DNA from: Blattamonas nauphoetae
Lineage: Eukaryota > Preaxostyla > Oxymonadida
Length of the DNA: 64,000 nt
Assembly (NCBI GenBank): GCA_033064195.1
Contig: JARBJD010000222.1
Coordinates: 60,970 to 124,969, forward strand
Direction: 5' to 3'
Part shown: positions 1-64,000 of the stretch, one piece after another
How positions within the stretch are numbered: the first letter of the stretch is position 1
Layout of the letters: the number at the start of each line of letters is the position of its first letter
Made by a program: the position numbers and the translations under genes
The notes under the pieces: model-generated
What the model was told of the DNA's origin: nothing
The model's input: only the letters and a program-made list of their open reading frames with translations
Databases searched by the model: none

Positions 1-1859
1 ATAATTCAGGATTAGAAGCCTCAAAGTCGAGCTTCTGGCCGATTCCAAGGCAGCAGTTGGAATCCGACTGTGGACGGTCATTTCCCTTCAGACAGAAGTA
101 AAATGTGGTCAGCGAGAAGACGGAAGGAAGTAGAGAGGTTGAGGTGTCTTATGGACTACTTGATTATCGCGTGTCAATGTGCTCACAATCGGGTGGAGCA
201 TCAAAGGGTCCGGAGCGGTATGTGGGCAGGTAACCAAAGAGATTGTGCTTCGGAATGTGCCCGCTCAAGTAAGCAGACAGAACGTGAGGTTTGTGAGTGG
301 AGACGATCCAGCTGGATGACGCGAGGATGGACGATGACTCTGCAGTGGTCACTGTCAACCCAGCACAACTGCAGTCAATGATAAGCAGCGAAAACAAGAT
401 CGTTAAGAGATCAGTCACGAGAAGCGGCTCAGTTCTAAATTTCTCCAATTCTTCCGAATCGATGAGTGACAGCCTGAGTAAAAAAGCTTTAGATATCAGG
501 AAAACAAACCTTGATATGGTCGAGAAATCTCCACTCAACTTCAATGATGTTCATTTGAAAATGTACTTGTCAATATGATTGTTCACAAGAGAGAGAAAGA
601 TGGATGATCTTTGAGAATGGAGATCGTGATTGGCAAGCTTCAGAATCATGGTCATAATTGCCCGAGGAGGAAGAGAGCGCAACAGACAAGAGACGAGGCT
701 ACAACAAGCAAAGCGGCGAAGAGAGCACTGAAACAGAAAAGATCAACTTGATCAAGACCCTTTGTTCGTTCAGATTTCGACGTTGTTCTCGGTGAATTGA
801 TGAATTGGAAGTGAAATAATCCAACTTTGAACCAACTGTAGTGGATAGATGAATATGATACTATATGCCCTCACTTCTGAGCTCGCAGACAGTTGCAGTT
901 CACACTTCGATCGCGTCGTCATTTCAACACAAAACTACCAAATTTTCAGCAATTTCAGAGTCGGTAAGACTTCTCTTTTTGATTTCCCGAGTCAATCATA
1001 CCATTTTGGCAGTTAATAACCATCATCGCGCTGAACTTCGTGATCGACAGTTTGCATTCTCTATATCATCATCCTAATCTTCTTCATCATCATGATCTCT
1101 ACTCAGAACTACTCACATGTCTCTTCCACCACTTCTGCAACATGTCCTTAAACACGCCAAATCGAAACTGTTCGTGAACTTGTATGATGTGATCGTCATT
1201 TTTTTGACCTAAAACTCACTAATATCGATTGAAATTGACTTTTCAGGTCTCTCTTCCGTCCTTCTCAGGTTTGGATACTGTTTGACCCACTAAATATTCC
1301 ACATTGTGAAAGCCAGGTGCAGGATGAAATGTCGATGTCACCACTGTTCATTCACCACCTAAAGCAACTCTGACATTCCTGTTTCAACATATGCGGCCTC
1401 TGCCGTTCCTGCAGTTTCTCTTCTCATTGGAAACAAGGAACGAGCTGACTCACAAAACCATCCACCGACTCCCCCATCAAGCTCCGCTTCCTCAACCACT
1501 TGGTCAACCATTCCAGTTTCAGACTCCATCTCCAACATCATCAAAAATTGGTTCAATATACCAATTCGCTCCAAGTTCTCCAGTGTTCTGTTCCAATCCA
1601 TTGTCTAATTCACCACATCAACACCAACCAATCCAACAACTACCACAGCTATCCGCTGCATATCACGCCTCCTCTATGATACCACCCATCCTTATTCCCG
1701 CTTCAAATGAGCTTCACAACAACCATCACTTGTCATATTCTTCGTCGTCTCCCTCCCTGAAGCTAATATTTTACCTCAAGTATGTCCCTTTTGCCCCTGT
1801 ATACCATCGCTGCAATCAGCCAACCAAACATTCCTTCACTCCCTTACTCTTTGTTGTAT
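1..1859. other. Region without a recognisable gene
   Basis: Only short open frames are visible. A 93-codon plus-strand frame at 297-578 contains the stretch TNLDMVEKSPLNFN, which weakly resembles THFDVVGKSPFKCN encoded at 45.65-45.7 kb, so it may be a decayed relative of that host segment. A Pro/Ser/Gln-rich frame at 1391-1963 has no domain I recognise. The AT-richer stretch 590-1350 shows nothing convincing on either strand. Confidence 0.4.
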
Positions 1860-3170
1860 CTGCCCTACGCAATATTTCTCCTCGGTCGTGTTGCGTCTGG
1901 CATCGTCCTCAAGGATTTTCCCAGCGAGGAAGTTCTCGCCGTTCCAGAAACAAAATAAGGTGAGATCAAAGCCATCCGATGGGGTGTCATTATTTGTGCA
2001 TATAAACGGTTGGAGGCCGCTCACAAATGGGATCTGATTGGAGAGGTCCTGCAGAACGCGGAGGAATAGCCAGATGCGTCAGGAGTGCCACCAGGAACGA
2101 TCCAGAAGCAAGTGCAAAATGGGAAGGAATACGACATCGTGTGTCCTGTTGAATTGAACGGAGGTGTGCGATCATGTGTTCATCACCCCTTTCGCCCTCT
2201 CGCTTTCCTCTCTTCTTCTCCCCCCTTCTTCTTTGTGTTCTCCCTCACTCTATTCACTCTCACCCTCTCTTCCAGCCAACTTGGACTTAACGCAGATGAG
2301 AACGCTTACCAAGTCGCTCAAGTCTTCAGATACGCCAACAACATCGACCACAACTAACTCATCACCATCATCAACTTCATCGACGAGTGGAAGGAGGATT
2401 TTGAGAAGGTGTCTGCCCTTTCCGTTCCATTTTCATTATCTCCCGTTCACTCTCCTCTTCCCCTTCATCCAGAAAGACACTTCGCTCTGCCTCTCGCACA
2501 GCCTCCCCTCGAGTCTTCACAATGTAATATTTATCCTTCACTCAAGTGTTGAACAGCCTGAAGGGAGGCAATCTGTGGAAGATGTTCGAGATGTGCATCA
2601 AAGAGAACGACTCGGTCTCGGAGAGATGAAGGTTGTCAATAGTGAATTCAAGACAATGGAAGCACTACTCAACTTAGTCAAGCATGTTACACAGTTGGAA
2701 TACCTCCCGGTCCCGACAGCAGAGGTCAACACCTGGACGCGGATGATGTCGTTCAAACCAGCAAAACAGCTCTACCCATTTCTGCATCTGTTGAGAATCA
2801 TCCTTGTCACACTATTGGAGATCAACCAGTGCACGAATAATGTGTGATATCGTTTACATTCTCATTCTTTGTCTTCATCTCTCATTACAGCCTGAAAACA
2901 TCTCCCATCTTCACGAGATTTCTGAGATGTAATTTTTCCACCCATCAGCCAACAACCACAACCGAGCGTTCTCCCTCCTCCGCGTTTTCGTGTTTCTGGA
3001 CAACGCCTGGAAAGGGACGAATTTGCCTCTCAATCTAGTCTCATCATTCTCTTTCTGATGAACTATGCACAGTGTATCCGCATGACTGGGTGTGCCGTGT
3101 TGGCCGGATTCACTTTCTTTGCCACATTTCTTCATCGGTTTCACAACGCGACGCGAATACACTCGCTATT
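1860..3170 (+). pseudogene. PLAA/Doa1(Ufd3)-like ubiquitin-binding protein, PFU-PUL remnant (copy 1)
   Basis: Seen: around 2005-2165 the translation gives IGEVL, then NGKEYDIVCPVELNGG. After an intron-like tract ending ttccag at about 2276 it gives QLGLNADENAYQVAQVF and, past an in-frame TAA, ITIINFIDEW. These match in order the conserved blocks of the PFU domain (IGdVv, dGKeyDyvfdvdi.dG, lklp.N..dNPy.vA..F, .qiv.FI). Further on, PAKQLYPFLHLLRIIL at about 2755-2805 and RAFSLLRVFVFLDNAW at about 2960-3010 look like helices of the PUL domain. Known: PLAA/Doa1 binds ubiquitin and the AAA ATPase Cdc48/p97 in ubiquitin recycling and degradation. Inference: the frame switches several times and an internal TAA is present, so it is a pseudogene or an intron-rich gene I cannot fully join. 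No WD40 repeats are recognisable upstream. A second copy lies at 18.74-19.6 kb. Confidence 0.5.
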
Positions 3171-5365
3171 CGACCTCCAACATTCACCACTCATGGAAAA
3201 TCCCAATCAACATCTCCTTCTATGTTTTGAACATGTTACCCATTCCCAAGTCGAAAACTGCGCAAGAAATGACGATCCTCCCCCAATCATCATTAATCCG
3301 ACGAAGATGTCCTTAAATGGAGATGATAAGCCAAACGAACAATCACCTTCGTCGTCCGAGGAACAAGAGAAGCCAAAATCTCTCCTTCTCACGCCGCGTG
3401 CCTCGTCGTCTCAACAACTCGCTCCGATCATCCTTCCACCCGCTACAAACACCCCACATCTTGCCCCCTCCCCCTCTCCTCGTCCTCTACTCTTTACGAA
3501 CTACTTCGCTGCTCCGAAATACCTGTCAGAGCAGGTGTGTCCCAAAATTGCCGAAATACACCAGTCTGTACCAAGTGATGGAGGCGATCAAGTTCATGAC
3601 CTGCAAGGAGCTTAGCAAGACGAAGGAATGTGTGTTTGTCGCTGAGATCATCCGCCAAGCAGCAGAGAAGAAGTTCCCGACGTCGTCCGAGATCTGGATG
3701 ACAAGTTCCTTCTACACGCTGTCGTACACAAGCAGCGAGCTGAAACTCGGTGATCACCTGCGAACCACGATGCAGTGTGTTCACTCCATCCACTCAAGTC
3801 GACATGAAGCTCATTCTTCGCTTTCACCACATCCAAATCACATGAAACATCAACCGAGCCCGTCCCGTCACCAGACATCTCCTCTTCCGCGTCGCCCGCC
3901 TTCCACTGCCAGCCGCCCTCAGTCCAACTGAACGTGCTGAACAAGATTCTGCCGTCAGGCTCGCATCCGACGCTCTCTACACTCTCCGATTTGGAGAACA
4001 CCCACACGTCACACACGAAGATCATCCATCGACTGGGACTGCCCCGCTCGATCCGATTGATGCTGTGGCGTCACTCTCCCCGTCTATCACTCGCACGTCG
4101 TCGTTCACAACCCGCACGCCCTCGCTGCCACACACGCAGTCGTCGATCTCGCCCACGTTCTTCTCCGTCTTCACAAACTACACACCCATCCTCGTCCACT
4201 TCAACCCGCCAGCCTCCACATCCTGCCGATAGTCACACCCGAGGAGCACTGTCCTGTCTCGGAGCACAACACGTCACTCGACAAGTCGCCAGTTCAGAAG
4301 ATGTTCGACATAAACCCGGCAGACCAGCTGCAAAACGAAGCACTTCTGCACTCGCTCATCCATCAACAGAAACACGCTCGGCACAACTGTGATCCCGCCG
4401 TTCGACACTCCACTCTCTAACCAGTCCACACAACTCGCTTCGAGGGAGTTTGGGATGCCCTCCCTCACTCGTTCCGCGTCTCACTTTTTCCATCATTCAG
4501 CTCCGGTTCTCCTCCGCCTTCCTCTCTCCACGCTCTTCACGCTCCCCTTCTCCGATCAAATCGCTGTTCTCCGCCGCCTCAACCCGACACAAGACAGGAC
4601 AGTCATCAGCGCCACCAGCATGCATTCGGTTCAGCTTCCCAACCAGACCACTCATCAGTCATCTCCATCGGGTGCTTTGATCAGCATGTCGCAGATGAGC
4701 TCGCCACTGTCAATGTCGAGACGTCATCTCGGTCATCAACAGAAGACAGTCCACCCTCTGTTCATCCAACACACAACATCGTGCCTGTCAGGCGACACAT
4801 TCGACACTGGAACGAATCCTGTTGCGTCTCCTTCACTCTCCCTCACTGAGCAATCAACGACATGCACCGTTCACGACACTAGCTCGCCAGCCACCGAAAA
4901 AGAACACGAGTCAACAAAAGAGAACGAGACAGACTCAGCCAGGTTGTTCGTCCTGTCGTCGTCGGACATCACTGCGGTCACCGACCGTCTCTTCACTCCA
5001 CCTTCCTTCCTCACAACCGCACCACATTCGACAGCAGCGACGACATCGTCGAGCTCGAAAGAGGCGGGCGAGAGCGACATCCTCAACAGCACTCGATCCT
5101 CGTCGGTGTCAGTATCGTCTCGACAACGGGCCAAACGGACACAGCATCACTGCATATCCAGACAGAGATGACCACACACGAACTGGACAGCCTCTTCACT
5201 CCACATCCTCACACTCCATCGGGAGGTTCCGTGTCACCCCCACGTTCGAATCCACAGACATAACATTCACACATCTTGTCGCTCGCCATCCTCCTTCAAC
5301 ATGCAACCCCTCGCAGCACTCACCTTTCGTCCACAAATCTCAACCATCCTCAACACAAGCATAGT
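3171..5365 (+). pseudogene. Three-copy host segment, unknown Ser/Thr-rich protein remnants (copy 1)
   Basis: Several short plus-strand frames (3317-3931, 4389-5171, 4822-5364) overlap in different phases, with no single intact frame. The segment around 3590-3830 encodes CVFVAEIIRQAAEKKFPTS and then ELKLGDHLRTTMQCVHSIHS. Its amphipathic pattern resembles HEAT/ARM-like helical repeats, and it recurs at 45.7-45.9 kb. Stretches 3840-4450 and 4540-5250 recur at 46.05-46.66 and 51.08-51.95 kb, and 3170-3520 recurs near 19.87-20.33 kb. I do not recognise the function. The paralogy is clear, and it supplies an empty site: GTTTGGG followed by ATG at 4448-4457 is the uninterrupted form of the place where the 46668-51082 element sits. 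Confidence 0.45.
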
Positions 5366-6009
5366 GCTGACTGTCAGTGAGGACGGAAACATCGACGTCC
5401 TGCACACGATGAGCATGAACTGCCTGTCCACCTTGTCTGCTGCGAATGCTATTGGAGCTGCTTCTCAAGTTTACTGATAGAAAGAATAGTCAAAACACAT
5501 AAATCGAGAAGACATTCGCGTCGATTGTGGATCTGACGGAGAGTGTGATCAGTCAACGGAAACACATCTCAATGTTCACTGTTTCTTCCCTCTTCTATGC
5601 ACTCCTCCCCACCTTGCACATCATCACTCGTCTGGAGCAGATCATCTTCAGAAGAGATTTGGGTGTCATACAAGTTCGGAGCCAGGAAGAGCTGGTCAGA
5701 ACATCACGCAACATGATTCTGGTGGGAAGCAAGAAGGAACTGACATTCCTCAGAAACAGAATTGTTGAAACAATCCACTCTCTCGACTTCAACAGACTGT
5801 CACGCGCACCACCACTCGACGACCAGACATCAAACACTCCTCTTGTTCCTGTCTTCGACTTTTACCGCTCTCCCTCTCCACTTCGTTTCGAACTCCCAAC
5901 CTTCCCAGGTTCACTTCAGCTCCGCTTGAACACCAAACAATCCCACTCCGCTCGATTGCCATTCGTCTGATCTCTTCTCTTTTCCACGCCTCCCCTTCAC
6001 ACATCATCT
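5366..6009 (+). pseudogene. Unknown short frame
   Basis: A plus-strand frame at 5527-5970 could encode 147 residues (MDLTESVISQRKH…). Its middle is charged and helical and it has a Pro/Ser-rich tail. I see no domain, signal peptide or membrane segment. Just upstream, 5375-5475 reads VLTVSEDGNIDVLHTMSMN, which has a beta-propeller-strand look, and ends at a TGA. Codon usage is like the neighbours. It could be an exon of the surrounding host gene or non-coding. Confidence 0.25.
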
Positions 6010-6625
6010 CATCCAACCAGCAAAGAGTTTCGTTCAAAGGAGAAAAGAGAGACATCGGTAGCATCTCAGACTCCAACAGAACTAAGACATTCGACCGATT
6101 GCGAAAGATGAGCTGTTTGTTGAGAAGGACAATGCATCGGATCTCGCCACATGTTCAACTCTGTCAGAAGCCGTCGCGAGTTCTGGACACCATCTCACTC
6201 ACACAAACAACAGCAATTTCGATCTCTGGTTCAGTCACATTCTACATCAGACGCTGCTTGTTCATGGAGATTTCCCTAGATTCAGGAAGCGGAGGAAGTG
6301 TGATTGACTCATCGACGAACGGACTTGTCTCGATTGTCAACTCAGATTTTGGTGGCTGCTCGTCTTCTGATCGAGCTGGCTGTTGCGATTTCACTGCATC
6401 TGGTTCATCCTCTCAAGTTCATCTCCCAAGCAAGCATTTTTCCAACAGTCTCGCCAACCAATCGACTTCACCTCACTGTCTCATTGACGCCTCATCATCC
6501 TCGTTTGATGCCATGTCCCTTTGATATAGTGAATCCGCCTTCGGCTTTCCTGGGGCATCCCGTATTGTCCGAGGTACATCATCGTCATTCTTCACAACTT
6601 TCAATAATCTGTTCGTAACACCTCA
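6010..6625 (+). pseudogene. Beta-helix surface protein fragment
   Basis: Translation in one phase gives NASDLATCSTLSEAVASS at about 6133-6185, the C-x-S/T-L-S-E-A entry motif of this family. In another phase (6200-6450) it gives short Ser/Gly-rich strands such as GSGGSVIDSSTNGLVSIVN with a pattern of small beta strands. Right-handed beta-helix proteins of this kind are large, repetitive and usually surface-exposed or secreted in protists. Frame changes and an in-frame TGA at 6522 make it a pseudogene or separate exons. It probably belongs with the longer beta-helix stretch that follows. Confidence 0.5.
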
Positions 6626-6739
6626 ATCAGATCCTATCAAGGCCTTCACTTTCATCAACCAGCAATTCACGTGAAGAAATGGACGATTCACACTCAACTT
6701 GAATGGAGACGATGAGATTCGACTGAAAGGGAAAAGTTT

Positions 6740-8684
6740 CATCAGACTTTAGGACGGATCATTCACAGTGCCATTCTCGATCAGTCAGTCGGCAGATTCT
6801 TTCATTCGGAACTCAGCTGGAACAATCAACCTCCAGGAAACGAAAATCACAAAGACTGGACTCGATTTTGGGAGTCACTCGTTCATCGAGAGCACAGGTG
6901 GAAAAGTGGTATTCACATCGATGCATTTCTTCTGGATCTGTCGTGTTTTGAGAAGTGTTGGGCGAGGAATGGAGGAGCACTGGCGATTGAAGTGAGCAAC
7001 TCGGCCACCTCAACCATCACCCATACCTCGTCTTCGACGTTCGATGCGACTTTCACGAACTGTCGAGCGATTGGAGAGGATGAGACGCTTGACAATCCAA
7101 CTGGGAAGGGCGGAGCGATCTTTGTGAACGGATCAACGACCAACTCCAACCCTCTCAAGTTCAACACCTCTTCGTCTGACGACGCTCGCTTTGAGAAGAA
7201 TTTTGGAGGAGAGGGAAACGATGTGTTTGTGACGAGCTCTGTCTTCTCTGGGAAGACTCTCTCGCAAATCTCATCGTTCGGAGGAGGATCGCACTCGATC
7301 AACTTCAGAGTTGTTGTGGAAGGTCTTGGCATGGACGAGAATGAAAAGGACGAGATCCAAAACAAACTGCTCCCATCGCCCAAAGTGTCAGTGAATGGAA
7401 GTGAGCCTGACTTGTATGGAAACCCGAGTGGGAAAGATGACGCCGCGTGCAAATGGACATCGTCATTCTGTGCAACACTTGGCCATGGAATCCAGTTCCT
7501 GACTCAGAAAGGATTGGATGGATCAGCAATCCCTCAGACGATCCAATTTGTGCACAACACGACATACACTGAGAAGCGTGTCGTTGTCTCTGATCAGGAC
7601 GTGACAGTGACTGGGACATCCGCGAAGTCACCAGCACAAGCAGACATTGTTCGGAGTTTGGTGGAGATTGATGGAGCGATGGCTGTTGGGAGTTTCTTGT
7701 TTCAGATCAAAAATGGATCAAAGTTGAAAGTGACGAATCTGGACATGAAATCGAAAGCTGGTTGTGGAGTGTTTGAGCTGTTGGGAGATGGACTGGGACT
7801 CGAACTGTTGGACATTGCTGTGATCTCGAAAGAGGATGTCACACACTTTTGCTCGCTTGTCAAAACAGCGTCCGGACCTGTTGTGATCTCTCAGAGCATC
7901 TCTCACATTCACCCACGCCACGGCTGGCACCCTGATTCATCTTTCACTTGGATCGCAGTTCTCCATGAGCTCAGACTATGTTGTGACTTCGATCACTTCG
8001 AATGGAATGGGATCCATCGTTTTCGTAGAGACAGCGAACATCACCTCGACCGCTTCAAGTTCTCCATTCACTTTCCTGAAAAGCACACTCACAGTCCCCA
8101 CGGATTGTCAATTCACGAAACAAGAAAGGAAATTGTTTGTGGCGAAGAAGGAAACGAAACAGGAGAGTCTACTATGGAGCTGGTTTCCGCATTCGGACAC
8201 TGAGGAGAAGATCTTTGTGGCCTCGGAAGGAATAGACCACAACAATTGTGGATTGATTGCTCTGCCTTGCTCGTCGTTTGAGAAGACATTCCTGAAACAG
8301 AATTCAAGAACGACAAAGCTGCTTCTCAACACATCAAGTTCTCTTTCTCAATCACACACTCCACAATTCTCCTCGTTGGCCATCGCATCGTTCTCATCGC
8401 CCACTCGCCACACATTGTCCGTCACGTCCTCTGGCTCCTTCAGTCTGACAACCCAATCTCTCTCAATCGCATCTGTCGACTTTGAGAAGGCTCTTGACAG
8501 CGAAAAGTTAGCGTCGTCGCTTTTCACCCTCACATCATCGAGTTACCTCTCTCTATCTGACGTCTGGAACGATGATATTACACACCGTCTCATTCTCTCA
8601 TTCACAACTGGGGATGTCATCATGAAATCTGTGTCTTTCACTGTCACTGCAGGAAAAGAAGGAACAGATGTGTTGCTGGTGTGA
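6740..8684 (+). pseudogene. Right-handed beta-helix surface protein, long segment with frameshifts
   Basis: Three consecutive plus-strand phases cover the stretch: 6768-6950, about 6940-7935 and about 7965-8684. The middle part reads continuously as Thr/Ser/Gly-rich strands (FTNCRAIGED, GKGGAIFVNG, GNDVFVTSSVFSGK) and includes CKWTSSFCATLGHGIQFL at about 7448-7500. The last part contains DHNNCGLIALPCSSFEKTF at about 8237-8293, the CG-x4-PC signature seen again at 11.54, 55.5 and 61.98 kb. Known: this layout (tandem short strands, Cys-bounded modules) is that of giant beta-helix surface proteins. Seen: at about 7935-7965 the phase shifts without an obvious intron, so the copy is probably broken. 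No signal peptide is visible because the N-terminus is missing. Confidence 0.65.
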
Positions 8685-9850
8685 TAAGGCGATACCTGAA
8701 CACACTGGCCCTCTCGCCATTTTAATGTTTGGTCACTCAGAGGAAGATGTTGCAGTTGACTTGTCGATCTTCGATCACGCGAACAGTGGGAAGGAGAAAC
8801 TGCCGTGTTTGTGTCTGTCGCATGGATGGAGTCCACTGAAAGACTCGTCGTCTGTTGTCCTCTCCTCCACAACCACTCTCAGCTCTTGATTTATCTTCAT
8901 TCAATCAACTCAACCCGAAAACTCTTGATCTCCCTTTCTTCGTTTCTGAGACAGTGAGAAGTGCAGCAGAGAAGAAATCTGAGGGTGATGGCACAACCAA
9001 ACCAACAACTAACACCGAAGAAAGACCAGTTGCGACAGAGATCGGCACGGAACGAATCAGACTCAAGTCCCGCGACATGTTCAAAGGAACTGTGTTTCCC
9101 TTTGTTGATCAACTAATACATCCACTTACATCAACGACGAAGCTTCGCAATCGATCAAAGACTGGATGGACCGTGCTGCTCTTGTCCCATCCTTCACGTC
9201 GCTCCCTCCCTATCTCCACAACCTCCCACCACCCCATGCGCGCTCTCTCTCATCACGTACAACCCAACATATCATTCATCCCTTTCTCCAACACCATCCC
9301 CTCCCTTCTCCAGTATGGAAGGACGGCTAATCCGACCATGTTGTGTACCATCTGATTGTGGGCGAGAAAACACACGACAGTCTCAACATCGAAGTTAAAG
9401 AATCTTGACATCTCGTCGATCAGACAGGACATGATCTGTCTTCATATCTTCTCACTCGTGACACATCCGCGTCTTCTGTCACCATGTCGCATCTCATCTC
9501 TCTCGCTGCTCTTCACAAACTCATCACACTCACAGCGGCTGCCTGTGTCGTCTCATCTTCACTTTCCTTTCAAATGCAACAGACCACAATGATCTCCTCT
9601 TCGCCACCATCGAGATTTACGAGTCGAATAAATCCTCTCAAACAAGACAGGAACAGTCACCAAGAACAAGTTGACACATCGCGTGCTGACAACTGGGCCG
9701 TCGGCTAACCACTTCGAAGATAAGTTTGTGGAACAGGACGCTGATGACAAGAAGTTGTGGGCGTCAGTGATGGTGAACACTTTCAACTGACTGTTCGCGT
9801 CGTTCGTCCAGCTGGGTGACTGGTCATCGTCACCAAAACAGACCTATTCG
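8685..9850. other. Degenerate host-like region
   Basis: Short Ser/Thr-rich frames are present (8855-9355, 9356-9592 on the plus strand), but none gives an uninterrupted beta-helix pattern or a known domain. The composition matches the flanking beta-helix segments, so this is probably decayed coding sequence of the same family. The last 8 bases (9843-9850, CCTATTCG) are the left target duplication of the mobile element that follows. Confidence 0.35.
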
Positions 9851-10371
9851 CAGGCTTCTGATTTGATCCCAGTGATCCCAGTCGGATCTGATCCCACTAA
9901 ATACCTACAATACCATTTCGTTTCTTTCATTTCAAAAAAGTCTTCTTATATATGATATTTGAATGGAAAAAAAAGTAAAAAGGAAAATGGTCACTTCATA
10001 GATCATGAAAATGCAAACTTTGGGTGCTGCTGTTTCAGTTTGTTCTACAACAATAATTATAAAAACAAGTCGATAATGCGTTATTATGTCTTCTTTGATG
10101 GTTTTTTCTCACTGACTAAAGTCAATGAAGGGAATACATCGAAAAAAGAAGTGTTGGTGATTGTGATCGTGCGTGTTTTTGGGAAATAAGAGCTGTCTGA
10201 AATATTGAAGAGCATTATGTGAAAACAAGAAGTGAATTGAACATGATTAATGAAGTGATAATGAGAAAATCTCAAAGGAAAAGAGTTGAAATATGATCTC
10301 AGTCCAAATTTAGGCACTGACATCAATTGATCCCAGTTTTACCTATTTTGATGGGACTACTCAGATGCCTG
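9851..10371. mobile_element. hAT-type non-autonomous element, 521 bp
   Basis: The element begins CAGGCTTCTGA at 9851 and ends with the inverse TCAGATGCCTG at 10361-10371, giving 11-bp terminal inverted repeats with one mismatch. It is flanked by an exact 8-bp direct repeat CCTATTCG (9843-9850 and 10372-10379). A CAGG-type terminus with an 8-bp target duplication is the diagnostic pair of the hAT superfamily. Subterminal GATCCCA motifs occur three times near the left end (9867-9897) and once near the right (10328-10334). The interior is AT-rich and has no transposase. It is the reverse-oriented relative of the 1682-bp element at 22740-24421: both ends align, but the interiors differ. Confidence 0.88.
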
Positions 10372-10379
10372 CCTATTCG

Positions 10380-12287
10380 TCTCCAGCCTTTGGATTGACT
10401 CTGTCACCATCGCCACTGCTCCTCCAGATGAATGCAGATGGCGTTCAATTTGACTTAAAACCATTGGAGAACTCGACATTGCGACTCCAACCTCTCCAAA
10501 CTCCACATTTGCTTCAGCCTTCGCTCACATCGACGAGCAGCACTGTGTCGGTCGTCCAGAACCAACTTCTCTTCTTCAACAAGGATCAGTTCCACAACAT
10601 CAGCCCGGTCGCTTCGAAGACTCCAATCAACAAGACAGAGATCGCTCCACTTCCGTCACCAATCTCGCCTTCGCAGTGACACTCGCCGCCACATTATAAC
10701 CTCCGAAATGACAGCCAAGCTCCACCAGACAACAGGGAGGATCAAAAGGAAAATGTGCCGATGACCATCGAGGTGTCGAAAAAGTTGGTCGGATTGACAG
10801 CGGTGGAGGACAAACTACTGCATGATTGTGAAGAGACAATAGAATTCCTGAAGAAGTTCAATTGTCGTGTGTGGATGCGATCTGGAGACAAGGTCGAACA
10901 ACAGTGAACAACGACATCTCTGCCAAGATCTTCGCTCCATCGTGGATCTGGCGACTTGTCTCTTGGTGGATGCACATTCACCTGTCTGCTCGATCCCGCT
11001 CACTCTGAAGACTCGTCGCATGTTGTTGATGTGACGATTGGGGAAGGGAAGTCTCTGAGACTTGGGAAATCGACATCAAACTCAAAGACATCTTTCGTCA
11101 GCTGCTCATCATATGAAGATGGTGGAGGACTGAAAGTGTCTGTTTCTGGAAGTGGAGTGATTGAGCTGGCGGAAGTTCACTTCTCGAAATGTTCGTCGCC
11201 TGGAAATGGAGACGCCGTGTTGATCGAAGTTTCCTCTCTCTTCGTTGGCACCATCTCGTTCACCGCTGTCGAATTTGGAACTGGTGATGACAACAACACA
11301 GCCACACTCGGAATAGACTTGTTTGTGACTACTCCTGATCAGAGCACACTCATTAATTCTGACGGATTTTTGACATTGAGACCAGACCTTCCCGAAGATG
11401 ATACCTTTGGAAAGGGAGAGAAGAATGAACTGATGGGAAAGGATGGAGACAAAGCAGTTGAATCTCTTCTGTTCATCTGGTATCCTCACACTGGTGGAGA
11501 CAAGTATGTTGAAGGAACGACTGGAGAGGATCACGCGAACTGTGGACTCCTCACTCACACTTGCCGATTCAATCACCGCCCGTTCGACTGGCTCTGTCCT
11601 CACATCGACACTCTCCACACCTCCCACGTTGACCATCGTCTCTGCATTCTCTTTCATTGTTTCACCTAAACATAGAACTGTCATCTCTTTCATCTGATCT
11701 CCATTTCTGATTCTGGTTCATTATCAATGCAATGATGTTTGTTCTCCTCATTCCATTCGACATCATCGCCTTCGATTCTTCACGGGAGTGTTGGTTCTGA
11801 CCAGTTTGTCTCGCTTAACACGAGCACATTCACATCTTGCTGGTCGAGTGACCCAGTGGAATCAGGAGTAATCTCCCTCTCCCTCTCCGCAGATGCAAAA
11901 CACTCCATCAAAGGGTCCACCACAATCACAACTTGCTCCTCTTCAACAGCCGATTCAGACTTCCTCTATCTGTCTCGACGACATTCACCAAATATGCCTC
12001 TCTATCTGTTCTTTGCCGATTTGGGCTCGGAAGGTCGTGTTTCGAATAACTCGAGCGACATGTCAGTGTGTGGATTCGCAGTCTATCCCGACGCCCCTCT
12101 CTCGAAGATGATCGTTGGTCTCTCGTCCACTGTCTCTCCGACTGTGCTACTCGACTCAGATCTCACCTAAACCACATCGCAATCATACAGTTCTGCACTC
12201 GAAATCGAAGGAAATGACACAAAACACAGTTGTTGAAGAGACCTCATCTCTCAAACATGCGGATCTCTTCTTAATCTCAACACCCCA
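10380..12287 (+). pseudogene. Beta-helix surface protein segment interrupted by mobile elements
   Basis: Host coding resumes right after the hAT element. Phase 1 (10365-10679) is rich in short hydrophobic strands. A clear beta-helix run lies at 10956-11570 (GEGKSLRLGKSTSNSKTSF, FVSCSSYEDGGGLKVSVSG, VIELAEVHFSKCSS) and ends with DHANCGLLTHTCRF at about 11538-11576, the family's Cys signature. Another run lies at 11739-12170 (SLNTSTFTSCWSSDP, KGSTTITTCSSS, SNNSSDMSVCGFAV). Phase changes at about 10690-10950, 11570 and 11700-11740, plus stops, indicate decay or unresolved introns. It stops abruptly at 12287, where the recombinase-gene fragment begins, so that boundary is an insertion or rearrangement point. 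Confidence 0.6.
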
Positions 12288-12858
12288 TCATTCGTACACT
12301 CGGCTCTCGCGACTCCCAAGTCAACCAAACACATTGAGCGAGCTCTGCGAGAAGTTGGACCAGCAGTGGAAGCGCCAGTGGTTCGAGTCCCGACACCTCC
12401 AAATGATTCGCCAGAAATCCGACCACTATCAGACCTTCTACCACGCATCCAGTCTCAAGAACTGCCACTGCCACTATACAAAGTCAATCTGTGGAGAGAT
12501 GGAAAAAAAGTACCTCTCACAGAATCCGAACTTGAAAACTGGAACCAATTCCTAGATGAAATGCCGCCCGTCCCGGTGTTTGAAGTTGCAAGAAGAAGAA
12601 ACAGAGAGAAAACAAGTCAATCCAAGCAAAAAACAGTGAAGAGCAACAAGAATCAAAAGCCATCGAAGCGCAAAACTCGAAGAGAAGAAACAACGAGCGA
12701 AGAAGTCAGCTGGTGCGAGCAAGAATCAGATATTGAAATGGAAATTACAAAAGTTAAACGACAAAGTTCAGAAAAGGCAGAAGAATCCGCAACTTGTTCA
12801 GATTCATCATCGTATCCGGAAGCTCGTCGGACAATTAAGATGGAAACTCGATCACACG
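12288..12858. repeat. 571-bp exact duplicate of 38728-39298
   Basis: Line-by-line comparison found no mismatch between 12288-12858 and 38728-39298 (constant offset 26440). The left edge is TCATTCGTAC in both copies, preceded by unrelated sequence (host beta-helix here, palindrome-rich DNA at 38727). The right edge is CACACG in both, then AAGATG here but CCAAGC at 39299. Perfect identity implies very recent duplication, gene conversion or, less likely, an assembly effect. Confidence 0.9.
12366..12858 (+). pseudogene. Tyrosine recombinase gene, N-terminal fragment
   Basis: The first 164 codons (MEAPVVRVPTPP… to METRSH) are identical to the start of the intact recombinase gene at 38806. At 12858 the homology stops and the frame runs on into antisense reverse-transcriptase sequence up to 13178, giving a chimeric frame with no catalytic domain. 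It includes the basic cluster KSNKNQKPSKRKTRREE, a likely nuclear-localisation signal. It lies antisense to the last ~69 codons of the reverse transcriptase frame. It is presumably non-functional as a recombinase, but it retains whatever promoter lies in the shared 78 bp upstream of the ATG. Confidence 0.8.
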
Positions 12859-15800
12859 AAGATGAGAAAGAGGAAGAGGGAGTCGATTTCTTCCTTCGTC
12901 CTGTTCGCGGGACTTGCTTCTTGTATCTAGCCCGCTTTGGTCTGGCAAAGTTCGGAGCTATTGACTTGTCATCTTGTTTTGGATTGGGTAGCTTGCGTTT
13001 CGGTCTGAGAGTCCTTGGTGGGAAGTTGCCCTTGGAGGGGCACTTGTGTGAAGTGACTTCCTCATCAATTGTCAAGTCAACGAAAGTTTTCCTTTTTGAG
13101 CCATTTTGGGGCTGGCCAAGGTCGTTGTGGTCGTCGTCGGAATCCAACTCAATCAGAACAGCCGCGGGCGGTATTTGAGTTTGGGGTGTTCTGGTGGGCT
13201 GTGAGGAGCCCGGAATTGGGTTGAGTGAAATTGAAGGTGGAGGGGTAAAGGAGATCGGAAGAGTGTCTGAGCCAAAAGTGATTTGCTCCAGAGAGGGCTC
13301 AATGTCAATGTCGATATCAGTGAGGGTCAGCCCAGGAGGGGGCATCTGGCTGACTTCGGCATCCTGTGTGGTCGACCCAGGAATGGGCAAGAGACCGACT
13401 TCGGCATCACTTGGAGTCAGCCCTGGGGCGGGCTCTTGATCAACATTGACATCGGTTGGGGGTAACCCGAAGATGATCTCTTGAATGACTTCGGCATCAT
13501 TGGAAGGGAGTTCAACAATCATCTTCTGACCAACTTCGGCATCTTTTTGAGTCGACCCTTGGAGGGGCAATTGGGTGGCATCGGGATCCATTGGAGTTGG
13601 CCCAAATTGGGGTTGAATGGAAAAATCACAAATGGGTGGATTGTCTTCCGAAAAAAGTTCCTCGAATGATATTTCGGGTTTCTCGTCAGTCCTTCGCTCT
13701 GACAACTCCCTGTGTGAAAAGTTGGTTGAATCAGGTTCACGGCGGGTCCTGGTCAAAGACATTGGATTTTCGAGATTGGGCCCCGAAATGGGCAAATCAC
13801 TGTCGGAACGATCAACTTCCATTCCTGCATTAACGAGATCACTGTCCCCGGATTGGGCCAATTCGTGATCGGAACTGCCCCTTTCCATGGTCTCGACAAT
13901 GTGCTCTTCTGGTGACGTGGAGGTCATGATAACCATTGAGCCCTCAGAAGGGCCAGGAATAGAAGGTTGAGAGGGAGACTCTGAAGATGGAGTTAGAGCC
14001 ACGAGGGGCGGTTGAGAAACTTTATGTTCAGAGTTGGGTTGTGGAACATAATAAAAACGAGGAGTGAAAATGATGGAAGTTGGCCGGGTGAGGGTGGGAG
14101 TGTGTTTTTCAACTGATTGGTTATTTGCCGGGAGGTTGAGCGTAAGTTGATGATTTGAAGAATTTCGAGATGGCCCTGAGCGGGGCACTTGAGGTGGTCC
14201 AGAGGGAGGTGAAGAAGAAGGTGAGGTTGAGGGTGGGCCCTGAGAGGGCGAAGCAAGATTCGGCCCCAGAGAGGGCAAAGCAAGATTCGGTTGTTGAGAA
14301 TGAAGATTCACCGCACTGAGTAAATATGTTGTGCTTGGTGAAGGTTGGGTGTTGAGCCCATTTTGGGCATCTTGTTGAACTGAAAAATTCTGAAGACTCC
14401 ATGTGAGTTTTTGACAGACCCGACGTTCCATGATGCATCTGCTTTGTTCCAGGACAAGAGAGGTCATTTGGAGGAAGTGGTAGACTTGGGCTGATTTGTG
14501 CCCATCTCGGGCCACCTTCTTCATAAAGTCCAAAAACAGTTCCATGTTGTTCCCAAGCTGACCATTCTCACTGATCCCAATGCCAATCACCTTGTGTTCT
14601 TGTCCAAGTTTCTTGTAGTGTTTGAACTTGCCCTCTTCAGCCTGGTTGACAGCTGTTCGAGGGTCGGGGAGGAGACCCCGGTGGAGGGCATTTGGGATGT
14701 CTTGGGCGATTGTCAAGTCGAGCCCAAAGGTGAGGGTGTTCCCAGAGCGGTCACCACCCTGGAGGAGGTTAGTGACGAATTTGTGATTGCTCACTTGGGT
14801 TGTGATAGTGACTCGGATGTCAGCAATGGCCCCAGCGGGTCTGGGCTTTGTGCCCAAATTGATCCCATCCATCCAAACTGGCTTTTCCAACTCAGTGACC
14901 ACATTGGGTATCTGTTGAAGAAGACGGTTCAACCAAAGTTTGATTGTGGTGTGCCGGGCTGTCCTTGCGGATCCATTGATTTGACAGCAGGAGGCATGGT
15001 CGACCCGAAATTGGACTGAACAAAGTGGGCAAGGTACAGAGTAGTTCAAATTCCTTCCTTGTTTATCCAGCAGTGTTTTCCCCAATTCGTACGATGTGGG
15101 TTCTTTGAGCATTCTGTAGTTGAGAGAGTTCAGAATGGTGTCGTTGTCCAAAACATGGAATTTGTCCACAGGCATCATGGTGACCCAAAAATGGGCTCGA
15201 CTAGCACAGATCGTGGCATGTCGATTTTGAGCCCAATCTGGGAGAGGGTCTCTCCATTGGGTCAATTTGTCCTTTTCCAACAGACGAACCATCTTCCCCT
15301 GCCCGCGTCGGGCTTTTTCAAATTGGTCAGGATTCAGCATGCTGATGACTGAAATGACCATCTGAAGGGGGCTGAATGTTGATGATGGTGGTTCCTGCCC
15401 GAGTTGGAATGGAGCCCCAGATGGGTTGGGGTTGGCTTGCCAGAGGAAGGGCCGTCTTGACGTCATGGCATGGACAAGGGAAGGAATGTTTGAGCCCGCG
15501 AATGAGCTGAAGCCAAGTCCACCATCTTCAACGTTGGCATGGATCAGAATTGAGTTCGACTGTGGGAGATGGAAGAAAGTGAGCAGATGCGTGATGAGAA
15601 GATCATCAGCCTGACGAAGGACATGCCCCGAAATGGGCAGAGTTCGAAGAAGATGAAGGGGTCGAACGTTGATACACTGTCTCAGAAGGAGTAGATGTGT
15701 TTGATGTGACAACAGCCCCAGGAAGGGCAGCAAGTCATCTGACTTTTTGACTTTGGCGAAAAACATTTGATCTCGTTCATTTTGGTCCCTTGTGAGAAGT

Positions 15801-18589
15801 GTCCCCAGAAGGTACATTGAAGTCGTTGGGGTGATTGTTGAACCCATGAGCCCAAATGGGGCAGTTGAGATTTGCCCCTCCAGAATGGAGACAGCCACAG
15901 TCTTGGCTGGGTTGAGTTGAAGCCCATGTTCACTGAGGGAATTGTGAAGACGGACCATGGAGGATGTGAGAGTCTGTAGTGAAGAAGCCACAATGACCAA
16001 GTCATCCAAATAGCCCCAAACTTGAACAGCCCCATCAGGGGTTTCAGCTTCAGACATGCATCTGGTGAGATACAGAGCAAAGAGGGCAGGCGACAACGGG
16101 CACCCTTGTTGAACACCCCTGGTGTTGTGAATGACGGCTCTCTGACCATGACTGTCCAACACCAACTTTTCCTTTGAAAATGCTTGTGTCAGAAATTGGA
16201 CCAGCTGGGGGTCATGGTGATCCAATTGCACAATTTTGTCAATGAGAAGTTGTCTTCGGACACACTGGTACGCATTGGACATGTCGAGGGCAGCAACGAC
16301 CAAATTGGTTTTCTGAGCAATAGCCCCATCCAGGGCATCTCCAACTGCGAAAACGATCTCTTCAATTCCATTGGGATGACCCACCCCTCGTTGTCTGGGG
16401 TGAATCCGATCGAGAAACCATTGACGGTTGCGTTGGAGAAGGACACGGGCCATGAGCTTTTTCAGAGAATGTTGGACCGAAATGGGCCGAACACCACCTT
16501 TGGCCTTTGGAATGCCCACCATCCTGACCAAACACCATGCCGTGGGCACAAAGCCTTTTTCAAGACATTCCGAAATCACAGCCCCAATGAGGGCAGAAAC
16601 GGGTTTCAGATGAGTTGCTGACCGTTTCAGGAGTTCTGCTGTGATTCCATCAAGAGACGCCGTTGAGTTCGAATTCAGTCGTTGAAGTTGAATTTCGACA
16701 TTTTCACGTTCAAGGTCCCACCCTTCCCGGGGCTCACCAAGATCTTGAAGAGTCAATTGGCGAGGATCATCAGCATTGTGAAGGGCTTGAATGATTTGGA
16801 CCATGTCTTCGAAAGGAATCTCCGGAACGGGGTGAATGACTTTGGAAAGTTCTTTGAGAGCCCTGGATGGCTTTCCTTTTGCCACAAGAGTTTCAATCTT
16901 TTTCTTCTCAGCTCGACCCAATCTGGGGCTTTCTGACACATCTTCAGTTGGTGGCTTCCATTGGAAGGGTTGCTCCCCTTTGGGCTTTTTTGGTTTTTTG
17001 GTCTTCAGGACATAAGGGGTTGCTGAGAGCCTCCAAACAGCAGTATCCACATTTTCGAAGTTCACATCTCTTTCTGCCAAAAGTTGGGCTATTTTGGCAA
17101 AATGATGTTTGAGGAGCTGACTAGCTGCGTTCAGATGTTTAGTCGTGTCATCTTCATCCCAGAACACATATCCAAGATCTTCGGTATATTCGACCCCATC
17201 AAGGGCCTCGACATCAATTTTCTTGTTGGAGATGGTTCGAAGTGGTGGCGGGAGAAGATGTCCTTCAACAGTTGGAAGGGCTGTTTGTCCTTTGAGGTTT
17301 GCCAGGATGAGGTTGGTGTCACGATCTTGTCGAGATGGCATTTGGGTTCCTGCCATCGAAGGTGTGATCGATGGGGGCCCATCCGTGGGCTGTCCTCTTT
17401 TCGACTTTGGAAGAGGACCACGTGTTCCAACCGTTGACCCTCTGGGGGCCTTTGGAGTCTGTCCAGGCTGTTTGGATGGAGGTGGAAGACTGAAGATTGT
17501 TTCCTTGGCTTTGAACCCATTCAAGGTCTTAGTGTCTGATTCTTGACAAAGGGTTGTTAATTCCTCATCAGAGATGGACATGATGGATGATGTCGGAAAA
17601 GAGAGTGAAAGCCCCTCTTGGGGCACTTGTCCAATTCTGGGGAGGAGGGCCGAAAACGGGCAAAAGACGACTCTCTCCAACTTTTTGATGGAATTTCGAG
17701 AGGAAATGAGAGTTGAGATGAACTGGGTCTCTGACTGCTTTTGACCCTTGTTTCTCAGAATTCGATGAAGTTGCTCATTGTTCAGTCTGGAAGCCACTTT
17801 CCAAGCTTGTCTGGCCCATTGGCGGGCTTGATCCTGAGCCACGTCAATCGCCCCAATTTGGATTGATTCAGAAGGATCGGAGTCCGATGACTCTTCTGCG
17901 GGACATTCTTCAGATGAATCATCAAGACTAATCGTGAATCGAGGTTGCTTTGGACGAGGTGAAGCTTCGCCCAATTTGGGCTCATTGGGTGAGACCACTG
18001 GAGTTTCATTGACAGGTTGAGATCTTGATGGAAAACCGTAGAATTCTTCGAATGTGACCTCCTGAGGGTTGTCTGGAGGCGGAACGGTGATGAAGTCCCA
18101 AACAGGGTTTTCAACATTGGCCAAATTTATCATGCCCGTGGAGGGGTCGATGGCATGACGAAGTTTTTCAATGTCATCAACATGTGCAGGATCGATGAGT
18201 GTGGTTGGGGCTGGTCTCTCTACTGATTTCTTCACGGTTTTCTTTCGATTCTGAGAGATTGTCAATTCGACCCCGGATTGGGTCAATGTGATTGTGTTGG
18301 TTTCTTCAACAGTCTTTTCAACACTTTCGATTGACACTCGTTTGTGAAGCCCCGAATTGGGTTGATCAGGGAGATACGCAGGTTCCTTGACCAGGCAGTT
18401 GAGAGGGTCATCATCTTCAGGAACATATTCAGTGTCAGAACAGTCATCCCCAGAGGGATCATCTGGTGGGAAGATCCATGCCGTTTGGCGATCTCTTTCT
18501 TTCATGAGGGCCTGAAGGGTAGCAAGGAGAGGGGGTCCGTCTTGGAATGGGGGCCCATCTGGGGGCCAGGGCTTTCCAAAAATACCCAT
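12653..18589 (-). CDS. Reverse transcriptase with C-terminal R2-like endonuclease (non-LTR type), 1978 codons
   Basis: An uninterrupted minus-strand frame. The reverse transcriptase domain spans about residues 640-900: LDGI (D647), the catalytic LDMSNAY (D769), GVQQGCPLSP (about 825-834) and YLDD (860-863). Downstream is a CCHC knuckle, C1187-x2-C1190-x7-H1198-x3-C1202, then RHTTI, RPAGAIADIRV (R1250, D1257), DLTI, KHYKKL and GIGISENGQLG. That order fits the restriction-like endonuclease of R2/CRE-type non-LTR retrotransposons, which nick the target and prime cDNA on it. Unusual: a ~670-residue Pro/Ser-rich tail with acidic patches and VDLTIDEE (1837-1844), a SUMO-interaction-like motif, then basic NLS-like runs. 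The natural C-terminus is lost: the last ~69 codons are antisense recombinase-gene sequence. At least 20 GCCC-N5/6-GGGC palindromes lie inside the frame. The ATG at 18589 was taken as the first in frame. No RNase H was recognised. Clade assignment is uncertain. Confidence 0.85.
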   Translation of the reverse strand: MGIFGKPWPPDGPPFQDGPPLLATLQALMKERDRQTAWIFPPDDPSGDDCSDTEYVPEDDDPLNCLVKEPAYLPDQPNSGLHKRVSIESVEKTVEETNTITLTQSGVELTISQNRKKTVKKSVERPAPTTLIDPAHVDDIEKLRHAIDPSTGMINLANVENPVWDFITVPPPDNPQEVTFEEFYGFPSRSQPVNETPVVSPNEPKLGEASPRPKQPRFTISLDDSSEECPAEESSDSDPSESIQIGAIDVAQDQARQWARQAWKVASRLNNEQLHRILRNKGQKQSETQFISTLISSRNSIKKLERVVFCPFSALLPRIGQVPQEGLSLSFPTSSIMSISDEELTTLCQESDTKTLNGFKAKETIFSLPPPSKQPGQTPKAPRGSTVGTRGPLPKSKRGQPTDGPPSITPSMAGTQMPSRQDRDTNLILANLKGQTALPTVEGHLLPPPLRTISNKKIDVEALDGVEYTEDLGYVFWDEDDTTKHLNAASQLLKHHFAKIAQLLAERDVNFENVDTAVWRLSATPYVLKTKKPKKPKGEQPFQWKPPTEDVSESPRLGRAEKKKIETLVAKGKPSRALKELSKVIHPVPEIPFEDMVQIIQALHNADDPRQLTLQDLGEPREGWDLERENVEIQLQRLNSNSTASLDGITAELLKRSATHLKPVSALIGAVISECLEKGFVPTAWCLVRMVGIPKAKGGVRPISVQHSLKKLMARVLLQRNRQWFLDRIHPRQRGVGHPNGIEEIVFAVGDALDGAIAQKTNLVVAALDMSNAYQCVRRQLLIDKIVQLDHHDPQLVQFLTQAFSKEKLVLDSHGQRAVIHNTRGVQQGCPLSPALFALYLTRCMSEAETPDGAVQVWGYLDDLVIVASSLQTLTSSMVRLHNSLSEHGLQLNPAKTVAVSILEGQISTAPFGLMGSTITPTTSMYLLGTLLTRDQNERDQMFFAKVKKSDDLLPFLGLLSHQTHLLLLRQCINVRPLHLLRTLPISGHVLRQADDLLITHLLTFFHLPQSNSILIHANVEDGGLGFSSFAGSNIPSLVHAMTSRRPFLWQANPNPSGAPFQLGQEPPSSTFSPLQMVISVISMLNPDQFEKARRGQGKMVRLLEKDKLTQWRDPLPDWAQNRHATICASRAHFWVTMMPVDKFHVLDNDTILNSLNYRMLKEPTSYELGKTLLDKQGRNLNYSVPCPLCSVQFRVDHASCCQINGSARTARHTTIKLWLNRLLQQIPNVVTELEKPVWMDGINLGTKPRPAGAIADIRVTITTQVSNHKFVTNLLQGGDRSGNTLTFGLDLTIAQDIPNALHRGLLPDPRTAVNQAEEGKFKHYKKLGQEHKVIGIGISENGQLGNNMELFLDFMKKVARDGHKSAQVYHFLQMTSLVLEQSRCIMERRVCQKLTWSLQNFSVQQDAQNGLNTQPSPSTTYLLSAVNLHSQQPNLALPSLGPNLASPSQGPPSTSPSSSPPSGPPQVPRSGPSRNSSNHQLTLNLPANNQSVEKHTPTLTRPTSIIFTPRFYYVPQPNSEHKVSQPPLVALTPSSESPSQPSIPGPSEGSMVIMTSTSPEEHIVETMERGSSDHELAQSGDSDLVNAGMEVDRSDSDLPISGPNLENPMSLTRTRREPDSTNFSHRELSERRTDEKPEISFEELFSEDNPPICDFSIQPQFGPTPMDPDATQLPLQGSTQKDAEVGQKMIVELPSNDAEVIQEIIFGLPPTDVNVDQEPAPGLTPSDAEVGLLPIPGSTTQDAEVSQMPPPGLTLTDIDIDIEPSLEQITFGSDTLPISFTPPPSISLNPIPGSSQPTRTPQTQIPPAAVLIELDSDDDHNDLGQPQNGSKRKTFVDLTIDEEVTSHKCPSKGNFPPRTLRPKRKLPNPKQDDKSIAPNFARPKRARYKKQVPRTGRRKKSTPSSSFSSSCDRVSILIVRRASGYDDESEQVADSSAFSELCRLTFVISISISDSCSHQLTSSLVVSSLRVLRFDGF
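12890..18565. repeat. Dispersed GCCC-N5/6-GGGC palindromes within the RT frame
   Basis: Exact copies include 14356-14368 (GCCCATTTTGGGC), 15625-15638 (GCCCCGAAATGGGC) and 17611-17624 (GCCCCTCTTGGGGC). Others lie near 13026, 13329, 13420, 13781, 13938, 14172, 14235, 14262, 14497, 15303, 15716, 15850, 16323, 16570, 17367, 17810, 17973 and 18552. Many one-mismatch forms (ACCC…GGGC or GCCC…GGGT) lie between them. Density is lower across the RT core (15.9-17.2 kb). The loops vary in sequence and the palindromes fall in different codon phases. Confidence 0.85.
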
Positions 18590-18740
18590 AATTTTCTGGA
18601 TACCTTGGATTAAGTAAAAATGCGAGATTTAAGCATTTGACTTTGGTGATACAATATTACCACATTTAACCAACTTGAAAAAGCGAAAGTGAGAGTTTAA
18701 TAAAAAATGAGATTTGTGAATAGAGAATAAAGGGGTCTTG
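18590..18740. other. 5' flank of the RT frame / right junction with host
   Basis: AT-rich sequence with a TTTAATAAAAAA run and no palindromes. On the minus strand this would be the leader and promoter of the reverse transcriptase. Host sequence resumes by about 18750, in the pyrimidine-rich tract corresponding to the intron at 2190-2276 in copy 1. The RT-bearing segment therefore appears to sit within a host intron. No target duplication could be defined. Confidence 0.4.
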
Positions 18741-19600
18741 TCGATCTATCCGCCCTCCCGCTTTCTCCTCGTCTTCTCTCCCCTTCTTCATTGTGTTCAC
18801 CATCACTATATTCCATCTACATCGCTGCATTCCCTCTCCCTCCCTCTCCCAGCCAACTCGGACTGAATGCGGATACGAACGCGTACCAAGTCGCTCAAGA
18901 CTTCATCTACGCTAACAACCTCGACCAAAACTAACAGCCTCCCCTCGAGTCTTCTCAACGCAATATTGATCCTTCACTCAAGTGCTGAACTGCCTGAAGG
19001 GAGGCAATCTGTAGCAGATGTTCGGGATGTGCATCGAAGAGAACGACTCAGTGTCGGAGAGATGAAGGTTGATCAATAGTGATTTCAAGACAATGGAAAC
19101 ACTACTAAACTTGGTCAAGCATGATACACAGCTGGAATCCCTGCTGATATCGAAAGCGCATGTCAACATCGGGACGCGGAAGATGTCGTTCAAACCAGAA
19201 ATACAGCTCTTCCTATGTTAAGATCTGTTGATAATCATCCTTTTCACACTTTTAGAGATTAAACAGTGCACGAATAATGTGTGATATCATTTCTTTTCTC
19301 ATTCTTTGTCTTCATCTCTAATTCCAGCCTGACAACATCTCCCATCTTCACAAGATTTATCGGATGCAATTTCTCCACCCATCAGCCAACTGCCTCAACC
19401 AAGTGTTCTCCCTCATCCGCTTTTTCCTGTTTCTGGTCAACGCCTGGAAAGAGACGTCTTTTCCTCTCAATCTAGTCTCATCATTCTCTTTCTGATGAAC
19501 TACGCACAGTGTCTCCGCATTACTGGGTGTGCCATGTTGGCCGGATTCGCATTCTTTGCCACTTTTCATATTCGGTATCACAACGCGACGCGAATGTTTT
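18741..19600 (+). pseudogene. PLAA/Doa1-like PFU-PUL remnant (copy 2)
   Basis: A pyrimidine tract ending ctcccag at about 18850 is followed by QLGLNADTNAYQVAQDFIYANNLDQN, a good match to the second half of a PFU domain, ending at a TAA in the same place as copy 1. About 120 bp present in copy 1 are missing here. Further on are VKHDTQLES-like and PDNISHLHKIYRMQFLHPS segments, then QVFSLIRFFLFLVNAWKE at about 19405-19455, matching the PUL-like part of copy 1. The first half of PFU is missing because the RT-bearing segment replaces it. Non-functional as it stands. Confidence 0.45.
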
Positions 19601-20612
19601 GCTGTTCACGATTCAATGTGTTATCGCCGCTTTCCACCACTTTGAAAGATCTGGTCTTTCCTGGAAGCGTCCCAAACATGGCTAATTGAAGCTCTGTGTG
19701 TCCAAAGGAGGACTGTCATTTGGTGGCTTCACCATGCTCACTTTTGTTGGAATAAGCAAGTATGGTCGCTAGAAATGGGCCTTTTGACATGAAGAGCCTA
19801 TTCCGGTCATGAATTCGTAGAAATCTGAACAAAAACCAATCATGTTTACAGCGAGTCCGTCTTTCGCGACTTCACTCGCTATTCGACCTCCAACATTCAC
19901 CACACCTGGAAAATCCCAATCAACATCTCCTTCACTGCTTTTGAAGACGTTACACACTCACAAGTCGAAAACAGCGCAAGATATTACGATCCTTCCTCCA
20001 TCCACCTCCTGTGCACTCCCTCCGATTCATGCACCCCCAATCATCATTAATCCGACGAACATGTCCTTAAATGGAGATGATGAGCCAAACGAACAATCAC
20101 CTTCGTCGTCCAAGGAACAAGAGAAGTCAAACTCTCTCCTTCTCACGCCGCGTGCCTCGTCGCCTCAATAACTCGCTCCAATCATCATTCCACCCGCTAC
20201 AAACACCCCACGTCTTGCTCCTGTCCCAGCATCGCCGCTCCCCCTCTCCACGCTCTCTACTCTCTACGAACTACTTCGCTGCTCCAGAATGCCTGTCAGA
20301 GCAGATGTGTCAGAAAATGCCGAAACATCAACCGAACCTGTCCCGTGACCAGGCGCCCTCAGTCCGACTGAACGTGCTGAACGAGATTCTGTCATCAGGA
20401 TCACATCCAACGCTCTCGACACTCTCCGATTTGGAGTACACCCACACGTCACACGCGAAGATCCTCCCTCGGCTGGGACTGCACCTGCTCGATTATCTTT
20501 CGATGCTGTCCCGCGTCAACCCCAATTTCAGCTTCCTCCCATCCAGCCCTCTTTAAACAATTGTGCTTTCTCTCAACGATGGCTAGACCACACTCCTCAC
20601 TGGCCATTCTCC
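19601..20612 (+). pseudogene. Host segment, copy 2 (unknown Ser-rich protein remnants)
   Basis: The stretches 19870-20190 and 20330-20490 are close copies of 3170-3430 and 3900-4060, with small frames such as 20071-20556. No domain is recognised. Copy 2 carries about 250 bp (19.61-19.86 kb) that copy 1 lacks. The segment is cut by the fold-back element at 20613. Confidence 0.4.
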
Positions 20613-21189
20613 TATAGTAGTAAAATAACCCGGCGAGGGTAAAATAACCCGGGGTGAAAACCCCCTTTTTTGGATCCCTCTTTCCGTCCATCCCATATTT
20701 CTCGGAACCAAAATTTTTTTGGGTCCCACTTTTTTTTCCATAATGTTTGTCTCAACTCCGAGTATCCATCAAGGTAGAAATCGAACCTCCAAAATAGGAT
20801 TCTGGGCCGGGGGTGCCTATTTCGGAACCATATTTTGGCCTATTTTTGACCCATTTTTGGCTCCTAAATAGGAGGTCCTTAACATTTAAGCTTAGAGGAT
20901 CCGAACTTCACGACCACTTTTCTCCACGCCTGTTCAAAATTTTTCTTTCTCGTTTCATTTCTGGTTGTTTGGGATGTTTTTCTCTCGAAATCACAATTTT
21001 TTGAAAAATGAAAAATCCTGGGGGGACCTGGGTGGAAATTCAGGGTCAAAAACTGATTTCCCTGTATACAAAGCTTAGTGATCTGAAAACTTGTTTTGAT
21101 CATATCTCCACAACCAGACATAGTTCCGACATGAAGTTTTCACCAATATGGATGTTTTGTTGGATTATATTTTTTTCTGAAAATTTTGA
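20613..21189 (+). repeat. Fold-back element, left arm
   Basis: This 577-bp arm is exactly complementary to 21440-22016; every mirrored coordinate pair sums to 42629, so there is no indel. It ends CTGAAAATTTTGA, where the two arms diverge. Confidence 0.92.
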
Positions 21190-21439
21190 AAATTTTCGAA
21201 GACCTCCTATTTTAGCGTCTTTGATAGTTTTCGTGGTTTTCTCAGAATCAACCCCAACTGCTCTCCTCCCAAGCACGATTCTAACCAATTTGAGCTTTTG
21301 GATTCGATTCTGATTGTGTTCGCATCATTTTAATGAAATTTGGAGACGGGTGCATCATCCCATGTCAAGTGACAGCTCTCCTTTCGAACCAAGGCCAAAA
21401 ACCCACAAAAGAATCTCAACTGCCGCAAAGGGATTTTTC

Positions 21440-22016
21440 TCAAAATTTTCAGAAAAAAATATAATCCAACAAAACATCCATATTGGTGAAAACTTCATGT
21501 CGGAACTATGTCTGGTTGTGGAGATATGATCAAAACAAGTTTTCAGATCACTAAGCTTTGTATACAGGGAAATCAGTTTTTGACCCTGAATTTCCACCCA
21601 GGTCCCCCCAGGATTTTTCATTTTTCAAAAAATTGTGATTTCGAGAGAAAAACATCCCAAACAACCAGAAATGAAACGAGAAAGAAAAATTTTGAACAGG
21701 CGTGGAGAAAAGTGGTCGTGAAGTTCGGATCCTCTAAGCTTAAATGTTAAGGACCTCCTATTTAGGAGCCAAAAATGGGTCAAAAATAGGCCAAAATATG
21801 GTTCCGAAATAGGCACCCCCGGCCCAGAATCCTATTTTGGAGGTTCGATTTCTACCTTGATGGATACTCGGAGTTGAGACAAACATTATGGAAAAAAAAG
21901 TGGGACCCAAAAAAATTTTGGTTCCGAGAAATATGGGATGGACGGAAAGAGGGATCCAAAAAAGGGGGTTTTCACCCCGGGTTATTTTACCCTCGCCGGG
22001 TTATTTTACTACTATA
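21440..22016 (-). repeat. Fold-back element, right arm
   Basis: Exact inverted partner of 20613-21189. No difference was found in the mirrored comparison, implying recent insertion or active homogenisation of the arms. Confidence 0.92.
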
Positions 22017-22739
22017 TTTCCTCCTTCACACGACATCGAGCCACTTCGACGCTGTCGCTCGCTTCCTGGCAAGCTCAGTTCCACTCCGGTGAATTTCTGG
22101 TCGCTCGGTACAACTGTGCTCCCTCCCTCGCTCGTTTCGTGTCTGCACTCCACGCTCCTCACGTTCCCCCACATGACACAAACAACACGTCTCTCTCGGA
22201 ACAAGAAAACGAGAAGAAAGAAAAATGTTCGAACAAGCAGAAAGACGGAAAAAAGGAGCTGGAAGCAACGAAACTGGAAGCATCGAAAACTCTCAAGAAG
22301 GACAAGCGAATTACACGAAAGCACCGCAGTTACGGATTGTCGGAAATCTCAGGAATTCCCGTTCTACCTAAAAAACTAAAAGCCTGCCTCTCACAATGTC
22401 AAATCACTGCGCAGCTGCTTGAAGCCAACAGATCGAGATCAAGTCGATCCGGAAGTTCAAGTCCGCAATTGCTCGTTTGTTGCCTGCACATCGGTTGAGA
22501 TGTTCCTCGTTGGCCTCTGCCTACCACTCGACCCCAGCTCGGCTCATTTCGACAGCGTTGGTGGGCGGAGGTCTAACTTCAGAAGAATCTTTTTCGGTCT
22601 CGACGATGTTTCCAATGACTTTGTCCTCATCAACTGTCCACTCTGTCACGCAGACATCGGATGGTTAGAATGAGGATGATGGAGCTGCCGCTTCACTTGA
22701 TTGAATTTCATCTAGTTGTGTCTCTCTGACAGACATCTC
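22017..22739 (+). pseudogene. Host segment, copy 2 continued
   Basis: Overlapping frames (21938-22498, 22419-22673) with a Lys/Glu-rich stretch (EQENEKKEKCSNKQKDGKKE) are followed by VCCLHIG-like and DPSSAHFDSVGGRRSNFRRIFFG segments. The stretch 22030-22680 recurs at 52.15-52.74 kb with substitutions and indels in both copies. Function not recognised. Ends with GACATCTC (22732-22739), the left target duplication of the next element. Confidence 0.4.
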
Positions 22740-24421
22740 CAGGCTTTTGAGTGGTGGGATCAAAACAGGTAAAACTGGGATCAATTGATCCCAGTCCCCA
22801 TTTTTTGACTGACATCACTTTCTTAAATAGGAGTTTCGAGATTTTCCTCATTCAATTTCAAACTCGATTTTCCTCATTCTCACAAAGACCTGTCTTTTGC
22901 TGATTTTCGAGTCTTTTAACCGAAATCATGATTCTAAAGGAGAATGGTGTTGAGAACAGGAGTTAACAAGAGAAGAAGAGTGAAGAAAAGTCAAGGGAAG
23001 TGACCGATTTGTCTTCTCCACACAATTCAAAGTCACATGCACACAGCTCGACGAACTCTTCAATTGGCTTCTGATTCGTCCTATTCTTCTCGTTCCACAT
23101 TCTTCTCAACTAGTCGATCACACACACAACCGAATCAACAAATCCACTCTCTCCTCTCACAGATCGCCCACACTAACTCCAAACACTTTCTCGTTCTAGC
23201 TCTCCATCGCCAGCATCTCCTCACTCGCCAACGGATCGTCCGGAAGCCCCACCTCAGCCAGAAGAACATATGGACTTGCTTTCGAACTCAGCGCAGATTC
23301 TGTCATAGATACTTGTTGTGATGCTGCAATATGGAAGAAAGGACCAATTGTAAGCATTGACACTTTTTCCCGCGTTGAGTGCACTAGGCTCGCAAAACAC
23401 CGATCATAGCAATTCATCGCTCGCTTGGAAAAATGCTTGAGAGGCGACAGATTTTGGAGCGGCACCGGATCTTCTTGCTTTCAGAAGAGTACCCAGAATA
23501 CAAACGAGAGACAGGCAGATCGGGGAAGACCATTCTCCACACTCGACTGACCGTTAGGAAATCGCGAGGGATTAGAGGAAAAAGAATATCAGAATAGACT
23601 TTAGATGATGCAGAGGAAGACATACTGTTTGCAGCATCAAATTCAAACCGAACAGATGAAGTCCCATCGCATCTTGGGAAGGATGGAAAAACAATCCCAA
23701 AACTGACCTTCCCGAAGTTGAACTACACGATGCCACGGTTGTCCGTCCTCTCTCGACCGCCCCTGCCTTCTCCTCCCAAAACCAACCGCTAATCACAATA
23801 CTGAGATCTCGATTCGTCACAAACAAAACCGCGCCTCGCCGCCCCTCGTCCTCCCCGTTCTCCTCACTCACTCCCCACCACTCGCCCACCGACCCCTTCC
23901 GCGCTGTGCTCTCGTCACTGTTCGTATTCCTCTGCTCTGCGACGGTTCTGACGGCGTCGATCCAAGCGGCGTTGCACATCCACGAAGTGGGCATCTCTCG
24001 GCTCTTCTCACTTTCAATTTTACAAACTCGCACTCCCTATTCGCCATCCCCATCTCCCAGAATCGAGCTCATTCCTTCTGAAGCAGTTCATCCGGTCTTA
24101 ACCATAAATTTGGATTTCACTCTCATCTCAATTGTTTTGGACATATCATCAATTTTATGTGCAAATCCAAGAATTATTCACTGTTTATTCTTCGGACGAC
24201 ATTCAGAAACTCGGAAATTTACATCATATACGCCATAATTGTGAGTCACAAAAAGACTCATGTTATTGTTCGATCTAATGAACATTTTCATTTCATCTCG
24301 GTTTTCTATTCAGATATCATATATTTCAAGAAGGAAAATAGTGAAAAGAAACGAAATGGTATTGCAGAAATTAACTGGGATCAGATCCGACTGGGATCAC
24401 TGGGATCAAATCAGAAGCCTG
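22740..24421. mobile_element. hAT-type non-autonomous element, 1682 bp
   Basis: Left end CAGGCTTTTGA (22740) and right end TCAGAAGCCTG (to 24421) form an 11-bp inverted repeat with one mismatch. Flanking 8-bp direct repeats GACATCTC lie at 22732-22739 and 24422-24429. The uninterrupted host version, with one ACATCTC, is at about 52789-52795, which confirms insertion. Subterminal TGGGATC motifs cluster at both ends (22756-22790, 24376-24410), matching the 521-bp element in reverse orientation. The ~1.4-kb interior (22.9-24.3 kb) has several 90-150-codon frames on both strands, none resembling a transposase. It may be captured sequence. Confidence 0.9.
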
Positions 24422-24429
24422 GACATCTC

Positions 24430-26749
24430 GTTCTCTTTCCTCTTAACCACAGACTCTGGAAGTCTGATTCGTTGAACATCATCAGGAACAGATTGAACGT
24501 GAAAAGGCAGATGAGGAAGAACAGCTCGGGTTGGATGAAGAAGAAAGGAAACATCCCAAAGGAAAAGGAGGAGAGAGTAAAGATGGAAGAAGAGCGACGC
24601 GAGGCCGATTAGATTCAAAACGACTGAGCTAAACCATGTGAGATTCGAGAACAACACATCCGCTCGATACAACGACATCTTCATCGAATCCTCTCTCTTC
24701 GGGGGAAAAGACAGCGAGGAGGAGAGACATCACGGTGTCTGGCACAACATCCACGATGCGAAGACGGCGAAAGTGTTGCGATCGCTGTTGGAGGTGGACA
24801 AAGATACTGTGGAAGGATCATTTGACTTCACGATATTTGGAGTGCCTCTCGTGTCATTCAATTCCTTTTCTGTGTCTGGTCACGCCCTGCTCGCCATCAC
24901 AACCGAACAGCCAACCTCGTCCGTTTCTGTGAACTTCGAAGACATCACCCAGACAATTGCTGGGAAAGCGCGATGTGTTCATGTGACGTCATCCTCTCTT
25001 GGAACAGTCGTGACTCCTTCACATTGGGCAGGATCGTTCACTCAATCTCAGCCTCTTTTTGACTTCGTTGGATGCGACAGCTCTCTCACCTCTGGCCACC
25101 CATTCTTCGGGTTATCGCTGTTATTCTATCTCCTCCCTGTCCTCGGCTCTCGCCTCGGCACTCGCTCATTCACTCAGCACCGCGCTTTTCGTGTTGAATA
25201 CAACATCTGCTTCTTCTTCCGTATCCGAAAGTGGAGCAAAAAGTCTTCCCGTTGTGAAAGAGACAACTAGCTCGCTCTCAATCGAGGAGTGTTCATTTGG
25301 CTCACCGGAATCAGACACCCCACTCACTTCAGCCCTTTTCGACATCTCATTCAGCAACCCTCCGTGTTGAACTGACCGACACAGACACACTCTGCTTCAC
25401 AACAATACGAATTGAGTCGTGCTCATTGACTGGTGCTCCTCTCCTCTCGCTTGTTCTCTCAGCAACCCAACATACGAATTGGGACCTCAATCTGAAAGGG
25501 ATTTCGTTTGCAGAGGAATCATCGAACTCTGTTCTATCTGGTGCCCTCATCTTCATTTCTGGTACTTCGTTTGCGACGCAACTTGCTCTCTCTCGCTTCC
25601 CGCCAGTTTATCCAGTAACAGATGAAAACAAGTTCTGGTGAATTGATTCATCCACTTCAGTGGAATCGTCGCTTCTGGTGTGTCTTGTCGAACCTTGAAA
25701 CGAGATTGATGTGGATGGGAAGAAAGGAAAGGACATCGGCCACTGCGGTCATTTTGGAGTTGCTTGTTCGATGATCGGAAAGGGGAATGGTCGAGCGAAT
25801 ACTGCTGACACTCTCAAAGTAGATCAACCTTCAAGACGAGACGAAGAGGGACGAAGCGATCGCTCTTCACTCAATCACACTCTCGATTGGACGACAGACA
25901 GGGCAACTCGTCGTCTCATCACTTTCCTTCGAAACAAGAATCGACTCTTAATCTCACTTCCTGATCACTCTCCACGCAGCTAGCTCACTCACTATCACAT
26001 CCTGCTCCTTTACATCGTTCACTTCATCCACATCTCCGTCAATTCTTTCATCCACCATCCAACCCATCCAATCTGTGACTCTCTCCGACACATCCTTCGT
26101 CTCCTGCCACTCATCAGTTTCTGCACGATCTGGTGTTCTTGATGTGTCTCTCATCGAAGGAATCACGATCACATTCACCCACTCATGCGAAACGTTCACA
26201 TCCTGCTCGTCTCCAAAAGCGACAGCCAATCTGATCTTCATATCACACCCATCTTTGTCAGTATCAGTGATTTCGTCGTCTCTTGACTTGGACTCGACAA
26301 AGACCTCAGACTCGTTGGCTGACTTAGCTGTGAAAGAATGAGAACATCATGTTCCGGTCCCGCTCTTCCTGCTTTTCTCGATATTTGGGGAAGAAGTGTT
26401 CATCTCGAAGGATTCGTGTGATGTATCGGTTTGTAGCTTCTCAGAGTTTTAGAGACAAATCACACAAAACGCACAACTGTCTCTTCACGATCATTCAAAG
26501 TGTGAACATTATTGGAGCTCTCACTACAAATCATTAGACACCAGTGTTCTCCATGTCAGCTCCCAAATTGTCGCTTCAATCATGTTCCATGTCATCTTTA
26601 CAGTTTGCACAGGATCCAACCACCCCAACAACTGTTCTGGGAGCTTCACTCTTTGTTGTTTCGAAGACTAAATCGGTCGAATACGATGATTCTACATTTA
26701 CTCTCTTCATGAAAGTGATCTTATTCGAAGGATTTCACAACCCAGTGTT
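24430..26749 (+). pseudogene. Beta-helix surface protein segment, copy 2
   Basis: The best run is 24638-25190: FENNTSARYNDIFIESSLF, then GVPLVSFNSFSVSGHALLAI, SVNFEDITQTIAGKARCV and HVTSSSLGTVVTPSHWAG, typical alternating strand/turn repeats. Further parts in other phases are VKETTSSLSIEECSFGSPES (25.23-25.32 kb) and TLSDTSFVSCHSSVSARSGV (26.08-26.14 kb). The block is paralogous to 52.79-57.48 kb, which carries about 2.3 kb extra (53.89-56.2 kb) absent here. Several phase changes and stops make it a pseudogene or exon cluster. The hAT element lies at its upstream edge. Confidence 0.55.
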
Positions 26750-26851
26750 GTGACACATGCAATTGGAACAGTCGCACTGACACAACTCTGTGAGATATGG
26801 AATGAAAAGATAGGGAAGCTTGTGCAGATTATTTATCATTACAAGAGGGAG
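26750..26851 (+). CDS. Candidate exon upstream of the minisatellite
   Basis: The phase reads VALTQLCEIWNEKIGKLVQ then IIYHYKRE and ends precisely at GAG, followed by GTAAGC, a strong 5' splice site, at 26852. The first ~65 bp are paralogous to 57463-57528. Joined in the same phase to the candidate exon at 32123 it would continue KREVQIAIRGKLLAEADSES, a plausible helical sequence of unknown function. Confidence 0.35.
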
Positions 26852-29800
26852 GTAAGCGTATTCTTTTTTCTTCATTGCGAGTGGGGGAGTTCGTTCGTAT
26901 TGTTCTGCTTGTTGTGGAGGGCGAGTGGGGGAGTTTGTTGAGCTTGTTGTTCTGGTTCTTCTTGTTGTTGAGGGCGAGTGGGGGAGTTTGTTGAGCTTGT
27001 TGTTCTTCTTGTTGAGGTCGAGTGGGGGAGTTTGTTGAGCTTGTTGTTCTGGTTCTTCTTGTTGTTGAGGCCGAGTGGGGGAGTTTGTTGAGCTTGTTGT
27101 TCTTGTTCTGCTTGTTGTGGAGGGCGAGTGGGGGAGTTTGTTGAGCTTGTTGTTCTGGTTCTTCTTGTTGTTGAGGGCGAGTGGGGGAGTTTGTTGAGCT
27201 TGTTGTTCTGGTTCTTCTTGTTGTTGAGGGCGAGTGGGGGAGTTTGTTGAGCTTGTTGTTCTTGTTCTTCTTGTTGTTGAGGGCGAGTGGGGGAGTTTGT
27301 TGAGCTTGTTGTTCTGGTTCTTCTTGTTGTTGAGGTCGAGTGGGGGAGTTTGTTGAGCTTGTTGTTCTGGTTCTTCTTGTTGTTGAGGGCGAGTGGGGGA
27401 GTTTGTTGAGCTTGTTGTTCTGGTTCTTCTTGTTGTTGAGGGCGAGTGGGGAGTTTGTTGAGCTTGTTGTTCTTGTTCTTCTTGTTGTTGAGGGCGAGTG
27501 GGGGAGTTTGTTGAGCTTGTTGTTCTTGTTCTTCTTGTTGTTGAGGGCGAGTGGGGGAGTTTGTTGAGCTTGTTGTTCTGGTTCTTCTTGTTGTTGAGGG
27601 CGAGTGGGGGAGTTTGTTGAGCTTGTTGTTCTTCTTGTTGAGGTCGAGTGGGGGAGTTTGTTGAGCTTGTTGTTCTGGTTCTTCTTGTTGTTGAGGGCGA
27701 GTGGGGAGTTTGTTGAGCTTGTTGTTCTTGTTCTGCTTGTTGTGGAGGGCGAGTGGGGGAGTTTGTTGAGCTTGTTGTTCTGGTTCTTCTTGTTGTTGAG
27801 GGCGAGTGGGGGAGTTTGTTGAGCTTGTTGTTCTTGTTCTTCTTGTTGTTGAGGGCGAGTGGGGGAGTTTGTTGAGCTTGTTGTTCTGGTTCTTCTTGTT
27901 GTTGAGGTCGAGTGGGGGAGTTTGTTGAGCTTGTTGTTCTGGTTCTTCTTGTTGTTGAGGGCGAGTGGGGAGTTTGTTGAGCTTGTTGTTCTTGTTCTTC
28001 TTGTTGTTGAGGGCGAGTGGGGAGTTTGTTGAGCTTGTTGTTCTTGTTCTTCTTGTTGTTGAGGGCGAGTGGGGGAGTTTGTTGAGCTTGTTGTTCTGGT
28101 TCTTCTTGTTGTTGAGGGCGAGTGGGGAGTTTGTTGAGCTTGTTGTTCTTCTTGTTGAGGTCGAGTGGGGAGTTTGTTGAGCTTGTTGTTCTGGTTCTTC
28201 TTGTTGTTGAGGGCGAGTGGGGGAGTTTGTTGAGCTTGTTGTTCTGGTTCTTCTTGTTGTTGAGGGCGAGTGGGGAGTTTGTTGAGCTTGTTGTTCTTCT
28301 TGTTGAGGTCGAGTGGGGGAGTTTGTTGAGCTTGTTGTTCTGGTTCTTCTTGTTGTTGAGGGCGAGTGGGGAGTTTGTTGAGCTTGTTGTTCTGGTTCTT
28401 CTTGTTGTTGAGGGCGAGTGGGGAGTTTGTTGAGCTTGTTGTTCTTGTTGGTCTTGTTGTTGAGGGCGAGTGGGGAGTTTGTTGAGCTTGTTGTTCTGGT
28501 TCTTCTTGTTGTTGAGGGCGAGTGGGGAGTTTGTTGAGCTTGTTGTTCTGGTTCTTCTTGTTGTTGAGGGCGAGTGGGGAGTTTGTTGAGCTTGTTGTTC
28601 TGGTTCTTCTTGTTGTTGAGGGCGAGTGGGGGAGTTTGTTGAGCTTGTTGTTCTTGTTCTTCTTGTTGTTGAGGGCGAGTGGAGGGAGTTTGTTGAGCTT
28701 GTTGTTCTTGTTCTTCTTGTTGTTGAGGGCGAGTGGAGGAGTTTGTTGAGCTTGTTGTTCTTGTTCTTCTTGTTGTTGAGGGCGAGTGGGGGAGTTTGTT
28801 GAGCTTGTTGTTCTTGTTCTTCTTGTTGTTGAGGGCGAGTGGGGGAGTTTGTTGAGCTTGTTGTTCTGGTTCTTCTTGTTGTTGAGGGCGAGTGGGGGAG
28901 TTTGTTGAGCTTGTTGTTCTTGTTCTTCTTGTTGTTGAGGGCGAGTGGGGAGTTTGTTGAGCTTGTTGTTCTTGTTCTTCTTGTTGTTGAGGGCGAGTGG
29001 GGAGTTTGTTGAGCTTGTTGTTCTGGTTCTTCTTGTTGTTGAGGGCGAGTGGGGGAGTTTGTTGAGCTTGTTGTTCTTCTTGTTGAGGTCGAGTGGGGGA
29101 GTTTGTTGAGCTTGTTGTTCTGGTTCTTCTTGTTGTTGAGGGCGAGTGGGGGAGTTTGTTGAGCTTGTTGTTCTTGTTCTGCTTGTTGTGGAGGGCGAGT
29201 GGGGGAGTTTGTTGAGCTTGTTGTTCTGGTTCTTCTTGTTGTTGAGGGCGAGTGGGGGAGTTTGTTGAGCTTGTTGTTCTGGTTCTTTTTGTTGTTGAGG
29301 GGCGAGTGGGGGAGTTTGTTGAGCTTGTTGTTCTTGTTCTTCTTGTTGTTGAGGGCGAGTGGGGGAGTTTGTTGAGCTTGTTGTTCTTGTTCTTCTTGTT
29401 GTTGAGGGCGAGTGGGGGAGTTTGTTGAGCTTGTTGTTCTGGTTCTTCTTGTTGTTGAGGGCGAGTGGGGGAGTTTGTTGAGCTTGTTGTTCTTCTTGTT
29501 GAGGTCGAGTGGGGGAGTTTGTTGAGCTTGTTGTTCTGGTTCTTCTTGTTGTTGAGGGCGAGTGGGGAGTTTGTTGAGCTTGTTGTTCTTGTTCTGCTTG
29601 TTGTGGAGGGCGAGTGGGGAGTTTGTTGAGCTTGTTGTTCTGGTTCTTCTTGTTGTTGAGGGCGAGTGGGGAGTTTGTTGAGCTTGTTGTTCTGGTTCTT
29701 CTTGTTGTTGAGGGCGAGTGGGGGAGTTTGTTGAGCTTGTTGTTCTTCTTGTTGAGGTCGAGTGGGGGAGTTTGTTGAGCTTGTTGTTCTGGTTCTTCTT

Positions 29801-32122
29801 GTTGTTGAGGGCGAGTGGGGGAGTTTGTTGAGCTTGTTGTTCTGGTTCTTCTTGTTGTTGAGGGCGAGTGGGGGAGTTTGTTGAGCTTGTTGTTCTTGTT
29901 GGTCTTGTTGTTGAGGGCGAGTGGGGGAGTTTGTTGAGCTTGTTGTTCTGGTTCTTCTTGTTGTTGAGGGCGAGTGGGGGAGTTTGTTGAGCTTGTTGTT
30001 CTGGTTCTTCTTGTTGTTGAGGGCGAGTGGGGGAGTTTGTTGAGCTTGTTGTTCTGGTTCTTCTTGTTGTTGAGGGGTCGAGTGGGGGAGTTTGTTGAGC
30101 TTGTTGTTCTGGTTCTTCTTGTTGTTGAGGGCGAGTGGGGGAGTTTGTTGAGCTTGTTGTTCTTGTTCTTCTTGTTGTTGAGGGCGAGTGGGGGAGTTTG
30201 TTGAGCTTGTTGTTCTTGTTCTTCTTGTTGTTGAGGGCGAGTGGGGGAGTTTGTTGAGCTTGTTGTTCTGGTTCTTCTTGTTGTTGAGGGCGAGTGGGGA
30301 GTTTGTTGAGCTTGTTGTTCTTCTTGTTGAGGTCGAGTGGGGGAGTTTGTTGAGCTTGTTGTTCTGGTTCTTCTTGTTGTTGAGGGCGAGTGGGGAGTTT
30401 GTTGAGCTTGTTGTTCTGGTTCTTCTTGTTGTTGAGGGCGAGTGGGGAGTTTGTTGAGCTTGTTGTTCTTGTTGGTCTTGTTGTTGAGGGCGAGTGGGGA
30501 GTTTGTTGAGCTTGTTGTTCTGGTTCTTCTTGTTGTTGAGGGCGAGTGGGGGAGTTTGTTGAGCTTGTTGTTCTGGTTCTTCTTGTTGTTGAGGGCGAGT
30601 GGGGGAGTTTGTTGAGCTTGTTGTTCTTGTTGGTCTTGTTGTTGAGGGCGAGTGGGGAGTTTGTTGAGCTTGTTGTTCTGGTTCTTCTTGTTGTTGAGGG
30701 CGAGTGGGGGAGTTTGTTGAGCTTGTTGTTCTGGTTCTTCTTGTTGTTGAGGGCGAGTGGGGAGTTTGTTGAGCTTGTTGTTCTGGTTCTTCTTGTTGTT
30801 GAGGGCGAGTGGGGGAGTTTGTTGAGCTTGTTGTTCTTGTTCTTCTTGTTGTTGAGGGCGAGTGGAGGAGTTTGTTGAGCTTGTTGTTCTTGTTCTTCTT
30901 GTTGTTGAGGGCGAGTGGAGGAGTTTGTTGAGCTTGTTGTTCTGGTTCTTCTTGTTGTTGAGGGCGAGTGGGGAGTTTGTTGAGCTTGTTGTTCTTATTG
31001 TTGAGGTCGAGTGGGGGAGTTTGTTGAGCTTGTTGTTCTTGTTCTTCTTGTTGTTGAGGGCGAGTGGGGGAGTTTGTTGAGCTTGTTGTTCTGGTTCTTC
31101 TTGTTGTTGAGGGCGAGTGGGGAGTTTGTTGAGCTTGTTGTTCTTGTTCTTCTTGTTGTTGAGGGCGAGTGGGGGAGTTTGTTGAGCTTGTTGTTCTGGT
31201 TCTTCTTGTTGTTGAGGTCGAGTGGGGGAGTTTGTTGAGCTTGTTGTTCTGGTTCTTCTTGTTGTTGAGGGCGAGTGGGGGAGTTTGTTGAGCTTGTTGT
31301 TCTGGTTCTTCTTGTTGTTGAGGGCGAGTGGGGGAGTTTGTTGAGCTTGTTGTTCTGGTTCTTCTTGTTGTTGAGGGCGAGTGGGGAGTTTGTTGAGCTT
31401 GTTGTTCTTGTTCTTCTTGTTGTTGAGGGCGAGTGGAGGAGTTTGTTGAGCTTGTTGTTCTTGTTCTTCTTGTTGTTGAGGGCGAGTGGAGGAGTTTGTT
31501 GAGCTTGTTGTTCTGGTTCTTCTTGTTGAGGGCGAGTGGGGGAGTTTGTTGAGCTTGTTGTTCTTGTTCTTCTTGTTGTTGAGGGCGAGTGGAGGAGTTT
31601 GTTGAGCTTGTTGTTCTGGTTCTTCTTGTTGTTGAGGGCGAGTGGGGGAGTTTGTTGAGCTTGTTGTTCTGGTTCTTCTTGTTGTTGAGGGCGAGTGGGG
31701 GAGTTTGTTGAGCTTGTTGTTCTTGTTCTTCTTGTTGTTGAGGGCGAGTGGGGGAGTTTGTTGAGCTTGTTGTTCTTGTTCTTCTTGTTGTTGAGGGCGA
31801 GTGGGGGAGTTTGTTGAGCTTGTTGTTCTGGTTCTTCTTGTTGTTGAGGGCGAGTGGGGGAGTTTGTTGAGCTTGTTGTTCTTCTTGTTGAGGTCGAGTG
31901 GGGGAGTTTGTTGAGCTTGTTGTTCTGGTTCTTCTTGTTGTTGAGGGCGAGTGGGGGAGTTTGTTGAGCTTGTTGTTCTTGTTCTGCTTGTTGTGGAGGG
32001 CGAGTGGGGGAGTTTGTTGAGCTTGTTGTTCTGGTTCTTCTTGTTGTTGAGGGCGAGTGGGGGAGTTTGTTGAGCTTGTTGTTGTTCTTGTTGTTGTTCA
32101 TTTTCTTCTGTCTCTCCTTCAG
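26852..32122 (+). other. Candidate 5.27-kb intron filled by minisatellite
   Basis: The interval starts GTAAGCG (26852) and ends TCTCTCCTTCAG (32122), matching spliceosomal 5' and 3' sites with a pyrimidine tract. Both flanking frames are in phase 0. Known introns in this window are short and pyrimidine-rich, so a 5-kb intron would be exceptional and is an inference. Confidence 0.4.
26870..32097 (+). repeat. ~53-bp minisatellite array, about 98 units
   Basis: The unit is GAGTTTGTTGAGCTTGTTGT, then TCTGGTTCTTCTTGTTGTTG, then AGGGCGAGTGGGG. Variants are a 44-bp short form lacking GGTTCTTCT with AGGTCGAG; TTGTTCTGCTTGTTGTGG; TTGTTGGTCTTG; and G-run changes (GGGG, GGGGG, GGAGG). The plus strand is almost purely G/T with very few A or C, so the minus strand has no stop codon in any phase. 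The 368-codon minus-strand frame at 30995-32101 and the many short plus frames are therefore consequences of composition, not evidence of a gene. Each unit carries two G-runs (GGG and GGGG/GGGGG), so quadruplex folding across adjacent units is possible. Confidence 0.95.
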
Positions 32123-32233
32123 GTTCAGATCGCGATCCGTGGCAAGTTGTTGGCTGAAGCTGACTCTGAATCCTACATCAGTTTTATCTGTTTCTGCAAA
32201 ATTCGCGAGTTGAGATCTTACGCTCGTTCAATA
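32123..32233 (+). other. Candidate exon downstream of the minisatellite
   Basis: After the CTTCAG acceptor the phase-0 reading is VQIAIRGKLLAEADSES then YISFICFCKIRELRSYARS. It runs into the antisense of the hAT transposase at 32234, so any host exon must end around there. Unknown function. Confidence 0.3.
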
Positions 32234-34614
32234 TCAATCAGTCGTTCTCTCATCGAATGCTCGAGCAATCTGCGATGAAAGAGAGGGCATCTCATGGGTT
32301 GCTTCTTTCCGTTCCCATCGTCTGGAGAAGTGTTCGTGGACCGGATCAAATCTCTTTCCGGATAGTTCCTCGTGGTGAATCGCTCTTGGTGGAAAGGATG
32401 GAAATGATGGAAGTGATAGTGGGAAGGAGAGATTCGTGGGAGGAGGAAGAGACACGGACGAACGAGTCGAGATCGACGAACAGGCAAGACGTGCTTCAGA
32501 TTCAGTCTCCCAAATATCCATCTCATCCATGACATCCATCAATCTCTCATTCTCGTCCCCCACATATTCGCTCACTCTCATCATTTTCTCGCTTCTCACA
32601 TCATCGAGATCCATGCTTCGTTTCTGCTTCACAATGAGATCGTCGATTGTGCGGTGAGTGGACATCTTTACGATTGGGTGATACCTTGGATGTGGATGAA
32701 GAGTTTTGAATTCATGAATCAATGATTGGTAGTGGTAGTTGGTAAGTATGTCAGGAGCATTCATTGAAATCAGAAAGAGAGATTCAAGGGCGGAGCTGGA
32801 GAGAGACGAACGAAAGAACGTCTTAATCCGATTCGTCCGACTGAAGCCACGTTCAGCCCTCGACAGATGTTGGAGACACGAGCAAGCAGATTTGACTGAG
32901 GATGGATAGGCGTGGATAGAGAAGGGAGTCAGTTTGGGAGTGGATCGTGGAGTACCATCTCTCCAAAGGTTCGAATCGTTTCGTTTTCTACTGTGCAAGA
33001 ATCTACAAACGAATCAAATTCCGTATCCATCGAAGTTGAACACGTATCGTTGAAATGGATTGAATACGTTTCACAGAGAGAAGCATACGCCGTTCTCGCG
33101 AGGCTTGTATCTTCTTTATCGACACAGAAGAGGTCGATGAAGTGTCTCCATTCCCCCATCGACATCTCCTCCGCGAATTCAGTCTCCAGATCGGAGAGAA
33201 ACATCATGGAAAGGTTTATCTTCGACAGAAGTGTGTCTCCAGCTGTCCGTAGCGTCTTTGGAGAGACCAGTGAAAGGAGAGCAGAGGGGTTGTTCAGTTC
33301 GGACAGGTGGGCGAGAGTTGATTGCAGCTGATCGTTCAGGTCGAAGAGTGACAGGCTTCGGCGCTGAACAATTTCAGTGAGAGAGTGAAATGGAGAGAGA
33401 ACTGTTTTGAGGAGAACCAGTGTCGAGCGAAATCGCTTCGTCCATTGTTGTTTGAGCCGAATCTCTTTTCTTTTTGTCAACGACGTAGTTGCCAGAATTT
33501 TGGTGATGGATTGATAGCAGGCGAGAGCGTGTTCGGTAGTTCTAAAGATCGAATCCCATCTTATGCGATGGATGAGAGGAAGCGATGTCTTTCTTTCTTT
33601 GAGTCGCTTCTGTAAAGTCACCAACAGCCGTCGACGGTGCGGACTTCGTTTGATGAAAGAAGCACAGTCTTTCAGAATCTCGATTGCTCTTCTGAATTCA
33701 GAATACTGAATGCGATGGAGGGTTCGGTTCAGGACGATTTGGATTCGATGAGCGAAACAATGAACATGAATCCCTCTAAACCCTGCGAGTCTAAACCGTC
33801 CCAGAAACCCGTCGTTCTCTCCTCTCATTGCACTGTCACCATCCGAGGAAACAGAAATGCAATGGTGTAGTGGCAACTCGTTTTTCTCGAGAGTCGATCG
33901 AACAGCGTTAAGAATCTGTTCGCCAGACGATGTTGAGATGTGAGGGAGACCAATTGCTTGACGACTCAGTTGCTCATGTCGATCGAAAAATTTGAGAATA
34001 ATTATGAGATGGTTGTTTGCCGAGATATCTGTCGATGAATCAATGATGACTGAGTAGAATGGACGGTTGGTTGAAAGGAGGGAACGATTGAAGGCGAATA
34101 CTTGAGACATGATGGATAAAGCGTTTTGGAAGGAACGATGCGATTGAAATGTGCCGACAGATGAGGAAGGAATATTCGCTGAGCGATCGAACTCAGCAAC
34201 GAGTGATCGATGATGACAGATTGGTAGATTATGTTTAGAGATGTAATGGACAGATCTAAATAAATTGGTGATCAGGATGTGGGAGAGATGCATTCGAGAA
34301 AGTGAGTTTTGAGTTGGCCCACTGAGTATTGCCTCTTTTGATTCAGCATTTGCATGAAGGTTTGTTTGAGTGTGTTTAACCAGGTTCGAGAGTTTGATAC
34401 TTGTCGAATATCGCGTAATAAATGATTGGTTTTTGAGACGCTTGTTTTGATAGAATTCCGAGCATCTACAACAGAGAATCCCTTCCCCATCAACTTGCTT
34501 AAAGAGACCTTTCTCAGTCGGAAACATGTTTTCAAAGTCCTTTATCAACCTTGCCTGTTTCAAATCATTGATGGAAGAAAGAGGAGGATGCGAAATGGAG
34601 AAGTTTGGATCCAT
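32234..34614 (-). pseudogene. hAT-superfamily transposase, single frameshift
   Basis: Two minus-strand frames, 34614-32929 (561 codons) and 32998-32234 (254 codons), overlap in different phases and together give the full family order. There is a zinc-finger region with C48/C49/C51 and H81/H87 (BED/TTF-like); IIDSSTDIS (about 190-198), the first catalytic-Asp block; a SSDGDSAM block (about 256-263); HVHCFAHRIQIVLN (283-296); RIRWDS (350-355); then in the second frame the dimerisation-type LSRAERGFSRTNRIKT and LFLISMNAPD. Overall most like DUF4371/ZNF862-type hAT proteins. The shift lies near 32930-32990. Total length near 790 residues is normal for the family. No CAGG-type termini or 8-bp duplication were found around it, so whether it drives the two short hAT elements is unknown. 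An intron at the shift is the alternative to a mutation. Confidence 0.8.
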
Positions 34615-34655
34615 CGAGAAAAATATGGGAATGTGATCAATCCCGGATCTCGTCT

Positions 34656-37600
34656 TTATGATGAAATTGAGACGAATGCTCCAAGGAAAATGATCACATG
34701 AATTATATCAACAAGAAAAAGAATGAATCTGAATGAATTGAGGAAGTCGGCTCTGTGGGTGGAAAGCCCTGCTGGGGGCTCTTCAACAATCGGAGCAAGA
34801 GGTGGTGGTTCTGGGATGACTGGTTCCATCGAGTTCGGACGGAAGTATTCGAAGGGCAGACTGACAACTGATCGAAGAGCCTTTCTGAGGAACAGTGGGT
34901 CGAAACTTTCTTCAACATCATTTTGGAACAAACTGTGTCGTTTTTCCAATTGTCTTCGTGAGGGATCGAATGAACGGCGTTCGACCCAGAGAAGGGCAGA
35001 ATTGATCAAGGACTGATCAGTAATCGTGTTTTGATTGTTCAAGGGAACAATGGCAGTTGAAGAAGGAATCGATTCAGAATGAGCAATTGGTACAGCATCT
35101 TCACAAACAACATCTGGAATGATGCCCCAATGTGGGCTGATGGGCTGCTCCAACACGAGTGACTCTTCCAATACCTGACCCTGAGATGGGTCAATTGGTT
35201 GTTTCGAGAGAGGTGTCACAACTGGAAGGTACTCCGAAAAGGGCTTTCGATCATGATGTTTTTGTCTTCGGCGTCTTCGTCTGGAGGTTCTGATGACGGC
35301 CTTCTTGGGTTCATTTTCGGGAGAAGGTGGACCGTGTTGGGGTGAAGTTGAACTTTTCAGGGCTCTCACTTTTTCCGCCATCCATTCTCTTCCGCGAGCA
35401 GACACTGTTGACTGTGGTTTCGAAGGGCTTGCTGACTTATTTAGAGAATCAGAGGGGACGACGGGGATGATTTCTGACCCACCATGGGGCTCATTCTGGA
35501 ATGATGCTGATTGAAACTTTTTCACTCCATGAGTATCATTGTCAGTTGATATAGACATTGAAGATAAGTCGAGGTCTGACCCGCTGAGGGGTTGGTCATT
35601 GGATGATATAGACTGGACTTCCATCCCACATGAGTCATCGTTTTCAATAGATGTTGATGTTGGTAGAAGAAGAACAGCCCCATCTTGGGGCTCAGAAGTG
35701 ATTCCTGTTGATTGGTTGGAAGTCTCACTTGAATGTTCCTTTGACCACTGGGGGGCTGACGATTGATGCTTTTTTGACTCGTTGGGGGGCTGATCAACAA
35801 ATGATGTTGATTGTACTTCCATCCTACCTGGGGGTTCATTTCCTATTTCCACTGAAGATGTAGTGAAATTGTGCCCACTTGGGGGTTGGGCGTTTACCAG
35901 TGATGGTTGAATGTCAATCTCACTATGATGATCATAAACTACTTCCATTGTCACTTCGACTGATGATATTGCTGTTGATGCGGGGACAAGGACCGACCCA
36001 CTTTGGGGCTCAACATTGACAGATGTTGATTTAATCGAAAACCCACGAGGGTGTTCATTGTCAGTTGATGATGTCGAAGAGACCTCCTGCCCATTGAGGG
36101 GCTGATCAATGATTGATGTTGGTTGTTTTTCTATTCCATTTGGAAGTTGACTGTCCATCACAATTGATGATGATGGAAAGAGAATTGACCCATTTTGGGG
36201 TTGATCGGAGGAAATTGTTGAATGACATGTCTGACCATTTGGGGGCTGACTTTCACAGCAGGCTGAAGATGGTGTTGGATGGCAACCTGGCCCATTTTGG
36301 GGCTGAGCATTGCATGGTACTGAAGAACAGTCCATCTCATTTGATTTTTCGTTTTCCATCTCTGTGATCGCGTACATCGGTGAGGGAGGAATTCTTGCCC
36401 ACTGGGGGCTGAACATCGAAAGATGTTGATTGACACTCCATTCCATTTGGTGGCTGACTTTCAATTTCGACTGATGATGATGTGACCTCTTGCCCACTGT
36501 GGGGCTGAACATTGGAGGATGTTGGCTGACTGTTCATCTCCCTTGAAGGATCATGATCCACTTCCATTTGTGTTTCCACTGTTGTGAGCGTTGAAACGAG
36601 AACTGGCCCATTTTGGGGCTCAACATCGAAAGATGTTGATTTAATCGAAGACCCACTTGGCTGTTCTATTCCATTTGCCATTGTTGTTGAAGTGAATTCT
36701 GACCCGCTGGGGGGTTGATCATTGAAGGAATCCAGGTGAAATTCCATCTCATTTGAGGGTTCGTTTTCCATGTACATGCATGTCGAAGAGTAGAGATGGT
36801 CTGGCCCACGTGGGGGCTGAGAACTGACTAAAGTCGATTGAAAGTCCGCCTGATTGGAGGGTTCATTGTCTGTCTCCATGAAACTGGACATTGAGGGAGG
36901 AAGAGATTCTTGCCCAATGTGGGGCTGAACATGAAAGGATGTTGGTTGAATGTCCATCTCCCTTGAAGGATCATGATCCACTTCCATTTGTGTTTCCACT
37001 GTTGTGAGCGTTGAAACGAGAACTGGCCCATTTTGGGGCTCAACATCGAAAGATGTTGATTTAATCGAAGACCCACTTGGCTGTTCTATTCCATTTGCCA
37101 TTGTTGTTGAAGTGAATTCTGACCCGCTGGGGGGCTGATCATTGAAGGAAGGCGGTTGAAATTCCATCTCATCTGGGTCCATCTCATCTCTTTCCATAAA
37201 CAGAAAGGTTGCTGGTTGAGATGATTCTAGCCCGCATGGGGGCTGAACATGATATATCGTTGGTTGAAATTCCGTCGCACTCAGATGAGCACTTTCCATG
37301 TCCACTTCCATTACATTCGATGTTGATTCTGAGATGAATGCTTGTCCACAGATGGGCTGATCATTGAAAGATGTTGAAGAACAATCCATCTGATTTGAGG
37401 GTTCATGGGCAATTTCCATGAACAAGTGCGTGGGTGAGAGGGGAGATGCTTGCCCAAGTGGGGGCTGAGCAAAGAAAGATGTTGGTTGAATGTCCATCTC
37501 CCTTGAATGATCATGATCCACTTCCATTTGTGTTTCCACTGTTGTGAGCGTTGAAACCTGAACCAACCCATTTTGGGGCTCAACGTCGAAAGATGTTGAT

Positions 37601-38673
37601 TTAATCGAAAACCCGCTTGGGTGTTCATACACATTTGACATTGTAGTTGAAGTGAATTCTGACCCGCTGGGGGGCTGATCATTGAAGGAAGGATGATGAA
37701 ATTCCATCTCATTTGAGGGTTCGTTTTCCATTTCCATGAACATGTAGGTCGATAAGTGAAAAGTTTCTTGCCCATTGCTGGGCTGAAAATTGACTGTACT
37801 TGACTCAAATGCCATCACACTCAATTGATCCTTTTCCATTTCCTTTTCAAATGACGTTGATGCTGGAACGAGAACTGACCCATTTTGGGGCTCAACATCG
37901 GAAGATGCTGATTTAAACTGTGACCCACTTGGGTGTTCATTGTCAGTTGATGTTGGTTCAGAAATGACTTCTGGCCCGCAGTGGGGCTGATCATCGAGGA
38001 ATGCGACGTGAGTTGGAATTCCATTTGAGGGCTGACAATCCATTTCCATTGATGAAGTGATAAGTTCTTGCCCATGAAAGGGCTCTGCGGTGGGTTGTCC
38101 AGTCAACAATCCCATCCCACAAGACTTTTCAATATCCACTATTGTTGTTGCTGTTGTAGATGCTGAATTGAATTCTGACCCATTTTGGGGCTCAACAGAA
38201 ACTTCTGTTGATTTAACTGGTACCCCACGAGGGTGTTCAGATTCCACTTCCATTGATATTGAGTTTCGTTCAGACCCACAGGGGGGCTCAACTTTGGTCA
38301 GTGCGGGAAGGAAATGCACTTCTGGTTGGGCTCTAAAAGTCACAAATTTGCGGTTGTGAGCTTCAGATCTGAGTGAACGATATGGTACTGTTGAACGAGA
38401 GCCCGGCTTGGGCATTTGGAATGTCAGGAGAGAGGCCCCAGGAAGGGCCGAAGAACGAGATGGACGATTGGGAAAACGAGAGGAGAGCGACAGGGAGGGG
38501 TTGATGCGCTCAAAGATCGCTTGGATCCTGAGACTTTTTTTGGACCGAGGAAGGGCAGAATGAGAAGTTTGTGTCGACGTTGAGAGAGGGAAGGGTCGAC
38601 GGGAGGACACAATTGTTCGTGTCGACGTTGAGAGAGGAAAGTGTCGACGGGGGTGAAATTGAGTTGAAAACAC
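34656..38673 (-). pseudogene. Repetitive low-complexity protein frame packed with palindromes, one frameshift
   Basis: Two minus-strand frames, 38673-36337 (778 codons) and 36512-34656 (618 codons), overlap by 176 bp in different phases and share the same repeat style. They are probably one ~1,300-codon gene broken by a 1-base change near 36.35-36.40 kb. The protein consists of irregular repeats of about 30 residues ending in short blocks such as EPQNGS, QPPSGS or QPHSGQ. Larger near-identical units recur (36541-36730, 36961-37150, 37501-37690). The C-terminal third is different: basic RTSRRRRRRQKHHDRK and PPAGLSTHRADFLNSF. No enzyme domain is recognised. It could be a DNA- or RNA-binding structural (Gag-like) protein, but that is only a guess. 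It is divergent from the recombinase gene, whose ATG lies 133 bp away. Confidence 0.55.
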
Positions 38674-38713
38674 AGAAACAGAAGGATTCGACGATGGAAC
38701 GACCCCGAAAGGG
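34766..38713. repeat. Dispersed GCCC-N5/6-GGGC palindromes within the 34.7-38.7 kb frame
   Basis: Exact copies occur near 34766, 35124, 36088, 36290, 36397, 36492, 36606, 36812, 36913, 37026, 37232, 37449, 37770, 37973, 38070, 38402 and 38435, with many ACCC…GGGC/GGGT forms between. The last is ACCCCGAAAGGGC at about 38702, only ~15 bp from the shared recombinase-gene segment. Spacing is mostly 60-120 bp. Here most copies fall in one codon phase and encode P-x-x-G. Confidence 0.85.
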
Positions 38714-38805
38714 CTACTTCCGCCTCTTCATTCGTACACTCGGCTCTCGCGACTCCCAAGTCAACCAAACACATTGAGCGAGCTCTGCGAGAAGTTGGAC
38801 CAGCA
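38674..38805. promoter_or_regulatory. Divergent intergenic region
   Basis: These 132 bp separate two head-to-head reading frames, so they should hold both start regions. There is no recognisable TATA or initiator motif. It contains the last palindrome and the left edge (38728) of the segment duplicated at 12288. The duplicated part includes only the recombinase-side 78 bp, so the boundary falls between the two putative promoters. Confidence 0.35.
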
Positions 38806-41800
38806 GTGGAAGCGCCAGTGGTTCGAGTCCCGACACCTCCAAATGATTCGCCAGAAATCCGACCACTATCAGACCTTCTACCACGCATCCAGTCTCAAGA
38901 ACTGCCACTGCCACTATACAAAGTCAATCTGTGGAGAGATGGAAAAAAAGTACCTCTCACAGAATCCGAACTTGAAAACTGGAACCAATTCCTAGATGAA
39001 ATGCCGCCCGTCCCGGTGTTTGAAGTTGCAAGAAGAAGAAACAGAGAGAAAACAAGTCAATCCAAGCAAAAAACAGTGAAGAGCAACAAGAATCAAAAGC
39101 CATCGAAGCGCAAAACTCGAAGAGAAGAAACAACGAGCGAAGAAGTCAGCTGGTGCGAGCAAGAATCAGATATTGAAATGGAAATTACAAAAGTTAAACG
39201 ACAAAGTTCAGAAAAGGCAGAAGAATCCGCAACTTGTTCAGATTCATCATCGTATCCGGAAGCTCGTCGGACAATTAAGATGGAAACTCGATCACACGCC
39301 AAGCCAGACTTGGTCATGCTCCGTCGTCCTATCATTGAAGACGACGAATCGATCGAAGATGATCTGGACTTTCCCACAAACTCACATTCTCCGTCAGGCC
39401 TCCCAACTGCTCTCACAGAGTCTCCATCAGGCCTCCCAACTTGTCTCGCAGCGACTTCTTCTGGCCTCCAAACTGCACTCGCAGCGACGTCTTCAGGTCT
39501 CCCAACTGCTCTCACAGTGTCTCCGTCAGGCCTCCCAACTTGTCTCGCAGCGACGTCTTCAGGTCTCCCGTCTGCTCTCACAGCGACTTCTTCAGGCTTC
39601 CCAACTGCTCTCACAGTGTCTTCTTCAGGTCTCCCGTCTGCTCTCACAGCGACTTCTTCAGGCTTCCCAACTGCTCTCACAGTGTCTTCTTCAGGCCTCC
39701 CGTCTGCTCTCACAGTGTCTCCGTCAGGCCTCCCAACTGCTCTCACAATGACACCTTCATGTGGGTCAACCACAAATTCGATGCTCGCTTCCATCCCAAC
39801 AGACACGGCGTGCAACTTCTACGGCCCTTCGTCGTCCTTGTCATTCATCCCCCCAATGCCTTCTGCGAACTCAGCACCCGTCGCTCCTTCCTTCGCTTTC
39901 ACCTCCCCATCCATCCCAGCAGACTCGAGTTCCATCCCAACAACGGCTTCTGCGAACTCAGCACCCGTCGCTCCTTCCTTCGCTTTCACCTCCCCATCCA
40001 TCCCAGCAGACTCGAGTTCCATCCCAACAACGGCTTCTGCGAACTCAGCACCCGTCGCTCCTTCCTTCGCTTTCGCCTCTCCATTCATCACAGCAGACTC
40101 GAGTTCCATCCCACCAACGGCCACTGCGAACTCAGCACCCGTCGCTCCTTCCTTCGCTTTCACCTCCCCATCCATCCCAGCAAACTCAAGTTCCATCCCA
40201 ACAACGGCTTCTACGAACTCGGCACACGTCGCTCCTTCCTTCGCTTTCGCCTCTCCATTCATCACAGCAGACTCGAGTTCCATCTCAACAATGTCTTCTG
40301 CGAACTCGGCACCCGTCGCTCCTTCCTTCGCTTTCGCCTCTCCATTCATCACAGCAGACTCGAGTTCCATCCCAACAACGGCTTCAGCGAACTCGGCACA
40401 CGTCGCTCCTTCCTTCGCTTTCGCCTCTCCATTCATCACAGCAGACTCGAGTTCCATCCCAACAACGGCTTCTGCGAACTCAGCACACGTCGCTCCTTCC
40501 TTCGCTTTCGCCTCTCCATTCATCCCAGCAAACTCAAGTTCCATCCCACCAATGGCTTCAGCGAACTCAGCACCCGTCGCTCCTTCCTTCGCTTTCACCT
40601 CCCCATTCATCCCAGCAGACTCAAGTTCAGCCTCGCCATTCGTCCTCGCATTCCCACCTTCATGTCCATCTATCAACTCTCCATTCACATCTGCAGACTC
40701 GAGTTCCATCCCATCAAACTCGTCATTCATTGTAGCAATCCCTTCTTTCAACTTCTCATCCAACCCACCAACAGCTTCTTACATCCTCACCATCCCTTCT
40801 TGTCACTCGTCAACCAACTCCACAATCGCATCTTCAGACTCGCCATCCATGGATCATCCTGCCCCACAACCTGAAATGAATGAAGATTTGAACGACCTTG
40901 AACGAGATATCATCAATGACTGGCTTGATCTGAAAGAAGGAGAGGGAGAAAAGATGGCAGACCGTGATTTGGAAGAAGAATGGCTGCGTGTCTACGCTGG
41001 TCGTCCGCGCATCACGGAGCGACAAGCGCCGATTCAATTCACCGTCGTCCCATCCGACGCTTATCAGTCGAACGTCGGCACATCAGGGCTGTTCCGATTC
41101 ATCACATCCACCACACCAGAGCAACAAATCAATCCAAAACCGAACGCTGTTCCTTACTCCCTCGAAACCCAGCAGAAGCATCGCTGGGCGTACAGGTTGT
41201 GGGAGTTGTACTGCAACCAATTCAAAATCTCTCCTCTCTTCCCTCTCAATCCCCAAGCTGTGACCGACTTCATCTACATGCTCGGCAAAAATTCGATTCT
41301 CCGCATCAGTTCCCTCTCAAAGCCTCTTCGAGGTGCTCTGCTCGCCCTCAATTCAATCCACACTGGACAACCAACTTCAGAATTCTTGAAGTGGACTATC
41401 AAAGGTGCCGTCGAGCTTGCCAAGAATTCCAAAGAAACACCAGACACATCCTGCGAAAAGCCTCCGTGCCTCATTTCAGATCTCACTATCATCCTCGACC
41501 ACATCCCGGATCTCCATCCCAAGAAAGCATTCGAATCCTCCCTCTTCCTCTTCTCCATCTGCTGTGGTGCGCGGGCCAGCACCTGCGCTGAAGTGAGGCT
41601 GGCTGATGTTCTTCGCGTCGTCTGTCTCCCCGACACTGAGGTGCTTCTCGTTACCTTCCGACTCCGCAAGATGAAGGGATCACAATCAACTACTATGAAT
41701 GTGACGATGGAAGGCTCGCCATTTGCGAAGGAGACCGTCAATGTGATATACTGGATGGAGAAACATCTCCGAAGCTCGTTTGGTTTGTCTCTGATCACGT

Positions 41801-42876
41801 TTGAAACTTGGGGAAGTTGGATTGATCTTGAGACACGAATTTGGGGATGCGGAACAGATGCGATGAGGACGCAGTTTCAGAAAAGAGCCTTTCAAGCAGG
41901 CTTCCCCATCAATCTCTTTGGATTTCATTCGTTCCGCAGCGGATTCATCTCATCCGCTATCATCAAGGCTGGAGAAGATCCTGAAGCAAGAGCCAGAGTC
42001 CTTGAACAATGTGCAATAGTGGCAAAGTGGATCCCGTTCTCATCCACGGAGATGGGATATGTCAAAACTAGTACAATCGGAGTCCACGTCGCCAATCGAC
42101 TCGTCCAACCAAACGCCACTCTCCACTCATCCAACGTGCTCGAAAAAACCCTGACCCTGAGCGAGATTTTCCACAACATCAAACTGAAACCCGTCAAGTG
42201 GAGTGGGAGTGAACTATACAAAGCCTTCTACCACGAGTGTCTGTGTTGGATCGTGCTCGCCTGTATTGGTCGAGATGAGAGTGTTGGTCGAGAACGAACT
42301 CTGTTCAGAAAAGCTTCGAATCTATACTCCCGGTCCCAAGGCTTCCAAGGATCACATGTCCAATCAGTGGAAGCAGCTCATGTATCAATTTTGGACAGTC
42401 TGAGGAATGGTGCTGACTCCAGAAGTCTTTGCCTTCAATTGCTTTCGTTTGTTCGAGACGATCTGGTCTTCGATGCAACTTCTCAAGAGAGTTCGGAGAT
42501 CCATTGTGTCGAAGGAACAGCTGTTAGACGGAGAAGAATGTGGAAGAATTGGGAGACGAACATTCTTCGAGAAGGGATGGCATGTGGAAAGAGTTGGGTG
42601 GAGATCTCCAAAGATCTGACCAAACAAGGAAGTATTCGAACGAATGTTAACGTGAAGGACAAGTGGAGGAACGAGGTTGAAAAAAAGATGAGAGAGCTCA
42701 AGAATGCCAATCAATTGAAGAGAGAGGATGTTGGAAGAGAGCTGTCCGGAGAAGGAACGATTCACAAGAGACGAAGAGGGAGAAGATCCAGGCTGTCAAT
42801 TGTTTTCGAGAAAGCAAGGATGCAGATGGAGCAGAAGGAACCTGAACAAAGAGATGAGGAGAGAGAACAAGAATAG
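38806..42876 (+). CDS. Tyrosine recombinase (DIRS/Crypton-type) with C-terminal telobox-like Myb domain, 1356 codons
   Basis: An intact plus-strand frame. Residues 1-190 are charged, with a basic NLS-like cluster. 195-320 is a run of 11-residue SPSGLPTALTV-type repeats; 355-610 has nine 29-residue Ser/Ala/Pro repeats; about 770-880 is a helical core-binding domain (KHRWAYRLWELYCNQF…). The catalytic domain has R923 (CCGARAS), a Lys in RLRKMKGS, H1041-x2-R1044 (FHSFRSGF), W1075 and the nucleophile Y1085 (STEMGYVK), a full R-K-HxxR-W-Y set. Residues 1246-1290 (WKNWETNIL…SWVEIS…NVNVKDKWRN) match a Myb/SANT fold whose last helix resembles the telobox VDLKDKWRT of telomere-binding proteins. Tyrosine recombinases cut and rejoin DNA through a 3'-phosphotyrosine and integrate DIRS and Crypton elements without target duplication. 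Inverted repeats bordering this gene were not found. All catalytic residues are present, so it is potentially active. Confidence 0.85.
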   Translation: MEAPVVRVPTPPNDSPEIRPLSDLLPRIQSQELPLPLYKVNLWRDGKKVPLTESELENWNQFLDEMPPVPVFEVARRRNREKTSQSKQKTVKSNKNQKPSKRKTRREETTSEEVSWCEQESDIEMEITKVKRQSSEKAEESATCSDSSSYPEARRTIKMETRSHAKPDLVMLRRPIIEDDESIEDDLDFPTNSHSPSGLPTALTESPSGLPTCLAATSSGLQTALAATSSGLPTALTVSPSGLPTCLAATSSGLPSALTATSSGFPTALTVSSSGLPSALTATSSGFPTALTVSSSGLPSALTVSPSGLPTALTMTPSCGSTTNSMLASIPTDTACNFYGPSSSLSFIPPMPSANSAPVAPSFAFTSPSIPADSSSIPTTASANSAPVAPSFAFTSPSIPADSSSIPTTASANSAPVAPSFAFASPFITADSSSIPPTATANSAPVAPSFAFTSPSIPANSSSIPTTASTNSAHVAPSFAFASPFITADSSSISTMSSANSAPVAPSFAFASPFITADSSSIPTTASANSAHVAPSFAFASPFITADSSSIPTTASANSAHVAPSFAFASPFIPANSSSIPPMASANSAPVAPSFAFTSPFIPADSSSASPFVLAFPPSCPSINSPFTSADSSSIPSNSSFIVAIPSFNFSSNPPTASYILTIPSCHSSTNSTIASSDSPSMDHPAPQPEMNEDLNDLERDIINDWLDLKEGEGEKMADRDLEEEWLRVYAGRPRITERQAPIQFTVVPSDAYQSNVGTSGLFRFITSTTPEQQINPKPNAVPYSLETQQKHRWAYRLWELYCNQFKISPLFPLNPQAVTDFIYMLGKNSILRISSLSKPLRGALLALNSIHTGQPTSEFLKWTIKGAVELAKNSKETPDTSCEKPPCLISDLTIILDHIPDLHPKKAFESSLFLFSICCGARASTCAEVRLADVLRVVCLPDTEVLLVTFRLRKMKGSQSTTMNVTMEGSPFAKETVNVIYWMEKHLRSSFGLSLITFETWGSWIDLETRIWGCGTDAMRTQFQKRAFQAGFPINLFGFHSFRSGFISSAIIKAGEDPEARARVLEQCAIVAKWIPFSSTEMGYVKTSTIGVHVANRLVQPNATLHSSNVLEKTLTLSEIFHNIKLKPVKWSGSELYKAFYHECLCWIVLACIGRDESVGRERTLFRKASNLYSRSQGFQGSHVQSVEAAHVSILDSLRNGADSRSLCLQLLSFVRDDLVFDATSQESSEIHCVEGTAVRRRRMWKNWETNILREGMACGKSWVEISKDLTKQGSIRTNVNVKDKWRNEVEKKMRELKNANQLKREDVGRELSGEGTIHKRRRGRRSRLSIVFEKARMQMEQKEPEQRDEEREQE
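39388..39750 (+). repeat. 33-bp tandem repeat within the recombinase gene (11 units)
   Basis: Eleven consecutive 33-bp units encode SPSGLPTALTV and variants (TSSGLPSALTA, SPSGLPTCLAA, TSSGFPTALTV). The period is exactly 11 codons, so unit-number changes keep the frame. It forms part of a disordered linker between the N-terminal region and the core-binding domain. Confidence 0.9.
39868..40650 (+). repeat. 87-bp tandem repeat within the recombinase gene (nine units)
   Basis: Units start at 39868, 39955, 40042, 40129, 40216, 40303, 40390, 40477 and 40564, each encoding 29 residues beginning NSAPVAPSFAF and containing DSSSIP. The period is a whole number of codons. Because each unit is open in several phases, long false frames appear here (39441-40874 and 39761-40735 plus, 39819-40763 minus); they share the repeat period and are not separate genes. 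Confidence 0.92.
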
Positions 42877-43024
42877 AAAGGACGAATGAGTCTAGTGCTA
42901 CCAACCAGTCTCAAAAAATTGTAAGAACAGATAAAATATTTTTGATTTGCATCTCACCATCACTTCGCTCTCCACCAGTTCTGTTCCGAAAAGATGAAAG
43001 AGGTTGTGATGGTGAGGGTGTGAT

Positions 43025-45150
43025 TCTCCACTCTCCACATTCTCTCTCCCAGCTTTCTCCTTTCTCTCCCAGTCTTCTCGTCTGCTCCTCCCTCTCTCCC
43101 AGCTTTCTCATCTCCATCCTCATCTCTCCCAGTCTTCTCGTCTGCTCCTCCCTCTCTCCCAGCTTTCTCATCTCCATCCTCATCTCTCCCAGCTTTCTCA
43201 TCTCCATCCTCATCTCTCCCAGTCTTCTCGTCTGCTCCTCCCTCTCTCCCAGCTTTCTCATCTCTATCCCTCTCTCTCTCTCAACATTCTTGCCCTCATC
43301 CCCATCTTTCCCCACTTTCTGTGTCTTCCCTCCACATCTCACCACTTTCTCCGACTCTCTTCCACATGTCTCCCCACTTTCTCCGACTCTCTTCCACATG
43401 TCTCCCCACTTTCTCCGACTCTCTTCCACATGTCCCCACTTTCTGTGTCTTCCCTCCACAACTCCCCACTTTCCTCACGCTTCCTCATCATCTCCCTCAT
43501 TTCCATACGTTTCCCCATCATCCCCCAACTCGTGGAACGATTCCTCAACTTCCTTCCATTTTCCGCACGATTTACCATGCTTCCCCCACTTTCTGCGATA
43601 TTCCTTACTCTTCCCCCACTTTCTGTGCTTTTCCACCACTTTCTGTACTCTTCCCCCACGATTCCCCATCATTCACAATCATCCCCCACTTTCTGTGCTT
43701 TTCCACCACTTTCTGTACTCTTCCCCCACGATTCCCCATCATCTCCCTCATTTCCATACGTTTCCCCATCATCCCCCAACTCGTGGAACGATTCCTCAAC
43801 TTCCTTCCATTTTCCGCACGATTTACCATGCTTCCCCCACTTTCTGCGATATTCCTTACTCTTCCCCCACTTTCTGTGCTTTTCCACCACTTTCTGTACT
43901 CTTCCCCCACGATTCCCCATCATTCACAATCATCCCCCACTTTCTGTGCTTTTCCACCACTTTCTGTACTCTTCCCCCACGATTCCCCATCATTCACCAT
44001 CATCCCCCACTTTCTGTGCTTTTCCGTCATTATCTGCACTCTTCCCCCACTTTCTGTGCTTTTCCGTCATTATCTGCACTCTTCCCTCACTTTCTGCACT
44101 CTTCCCCCACGATTCCCCATCATTCACAATCATCCCCCACTTTCTGTGCTTTTCCACCACTTTCTGTACTCTTCCCCCACGATTCCCCATCATTCACAAT
44201 CATCCCCCACTTTCTGTGCTTTTCCACCACTTTCTGTACTCTTCCCCCACGATTCCCCATCATTCACAATCATCCCCCACTTTCTGTGCTTTTCCACCAC
44301 TTTCTGTACTCTTCCCCCACGATTCCCCATCATTCACAATCATCCCCCACTTTCTGTGCTTTTCCACCACTTTCTGTACTCTTCCCCCACGATTCCCCAT
44401 CATTCACCATCATCCCCCACTTTCTGTGCTTTTCCGTCATTATCTGCACTCTTCCCCCACTTTCTGTGCTTTTCCGTCATTATCTGCACTCTTCCCTCAC
44501 TTTCTGCACTCTTCCACCACTTTCTGTACTCTTCCCCCACGATTCCCCATCATTCACCATCATCCCCCACTTTCTGTGCTTTTCCCCCACTATCTGCACT
44601 CTTCCCCCGCTTTCTGCACTCTTCCCCCGCTTTCTGCACTCTTCCCCCGCTTTCTGTACTCTTCCCCACTTTCTGTACTCTTCCCCGCTTTCTGCACTCT
44701 TCCCCGCTTTCTGCACTCTTCCCCGCTTTCTGCACTCTTCCCCGCTTTCTGTACTCTTCCCCACTTTCTGTACTCTTCCCCGCTTTCTGCACTCTTCCCC
44801 GCTTTCTGCACTCTTCCCCGCTTTCTGTACTCTTCCCCCGCTTTCTGTACTCTTCCCCCGCTTTCTGCACTCTTCCCTCACTTTCTGCACTCTTCCCCCG
44901 CTTTCTGTACTCTTCCCCCGCTTTCTGTACTCTTCCCCACTTTCTGTACTCTTCCCCCACTTTCTGTTCCTTCCCCCCACTTTTTGCAGCTATCTGTTCC
45001 TTCCCCCCACTTTTTGCATCTATCCCTCCTTCCCCCACTTTTGCAGCTATCTGTTCCTTCCCCACTTTTTGCAGCTATCTGTTCCTTCCCCCCACTTTTT
45101 GCATCTATCCCTCCCTTCCCCCCACTTTACATCATCTTACCCCGACTTTT
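43025..45150 (+). repeat. Polypyrimidine satellite, about 2.1 kb
   Basis: The plus strand is almost entirely C/T/A with scarce G. The first part (43030-43290) is built on CTCTCCCAGCTTTCTCATCT-like units. The middle (43.48-44.5 kb) is built on CTTTCTGTACTCTTCCCCCA with CATCATTCACAATCATCCCC, in a higher-order unit of about 66-70 bp. The end (44.58-45.1 kb) has ~20-bp CTTTCTGCACTCTTCCCCCG units. A ~150-bp block is duplicated at 43.48-43.65 and 43.74-43.91 kb. Three overlapping plus-strand frames of 600-750 codons stay open only because stops need G or A patterns that are missing here; I do not regard them as genes. Long mirror-like pyrimidine tracts can form triplex DNA. Confidence 0.93.
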
Positions 45151-45581
45151 TTTTCCATTCTCCCTCATCCGCCCTATTTCTTGTACGAGTGCACTAAATC
45201 GGATGAGCTCGTTCGAATGCTGGCGTGATCGGTGAGGGTGGCCTCCAAGTAGTGTATGTCCAAATGTGTTGCATCTGAGTGGTCCTGTTGTGTGTTTGTG
45301 ACGTGATTTGTGAAGAATGACAGACGGAGGGACGGTGCGGGAGAACAATTGCGATGAGGAGATTGGGAGCCTATCGAAGCCCTAAACTCAATGCTGTTGT
45401 GTAATGTTTTATATCTGATGCAAAAAGATCAAATAAGACCGAATTGCATACCAAAATCCAGAATTTTGGGACTGGTCCAAGGTAAAGATTTGGAACCACA
45501 AGAGCGAGACATTTACACACACAGAGAGAAACGAAAAGGCCAGCGTTAAGATGACAGTAATCACATAAGCCGAGGTGAGAC
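45151..45581. other. Intergenic, nothing recognised
   Basis: Short frames on both strands (for example 45371-45811 minus) have no domain or family pattern. The sequence is of ordinary composition and separates the polypyrimidine satellite from the third host-segment copy. Confidence 0.4.
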
Positions 45582-46667
45582 GTGATTGATTGTACTTGTC
45601 GTGGAGACACGAAAAATGTCGAAGATGTGCTGAACTTGAAATGTGACGATAACACGAAGACACACTTTGACGTCGTTGGAAAATCTCCATTCAAATGCAA
45701 TAGCGATGAGTGTGTGTTGGTCGCTGAGATCATCCACCAAGCAGCAGTGAAGAAGTTCCCGACGTCGTCTGAGATGTGGATGACATGTTCATTCTGCACG
45801 CTGTCAATCACAAGCAGCGAGCTGAAACTCGGTGATCACCTTCGAACCACTTTGCAGTGTGTTCCCTCCATCCACTCAAGTCGACATGAAGCTCTGCAAC
45901 CGAAATATAACAACGGCCTCGACTGAACGTGAAGGCTGTTGGAACATTCACTCGATCAAGACGTGTGCTTGTTCGCTCATTCTTCGCTTTCACCACGTCC
46001 AAAGAACATGAGAAAAAGAGGATGAACGACTATGGAAAGAAGAGGAAGCCAAATCACATGAAACATCAACCGAGCCCGTCCCGTCACCAGACATCTCCTC
46101 TTCCGCGTCACCCGCCTTCCACTCCCAGCCGCCCTCAGTCCGACTGAACGTGCTGAACAAGATTCTGCCATCAGGATCGCATCCGACGCTCACGACACTC
46201 TCCGATTTGGAGAACACCCACACGTCACACACAAAGATCATCCATCAGCTGGGACTGCCCCGCTAGATCCGATTGATGCTGTGGCGTCACTCTCCCCGTC
46301 CATCACTCGCACGTCGCTGTTCCCAGCCCATTCCATCTCGCAGATGTCTGCCAGCCTCCCGTCCTGCCGCACACGCAGTCGTCGATTTCGTCCACGTTCT
46401 TCTCCTTCTTCACAAACTACACGTCACTCGACAAGTTGCCAGTTCAGAAGATGTTCGACATAAACCCGGCAGTCCAGCTGCAAAATGAAGCACTTCTGCG
46501 CTCGCTCATTTATCAACCGAAACACGGTCGGCTTCTACGCTGTCACTCGCTTTCTGGCTAGCTCAGTCCCACTCAGATGCCATTCTCATCGCTCGGCACA
46601 AATGTGATCCCGCCGTTCGACACTCCACACTAACCAATCCACACAACTCGCTTCGAGGGAGTTTGGG
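45582..46667 (+). pseudogene. Host segment, copy 3 (HEAT-like remnant and Ser/Pro-rich part)
   Basis: A 114-codon frame at 45582-45926 gives GKSPFKCNSDECVLVAEII then KKFPTSSEMWMTCSF and ELKLGDHLRTTLQCVPSIHS, the same helical segment as 3590-3830. It is followed, in other phases, by copies of 3840-4454 (46.05-46.667 kb). Function unknown. The copy is cut at GTTTGGG (46661-46667) by the element that follows; the sequence resumes with ATG at 51083. Confidence 0.45.
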
Positions 46668-46749
46668 AGGAGCTCCCTTACCAGTCGCTCCTCACAAACC
46701 TTCAGCTCCCACTCCATTGAGATACAGTCCGTGAAGTGGCCCATAGGTC
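46668..46749 (+). repeat. Left inverted terminal repeat of the 46.7-51.1 kb element
   Basis: Unique tip of 37 bp (46668-46704), then the 45 bp shared with the right end, beginning GCTCCCACTCCATTGAGATA. Weaker similarity continues for ~25 bp beyond. Confidence 0.85.
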
Positions 46750-48599
46750 CTTACAATCCAAATAGATTCAACAATTCCAGTTTTTTGCATCCCACCGGTG
46801 TCATATCTACTCGGTCGATTCCTCGGGAGTAAGTTCCGAGACTCCGGAAGGCTTATTTTATGAACACGAAGACAACTTAAAGACGAGTTCCATCAGCCGT
46901 TTCCTCGACGCCAACTTCAATTTTCAGTCTAATTAGCAGTACACTCAATCAATGATTCAGCAAGCATCATGAAACACCGTTTAAACGACGGAAAAAGACA
47001 TCAAGCAACACAAAACAGTGATCACAAGATCAAACACAATTTCGTCAAGTTTATTCTCCTCCGATCATTAGAGAAGAATATATCAGCCTACGTCATAAAG
47101 GAGAGGATGGGATGATGCATCGAAATCTTTAAGTTACAAAACACTTCCGCATCCTCACGCAAATCAACTCTTTAGTCAACGAAGTTGAAGGCCTTGAAGA
47201 AGGCAGGATGACACCGGATAAATCATGACCCTGAGTCAAACAATTGATCACCTTGGAATATGAGGGTATTCATATGCTGTCTTCTCCGATTTCAGCACCG
47301 CCGAACATCGCATCAGGAGGCCCAAGAGGTGGTTCTCTACTGTTACAAGGAGGAACTAAGCAAGACATGATTGTTCGATCATTTCCATATTAGACAGCTC
47401 GCGTCAGTTTTGGCCATGATGAATGAAGGATAAACACCACCAAGCGAAACAAGCCAAAAGAGCAGATATCTGCACGGATGCACCATTGATTCAACACAAA
47501 CCATCACAGACGATTAGCCACCCCATTCTTTCGGTCGTCCAGGCCCCTTCGATCGACATACTAACATCATCACGCTCGAAGGAGAGTAACACGAGGTGAA
47601 GACACCTAGAAGTGGCGCTAGAGGGGTCGCGATATCCTACAGGGGGTAACATAGTTCTCAAATTTCACATGACCCCAGGAATGGCCAATACTACTTCGGC
47701 TAGTATTGGATGGAACCTGGAAATCAAGTCATGGGAGAATGCGCATCTCCATCAAGAAGAGCGTTACACAGTATGGAGGAAATGAAGTGCAGGCTCACAA
47801 AGTCCCACTTTCGCACAGATCGGGTCACATCGGGATCCCGACATTCAATGGACTCTCGCTGTACTCGGAGTTCACTATTTTATCACTTTCCTGAAGAAGT
47901 TCAACAAATGCAGCACGTATCTTGCAGACGTTCGGAAGCAATCTAACACCTCCGCCTATGCTGATCAAATGAATACTTTCTGAGCGTGAGATAGTTTGTC
48001 TTCAAATCCATGGAAGAAGCGAGACTCTCATACTCACGGAGGAGTCACTCGTATTAAGAACCAGTGTCGAATCAGTGACCCTGAGCCAGCATCTTGAAGG
48101 TCTCGACCTGTCCTTCAGGCTTCTCGCAGCTTTATCAATCCCTTCAATGTCATCAACTCACATCCACCAGTTTCCTTCTCAACATATTATCAATACTCCT
48201 AGAGGCAATTCCGCCTCATTATCCTCGGACAAACTGCCCTTGGATGTCACTAGAAGTTCATGAGATGTCTAACAACGGGGGTGAAGATCGTCAGTCACGC
48301 TGTCCGAGAAAATTGTCCTCCACAACTTTCACTATGACCAGAACCACCAATTACTCGCCATCAGCAGGGTCATGGACTGTCAGACAGGGAGTGGCGTGTG
48401 AATCTGAGAGAATGCTGAAGACCAGATTTGCTTCTCTCGAAACAAACAAATCACCTCGCGCGTGTCTCAGCTATCACTCGCATCCCGTTTAAAGGGAAAA
48501 CTAACGACATGGAAGTCAGTTTATCAGACGTGTGGAGAAGACGCATCTTTGTATTGGACGTGGTGGTCAATAGCTGGTGCTCTCGAGATCACGTTGTCA

Positions 48600-49240
48600 A
48601 TCTCCTCGAATGACCCAGTGTGCAAGACACATTTGATCGACTCTCCGATCCAGTCACCTCACCTTGTTCCAGTCAACACACCACAACCATCACAACGTCA
48701 AACTGTCAAACGAGCACGTGATGTTCACGAAGATCCCTCTCGCAGCGTTCCTTCGTCCACCGCAATCGTAGAACGAACACTCACCATTCTCGTTTTCCCC
48801 CGCCGTCCACCATAAATCAGGTCCGGCTGCTGTGGTCGAGCTCGTCAAGACTTTGGTCGGCCCGCCACTTCCTAATCCAATCACATCCTCCCCTGTTCAT
48901 CACTGGAGCCGATGGGAGCGTGTACTGTTTGGATGCTCGTCTGATGGAACGAGAAATGAAGCTTACTTGGCGGATGACGCATTCAGAGCAACCAACGACC
49001 CGTGCATGTTCACATTTCCAGTGGCTCTCTCAAAGCAGCGGTTTGTCGCCCATCAACTCCGCTGTGAGTACGAGTCCTGTCCATACAGACAGTGTGGTGG
49101 ACTGGTCCGACATTTATGTGAAGGATGAGAACAGTATCGGGATTTCCGTCAATGCCTTCAGAGTTGCGGCAACAGGCCAACGTTCGGCAATTCACCTCGT
49201 TTATGCTTTCTGGAGAAAGCCACCCGCACCAATTTAATCC
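48600..49240 (+). pseudogene. Beta-propeller-like fragment inside the 46.7-51.1 kb element
   Basis: In one phase 48880-48950 reads PLFITGADGSVYCLDA-like residues, resembling a PQQ/WD-type propeller blade (vvvgs.dG.vyaLda). Nearby phases give TSPVHTDSVVDWSDIYVKD. Phases change and no complete domain exists. Elsewhere in the element (49.4-50.5 kb) there are only short strand-like fragments, such as LGGLRFNRNYSLVLYHRR. These look like pieces of host genes carried inside the element. Confidence 0.3.
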
Positions 49241-50762
49241 CGACTCCGTGTAAGCTTTCACAGCTGTGTTAGGTATTATCAATTATACCCCCGTCTCACC
49301 GACAACTGTATCATCCCCGATGATGCATTCGTTCCTGTCACGGCATCAATCTCATCCACAGTACTCTAGCAATGAATCGAAGACTCCCCCTCCCAATTCA
49401 AAGAAAGATATCAGATTCGGGAGTCTCTTCAACCAATCGGTCGGCTACAGGTCCTCTCAAACACACATCGTCTTCTCAATCGACGCTCAGCTCTTTACAG
49501 GAGCTGGGGCAGTACATCCGATCAGTTCTCCAAGAATAGAACTAAATTTCACAGAGGGGTGGATTCAGCTTAAACATGACAGATACAAAAATAACCTCCC
49601 AAAAAAGACTTCAGACTGTTAAATGCAGGAGCAACCACGACTCATGGAAACACAGCTTGACCCCTTCGGCCTTACGGAGAAGGCGGTCGTTGGTCCAGTG
49701 ACGAGGTATTCAAGATTCTACTGAGAAACAACGCATCGTCAACGAAAACTCAACAAGCAATCATGACTAAATCGGTGATGTTTCATGCAAGCTCGTTCGA
49801 ATATATCATTTCGGGGACACACCTATTTTCAATTGGACAATTCCCCTCCCGTCATTTGGGTGGGCTGCGCTTTAATCGAAACTATTCGTTAGTCCTCTAT
49901 CACCGTCGGTGAAGATCAAACGATGATCCACAGCCTTGGATGAGGATAGGGAAGCTGACCTGATGGCGGAGGGTCAACCCAGAACTACCAATTCTTTCCC
50001 TCCTCAACGAGTACGCGAGCGGATCAGCAGACATTGACATGGAGAGTGTTTCTCTCTCCACTTAAAGAAGCCTCGATATGGTTGAGTCTGACGGATGAGT
50101 CAATTTTTAGGGAAGAGGCGATTACTGAACTTGTTCTGACGTTGATCGTTGACCACGATGTATCGCTCAGAAAGGTGGTCAACCTCTCTCTTTCCACACA
50201 ACGATTTGCACAACCGCACCGTTCGAACCGAAGATGAGTGGTGCTTTCTCGTCACTCGCGAGACACAGTCGAGATGCATTCGCTGTTAGTTAGCGGCTCC
50301 ATCAGCAGTATCAAGCCCAGCGCTCCCGGTAGTGGTTCATCAGCGACGAGGGGAACATGTACAGTGGAGCGAACAGTCATCCTCTCGCCTCTTGAGGAGA
50401 CCCGCTGTGACATAGCATGACAAAGCGTCCATCTCAGCGAAGAAGAGACACACATTGTCAGGGAACTTTCTCCATCAAAGTCTGGTGGAGGAACAGTTCT
50501 ATTAACGATAGACCAGACCACACGCTCCTAAACGAAGGCAAGTGATGCCTTCTCATCGATGAACGAACATCCAATCAGCGGGACACTATTCATGAGAGAA
50601 CTTACATCAGACTAGAAAGTCGACAAACATTCACAGGATCAGACGACTCCAAATCTTCGTTACAGCCACTAAAAGTGGAGTCACGGTCCATTCTGAAGAG
50701 ATATGTTGTTTTTCCTTTCCTCATCTCTGCCGTTCTTCGTCCTCAGCTAGGTTCTTTTCAAC

Positions 50763-50840
50763 TCTCAATGGAGTGGGAGCTGAAGGTTTGTGAGGAGCGA
50801 CTGGTAAGGGAGCTCCTCTTACACAAACCAAAGCTCCCAC
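50763..50840 (-). repeat. Internal complementary region of the 46.7-51.1 kb element
   Basis: 50763-50817 is the reverse complement of the left end (46668-46722). 50818-50840 is the reverse complement of the right end (51060-51082). The two are abutted at 50817/50818, reproducing in inverse the junction a circularised element would have. Confidence 0.85.
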
Positions 50841-51022
50841 GGAGTTCAAAAGCTGTCCCAAAGATTTGACGGGTCCCAAGGGTCCCTTGCTCCCTCTCCC
50901 ACCGCTTCTGCGGTAGTTTCTCGGATCATTGGCTCGCCCTGATTCGAGAAAAAGAAGTGATAAAGCTTACAAATGAATCTAATTTGGAGAATAATTATTA
51001 TTGAATGCTATTTGTCTTTTAC

Positions 51023-51082
51023 GACCTATGGGCCACTTCACGGACTGTATCTCAATGGAGTGGGAGCTTTGGTTTGTGTAAG
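51023..51082 (-). repeat. Right inverted terminal repeat of the 46.7-51.1 kb element
   Basis: Contains the 45 bp complementary to 46705-46749, then a 15-bp tip ending GTGTAAG directly before host ATG at 51083. The 182 bp between it and the internal complementary region contain GGGTCCCAAGGGTCCC and a CCGC-TTCT-GCGG hairpin. Confidence 0.85.
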
Positions 51083-52789
51083 ATGACACTCCCTCCCTCG
51101 CTGTTCTCCGCCGCCTCAACCCGACACAAGACAGGACAGCCATCAGCGCCACCAGCATGCATTCGGTTCAGCTTCCGAACCAGACCACTCAACCGTCCTC
51201 TCCATCGGATGCTTTGATCCACATGTCGCAGATGAGCTCGCCTCTGTCAATGTCGAGATGTCATCTCGGTCATCAACAGAAGACTGTCCACCCTCTGTCC
51301 ATCCAACACACAACATTGTCGCTGTCAGGCGACACTCGCTCGCCAGCCACCGAAAAAGAAGACGAGTCAACAAAAGAGAACGAGACAACCTCAGGCAGGT
51401 TGTTCGTCCTGTCGTCGTCGGACATCACTGCTGTCACCGACCGTCTCTTCACTCCACCTTCCGACCTCACAACCACACCACATTCGACTGCACTGACTTC
51501 GTTCCCTCCGAGGCAGCGCTTGCTGTTCAGCAACAACGACTCGCTCCTCCACATCTTCAAGTGATCGACGGATCAGGCGATGAATTTTCAGGAACAGAAC
51601 GAAAACAATTCGTCTCAAACCACTCAGTCAAAAGTGGAAAAGGTTGGGAAGTGTCAGAGTGGAACAGAATTGGCGCTTCACGTTCTCAGCGACTTACCCT
51701 CGTCGATAGAACAGACAGCAACGACGACATCATCGAGCTCGAAAGAAGCGGGCGAGAGCGACATTTCCAACAGCACTCGATCCTCGTCAATGTCAGTGTC
51801 GTCTCGACAACGGGCCAAACGCGTACAGCATCACTGCAAATCCGGACAAAGATGACCACACACGAACTGGACAGCCCCTTCACCCCCCATTCTCACACTC
51901 CTTCGGGTGGTTCCGTGTCACCCTCGCGTTCGAATCCGTAGCACTCATATTTCGTCCACAAGTCTCAATCACCCTCAACACAAACACAATGCTTCTACCC
52001 AACACTCCCACTCCACTCGATTGCCATTCAACTGATCCAGACGAGTCTGATCTTTTTTCAACATGATTTCAATCCAACACACGTCATCTCCTATCCCTTA
52101 CCATCTCCCTTCACATCCTCCACACAAATCCTTCATGTTTGGGTCGTCTTGACTTCAAATTGTCGTGACAGTCTTACATCGACTTGCCTCTGCCTTGCCA
52201 ATACATATCTGACAATCATTCCCCCCACATGTCACAAACGACACCTCTCTCTCGGAACAAGAAAACGAGAAGAAATGAAAATGTTCGAATAAACAGAAAG
52301 TCGGAAAAAGGAGCTGGAACCAACGAAACTGGAAGCTTCGAAAACTCTCAATAAGTTCAAGCGAGGGACACGGAGGCAAGAGTGATGGATAGAAGCCTGC
52401 ATCTCACAATGTCAATTCACTGCGCAGCTGCTCGAAGCCAATAGATCGAGATCAACTCGACCCGGAAGTTCAAGTCAGCAATTGCTCGTTTCTAGCCTCC
52501 CCATCGGACTTGCAGGATTACCAGAGAAATGCTATCATGAAGCGGCGCAGTGTTCTTCTCAGTGACCTCTGCCTACCGCTCGACTACAACTCGGCTCATT
52601 TCGACAACGTTAGTGGGCAGATTTCTCACTTCGGAAGAGTCTTTTTTGGTCTCGACGAAGATTCACAAGAATTTTCCCTCATCAACTGTTCACTCTATCA
52701 CACAGACATCGGATGGTTGGAGAACACAAGGTTAACATCAACTCTCGAACAGAGTCTTGTATTTCATCCAGTTGCCTCTCTCTGACATA
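51083..52789 (+). pseudogene. Host segment, copy 3 continued
   Basis: 51083-51950 follows 4455-5250 of copy 1, and 52150-52740 follows 22030-22680 of copy 2. Frames at 51157-51564, 51258-51941 and 51580-51855 overlap in different phases and encode Ser/Thr/Arg-rich sequence without a domain. Relative to copy 1 there are indels. About 52789-52795 (ACATCTC) is the uninterrupted counterpart of the hAT insertion at 22740. Confidence 0.4.
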
Positions 52790-53995
52790 CATCTCGTCCT
52801 CTTTCCTCTCAAGCGCAGACTCTGGAAGTCTGATTCGTTAAACATCATCGGGAACAGATTAAACGTGAGAAGGCAGAGGAGGAAGAACGGCTCGGGTTGG
52901 ATGAAGGAAAAAGAAAACATCAAGAAGTGGAAGACAAACTTGCCGAAGAGAAAGTGGAAGAAGAGCGAATCGCCGAGAGAAGCCTGAAGAAGATGAGAGA
53001 CTGAGAAGGTGGGAAGAAGAGCGACACGAGGCCGATCAGATTCAAAACGACATAGCTAAACAATGTGAGATTCGAGAACAATACAGCCGCTCGACATAAC
53101 GACATCTTTATTCAATCTTCTCTCTTCGAGGGAAGAGACAGCGAGGAGGAGAAAGAGACCATCCACTATTTCCTTCACTCTCCTTCGATTTCTGTAAATA
53201 CCAGTGACAATGAACCTCTGATAGGACCGAGTGGAACTGATGACGACAAAAGCAAGTGAACAGGCACACACTGCGCGACTATGGAATTTGGAGACACACA
53301 AATGAAACAGAAAGTCGAAAACAACACGCACTTCCCGCAGCCGATCCGATTTGTGTGGACATCACGGTGGCTGGCACAACAACAACGAATGCGATGATAG
53401 CGAAAGTGTTGGGATGTTTGATCTGAAGGACGATGCGGATTCACTGAAGTTGGATGGTGTTTGTCTGATCTGCTCGGACTCCGAAGAATACCGCCATCCT
53501 CTCATCAAACCATGAAGAACCCCGTCACCATTCAGAACTGCCATTTCAACACAACAGATACTTCGATTGAACACGCGATATTTGGAGTGCCTCTCGTGTC
53601 GTTCTCGTCGATTGAACATTCTTTCTCCATCAAGTGGTCGTCGTTCAATTCCTTTTCTGCATCTGGTTACGACTTGCTCGCCATCACAACCGAACGATCG
53701 ATTTCACTCGTATCTGTGCAGTTCGAAGACATCACACAGACTGTTGCTGGGAAAGCGCGATGTGTTCATGTGACGTCATCCTCTCTTGGAACAGTTCTGA
53801 CTCCTTCACAGTGGGCAGAAACGTTCACTCCAGTACACCTCTGGCCAACCATTCTTCGAGTTATCACTGCTGTTCTATCTCCTCCCTCCCACTGACAATT
53901 TCGACAACAGCCTCATTTTCATCACTTTCAGGCAAGTTAGAAGTCACCATCCACCGAACTCGAAGCATGTCTGATCACATCGTCTTTTCGCTTTG
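52790..53995 (+). pseudogene. Beta-helix surface protein segment, copy 3
   Basis: 53065-53259 reads FENNTAARHNDIFIQSSLFE then EKETIHYFLHSPSISVNTS, a spacer typical of this family. 53461-53840 reads NPVTIQNCHFNTTDTS, GVPLVSFSS, FNSFSASGYDLLAI, VSVQFEDITQTVAGKARCV and HVTSSSLGTVLTPSQWAE, clear strand/turn repeats paralogous to 24.64-25.03 kb. A small insertion relative to copy 2 adds a FSSIEHSF strand. Phase breaks at 53.26-53.46 and 53.88 kb. Confidence 0.55.
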
Positions 53996-56195
53996 AATGG
54001 GACCAGTCGGTCAAATCGTCGATGGACTTTATTGAAAAGGAAGGCGACCACTAAATCACTATTCCTCTCTTCCTTTCCTTCTCGTCCTTTGGGGAAGGAG
54101 TGTTCATCTCGAACGATTCGTGTGATGTTACGATTTGTGGGTTCTCAGAGTCTCCGTCTGCTTCTCTCTCCACCCTCCACGCAAAGATCGAAGATATGAC
54201 CGGCCAAATCGCCACCTTAAGAACATCCATCGACCACTCAACCGAATTGGTACTTTCACAAAACATCACCAAAGCTCTTCGCCATCTCAGCGAAAGTGTC
54301 AATCGAGCAGCTCTTCATACAAGTTCCTTCGACTGTCAAACACACCTCGCTTCTTCATTGCCAGACTGGCTCTCTCGAAGTCTAAAACTGCACTCTGCGC
54401 GAGGATGGATCGTCAGCCAATCCGAGCACACTGATTGTGGTTGGGCGAGGAGAAAGTCTCGTCGTTTCTGAGTCTTTCTTTGACTCTATCTGCTTGTTGA
54501 ATCAGAATCGCTTCCCTCCAACTCTGCCACACCGCACTCCATCGATGTTTTCGTCATCGGACACAATCTCGCGAACACAATCACTCCAGTGAAGTGGGAG
54601 GGTAACTTCTTCGAACGAACGATTCCTCGCTTTGGGGGTCAGATGCAGCAACACAACTGAACATATCTCTTCTTCCGTATCTCGTGTCACTGGAAGAGTC
54701 AGTTGAGATCGATTGAACTGGGAATGAGTCGGATGAAGGAAGCGTGTCTGAGTTGAATTACAATGATGACGAGAATCACCGCAACTGCTTCAGTTGAACC
54801 GAAATGTGATCTGTCTGTGAAAGGACAGTCTGTGTCATCCTTTCTCCTTCTCGTTGAACGAACACTTCTTGTACACTCCACAAGATGGATTCGATTTCTC
54901 GTTGTCGTTCTCCTCCATCACAATCGTTGTCCCACCGCACTCCTTCCAACAATCTCTCTTCTCGTCAGCATCTGAGAAGCTCTCCTTTTCTTCCTGCTCC
55001 ATCTTCGGAACAAGCACAGACCCAGTGACCTTCTCACTGATCGAACTGAAATCAGGCGAGCTCGTGATCACATCAACCGAGATCAAGACGGTCACTCTCC
55101 ACTCGTCTCCGCTGATCAAATAGTCAGGATCGACGACGATGCTCGAAAGCAACTTCTCATCGATTGAGTGAGTGGAAGGATTGGGGTGTGTGTTGGAAGC
55201 GGACACATCGTGTTTGATTTGAGTGAAGAAAAGCCTTTTCACTTCGTGTACATCAAACAACACGCACAACTGGATTTTTCTGCTCGGCGGGAACACAAGC
55301 ACACTTCTGAAAGAGAACTGGGAAGGCACGCTGAGTTCTGACTCTCTCCGTTCGAGTGTCCTTCTCTCTTTGTCGTCGGTGTCTTCTCTCTCAGAAGAAG
55401 TCAGCAGCTTCGACACTCACTCTCCCCTCTCCGAATTCTATCCTCGCGTCGCACCTCGCATTGTCGTGACGAAGGATTCGAAAAACGAAGACCTTTGGCT
55501 GTGTGGGAGTGCTGCGCTTCCTTGCCTGTCTATGGATGTATCTGTTGAGCTGACAAAAGTTCGTGAAGTGGAGGTGAAGGGAGAGGAAGAGATTGGAAGC
55601 CGATTGAAAATGGATGGAGACTGTAACGATCGAAGGACACAAGAAGCGAGGAGTGGTGAAGATGGTTGGGAAGGGGCAGATTGTGAACAATGAATTCGAC
55701 GATCCAGACACTCTCCTCCTCTGCTCATCACTGTGGACGTGTCGTTGTCCATACTGGAAGAGGGAGGAATTGTTGTGAACGAGAATGAAGAAACAAGATT
55801 CGAGTCCACGTCGATTTCCTCATCTTCAGCAATCAACAGCGAGTTTCACATCGACATCAGACTAGCAGACGATCTCTCTGTCTCTTTCTTCCTCGAACCC
55901 CGTGTCCACACTAGCTATGATCAATGCAGCCTCGCTCTCTCTCACGACTTACCGCATCGATACAGACGTTCTGTCAGAAATGAACACATTCATGAGAACA
56001 CTTCTCGATGTGGCGAATGGATACTCGTCCATCTCATCCGACAGTGGCTCGCTCTTCTCTTCTGTTTCATCGAATGCGAGTGAAGTTGGAAACGAAGGAG
56101 GGAGAGTCTGTTGTCTTTTTTGTTTCCTCAGACATACTCCGAGACAAGACATACAACACTCATCACAGCCTTTGAAGTCCAACCAATTCAATGGA
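53996..56195 (+). pseudogene. Beta-helix segment absent from copy 2
   Basis: 54854-55123 reads FSSITIVVPPHSFQQSLFSS then FSSCSIFGTSTDPVTFSLIE, VITSTEIKTVTLHSSP. 55223-55600 includes SLFTSCTSNNTHNWIFLLG and LWLCGSAALPCLSMDVSVEL, with the CG-x4-PC signature at about 55497-55530. 54100-54471 has coil-like ALRHLSESVNRAALHTSS. The 2.3-kb segment has no counterpart between 25.09 and 25.19 kb, so either copy 2 lost it or copy 3 gained it. Multiple phases, no intact gene. Confidence 0.5.
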
Positions 56196-57480
56196 AAACA
56201 ACTCCTTCTCCCTACTCTTTCTTCCGCATTCGAAAGTGGAGCAAGTAGTCTTTCCTTTGTGAAAGTGACATCTGGCTCGCTCTCGATCGAGGAGTGTTCA
56301 TTTGGCTCACCAGAATCCTCCGTGTTGAACTGACAGACACAGACACACTCTGCTTCACAACAACAGATGAATTGGGATCTCAATCTGAAAGAGATTTCGT
56401 TTGCAGAGGAATCATCGAACTCTGTTCCATCTGGTGCCCTCATCTTCATTTCTGATTCTTCGATTGCGACACAAATTGCTCTCTCTCCCTTCCCGCCAGT
56501 CTATCCAGAAACAGATGAAAACAAGTAATGGTGAATAGATTCATCCACTTCAATGGAATTGTCGCTTCTGCGGTCGCCTCAAAACAGATCAACATTCAAG
56601 AAGAGACGAAGATGGACGAAAGAATCACTCCGAGCTCAATCACACTCTCGATTGAACGACAGACAGGGCAACTCATCGTCTCATTGTTTTCCTTTGAAAC
56701 AAGAATCAACTCTTGATCTCACTTCCTGATCACTCTCCACGCAGCTAGCTCACTCACTATCACATCCTGCTCCTTCACATCGTTCACCTCATCCACATCT
56801 CCGTCAATCCTTTCCGCCACCATCCAACCCATCCAATCTGTGACTCTCTCAGACACATCCTTCGTCTCCTGCCACTCATCAGCTTCCACGCGCTCTGGTG
56901 TTCATGATGTGTCTCTCTCCGAAGGAAGCACGATCACATTCACCCACTCATATGAAACGTTCACTTCCTGCTCGTCCCCGAAAGCGACAGCCAATTTGAA
57001 CTTCTTATCACACCCCTCTTTGTCAGAATCAGTGATCTCGTTGTCTCTTGACTTTGACTGGACAAAGACCTCAGACTCGTTGGCTGACTTAGCTGTGAAA
57101 GAAGGAGAGCATCCTGTTCCGGGCTCACTCTTCCTGCTTTTCTCGGCGTTTGGGGAAGAATTGTTCTTGGAGCTTCATTCTTCGTCGTTTCGAAGACTGA
57201 ATCGGTCGAACACGATGTTTCTACATTTACTCTCTTCATGAGCACAAAACTGTTCCCATCAACGCCTGCTTATTCAAATCCTACTCAACCTCCTCCAAAA
57301 CACACTCTGGTGTCCTCAACATTCCTCAAGCAGATGTCTGTATTTGTTGATACTATCTCTCCACGAAAGTGGTCTTTCGTTATCTCGAGATTGTCGCCTT
57401 TCCAGGCTATTCTGTTTTCCTTCCAATCATTCCTCTGATTCGAAGGATTTAACAACCCAGTGTTATGACACGTGCAAGTG
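56196..57480 (+). pseudogene. Beta-helix segment, copy 3, 3' part
   Basis: SSFVKVTSGSLSIEECSFGS-like sequence (56.24-56.31 kb) and SVTLSDTSFVSCHSSASTRS (56.84-56.90 kb) parallel 25.23-25.31 and 26.08-26.14 kb. 56528-57240 tracks copy 2 at 25.64-26.71 kb with scattered indels. About 180 bp near 57.25-57.43 kb (TKLFPSTPAYSNPTQPPPK phase) are not in copy 2. Homology to copy 2 ends at about 57528, where copy 2 enters the minisatellite intron. Confidence 0.5.
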
Positions 57481-57504
57481 GAACAGTCGCGCTGACACAA
57501 CTCT

Positions 57505-58296
57505 GTGAGATATGGAATGAAAAGATATGGGAGAGAAAAGTGGATTACTGAAAGAGAGAACGTTCACGGCTACGAAAAGAAAGAGTTGATACTAATATTC
57601 AAGCAGGAATCGAATAACTCATCATCAGTAGAGACACAAAAGCTGTTCGATCAATCGAAAGATTTCAAGATCATTGTTCGGGAATTGAGCACAGTTGTGG
57701 ACAGTGATGTCACATTCGAAGTACCAGCTGAACCTTCTCGTTTGATATCGATCAACTCGACGACAGATTCGAATCAGCATAGAGAACAGTCAACATCTCT
57801 GAGTTGGGGAGTGGAATGCTCTCACACTATCGACGCGAACGAGGAAGACAGCCTCGTCTTCGGAGAGACGTACTCGATCAGCTCAGCTCATCGCGATGGA
57901 TCACCCGTGCATGTCACTTCTGGTATCACTCTCCAAATCCCAACTGAGCCGACAGTGAATGGAGCATCGTTCTCATTCCCAAGCCTCCTCCACAAGTCAT
58001 GCATTCTGTTCAACGCTGAAAACGAAATCGTCTCAAAAACACTCTTAATTGGATATCCATCTACATTACAGTTCGACATACACTCCAACCTGAAATCAAT
58101 CACCAATGTCGAGCCGGAACGTGACATGGTTCTTCTCAACGGAACGTTTTGGTTCAAAATGGGAGTGAAACCGATCAATCTGACATTCCACATTGATGAG
58201 AACACCGGAAATGATGGACAATCCCGCGAAGAGATCAGCTCTCCTTGTACGACAGTTGAACTTACATGGAAGATCACAGTGGACCTGTTGATGTAG
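57505..58296 (+). CDS. Surface-protein segment, unknown, likely part of a larger gene
   Basis: An open plus-strand frame of 263 codons. From about residue 30 it reads like extracellular protein: SDVTFEVPAEPSRLISINST, SCILFNAENEIVSKTLLIGY, LNGTFWFKMGVKPINLTFHI, ending SSPCTTVELTWKITVDL. The PC-x-T-x-x-x-x-W motif parallels RPCSSIEDRWKI at 61.99 kb and the family's CG…PC signature. The first ~30 residues are probably not native, because that stretch is paralogous to another phase in copy 2. No signal peptide or membrane segment. I place it in the beta-helix surface family with modest confidence. Confidence 0.45.
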   Translation: MRYGMKRYGREKWITERENVHGYEKKELILIFKQESNNSSSVETQKLFDQSKDFKIIVRELSTVVDSDVTFEVPAEPSRLISINSTTDSNQHREQSTSLSWGVECSHTIDANEEDSLVFGETYSISSAHRDGSPVHVTSGITLQIPTEPTVNGASFSFPSLLHKSCILFNAENEIVSKTLLIGYPSTLQFDIHSNLKSITNVEPERDMVLLNGTFWFKMGVKPINLTFHIDENTGNDGQSREEISSPCTTVELTWKITVDLLM

Positions 58297-58806
58297 CAAG
58301 TGGAGATGAAAGTGAGGAATTCGACGACACAATCGACATCGCTCGTCGTCCCTAAACATAGATTCCTGATTCTCTCGAAATATCGACTCTCAGGTCCAAC
58401 ACTTCGCATTCTATCTTCTACATCGATGGGAGAGCGGAAAAGGATGTTCTGTCTGAGTTTCATCGTGAGGATGAAGGGTGAGTTGGAACACAGCGTCGAT
58501 CTTCACTGCTCCTCCATCTTCTTCCCTTTTCTCTGACACGTTGACCACATCGAAAATCCCTAGCCGTTCTTCACGAAGTTAAAGTCCCTCTTCGACCGTG
58601 GACGGAGTTGAACAGACATCCTCATTATGTGAGTTCTCCAAATTGCGAACAGCGACATCACAAACCAAGTGACGAACTGTATCTTCTAACACTGTATGGG
58701 GTCTAGAAAGCAAGACATCCACATCTACCATGTTGCGAGCGCACTTGTACACATTTGTTCGTTCATCGGTTGCATTGAAGCGAATCCTGCACAATCTGAT
58801 CTGGTC
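58297..58806. other. Degenerate host region before the 58.8-kb element
   Basis: Only short frames occur. 58300-58536 plus and 58579-58818 minus show no domain. Ends with CTGGTC, which abuts the left end of the element at 58807. Confidence 0.35.
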
Positions 58807-58909
58807 AGGATGTCGCAAGCTCCATCCGACACATAACCAGGGCTCATCAACGGATTGAGTGAGTGAGACCCTGGGTCCGGTAAAGACGGTCCATGGGTTG
58901 GCCGATCAA
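58807..58909 (+). repeat. Left inverted terminal repeat of the 58.8-63.8 kb element
   Basis: Unique 35-bp tip, then 68 bp exactly complementary to 63729-63796. The shared part includes the perfect palindrome GACCCTGGGTC. Confidence 0.87.
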
Positions 58910-61687
58910 ACAAACGTTAACATCTTGTGAATCCGTTTTCTTGCAAACCGACGAACTATCTTCGTCTGATATGGACATGGATGACAGAACTGGAATCTCA
59001 AGACAGATTATCAGTTCAACGGAAGACATTCACAAACACATTTTTCTGACCGATTATTCTCTCGTCCGAACGATCCCGAACCAGAAAGATCAGCGCGAAC
59101 AGTTTCTTGATTGAAATGCAGTTCTGAACTCGAATCAAAAGATCACCAAATACAAGGCTGGTTACTTAATAACAATTTTGTCGCTGATGTCGATATCGGA
59201 TTCATCATCTACAGATGTAGAAGCTGAACACAGAACGATTACTGCCAACAAACTGAAACAATATGCATTGTTTCGTTCGAACAATGAGACTAGTCGTCAA
59301 ATGTTGGAGGACATCAGTGACAACGGAATCAACTGTTCGCCCAAGGGATACAAACCGAACCATATCCAAATCGCGGAAGTGAAGCATCAAGTGTCCACAT
59401 TTACGCGAGAATTGTGGATGGAACGGGATTGTAATCGAGACTATTCCACGGAATGAATACCCTCGATGACATGCAAGAAAACGATTCACAACGACAATTG
59501 GAAAGCAAAGAAACCAACTTTTAGGTGATATTGGAAACACACCAAAACATTTTTAGACTTGATGATCAATTGTAGTTGGCGATTACTCAAGATCCAACTA
59601 CCAATTTAAGCCGCTCGTCGCCCTTTATGGTTCCTCGGAGGACAATCACATGGAGCCCAGATATGTCTCCATTTGTTTTGGCACATTTGCGAGTGGATTA
59701 TACGGAGGCAATTTCTATTGCTGGGTGGACGCGTCGATGATCATCAGGCTGATCACCACAACAGCTTCTGGTGTGCGGAACACATTGTGTTTCTCTCAAC
59801 GCACATTATTACAAATGAAGATGGACATCTACACGAGTTCGGTTCAAGTTATCTTCATGCAGCTATTCTTGGACGTCGCACCACATCAGGACATCAGTAT
59901 CAGTATATACAATTCCTCACGCCCATCCAGCGGCTTCTGACAGCCATCCACCATCAATGACGATCGCTACAAACGTCAAGAATGGTCTCTAGGAGCAATT
60001 GCTCTGATATTCAACGTTCCGATCCCAAAATGAATTAATCCCGATTTCAAGGTCAATGTCGGCTCATCGGACGTTCCGGATGCTACGGGTGCCGAAGATG
60101 TTCTATCACCGCCTGACAAATGGTGTGAAGTTGACTGTTCAAACACCACTCTCACGTTTGGGAACCGATATCCCCACCGCTCGCAAAAACCATTCATTCT
60201 TCTTTGAATCAACAATTAAATCTTCACCACATCATCTGGTATCATTTGCACTTGCATTAGACGAAAATGACAAGCCACAACACATCTTGATCAAACAACA
60301 CCAACATTGCGCCCATGTCGTCCGACAAGAAGTTAGACACCGACGGCAGATGACAGATAAAGATTACAGCTGATTTGGTGGTTGAGAAATAGCAAGATTT
60401 TCTCGAAGAAACATACTCCTTGGAAGGAATGGAAAGATGAAATATCCATCCAGAAATTGTTGAACTCCATCACATTTGTGACATCTCTCAGCATCAAAGG
60501 CTCGGTAGTACTTCAATAAGTTGACGGTGCCCGTATCCGAAGGTCTAATCAACTGAAATAGGAATTTTATCGCCTGTGAAGATCAGACCTCCAATGCTCC
60601 ACAATGACCCGTGATTATTGATCAAGAATACAATATGACGGACTATTTTGCACTGATCAATTCCTTATCCGAAATAAGTCGTCGGTCACAACTGGACTTG
60701 GATGCAGAAGTCATCAATAAGATTGAAGCACCGTATCAAGCGAATTCAGCATGTTCGAGGGTCAACTGTGACATATTTCCTTGAAACAGACAAAAATACA
60801 TCATATTAAACTTGATTAGTTAGAGAAGACAATCTCTCCAAACCTCGAAGAACATTGGCGGGAGCTGGACATCAATTCTAATTCGCACACCGACTCTAGT
60901 TTGACGGCATTTCGGTACTATAAGCTTCGCAGAGGACACACAGTCGGTTGAACAGTCCAGCAAGATCTCAACAAGAAGAACGCCAGTCTGCATGCTCTTT
61001 TCAGAAAAGAAAAACACGCTGAACTATTGGAGGGGTGGGACGTGCGTAATGATTCGCACAACGGCCTCTCAATATTCAGACGTGTGTTGAAGTGTCCAAC
61101 AAGAGTCGATCAGAGAAAGATCGCTCGAATTGTCTCACGGAGCATTGCCTCCTTTGTCGCCAGATCCATTCCATGGCGATCTTGGTTGTGAACTCTCATC
61201 CCGTCCAGCAGCGGGGCAACATGAGAGGACACGCCTACCAATACCGGAAAGCAAGAGGCAATTCTAGTTTGTTGACGAACAACAAGTATCTATCTTCAAA
61301 AGTTGCTGATTTGAAAGGATTTGGGTCAAAACACTGGAAAGACAATTCCGTCGAAGTTTGAAGGAGCTGAGATACAAATGAAGAAAGAGCCTCTTCGCGC
61401 TGACATTGCGGAATGGTCAGTTGTGAAGTTGAGTGACTACCGCAGAGAAGGATCAGCTCCTCGACCTGGACAAGTGAGTTTGTCGAATAGAAGCACAACC
61501 GCTTCAATGTCGTTGGAAGCGGAGATTCTGCGTATTACACACTGCAGAGCGGAGATTCTGAGTTGCACACGCTGCCAAGCAGAGTTCGCAGTTGGAGATG
61601 AAGACACGCTGGATGGAAGCTGGACAGAATCGACCGAATCTCATCTGGAGGATGAAATCACAGTAAAATTTTAATCCGTCCTAGATT

Positions 61688-63130
61688 TACAGATATGAAG
61701 TTCGAGAGCTCGGACTCTCTAGACACCGGTTGCACTGTGACGATGACTGGAACCGGTCTGCTTGTTGGAGAATCGCTGAACGTGACTCTGAACTCCTCAC
61801 ACTCCTTCATCGCAGCAGTCACCTCAGAAACCGAAGTACAATCCGCAGAACTCCAAGTTGGATGACCGACGACTCTCAAACACAATCACAACGATCAAAG
61901 CGACTGAAACGGATCAAGAATAGACCATCTTCGGTGCGACGATATCAGACTCGACTTTCTAACTCGTCATCAGTTTCGACGTTGTTCTGTGGGGATCGAA
62001 AGCGACCTTGCTCCTCGATTGAGGATAGATGGAAGATTGTGGAAGGAATGAGGATGTTGTCGCTGTCATTCTCGATCTTTCACAACGTGACACATCTCGA
62101 ACAAGGGAGAATGCTGCCTCAACACGGAGATGTGATTGAATCTGGATCGACAATGACAATGGAACTGTTAGTGCTCCCTCGTTCGTTGTCCGAAGTGGAA
62201 GGAGAGGGAATGGTTGAAGTTTTGGAGGTTAATTGTGGATTCATCATGTTGAGGTAGTTCTGTCTGACTCGCCCTCCCACATCTTCATTCGAATGGTTGG
62301 AGGACACTTGACAATCGAAATATGTTCATTAACTGGACACTCACCCTCTCCTCCTTCTAACCTGGAAACAACTCCTGCTCTGTGTTTGTGAGAGAGTGGC
62401 ATTCTGAACTTGGTGAACTGCAAGACAACCATCAAACAGACAGACCTCACATCCCTCTCGCAGGGAGCGATCAACATGAAGGGAGACAGCCTGACAATGG
62501 AAACGAGTGCGTTTCACGACAATAGCCCTCACATCTCTTCATTCCCTTCTCTTCGTCACAGCATTCACTGTTCTGGAAAGGGACACTTGAAGATTGGGAG
62601 TCTGAATGGTGGAGATGGGAAAGCAGACCATCCTCATCTTTGGCTGTCCCACGAAGATTGTGTGTTGAGTGGGAAGGAGGTGAATGCGAATGCCACGTTC
62701 TTCATCCCAGCCTCTCTTCATCACCGACGAGCACGCTGAAAAGACAGCACAAGCATTTGATTTGACGATGGAAGGAATGAATCTGATTCCTTTCTCACTG
62801 ATCCTGGAAGTGTTTACAACGAAGAAAGATAAGACTGTCGGAGAGATAGTTCGGACTCCACTTTCTGTCAACTCAACAAAATCGTTCAACGAGACTCAGA
62901 TCGAAATGAGTTTGCCATGTCATCGATGTCAGGATTCGAGAAGAGTCTGGAATGGTCTGGACGTGTTGTGATTAGACTGAACGAAACGACGATTGCGATA
63001 TTGATTCAGAAGAACTCACATGTGAGTCGAGTTGTTTCATCACTCGTTCCGCATTGGGATATGCGAAGCCTTCGGTGGATCTCCTCGCTTCCGGTAGCGA
63101 GTCGAGTACTCCTCACCATCTGTTCGTGAG
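61688..63130 (+). pseudogene. Beta-helix surface protein C-terminal part inside the 58.8-63.8 kb element
   Basis: Four successive phases give, in order, SSDSLDTGCTVTMTGTGL and VGESLNVTLNSSHSF (61.70-61.83 kb); LFCGDRKRPCSSIEDRWKI (about 61.99-62.04); GHLTIEICSLTGHSP, SLTMETSAFHDNSPH, SIHCSGKGHLKIGSLNG and HLWLSHEDCVLSG (62.28-62.67); FDLTMEGMNLIPFSLILEVF (62.76-62.82); and EWSGRVVIRLNETTIAILIQKNS (62.95-63.02). This is the module order expected towards the C-terminus of these surface proteins, before a membrane anchor, which is not visible. Frameshifts make it non-functional here. It lies wholly between the element's left ITR and internal complementary region, so it is cargo. Confidence 0.6.
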
Positions 63131-63371
63131 TGGAGTTTCCCGAATGGTCATTTCACGTGGTTGGCGAAGCCACCGTCGCTATCGACTACTGCTCCGCTCC
63201 AGTCCTAATCGTCCGATAAGACTCCTCGCTCGCCAACTGCTGGTGCCAGCTTTGGAGGAAGCACGGCCGTTGACAATGTAAAAGGGGAGCAAGTGGGTAG
63301 AGTCGTAGAAGTTATCTTCTTCTCTCATCTTTTCATTATCACTTATACACTTGATTTTAGTCCTTTTCAAT

Positions 63372-63449
63372 ACTCAATCCGTTGATGAGCCCTGGTTATG
63401 TGTCGGATGGAGCTTGCGACATCCTTTACACAAACCAGTGCTCATCAAC
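63372..63449 (-). repeat. Internal complementary region of the 58.8-63.8 kb element
   Basis: 63372-63425 is complementary to the left end (58807-58860) and 63425-63449 to the right end (63787-63811), with one shared T at the joint. It is placed 279 bp from the right terminal repeat, as in the 46668-51082 element. Confidence 0.87.
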
Positions 63450-63728
63450 CTCTTTCTCTGCCACACAGCAGTTGAAGGAGGACATCGGTATGTCTTTAGC
63501 ACTGCGGCGTTTTTACAATTGTAACCTTTTGGTGGTTTCCACTTCACTAGTCCTTCTGACTTCTCGTTGTCTCCAGTTTTTCATCCCCGTTGGGGCTTTT
63601 CTGGAGTAATGGGTTGATCCCATCCTTTTGCTCATCAACCGCCCCCACTTGGGCAGAACCGGCTCGATGATTAACCTCTCGGGTCGGGATTTTTCTTTCA
63701 ACAGATAAAACTTTTATTATTCTGTTTG

Positions 63729-63811
63729 TTGATCGGCCAACCCATGGACCGTCTTTACCGGACCCAGGGTCTCACTCACTCAATCCGTTGATGAGCACTG
63801 GTTTGTGTAAA
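63729..63811 (-). repeat. Right inverted terminal repeat of the 58.8-63.8 kb element
   Basis: 68 bp complementary to the left repeat, followed by the tip ACTGGTTTGTGTAAA, then host CATTCTC. No target duplication with the left flank CTGGTC is seen. Confidence 0.87.
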
Positions 63812-63829
63812 CATTCTCTGACTGTTGCT

Positions 63830-64000
63830 TCCTCACTGCCTCTCCTCATCTGCTCCCATTGACGATTCAGAAAGATGGGATTGGGTTCGCAACTCTTCGA
63901 GTGTCGAAGAGAGAGGTTGGAGGAGAGAAGGAGGGAGAGGATTCGGTGATGTGTGTGCATCACAACAGGAAATTCGAGACACTCCACTACGCAGCGACAC
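63830..64000 (+). CDS. Partial surface-protein-like frame running off the window
   Basis: Open to the window end: LPLTIQKDGIGFATLRVSK then REVGGEKEGEDSVMCVHH and NRKFETLHYAAT. It may resume the host gene interrupted by the 58.8-kb element. There is no domain I can name from this length. Confidence 0.35.

Follow-up and report, generated by a model that had tools for sequence, protein, structure and literature searches.

A palindrome array conserved in both the coding and the noncoding sequence of a telomeric R2-like retrotransposon family in Blattamonas nauphoetae

Structure of the window copy and of its family

The window, that is, the whole 64,000-nucleotide stretch of Blattamonas nauphoetae DNA analysed here (assembly GCA_033064195.1, contig JARBJD010000222.1, positions 60,970 to 124,969), is the end part of the contig that we call C138 in the genome searched (88.31 Mb, 837 contigs). 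It holds, on the reverse strand, two halves of a copy of a retrotransposon family designated family A. The RT half (12849..18566, −) comprises a pre-RT region, an RT domain (PF00078, 15865..16513, −), a CCHC knuckle, a restriction-like endonuclease and a low-complexity C-tail, and carries 35 sites of a short palindrome, 21 of them of the exact form GCCC-N5/6-GGGC. The 5' half (34772..38729, −) holds ORF1, with its low-complexity P-x-x-G repeats, and 33 RCCC-N5/6-GGGY sites lie in 34765-38729. Between the halves stands a hAT-like insertion of 16,205 bp (18567..34771), foreign to the retrotransposon, with the ends CAGGGCTTTCCA/TGGAAAGCCCTG and an 8-bp target duplication, CTGGGGGC, at 18559-18566 and 34772-34779. 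It cuts the palindrome GCCCATCTGGGGGC (18553..18566), which is undivided in the copies on C478, C523 and C627 and, with one spacer change, on C385; half the bases of site 34766-34779, the first of the ORF1 half, are the end of the insertion. At locus L065 (C478) the counterparts of window positions 18371-18566 and 34766-38729 adjoin and meet in one palindrome, and on C627, C478, C430, C523 and C385 a homolog of the 36.3-38.7 kb frame precedes the family A RT gene on its 5' side. Judged by these counterparts, the two halves are one retrotransposon copy split by the insertion. The extent of 12890..18565 given by an earlier, sequence-only reading is real as an RT block and too short for the array, which goes on at 34766-38714.

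The transposase-like frame of the insertion (34614-32929, −) gave zf and DUF4371 matches, both below the Pfam cut-offs. A length of 16.2 kb is large for a hAT, and captured host DNA or nested insertions are perhaps included. Its landing in a palindrome was a single event and was taken as chance. The insertion also holds a 100-copy array of a 53-bp unit (26902-32098) and shares sequence with the rest of the window, as at 18934-19595, which is like 2498-3158.

Both ends of the window copy abut the same 571-bp stretch (12288..12858, identical to 38728..39298). It comes from the 5' part of a tyrosine-recombinase-like gene and in its second copy runs into the frame 38806-42876 (+). This direct duplication arose either as a target-site duplication of unusual length or in the course of repair. 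The recombinase-like family, which we take to be such from its motifs, gave only weak Myb matches in Pfam and has 69 genome matches, its relatives including L034, L035, L036, L042 and L058. Telomeric repeats are present in 5 of 30 of its loci, and these elements may be telomeric too. The exact palindrome is absent from 29 of the 30 loci, and the exception, L042 (2 exact sites), contains a family A fragment.

The window copy lacks its 3' end, since the copies on C23 and C296 extend past 12849 to ...CCAAGGGCGAGTAA, and its 5' end, since those on C478 and C627 extend upstream of 38729. Its ORF1 is broken (frames 38673-36337 and 36512-34656), while the ORF1 of C478 is open at that place and is interrupted elsewhere, further 5'. 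Because the window copy is decayed in this way (truncated at both ends, frame-broken and split), statements on the family rest on the other copies.

With respect to its class, the RT domain matches PF00078 with E=5.5e-24 and has GYLDD, a YxDD-type motif, in frame; the closest sequences in PDB belong to LINE-1 ORF2, to a further RNA-directed DNA polymerase and to R2. The CCHC knuckle is followed in the RT frame by a PD-(D/E)xK-like endonuclease, and C76, C79, H87, C90/C91, D146, D180, K210 and Y214 are invariant in an alignment of one family A and four sister-clade rows. A model of the C-terminal domain (pTM 0.71, pLDDT 69) found R2 in all of its six best PDB fold matches (E 5e-4 to 5e-3, TM 0.35-0.45 of the query). 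As far as these motifs and this model indicate, the element is an R2-like (RLE-type) non-LTR retrotransposon. Pfam returned RVT_1 alone above cut-off for the RT frame, and a simple spacing-pattern scan, which diverged domains could escape, gave no match to the N-terminal C2H2 zinc finger and Myb that mark the R2 clade proper; for this reason the element is called R2-like and not R2. No Rfam family reached the gathering threshold in six loci (L001, L008, L042, L065-L067), and a G-quadruplex function was discarded, as neither strand of the two coding parts contains a (G3+N1-7)x4 pattern.

The RT search of the genome gave 88 matches. Family A pieces lie on 12 contigs (C138, C321, C523, C385, C478, C296, C37, C627, C430, C359, C233 and C27), with 81-100% amino acid identity for the best piece per contig, and a tree of 18 rows, midpoint-rooted, splits them from a sister clade with support 100/100. 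Searches with the C-tail and ORF1 of family A hit 18 and 6 contigs, respectively, and one with its Rep gene, described below, gave 12 rows: three are the open frames of C478, C627 and C430, two come from a fragment on C336, and the remaining 7, all weak, are spread over six other contigs. This fall in contig number from 3' to 5' is the pattern shown by 5'-truncated retrotransposons. On the 69-kb contig C303, sister-clade RT pieces follow one another on one strand in steps of about 4-12 kb, which suggests head-to-tail arrays.

The 3' end of family A joins ...TTAAACCCTAACCC (CCCTAA repeats) in all three of the examined copies that reach it (C23, C99 and C296, the last with only about two telomeric repeats); it is absent from the C27 and window copies. 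On the 5' side, examined for six copies besides that of the window, TTAGGG arrays truncate the copies on C23, C27, C37 and C99, that on C296 abuts the 3' end of the next copy, head to tail, and that on C478 has ten CCCTAA repeats upstream, then a degenerate array to the contig end. By the junctions of the copies examined, family A is a telomeric retrotransposon. The window copy is an exception, lying inside the recombinase-like gene with no telomeric array within the 64 kb. The degenerate array at the end of C478, past the perfect CCCTAA block (L067:2128-2866), is telomere-like, of CCTAGC type, and may be sequencing noise or variant repeats.

The palindrome array and its conservation

The sequence-only reading reported at least 20 exact GCCC-N5/6-GGGC palindromes in 5.7 kb. 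We counted 21 in the RT half, spanning 13028-18566, and the array proved larger than that reading had it, with 17 more, at 34766-38448, in the second block (34766-38714) and only 1 elsewhere in the window. With GCCC/GGGC arms, no other spacer length between 0 and 15 gave more than one match in 12601-18700. The core is CCC-N5/6-GGG, with 73 distinct sites; in 72 of these the base flanking the core on its 5' side was G (57), A (14) or T (1), and that on its 3' side C (45), T (23), A (2) or G (2), from which the consensus RCCC-N5/6-GGGY follows. As had been noticed, substitutions at the outer base fall on either arm, and they make up 33 of the 47 one-mismatch forms. The consensus has 68 sites over both element halves (12.85-18.57 and 34.77-38.73 kb), of which the RT half holds 35 and the ORF1 half 33. 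The window as a whole has 57 matches with N6 and 14 with N5, against dinucleotide-shuffle means of 1.6 and 1.7, and the three outside the element halves lie in the hAT-like insertion (2) and at 63641. GGGY half-sites are partnered in 34 of 62 cases in the RT half and 33 of 39 in ORF1, against 0 of 20 in 0-12.2 kb and 1 of 54 in 39.3-64 kb. Among 4-mer stems in the RT half, the next best after GCCC (21) has 3; in the ORF1 part GCCC (17) is followed by ACAT (6) and ACCC (5), tandem repeats there multiplying any stem.

Genome-wide, matches to the motif number 1045 with N5/6 and 438 with N7/8, and reversed-pattern controls 205 and 445. Among the places listed for C1-C27, once the clusters of family A on C23 and C27 are set aside, 29 N5/6 matches remain, compared with 32 N7/8 matches, so that no enrichment is visible there outside family A. 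All 11 loci with close copies have exact sites, 10 to 17 each, and none of 21 sister-clade loci (45-50% amino acid identity, several near-identical) has one, which makes the array a trait of one family. That homologous RT genes might lack the motif, an outcome that the sequence-only reading took as speaking against it, is thus true of the sister clade and false for the close copies. A private motif for each sister subfamily was also considered and rejected, since in the 8 sister-clade loci, out of 21, that were put through a dyad scan the top z values were 4.5 to 6.8, whereas the element halves reached 14.7 and 17.7; the one signal looked into, that of L012, is a 30-bp tandem repeat.

Of the 21 exact sites in the RT half, 20 translate as P-x-x-G or A-x-x-G, as would be expected if the pattern were a by-product of selection for these peptides. 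However, 1000 synonymous-codon shuffles of the RT frame, which keep the peptides, lose the sites (21 observed, mean 2.2, maximum 7), and the same holds for the frames 36337-38673 (13, mean 1.6, maximum 6) and 34656-36512 (6, mean 0.5, maximum 3; 1000 shuffles each). With the consensus, the RT frame (12851-18565) has 34 sites against a mean of 5.0 and a maximum of 13 in 2000 synonymous shuffles, or a mean of 8.0 and a maximum of 18 in 2000 that also preserve codon-junction context. Codon-preserving shuffles, the check proposed with the sequence-only reading, thus never reached the observed count. In the RT frame, glycine is written GGG in 25 of 32 cases within sites and 21 of 71 outside, and proline CCC in 20 of 30 and 44 of 150, respectively. 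Since sites also occur in noncoding DNA, we reject a peptide-driven origin as extremely improbable.

The 34 sites of the RT frame fall in all three codon phases (16, 12 and 6), in agreement with the several phases first noticed. Site density is 2.8/kb in the RT domain, the lowest among the RT-half segments (about 3/kb), 1.8/kb in Rep and 8.2/kb in ORF1; the palindromes are sparser where protein constraint is expected.

Aligned copies are 93.5-100% alike in the RT half. At fourfold-degenerate third positions with C or G, 4 of 486 had changed in the arms and 339 of 3024 elsewhere, over ten ordered pairs of four copies. As these pairs overlap and are not independent, single pairs are the fair test, and the three that were run gave, for arms and elsewhere, 0/48 and 37/301 (p=0.005), 0/49 and 40/298 (p=0.003), and 1/48 and 33/296 (p=0.06). 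Over all positions of the RT half, in another ten ordered pairs, 26 of 1799 arm bases had changed, compared with 1021 of 18564 other C/G. In ORF1 the figures were 0/138 and 119/955 from the window to C523, and 4/138 and 140/949 from the window to C385; CCC/GGG triplets were broken in 0 of 58 cases within motifs and 11 of 44 outside (window to C523). Taking overlapping parses singly, ORF1 sites lost without replacement within 40 columns were 4/38 from the window to C385, 6/41 from C523 to C385, 2/41 from C523 to the window and 4/41, plus 2 in gaps, from C478 to C385; none was lost from the window to C523 (0/38) or from C385 to C523 (0/33).

Sites of the RT half mostly share alignment columns across copies, one lying in a gapped stretch, and their spacers diverge like the flanking sequence and are thus uninformative there. 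These observations bear on the idea that the sites have no function and arose through mutation or mobile DNA, whether by gene conversion, by insertion of a mini-element or by tandem duplication. Tandem repeats are indeed abundant in ORF1 and the leader, and their growth must have multiplied sites there, but in the RT half the sites stand in three codon phases with unlike spacers, mostly in the same columns and with conserved synonymous arm bases, so that we judge a purely mutational or mobile origin very improbable.

Noncoding stretches of C478 are as site-dense as coding ones. From the telomere side to the Rep stop there are 4 sites in 483 bases (Markov mean 0.03), and the leader, with repeats of about 120 bp that each contain a site, has 5 in 690 (Markov mean 0.02); two further sites lie inside the Rep gene. 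The earlier proposal that selection acts on the nucleic acid is supported by such noncoding sites, by the shortfall of the shuffles and by the retention of synonymous arm bases. At one aligned leader site (C478, 5' side of L065, and L066:129), the spacer differs at 4 of its 6 bases, while arms and near flanks are nearly identical. Should this hold generally, spacers might be cut and repaired; hypervariable leader spacers are clear at this one aligned site and are not relied on as a family trait.

Probable DNA-level sites and their candidate readers

Palindromes alone cannot separate a DNA from an RNA function. The sequence-only reading had offered both, namely sites for a dimeric protein, which stands as the better option with binding still a prediction, and RNA mini-hairpins, which fared worse. 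GCCC and GGGC with a 5-6 nt loop would indeed pair in RNA as a 4-bp GC stem, serving RNP assembly, packaging or cDNA synthesis, and several noncoding sites of C478 have longer arms (AGCCC...GGGCT or CAGCCC...GGGCTG), e.g. ACAGCCCCTGCCGGGGCTGT. Nevertheless, the outer bases are restricted to R and Y yet unpaired in their occurrence (G..C 38, G..T 17, A..C 7, A..T 6; Fisher p=0.34), and standard pairs are not in excess just outside the arms (16 of 67, expected 20.5) or just inside them (21 of 68, expected 22.8). Compensatory pairing, which the RNA reading needs, was thus seen neither at the outer bases nor beside the arms of the 68 window sites, and among five copies three sites have an uncompensated A..C form in some copy. 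Other 4-mer stems lack comparable enrichment, and sites occur also in and beyond the oppositely transcribed Rep gene. The uncompensated changes, together with the strict CCC/GGG core, fit base readout of a DNA dyad, and the lack of compensatory pairing favours DNA sites read by a dimer over hairpins. We conclude that the palindromes are very probably DNA-level sites and that a hairpin function is improbable.

In C478, a frame opposite to ORF1 and divergently transcribed encodes a Rep-type protein of 363 aa, homologous to PCV2 Rep (7lar, E=4.8e-15) over residues 92-318 and matching PF00910 (E=4.3e-6). From this homology it is classed as a divergent CRESS-type Rep. Its Walker-type helicase motifs are kept, as in PCV2 and relatives. 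In contrast to those proteins, it lies beside a retroelement and reads LCTR where the PCV2 alignment has YCSK (the catalytic Tyr position). VIQG stands where circovirus-type Reps presumably have HLQG, the PCV2 alignment starting at QG. VIQG and LCTR occur in all three Rep copies (C478, C627 and C430; read full-length in one and over about 150 bases in the two others), which therefore have neither the HUH motif II nor the motif III Tyr of an active Rep; the three are nearly identical in their RT part. A search of IMG/VR for close relatives gave 4 pattern matches and 0 confirmed, and a structure model of Rep (pLDDT 35) was set aside. Further Rep-like fragments, several with stops, lie on C457, C60, C184, C183, C401, C112 and C336, and are possibly endogenous CRESS-type sequences.

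Sites and Rep both go with family A, and no sister-clade contig is among the Rep matches, which makes Rep the obvious candidate binder. Against this, the Rep fragment of C336 is on a contig without a family A match, and a host protein could bind instead; on balance we lean slightly to doubting that Rep is the binder. With both inspected nuclease motifs changed and the helicase motifs kept, Rep is predicted to bind and form oligomers, not to nick.

The host protein in question would be one of the telomere or subtelomere (heterochromatin, capping, boundary or telomerase-recruiting), the element being selected to offer it sites. PfSIP2/SPE2 and yeast Tbf1/Reb1 are bound motif arrays in subtelomeres and provide a precedent, and the family A copies examined lie in telomeric repeats. 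However, the motif is missing from the sister-clade loci, the telomeric position is established for family A only, and outside family A the motif is no commoner than its N7/8 control in C1-C27. Given this restriction, a host mark of general use would need to be confined to family A, and we consider this explanation unlikely, if a serious competitor.

Our preferred reading is that the palindromes are dispersed double-stranded DNA binding sites specific to family A, each consisting of two inverted GGGY half-sites. With 9-10 bp between their centres, the half-sites would lie on about the same face of the helix, and we infer a dimer as their binder. Purifying selection would keep the sites through the coding and noncoding DNA of this telomeric R2-like retrotransposon. 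The likeliest reader would be a dimeric or multimeric protein encoded by the element, the best visible candidate being the Rep of three copies, and, to judge by the density of sites, this reader may mark or coat the element along its entire length. Such marking or coating would most likely keep the element expressed or accessible in telomeric chromatin, in the manner of VANC-like anti-silencing. Taken as a whole, a family-specific array of dimer sites, with Rep as likeliest reader, that marks a telomeric element for expression has in our opinion just under an even chance of being right, and an anti-silencing or expression purpose as such is put forward tentatively. More speculatively, a captured CRESS-virus Rep might have become a nuclease-dead protein that coats DNA sequence-specifically, the coding sequence being rewritten synonymously for some seventy or more sites that mark the element as self in telomeric chromatin; this scenario is rather unlikely.

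Comparison with known systems

To our knowledge, no other retroelement has a motif held through coding DNA by DNA-level selection, and among the publications searched, as far as titles and the opening lines of abstracts tell, no retroelement with such a palindrome array appears. The maintenance of a motif over thousands of coding bases in this way is, as far as we know, rare.

In the parts of the published accounts considered here, the nearest anatomical parallel is offered by Terminons, giant Penelope-like retroelements that reside at the telomeres of bdelloid rotifers (PMC6431247). Their 3' ends carry reverse-complement telomeric repeats, most copies are 5'-truncated by telomeric repeats, and they form head-to-tail arrays with accessory genes that include a rolling-circle Rep (PMC6431247). 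Family A resembles them in its telomeric anatomy and its Rep gene. It differs in that its RT is LINE/R2-like with an R2-like endonuclease domain, in place of a Penelope-type RT without endonuclease, in the absence of any Rfam match in the six loci, where Terminons have hammerhead ribozymes, and in its dispersed palindromes. Among R2 and other RLE non-LTR elements, with which family A shares its RT, CCHC knuckle and endonuclease domain, GilM and GilT, of the CRE clade, are likewise telomeric and have a high density of G-quadruplexes (PMC10088271). Family A has none in its two coding parts by the G3+N1-7 rule, and neither a Rep gene nor a palindrome array is mentioned in the portions of the GilM/GilT account that were consulted (PMC10088271).

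For the array itself, the closest analogy is VANC/VANDAL of Arabidopsis, in which a dense short motif is peculiar to one transposon family and lies partly in tandem repeats (PMC5735166). The family A motif is likewise dense, family-specific, in part within tandem repeats and sporadic elsewhere, so that family A may be likened to that system, with Rep as a candidate for the element-encoded protein that would recognise the motif and lift silencing. Unlike the VANDAL motifs, which are mainly noncoding and in one orientation, its sites are palindromic, mostly in coding frames and kept synonymously; an array inside coding frames is not mentioned in the consulted parts of the Terminon or VANC/VANDAL accounts (PMC6431247, PMC5735166). 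With family A, transposon-specific self-recognition becomes open to direct test outside plants, and a viral replication protein has possibly been reused solely for binding. Family A also joins a telomeric RT element to a Rep, the second such case after Terminons and apparently a convergent one.
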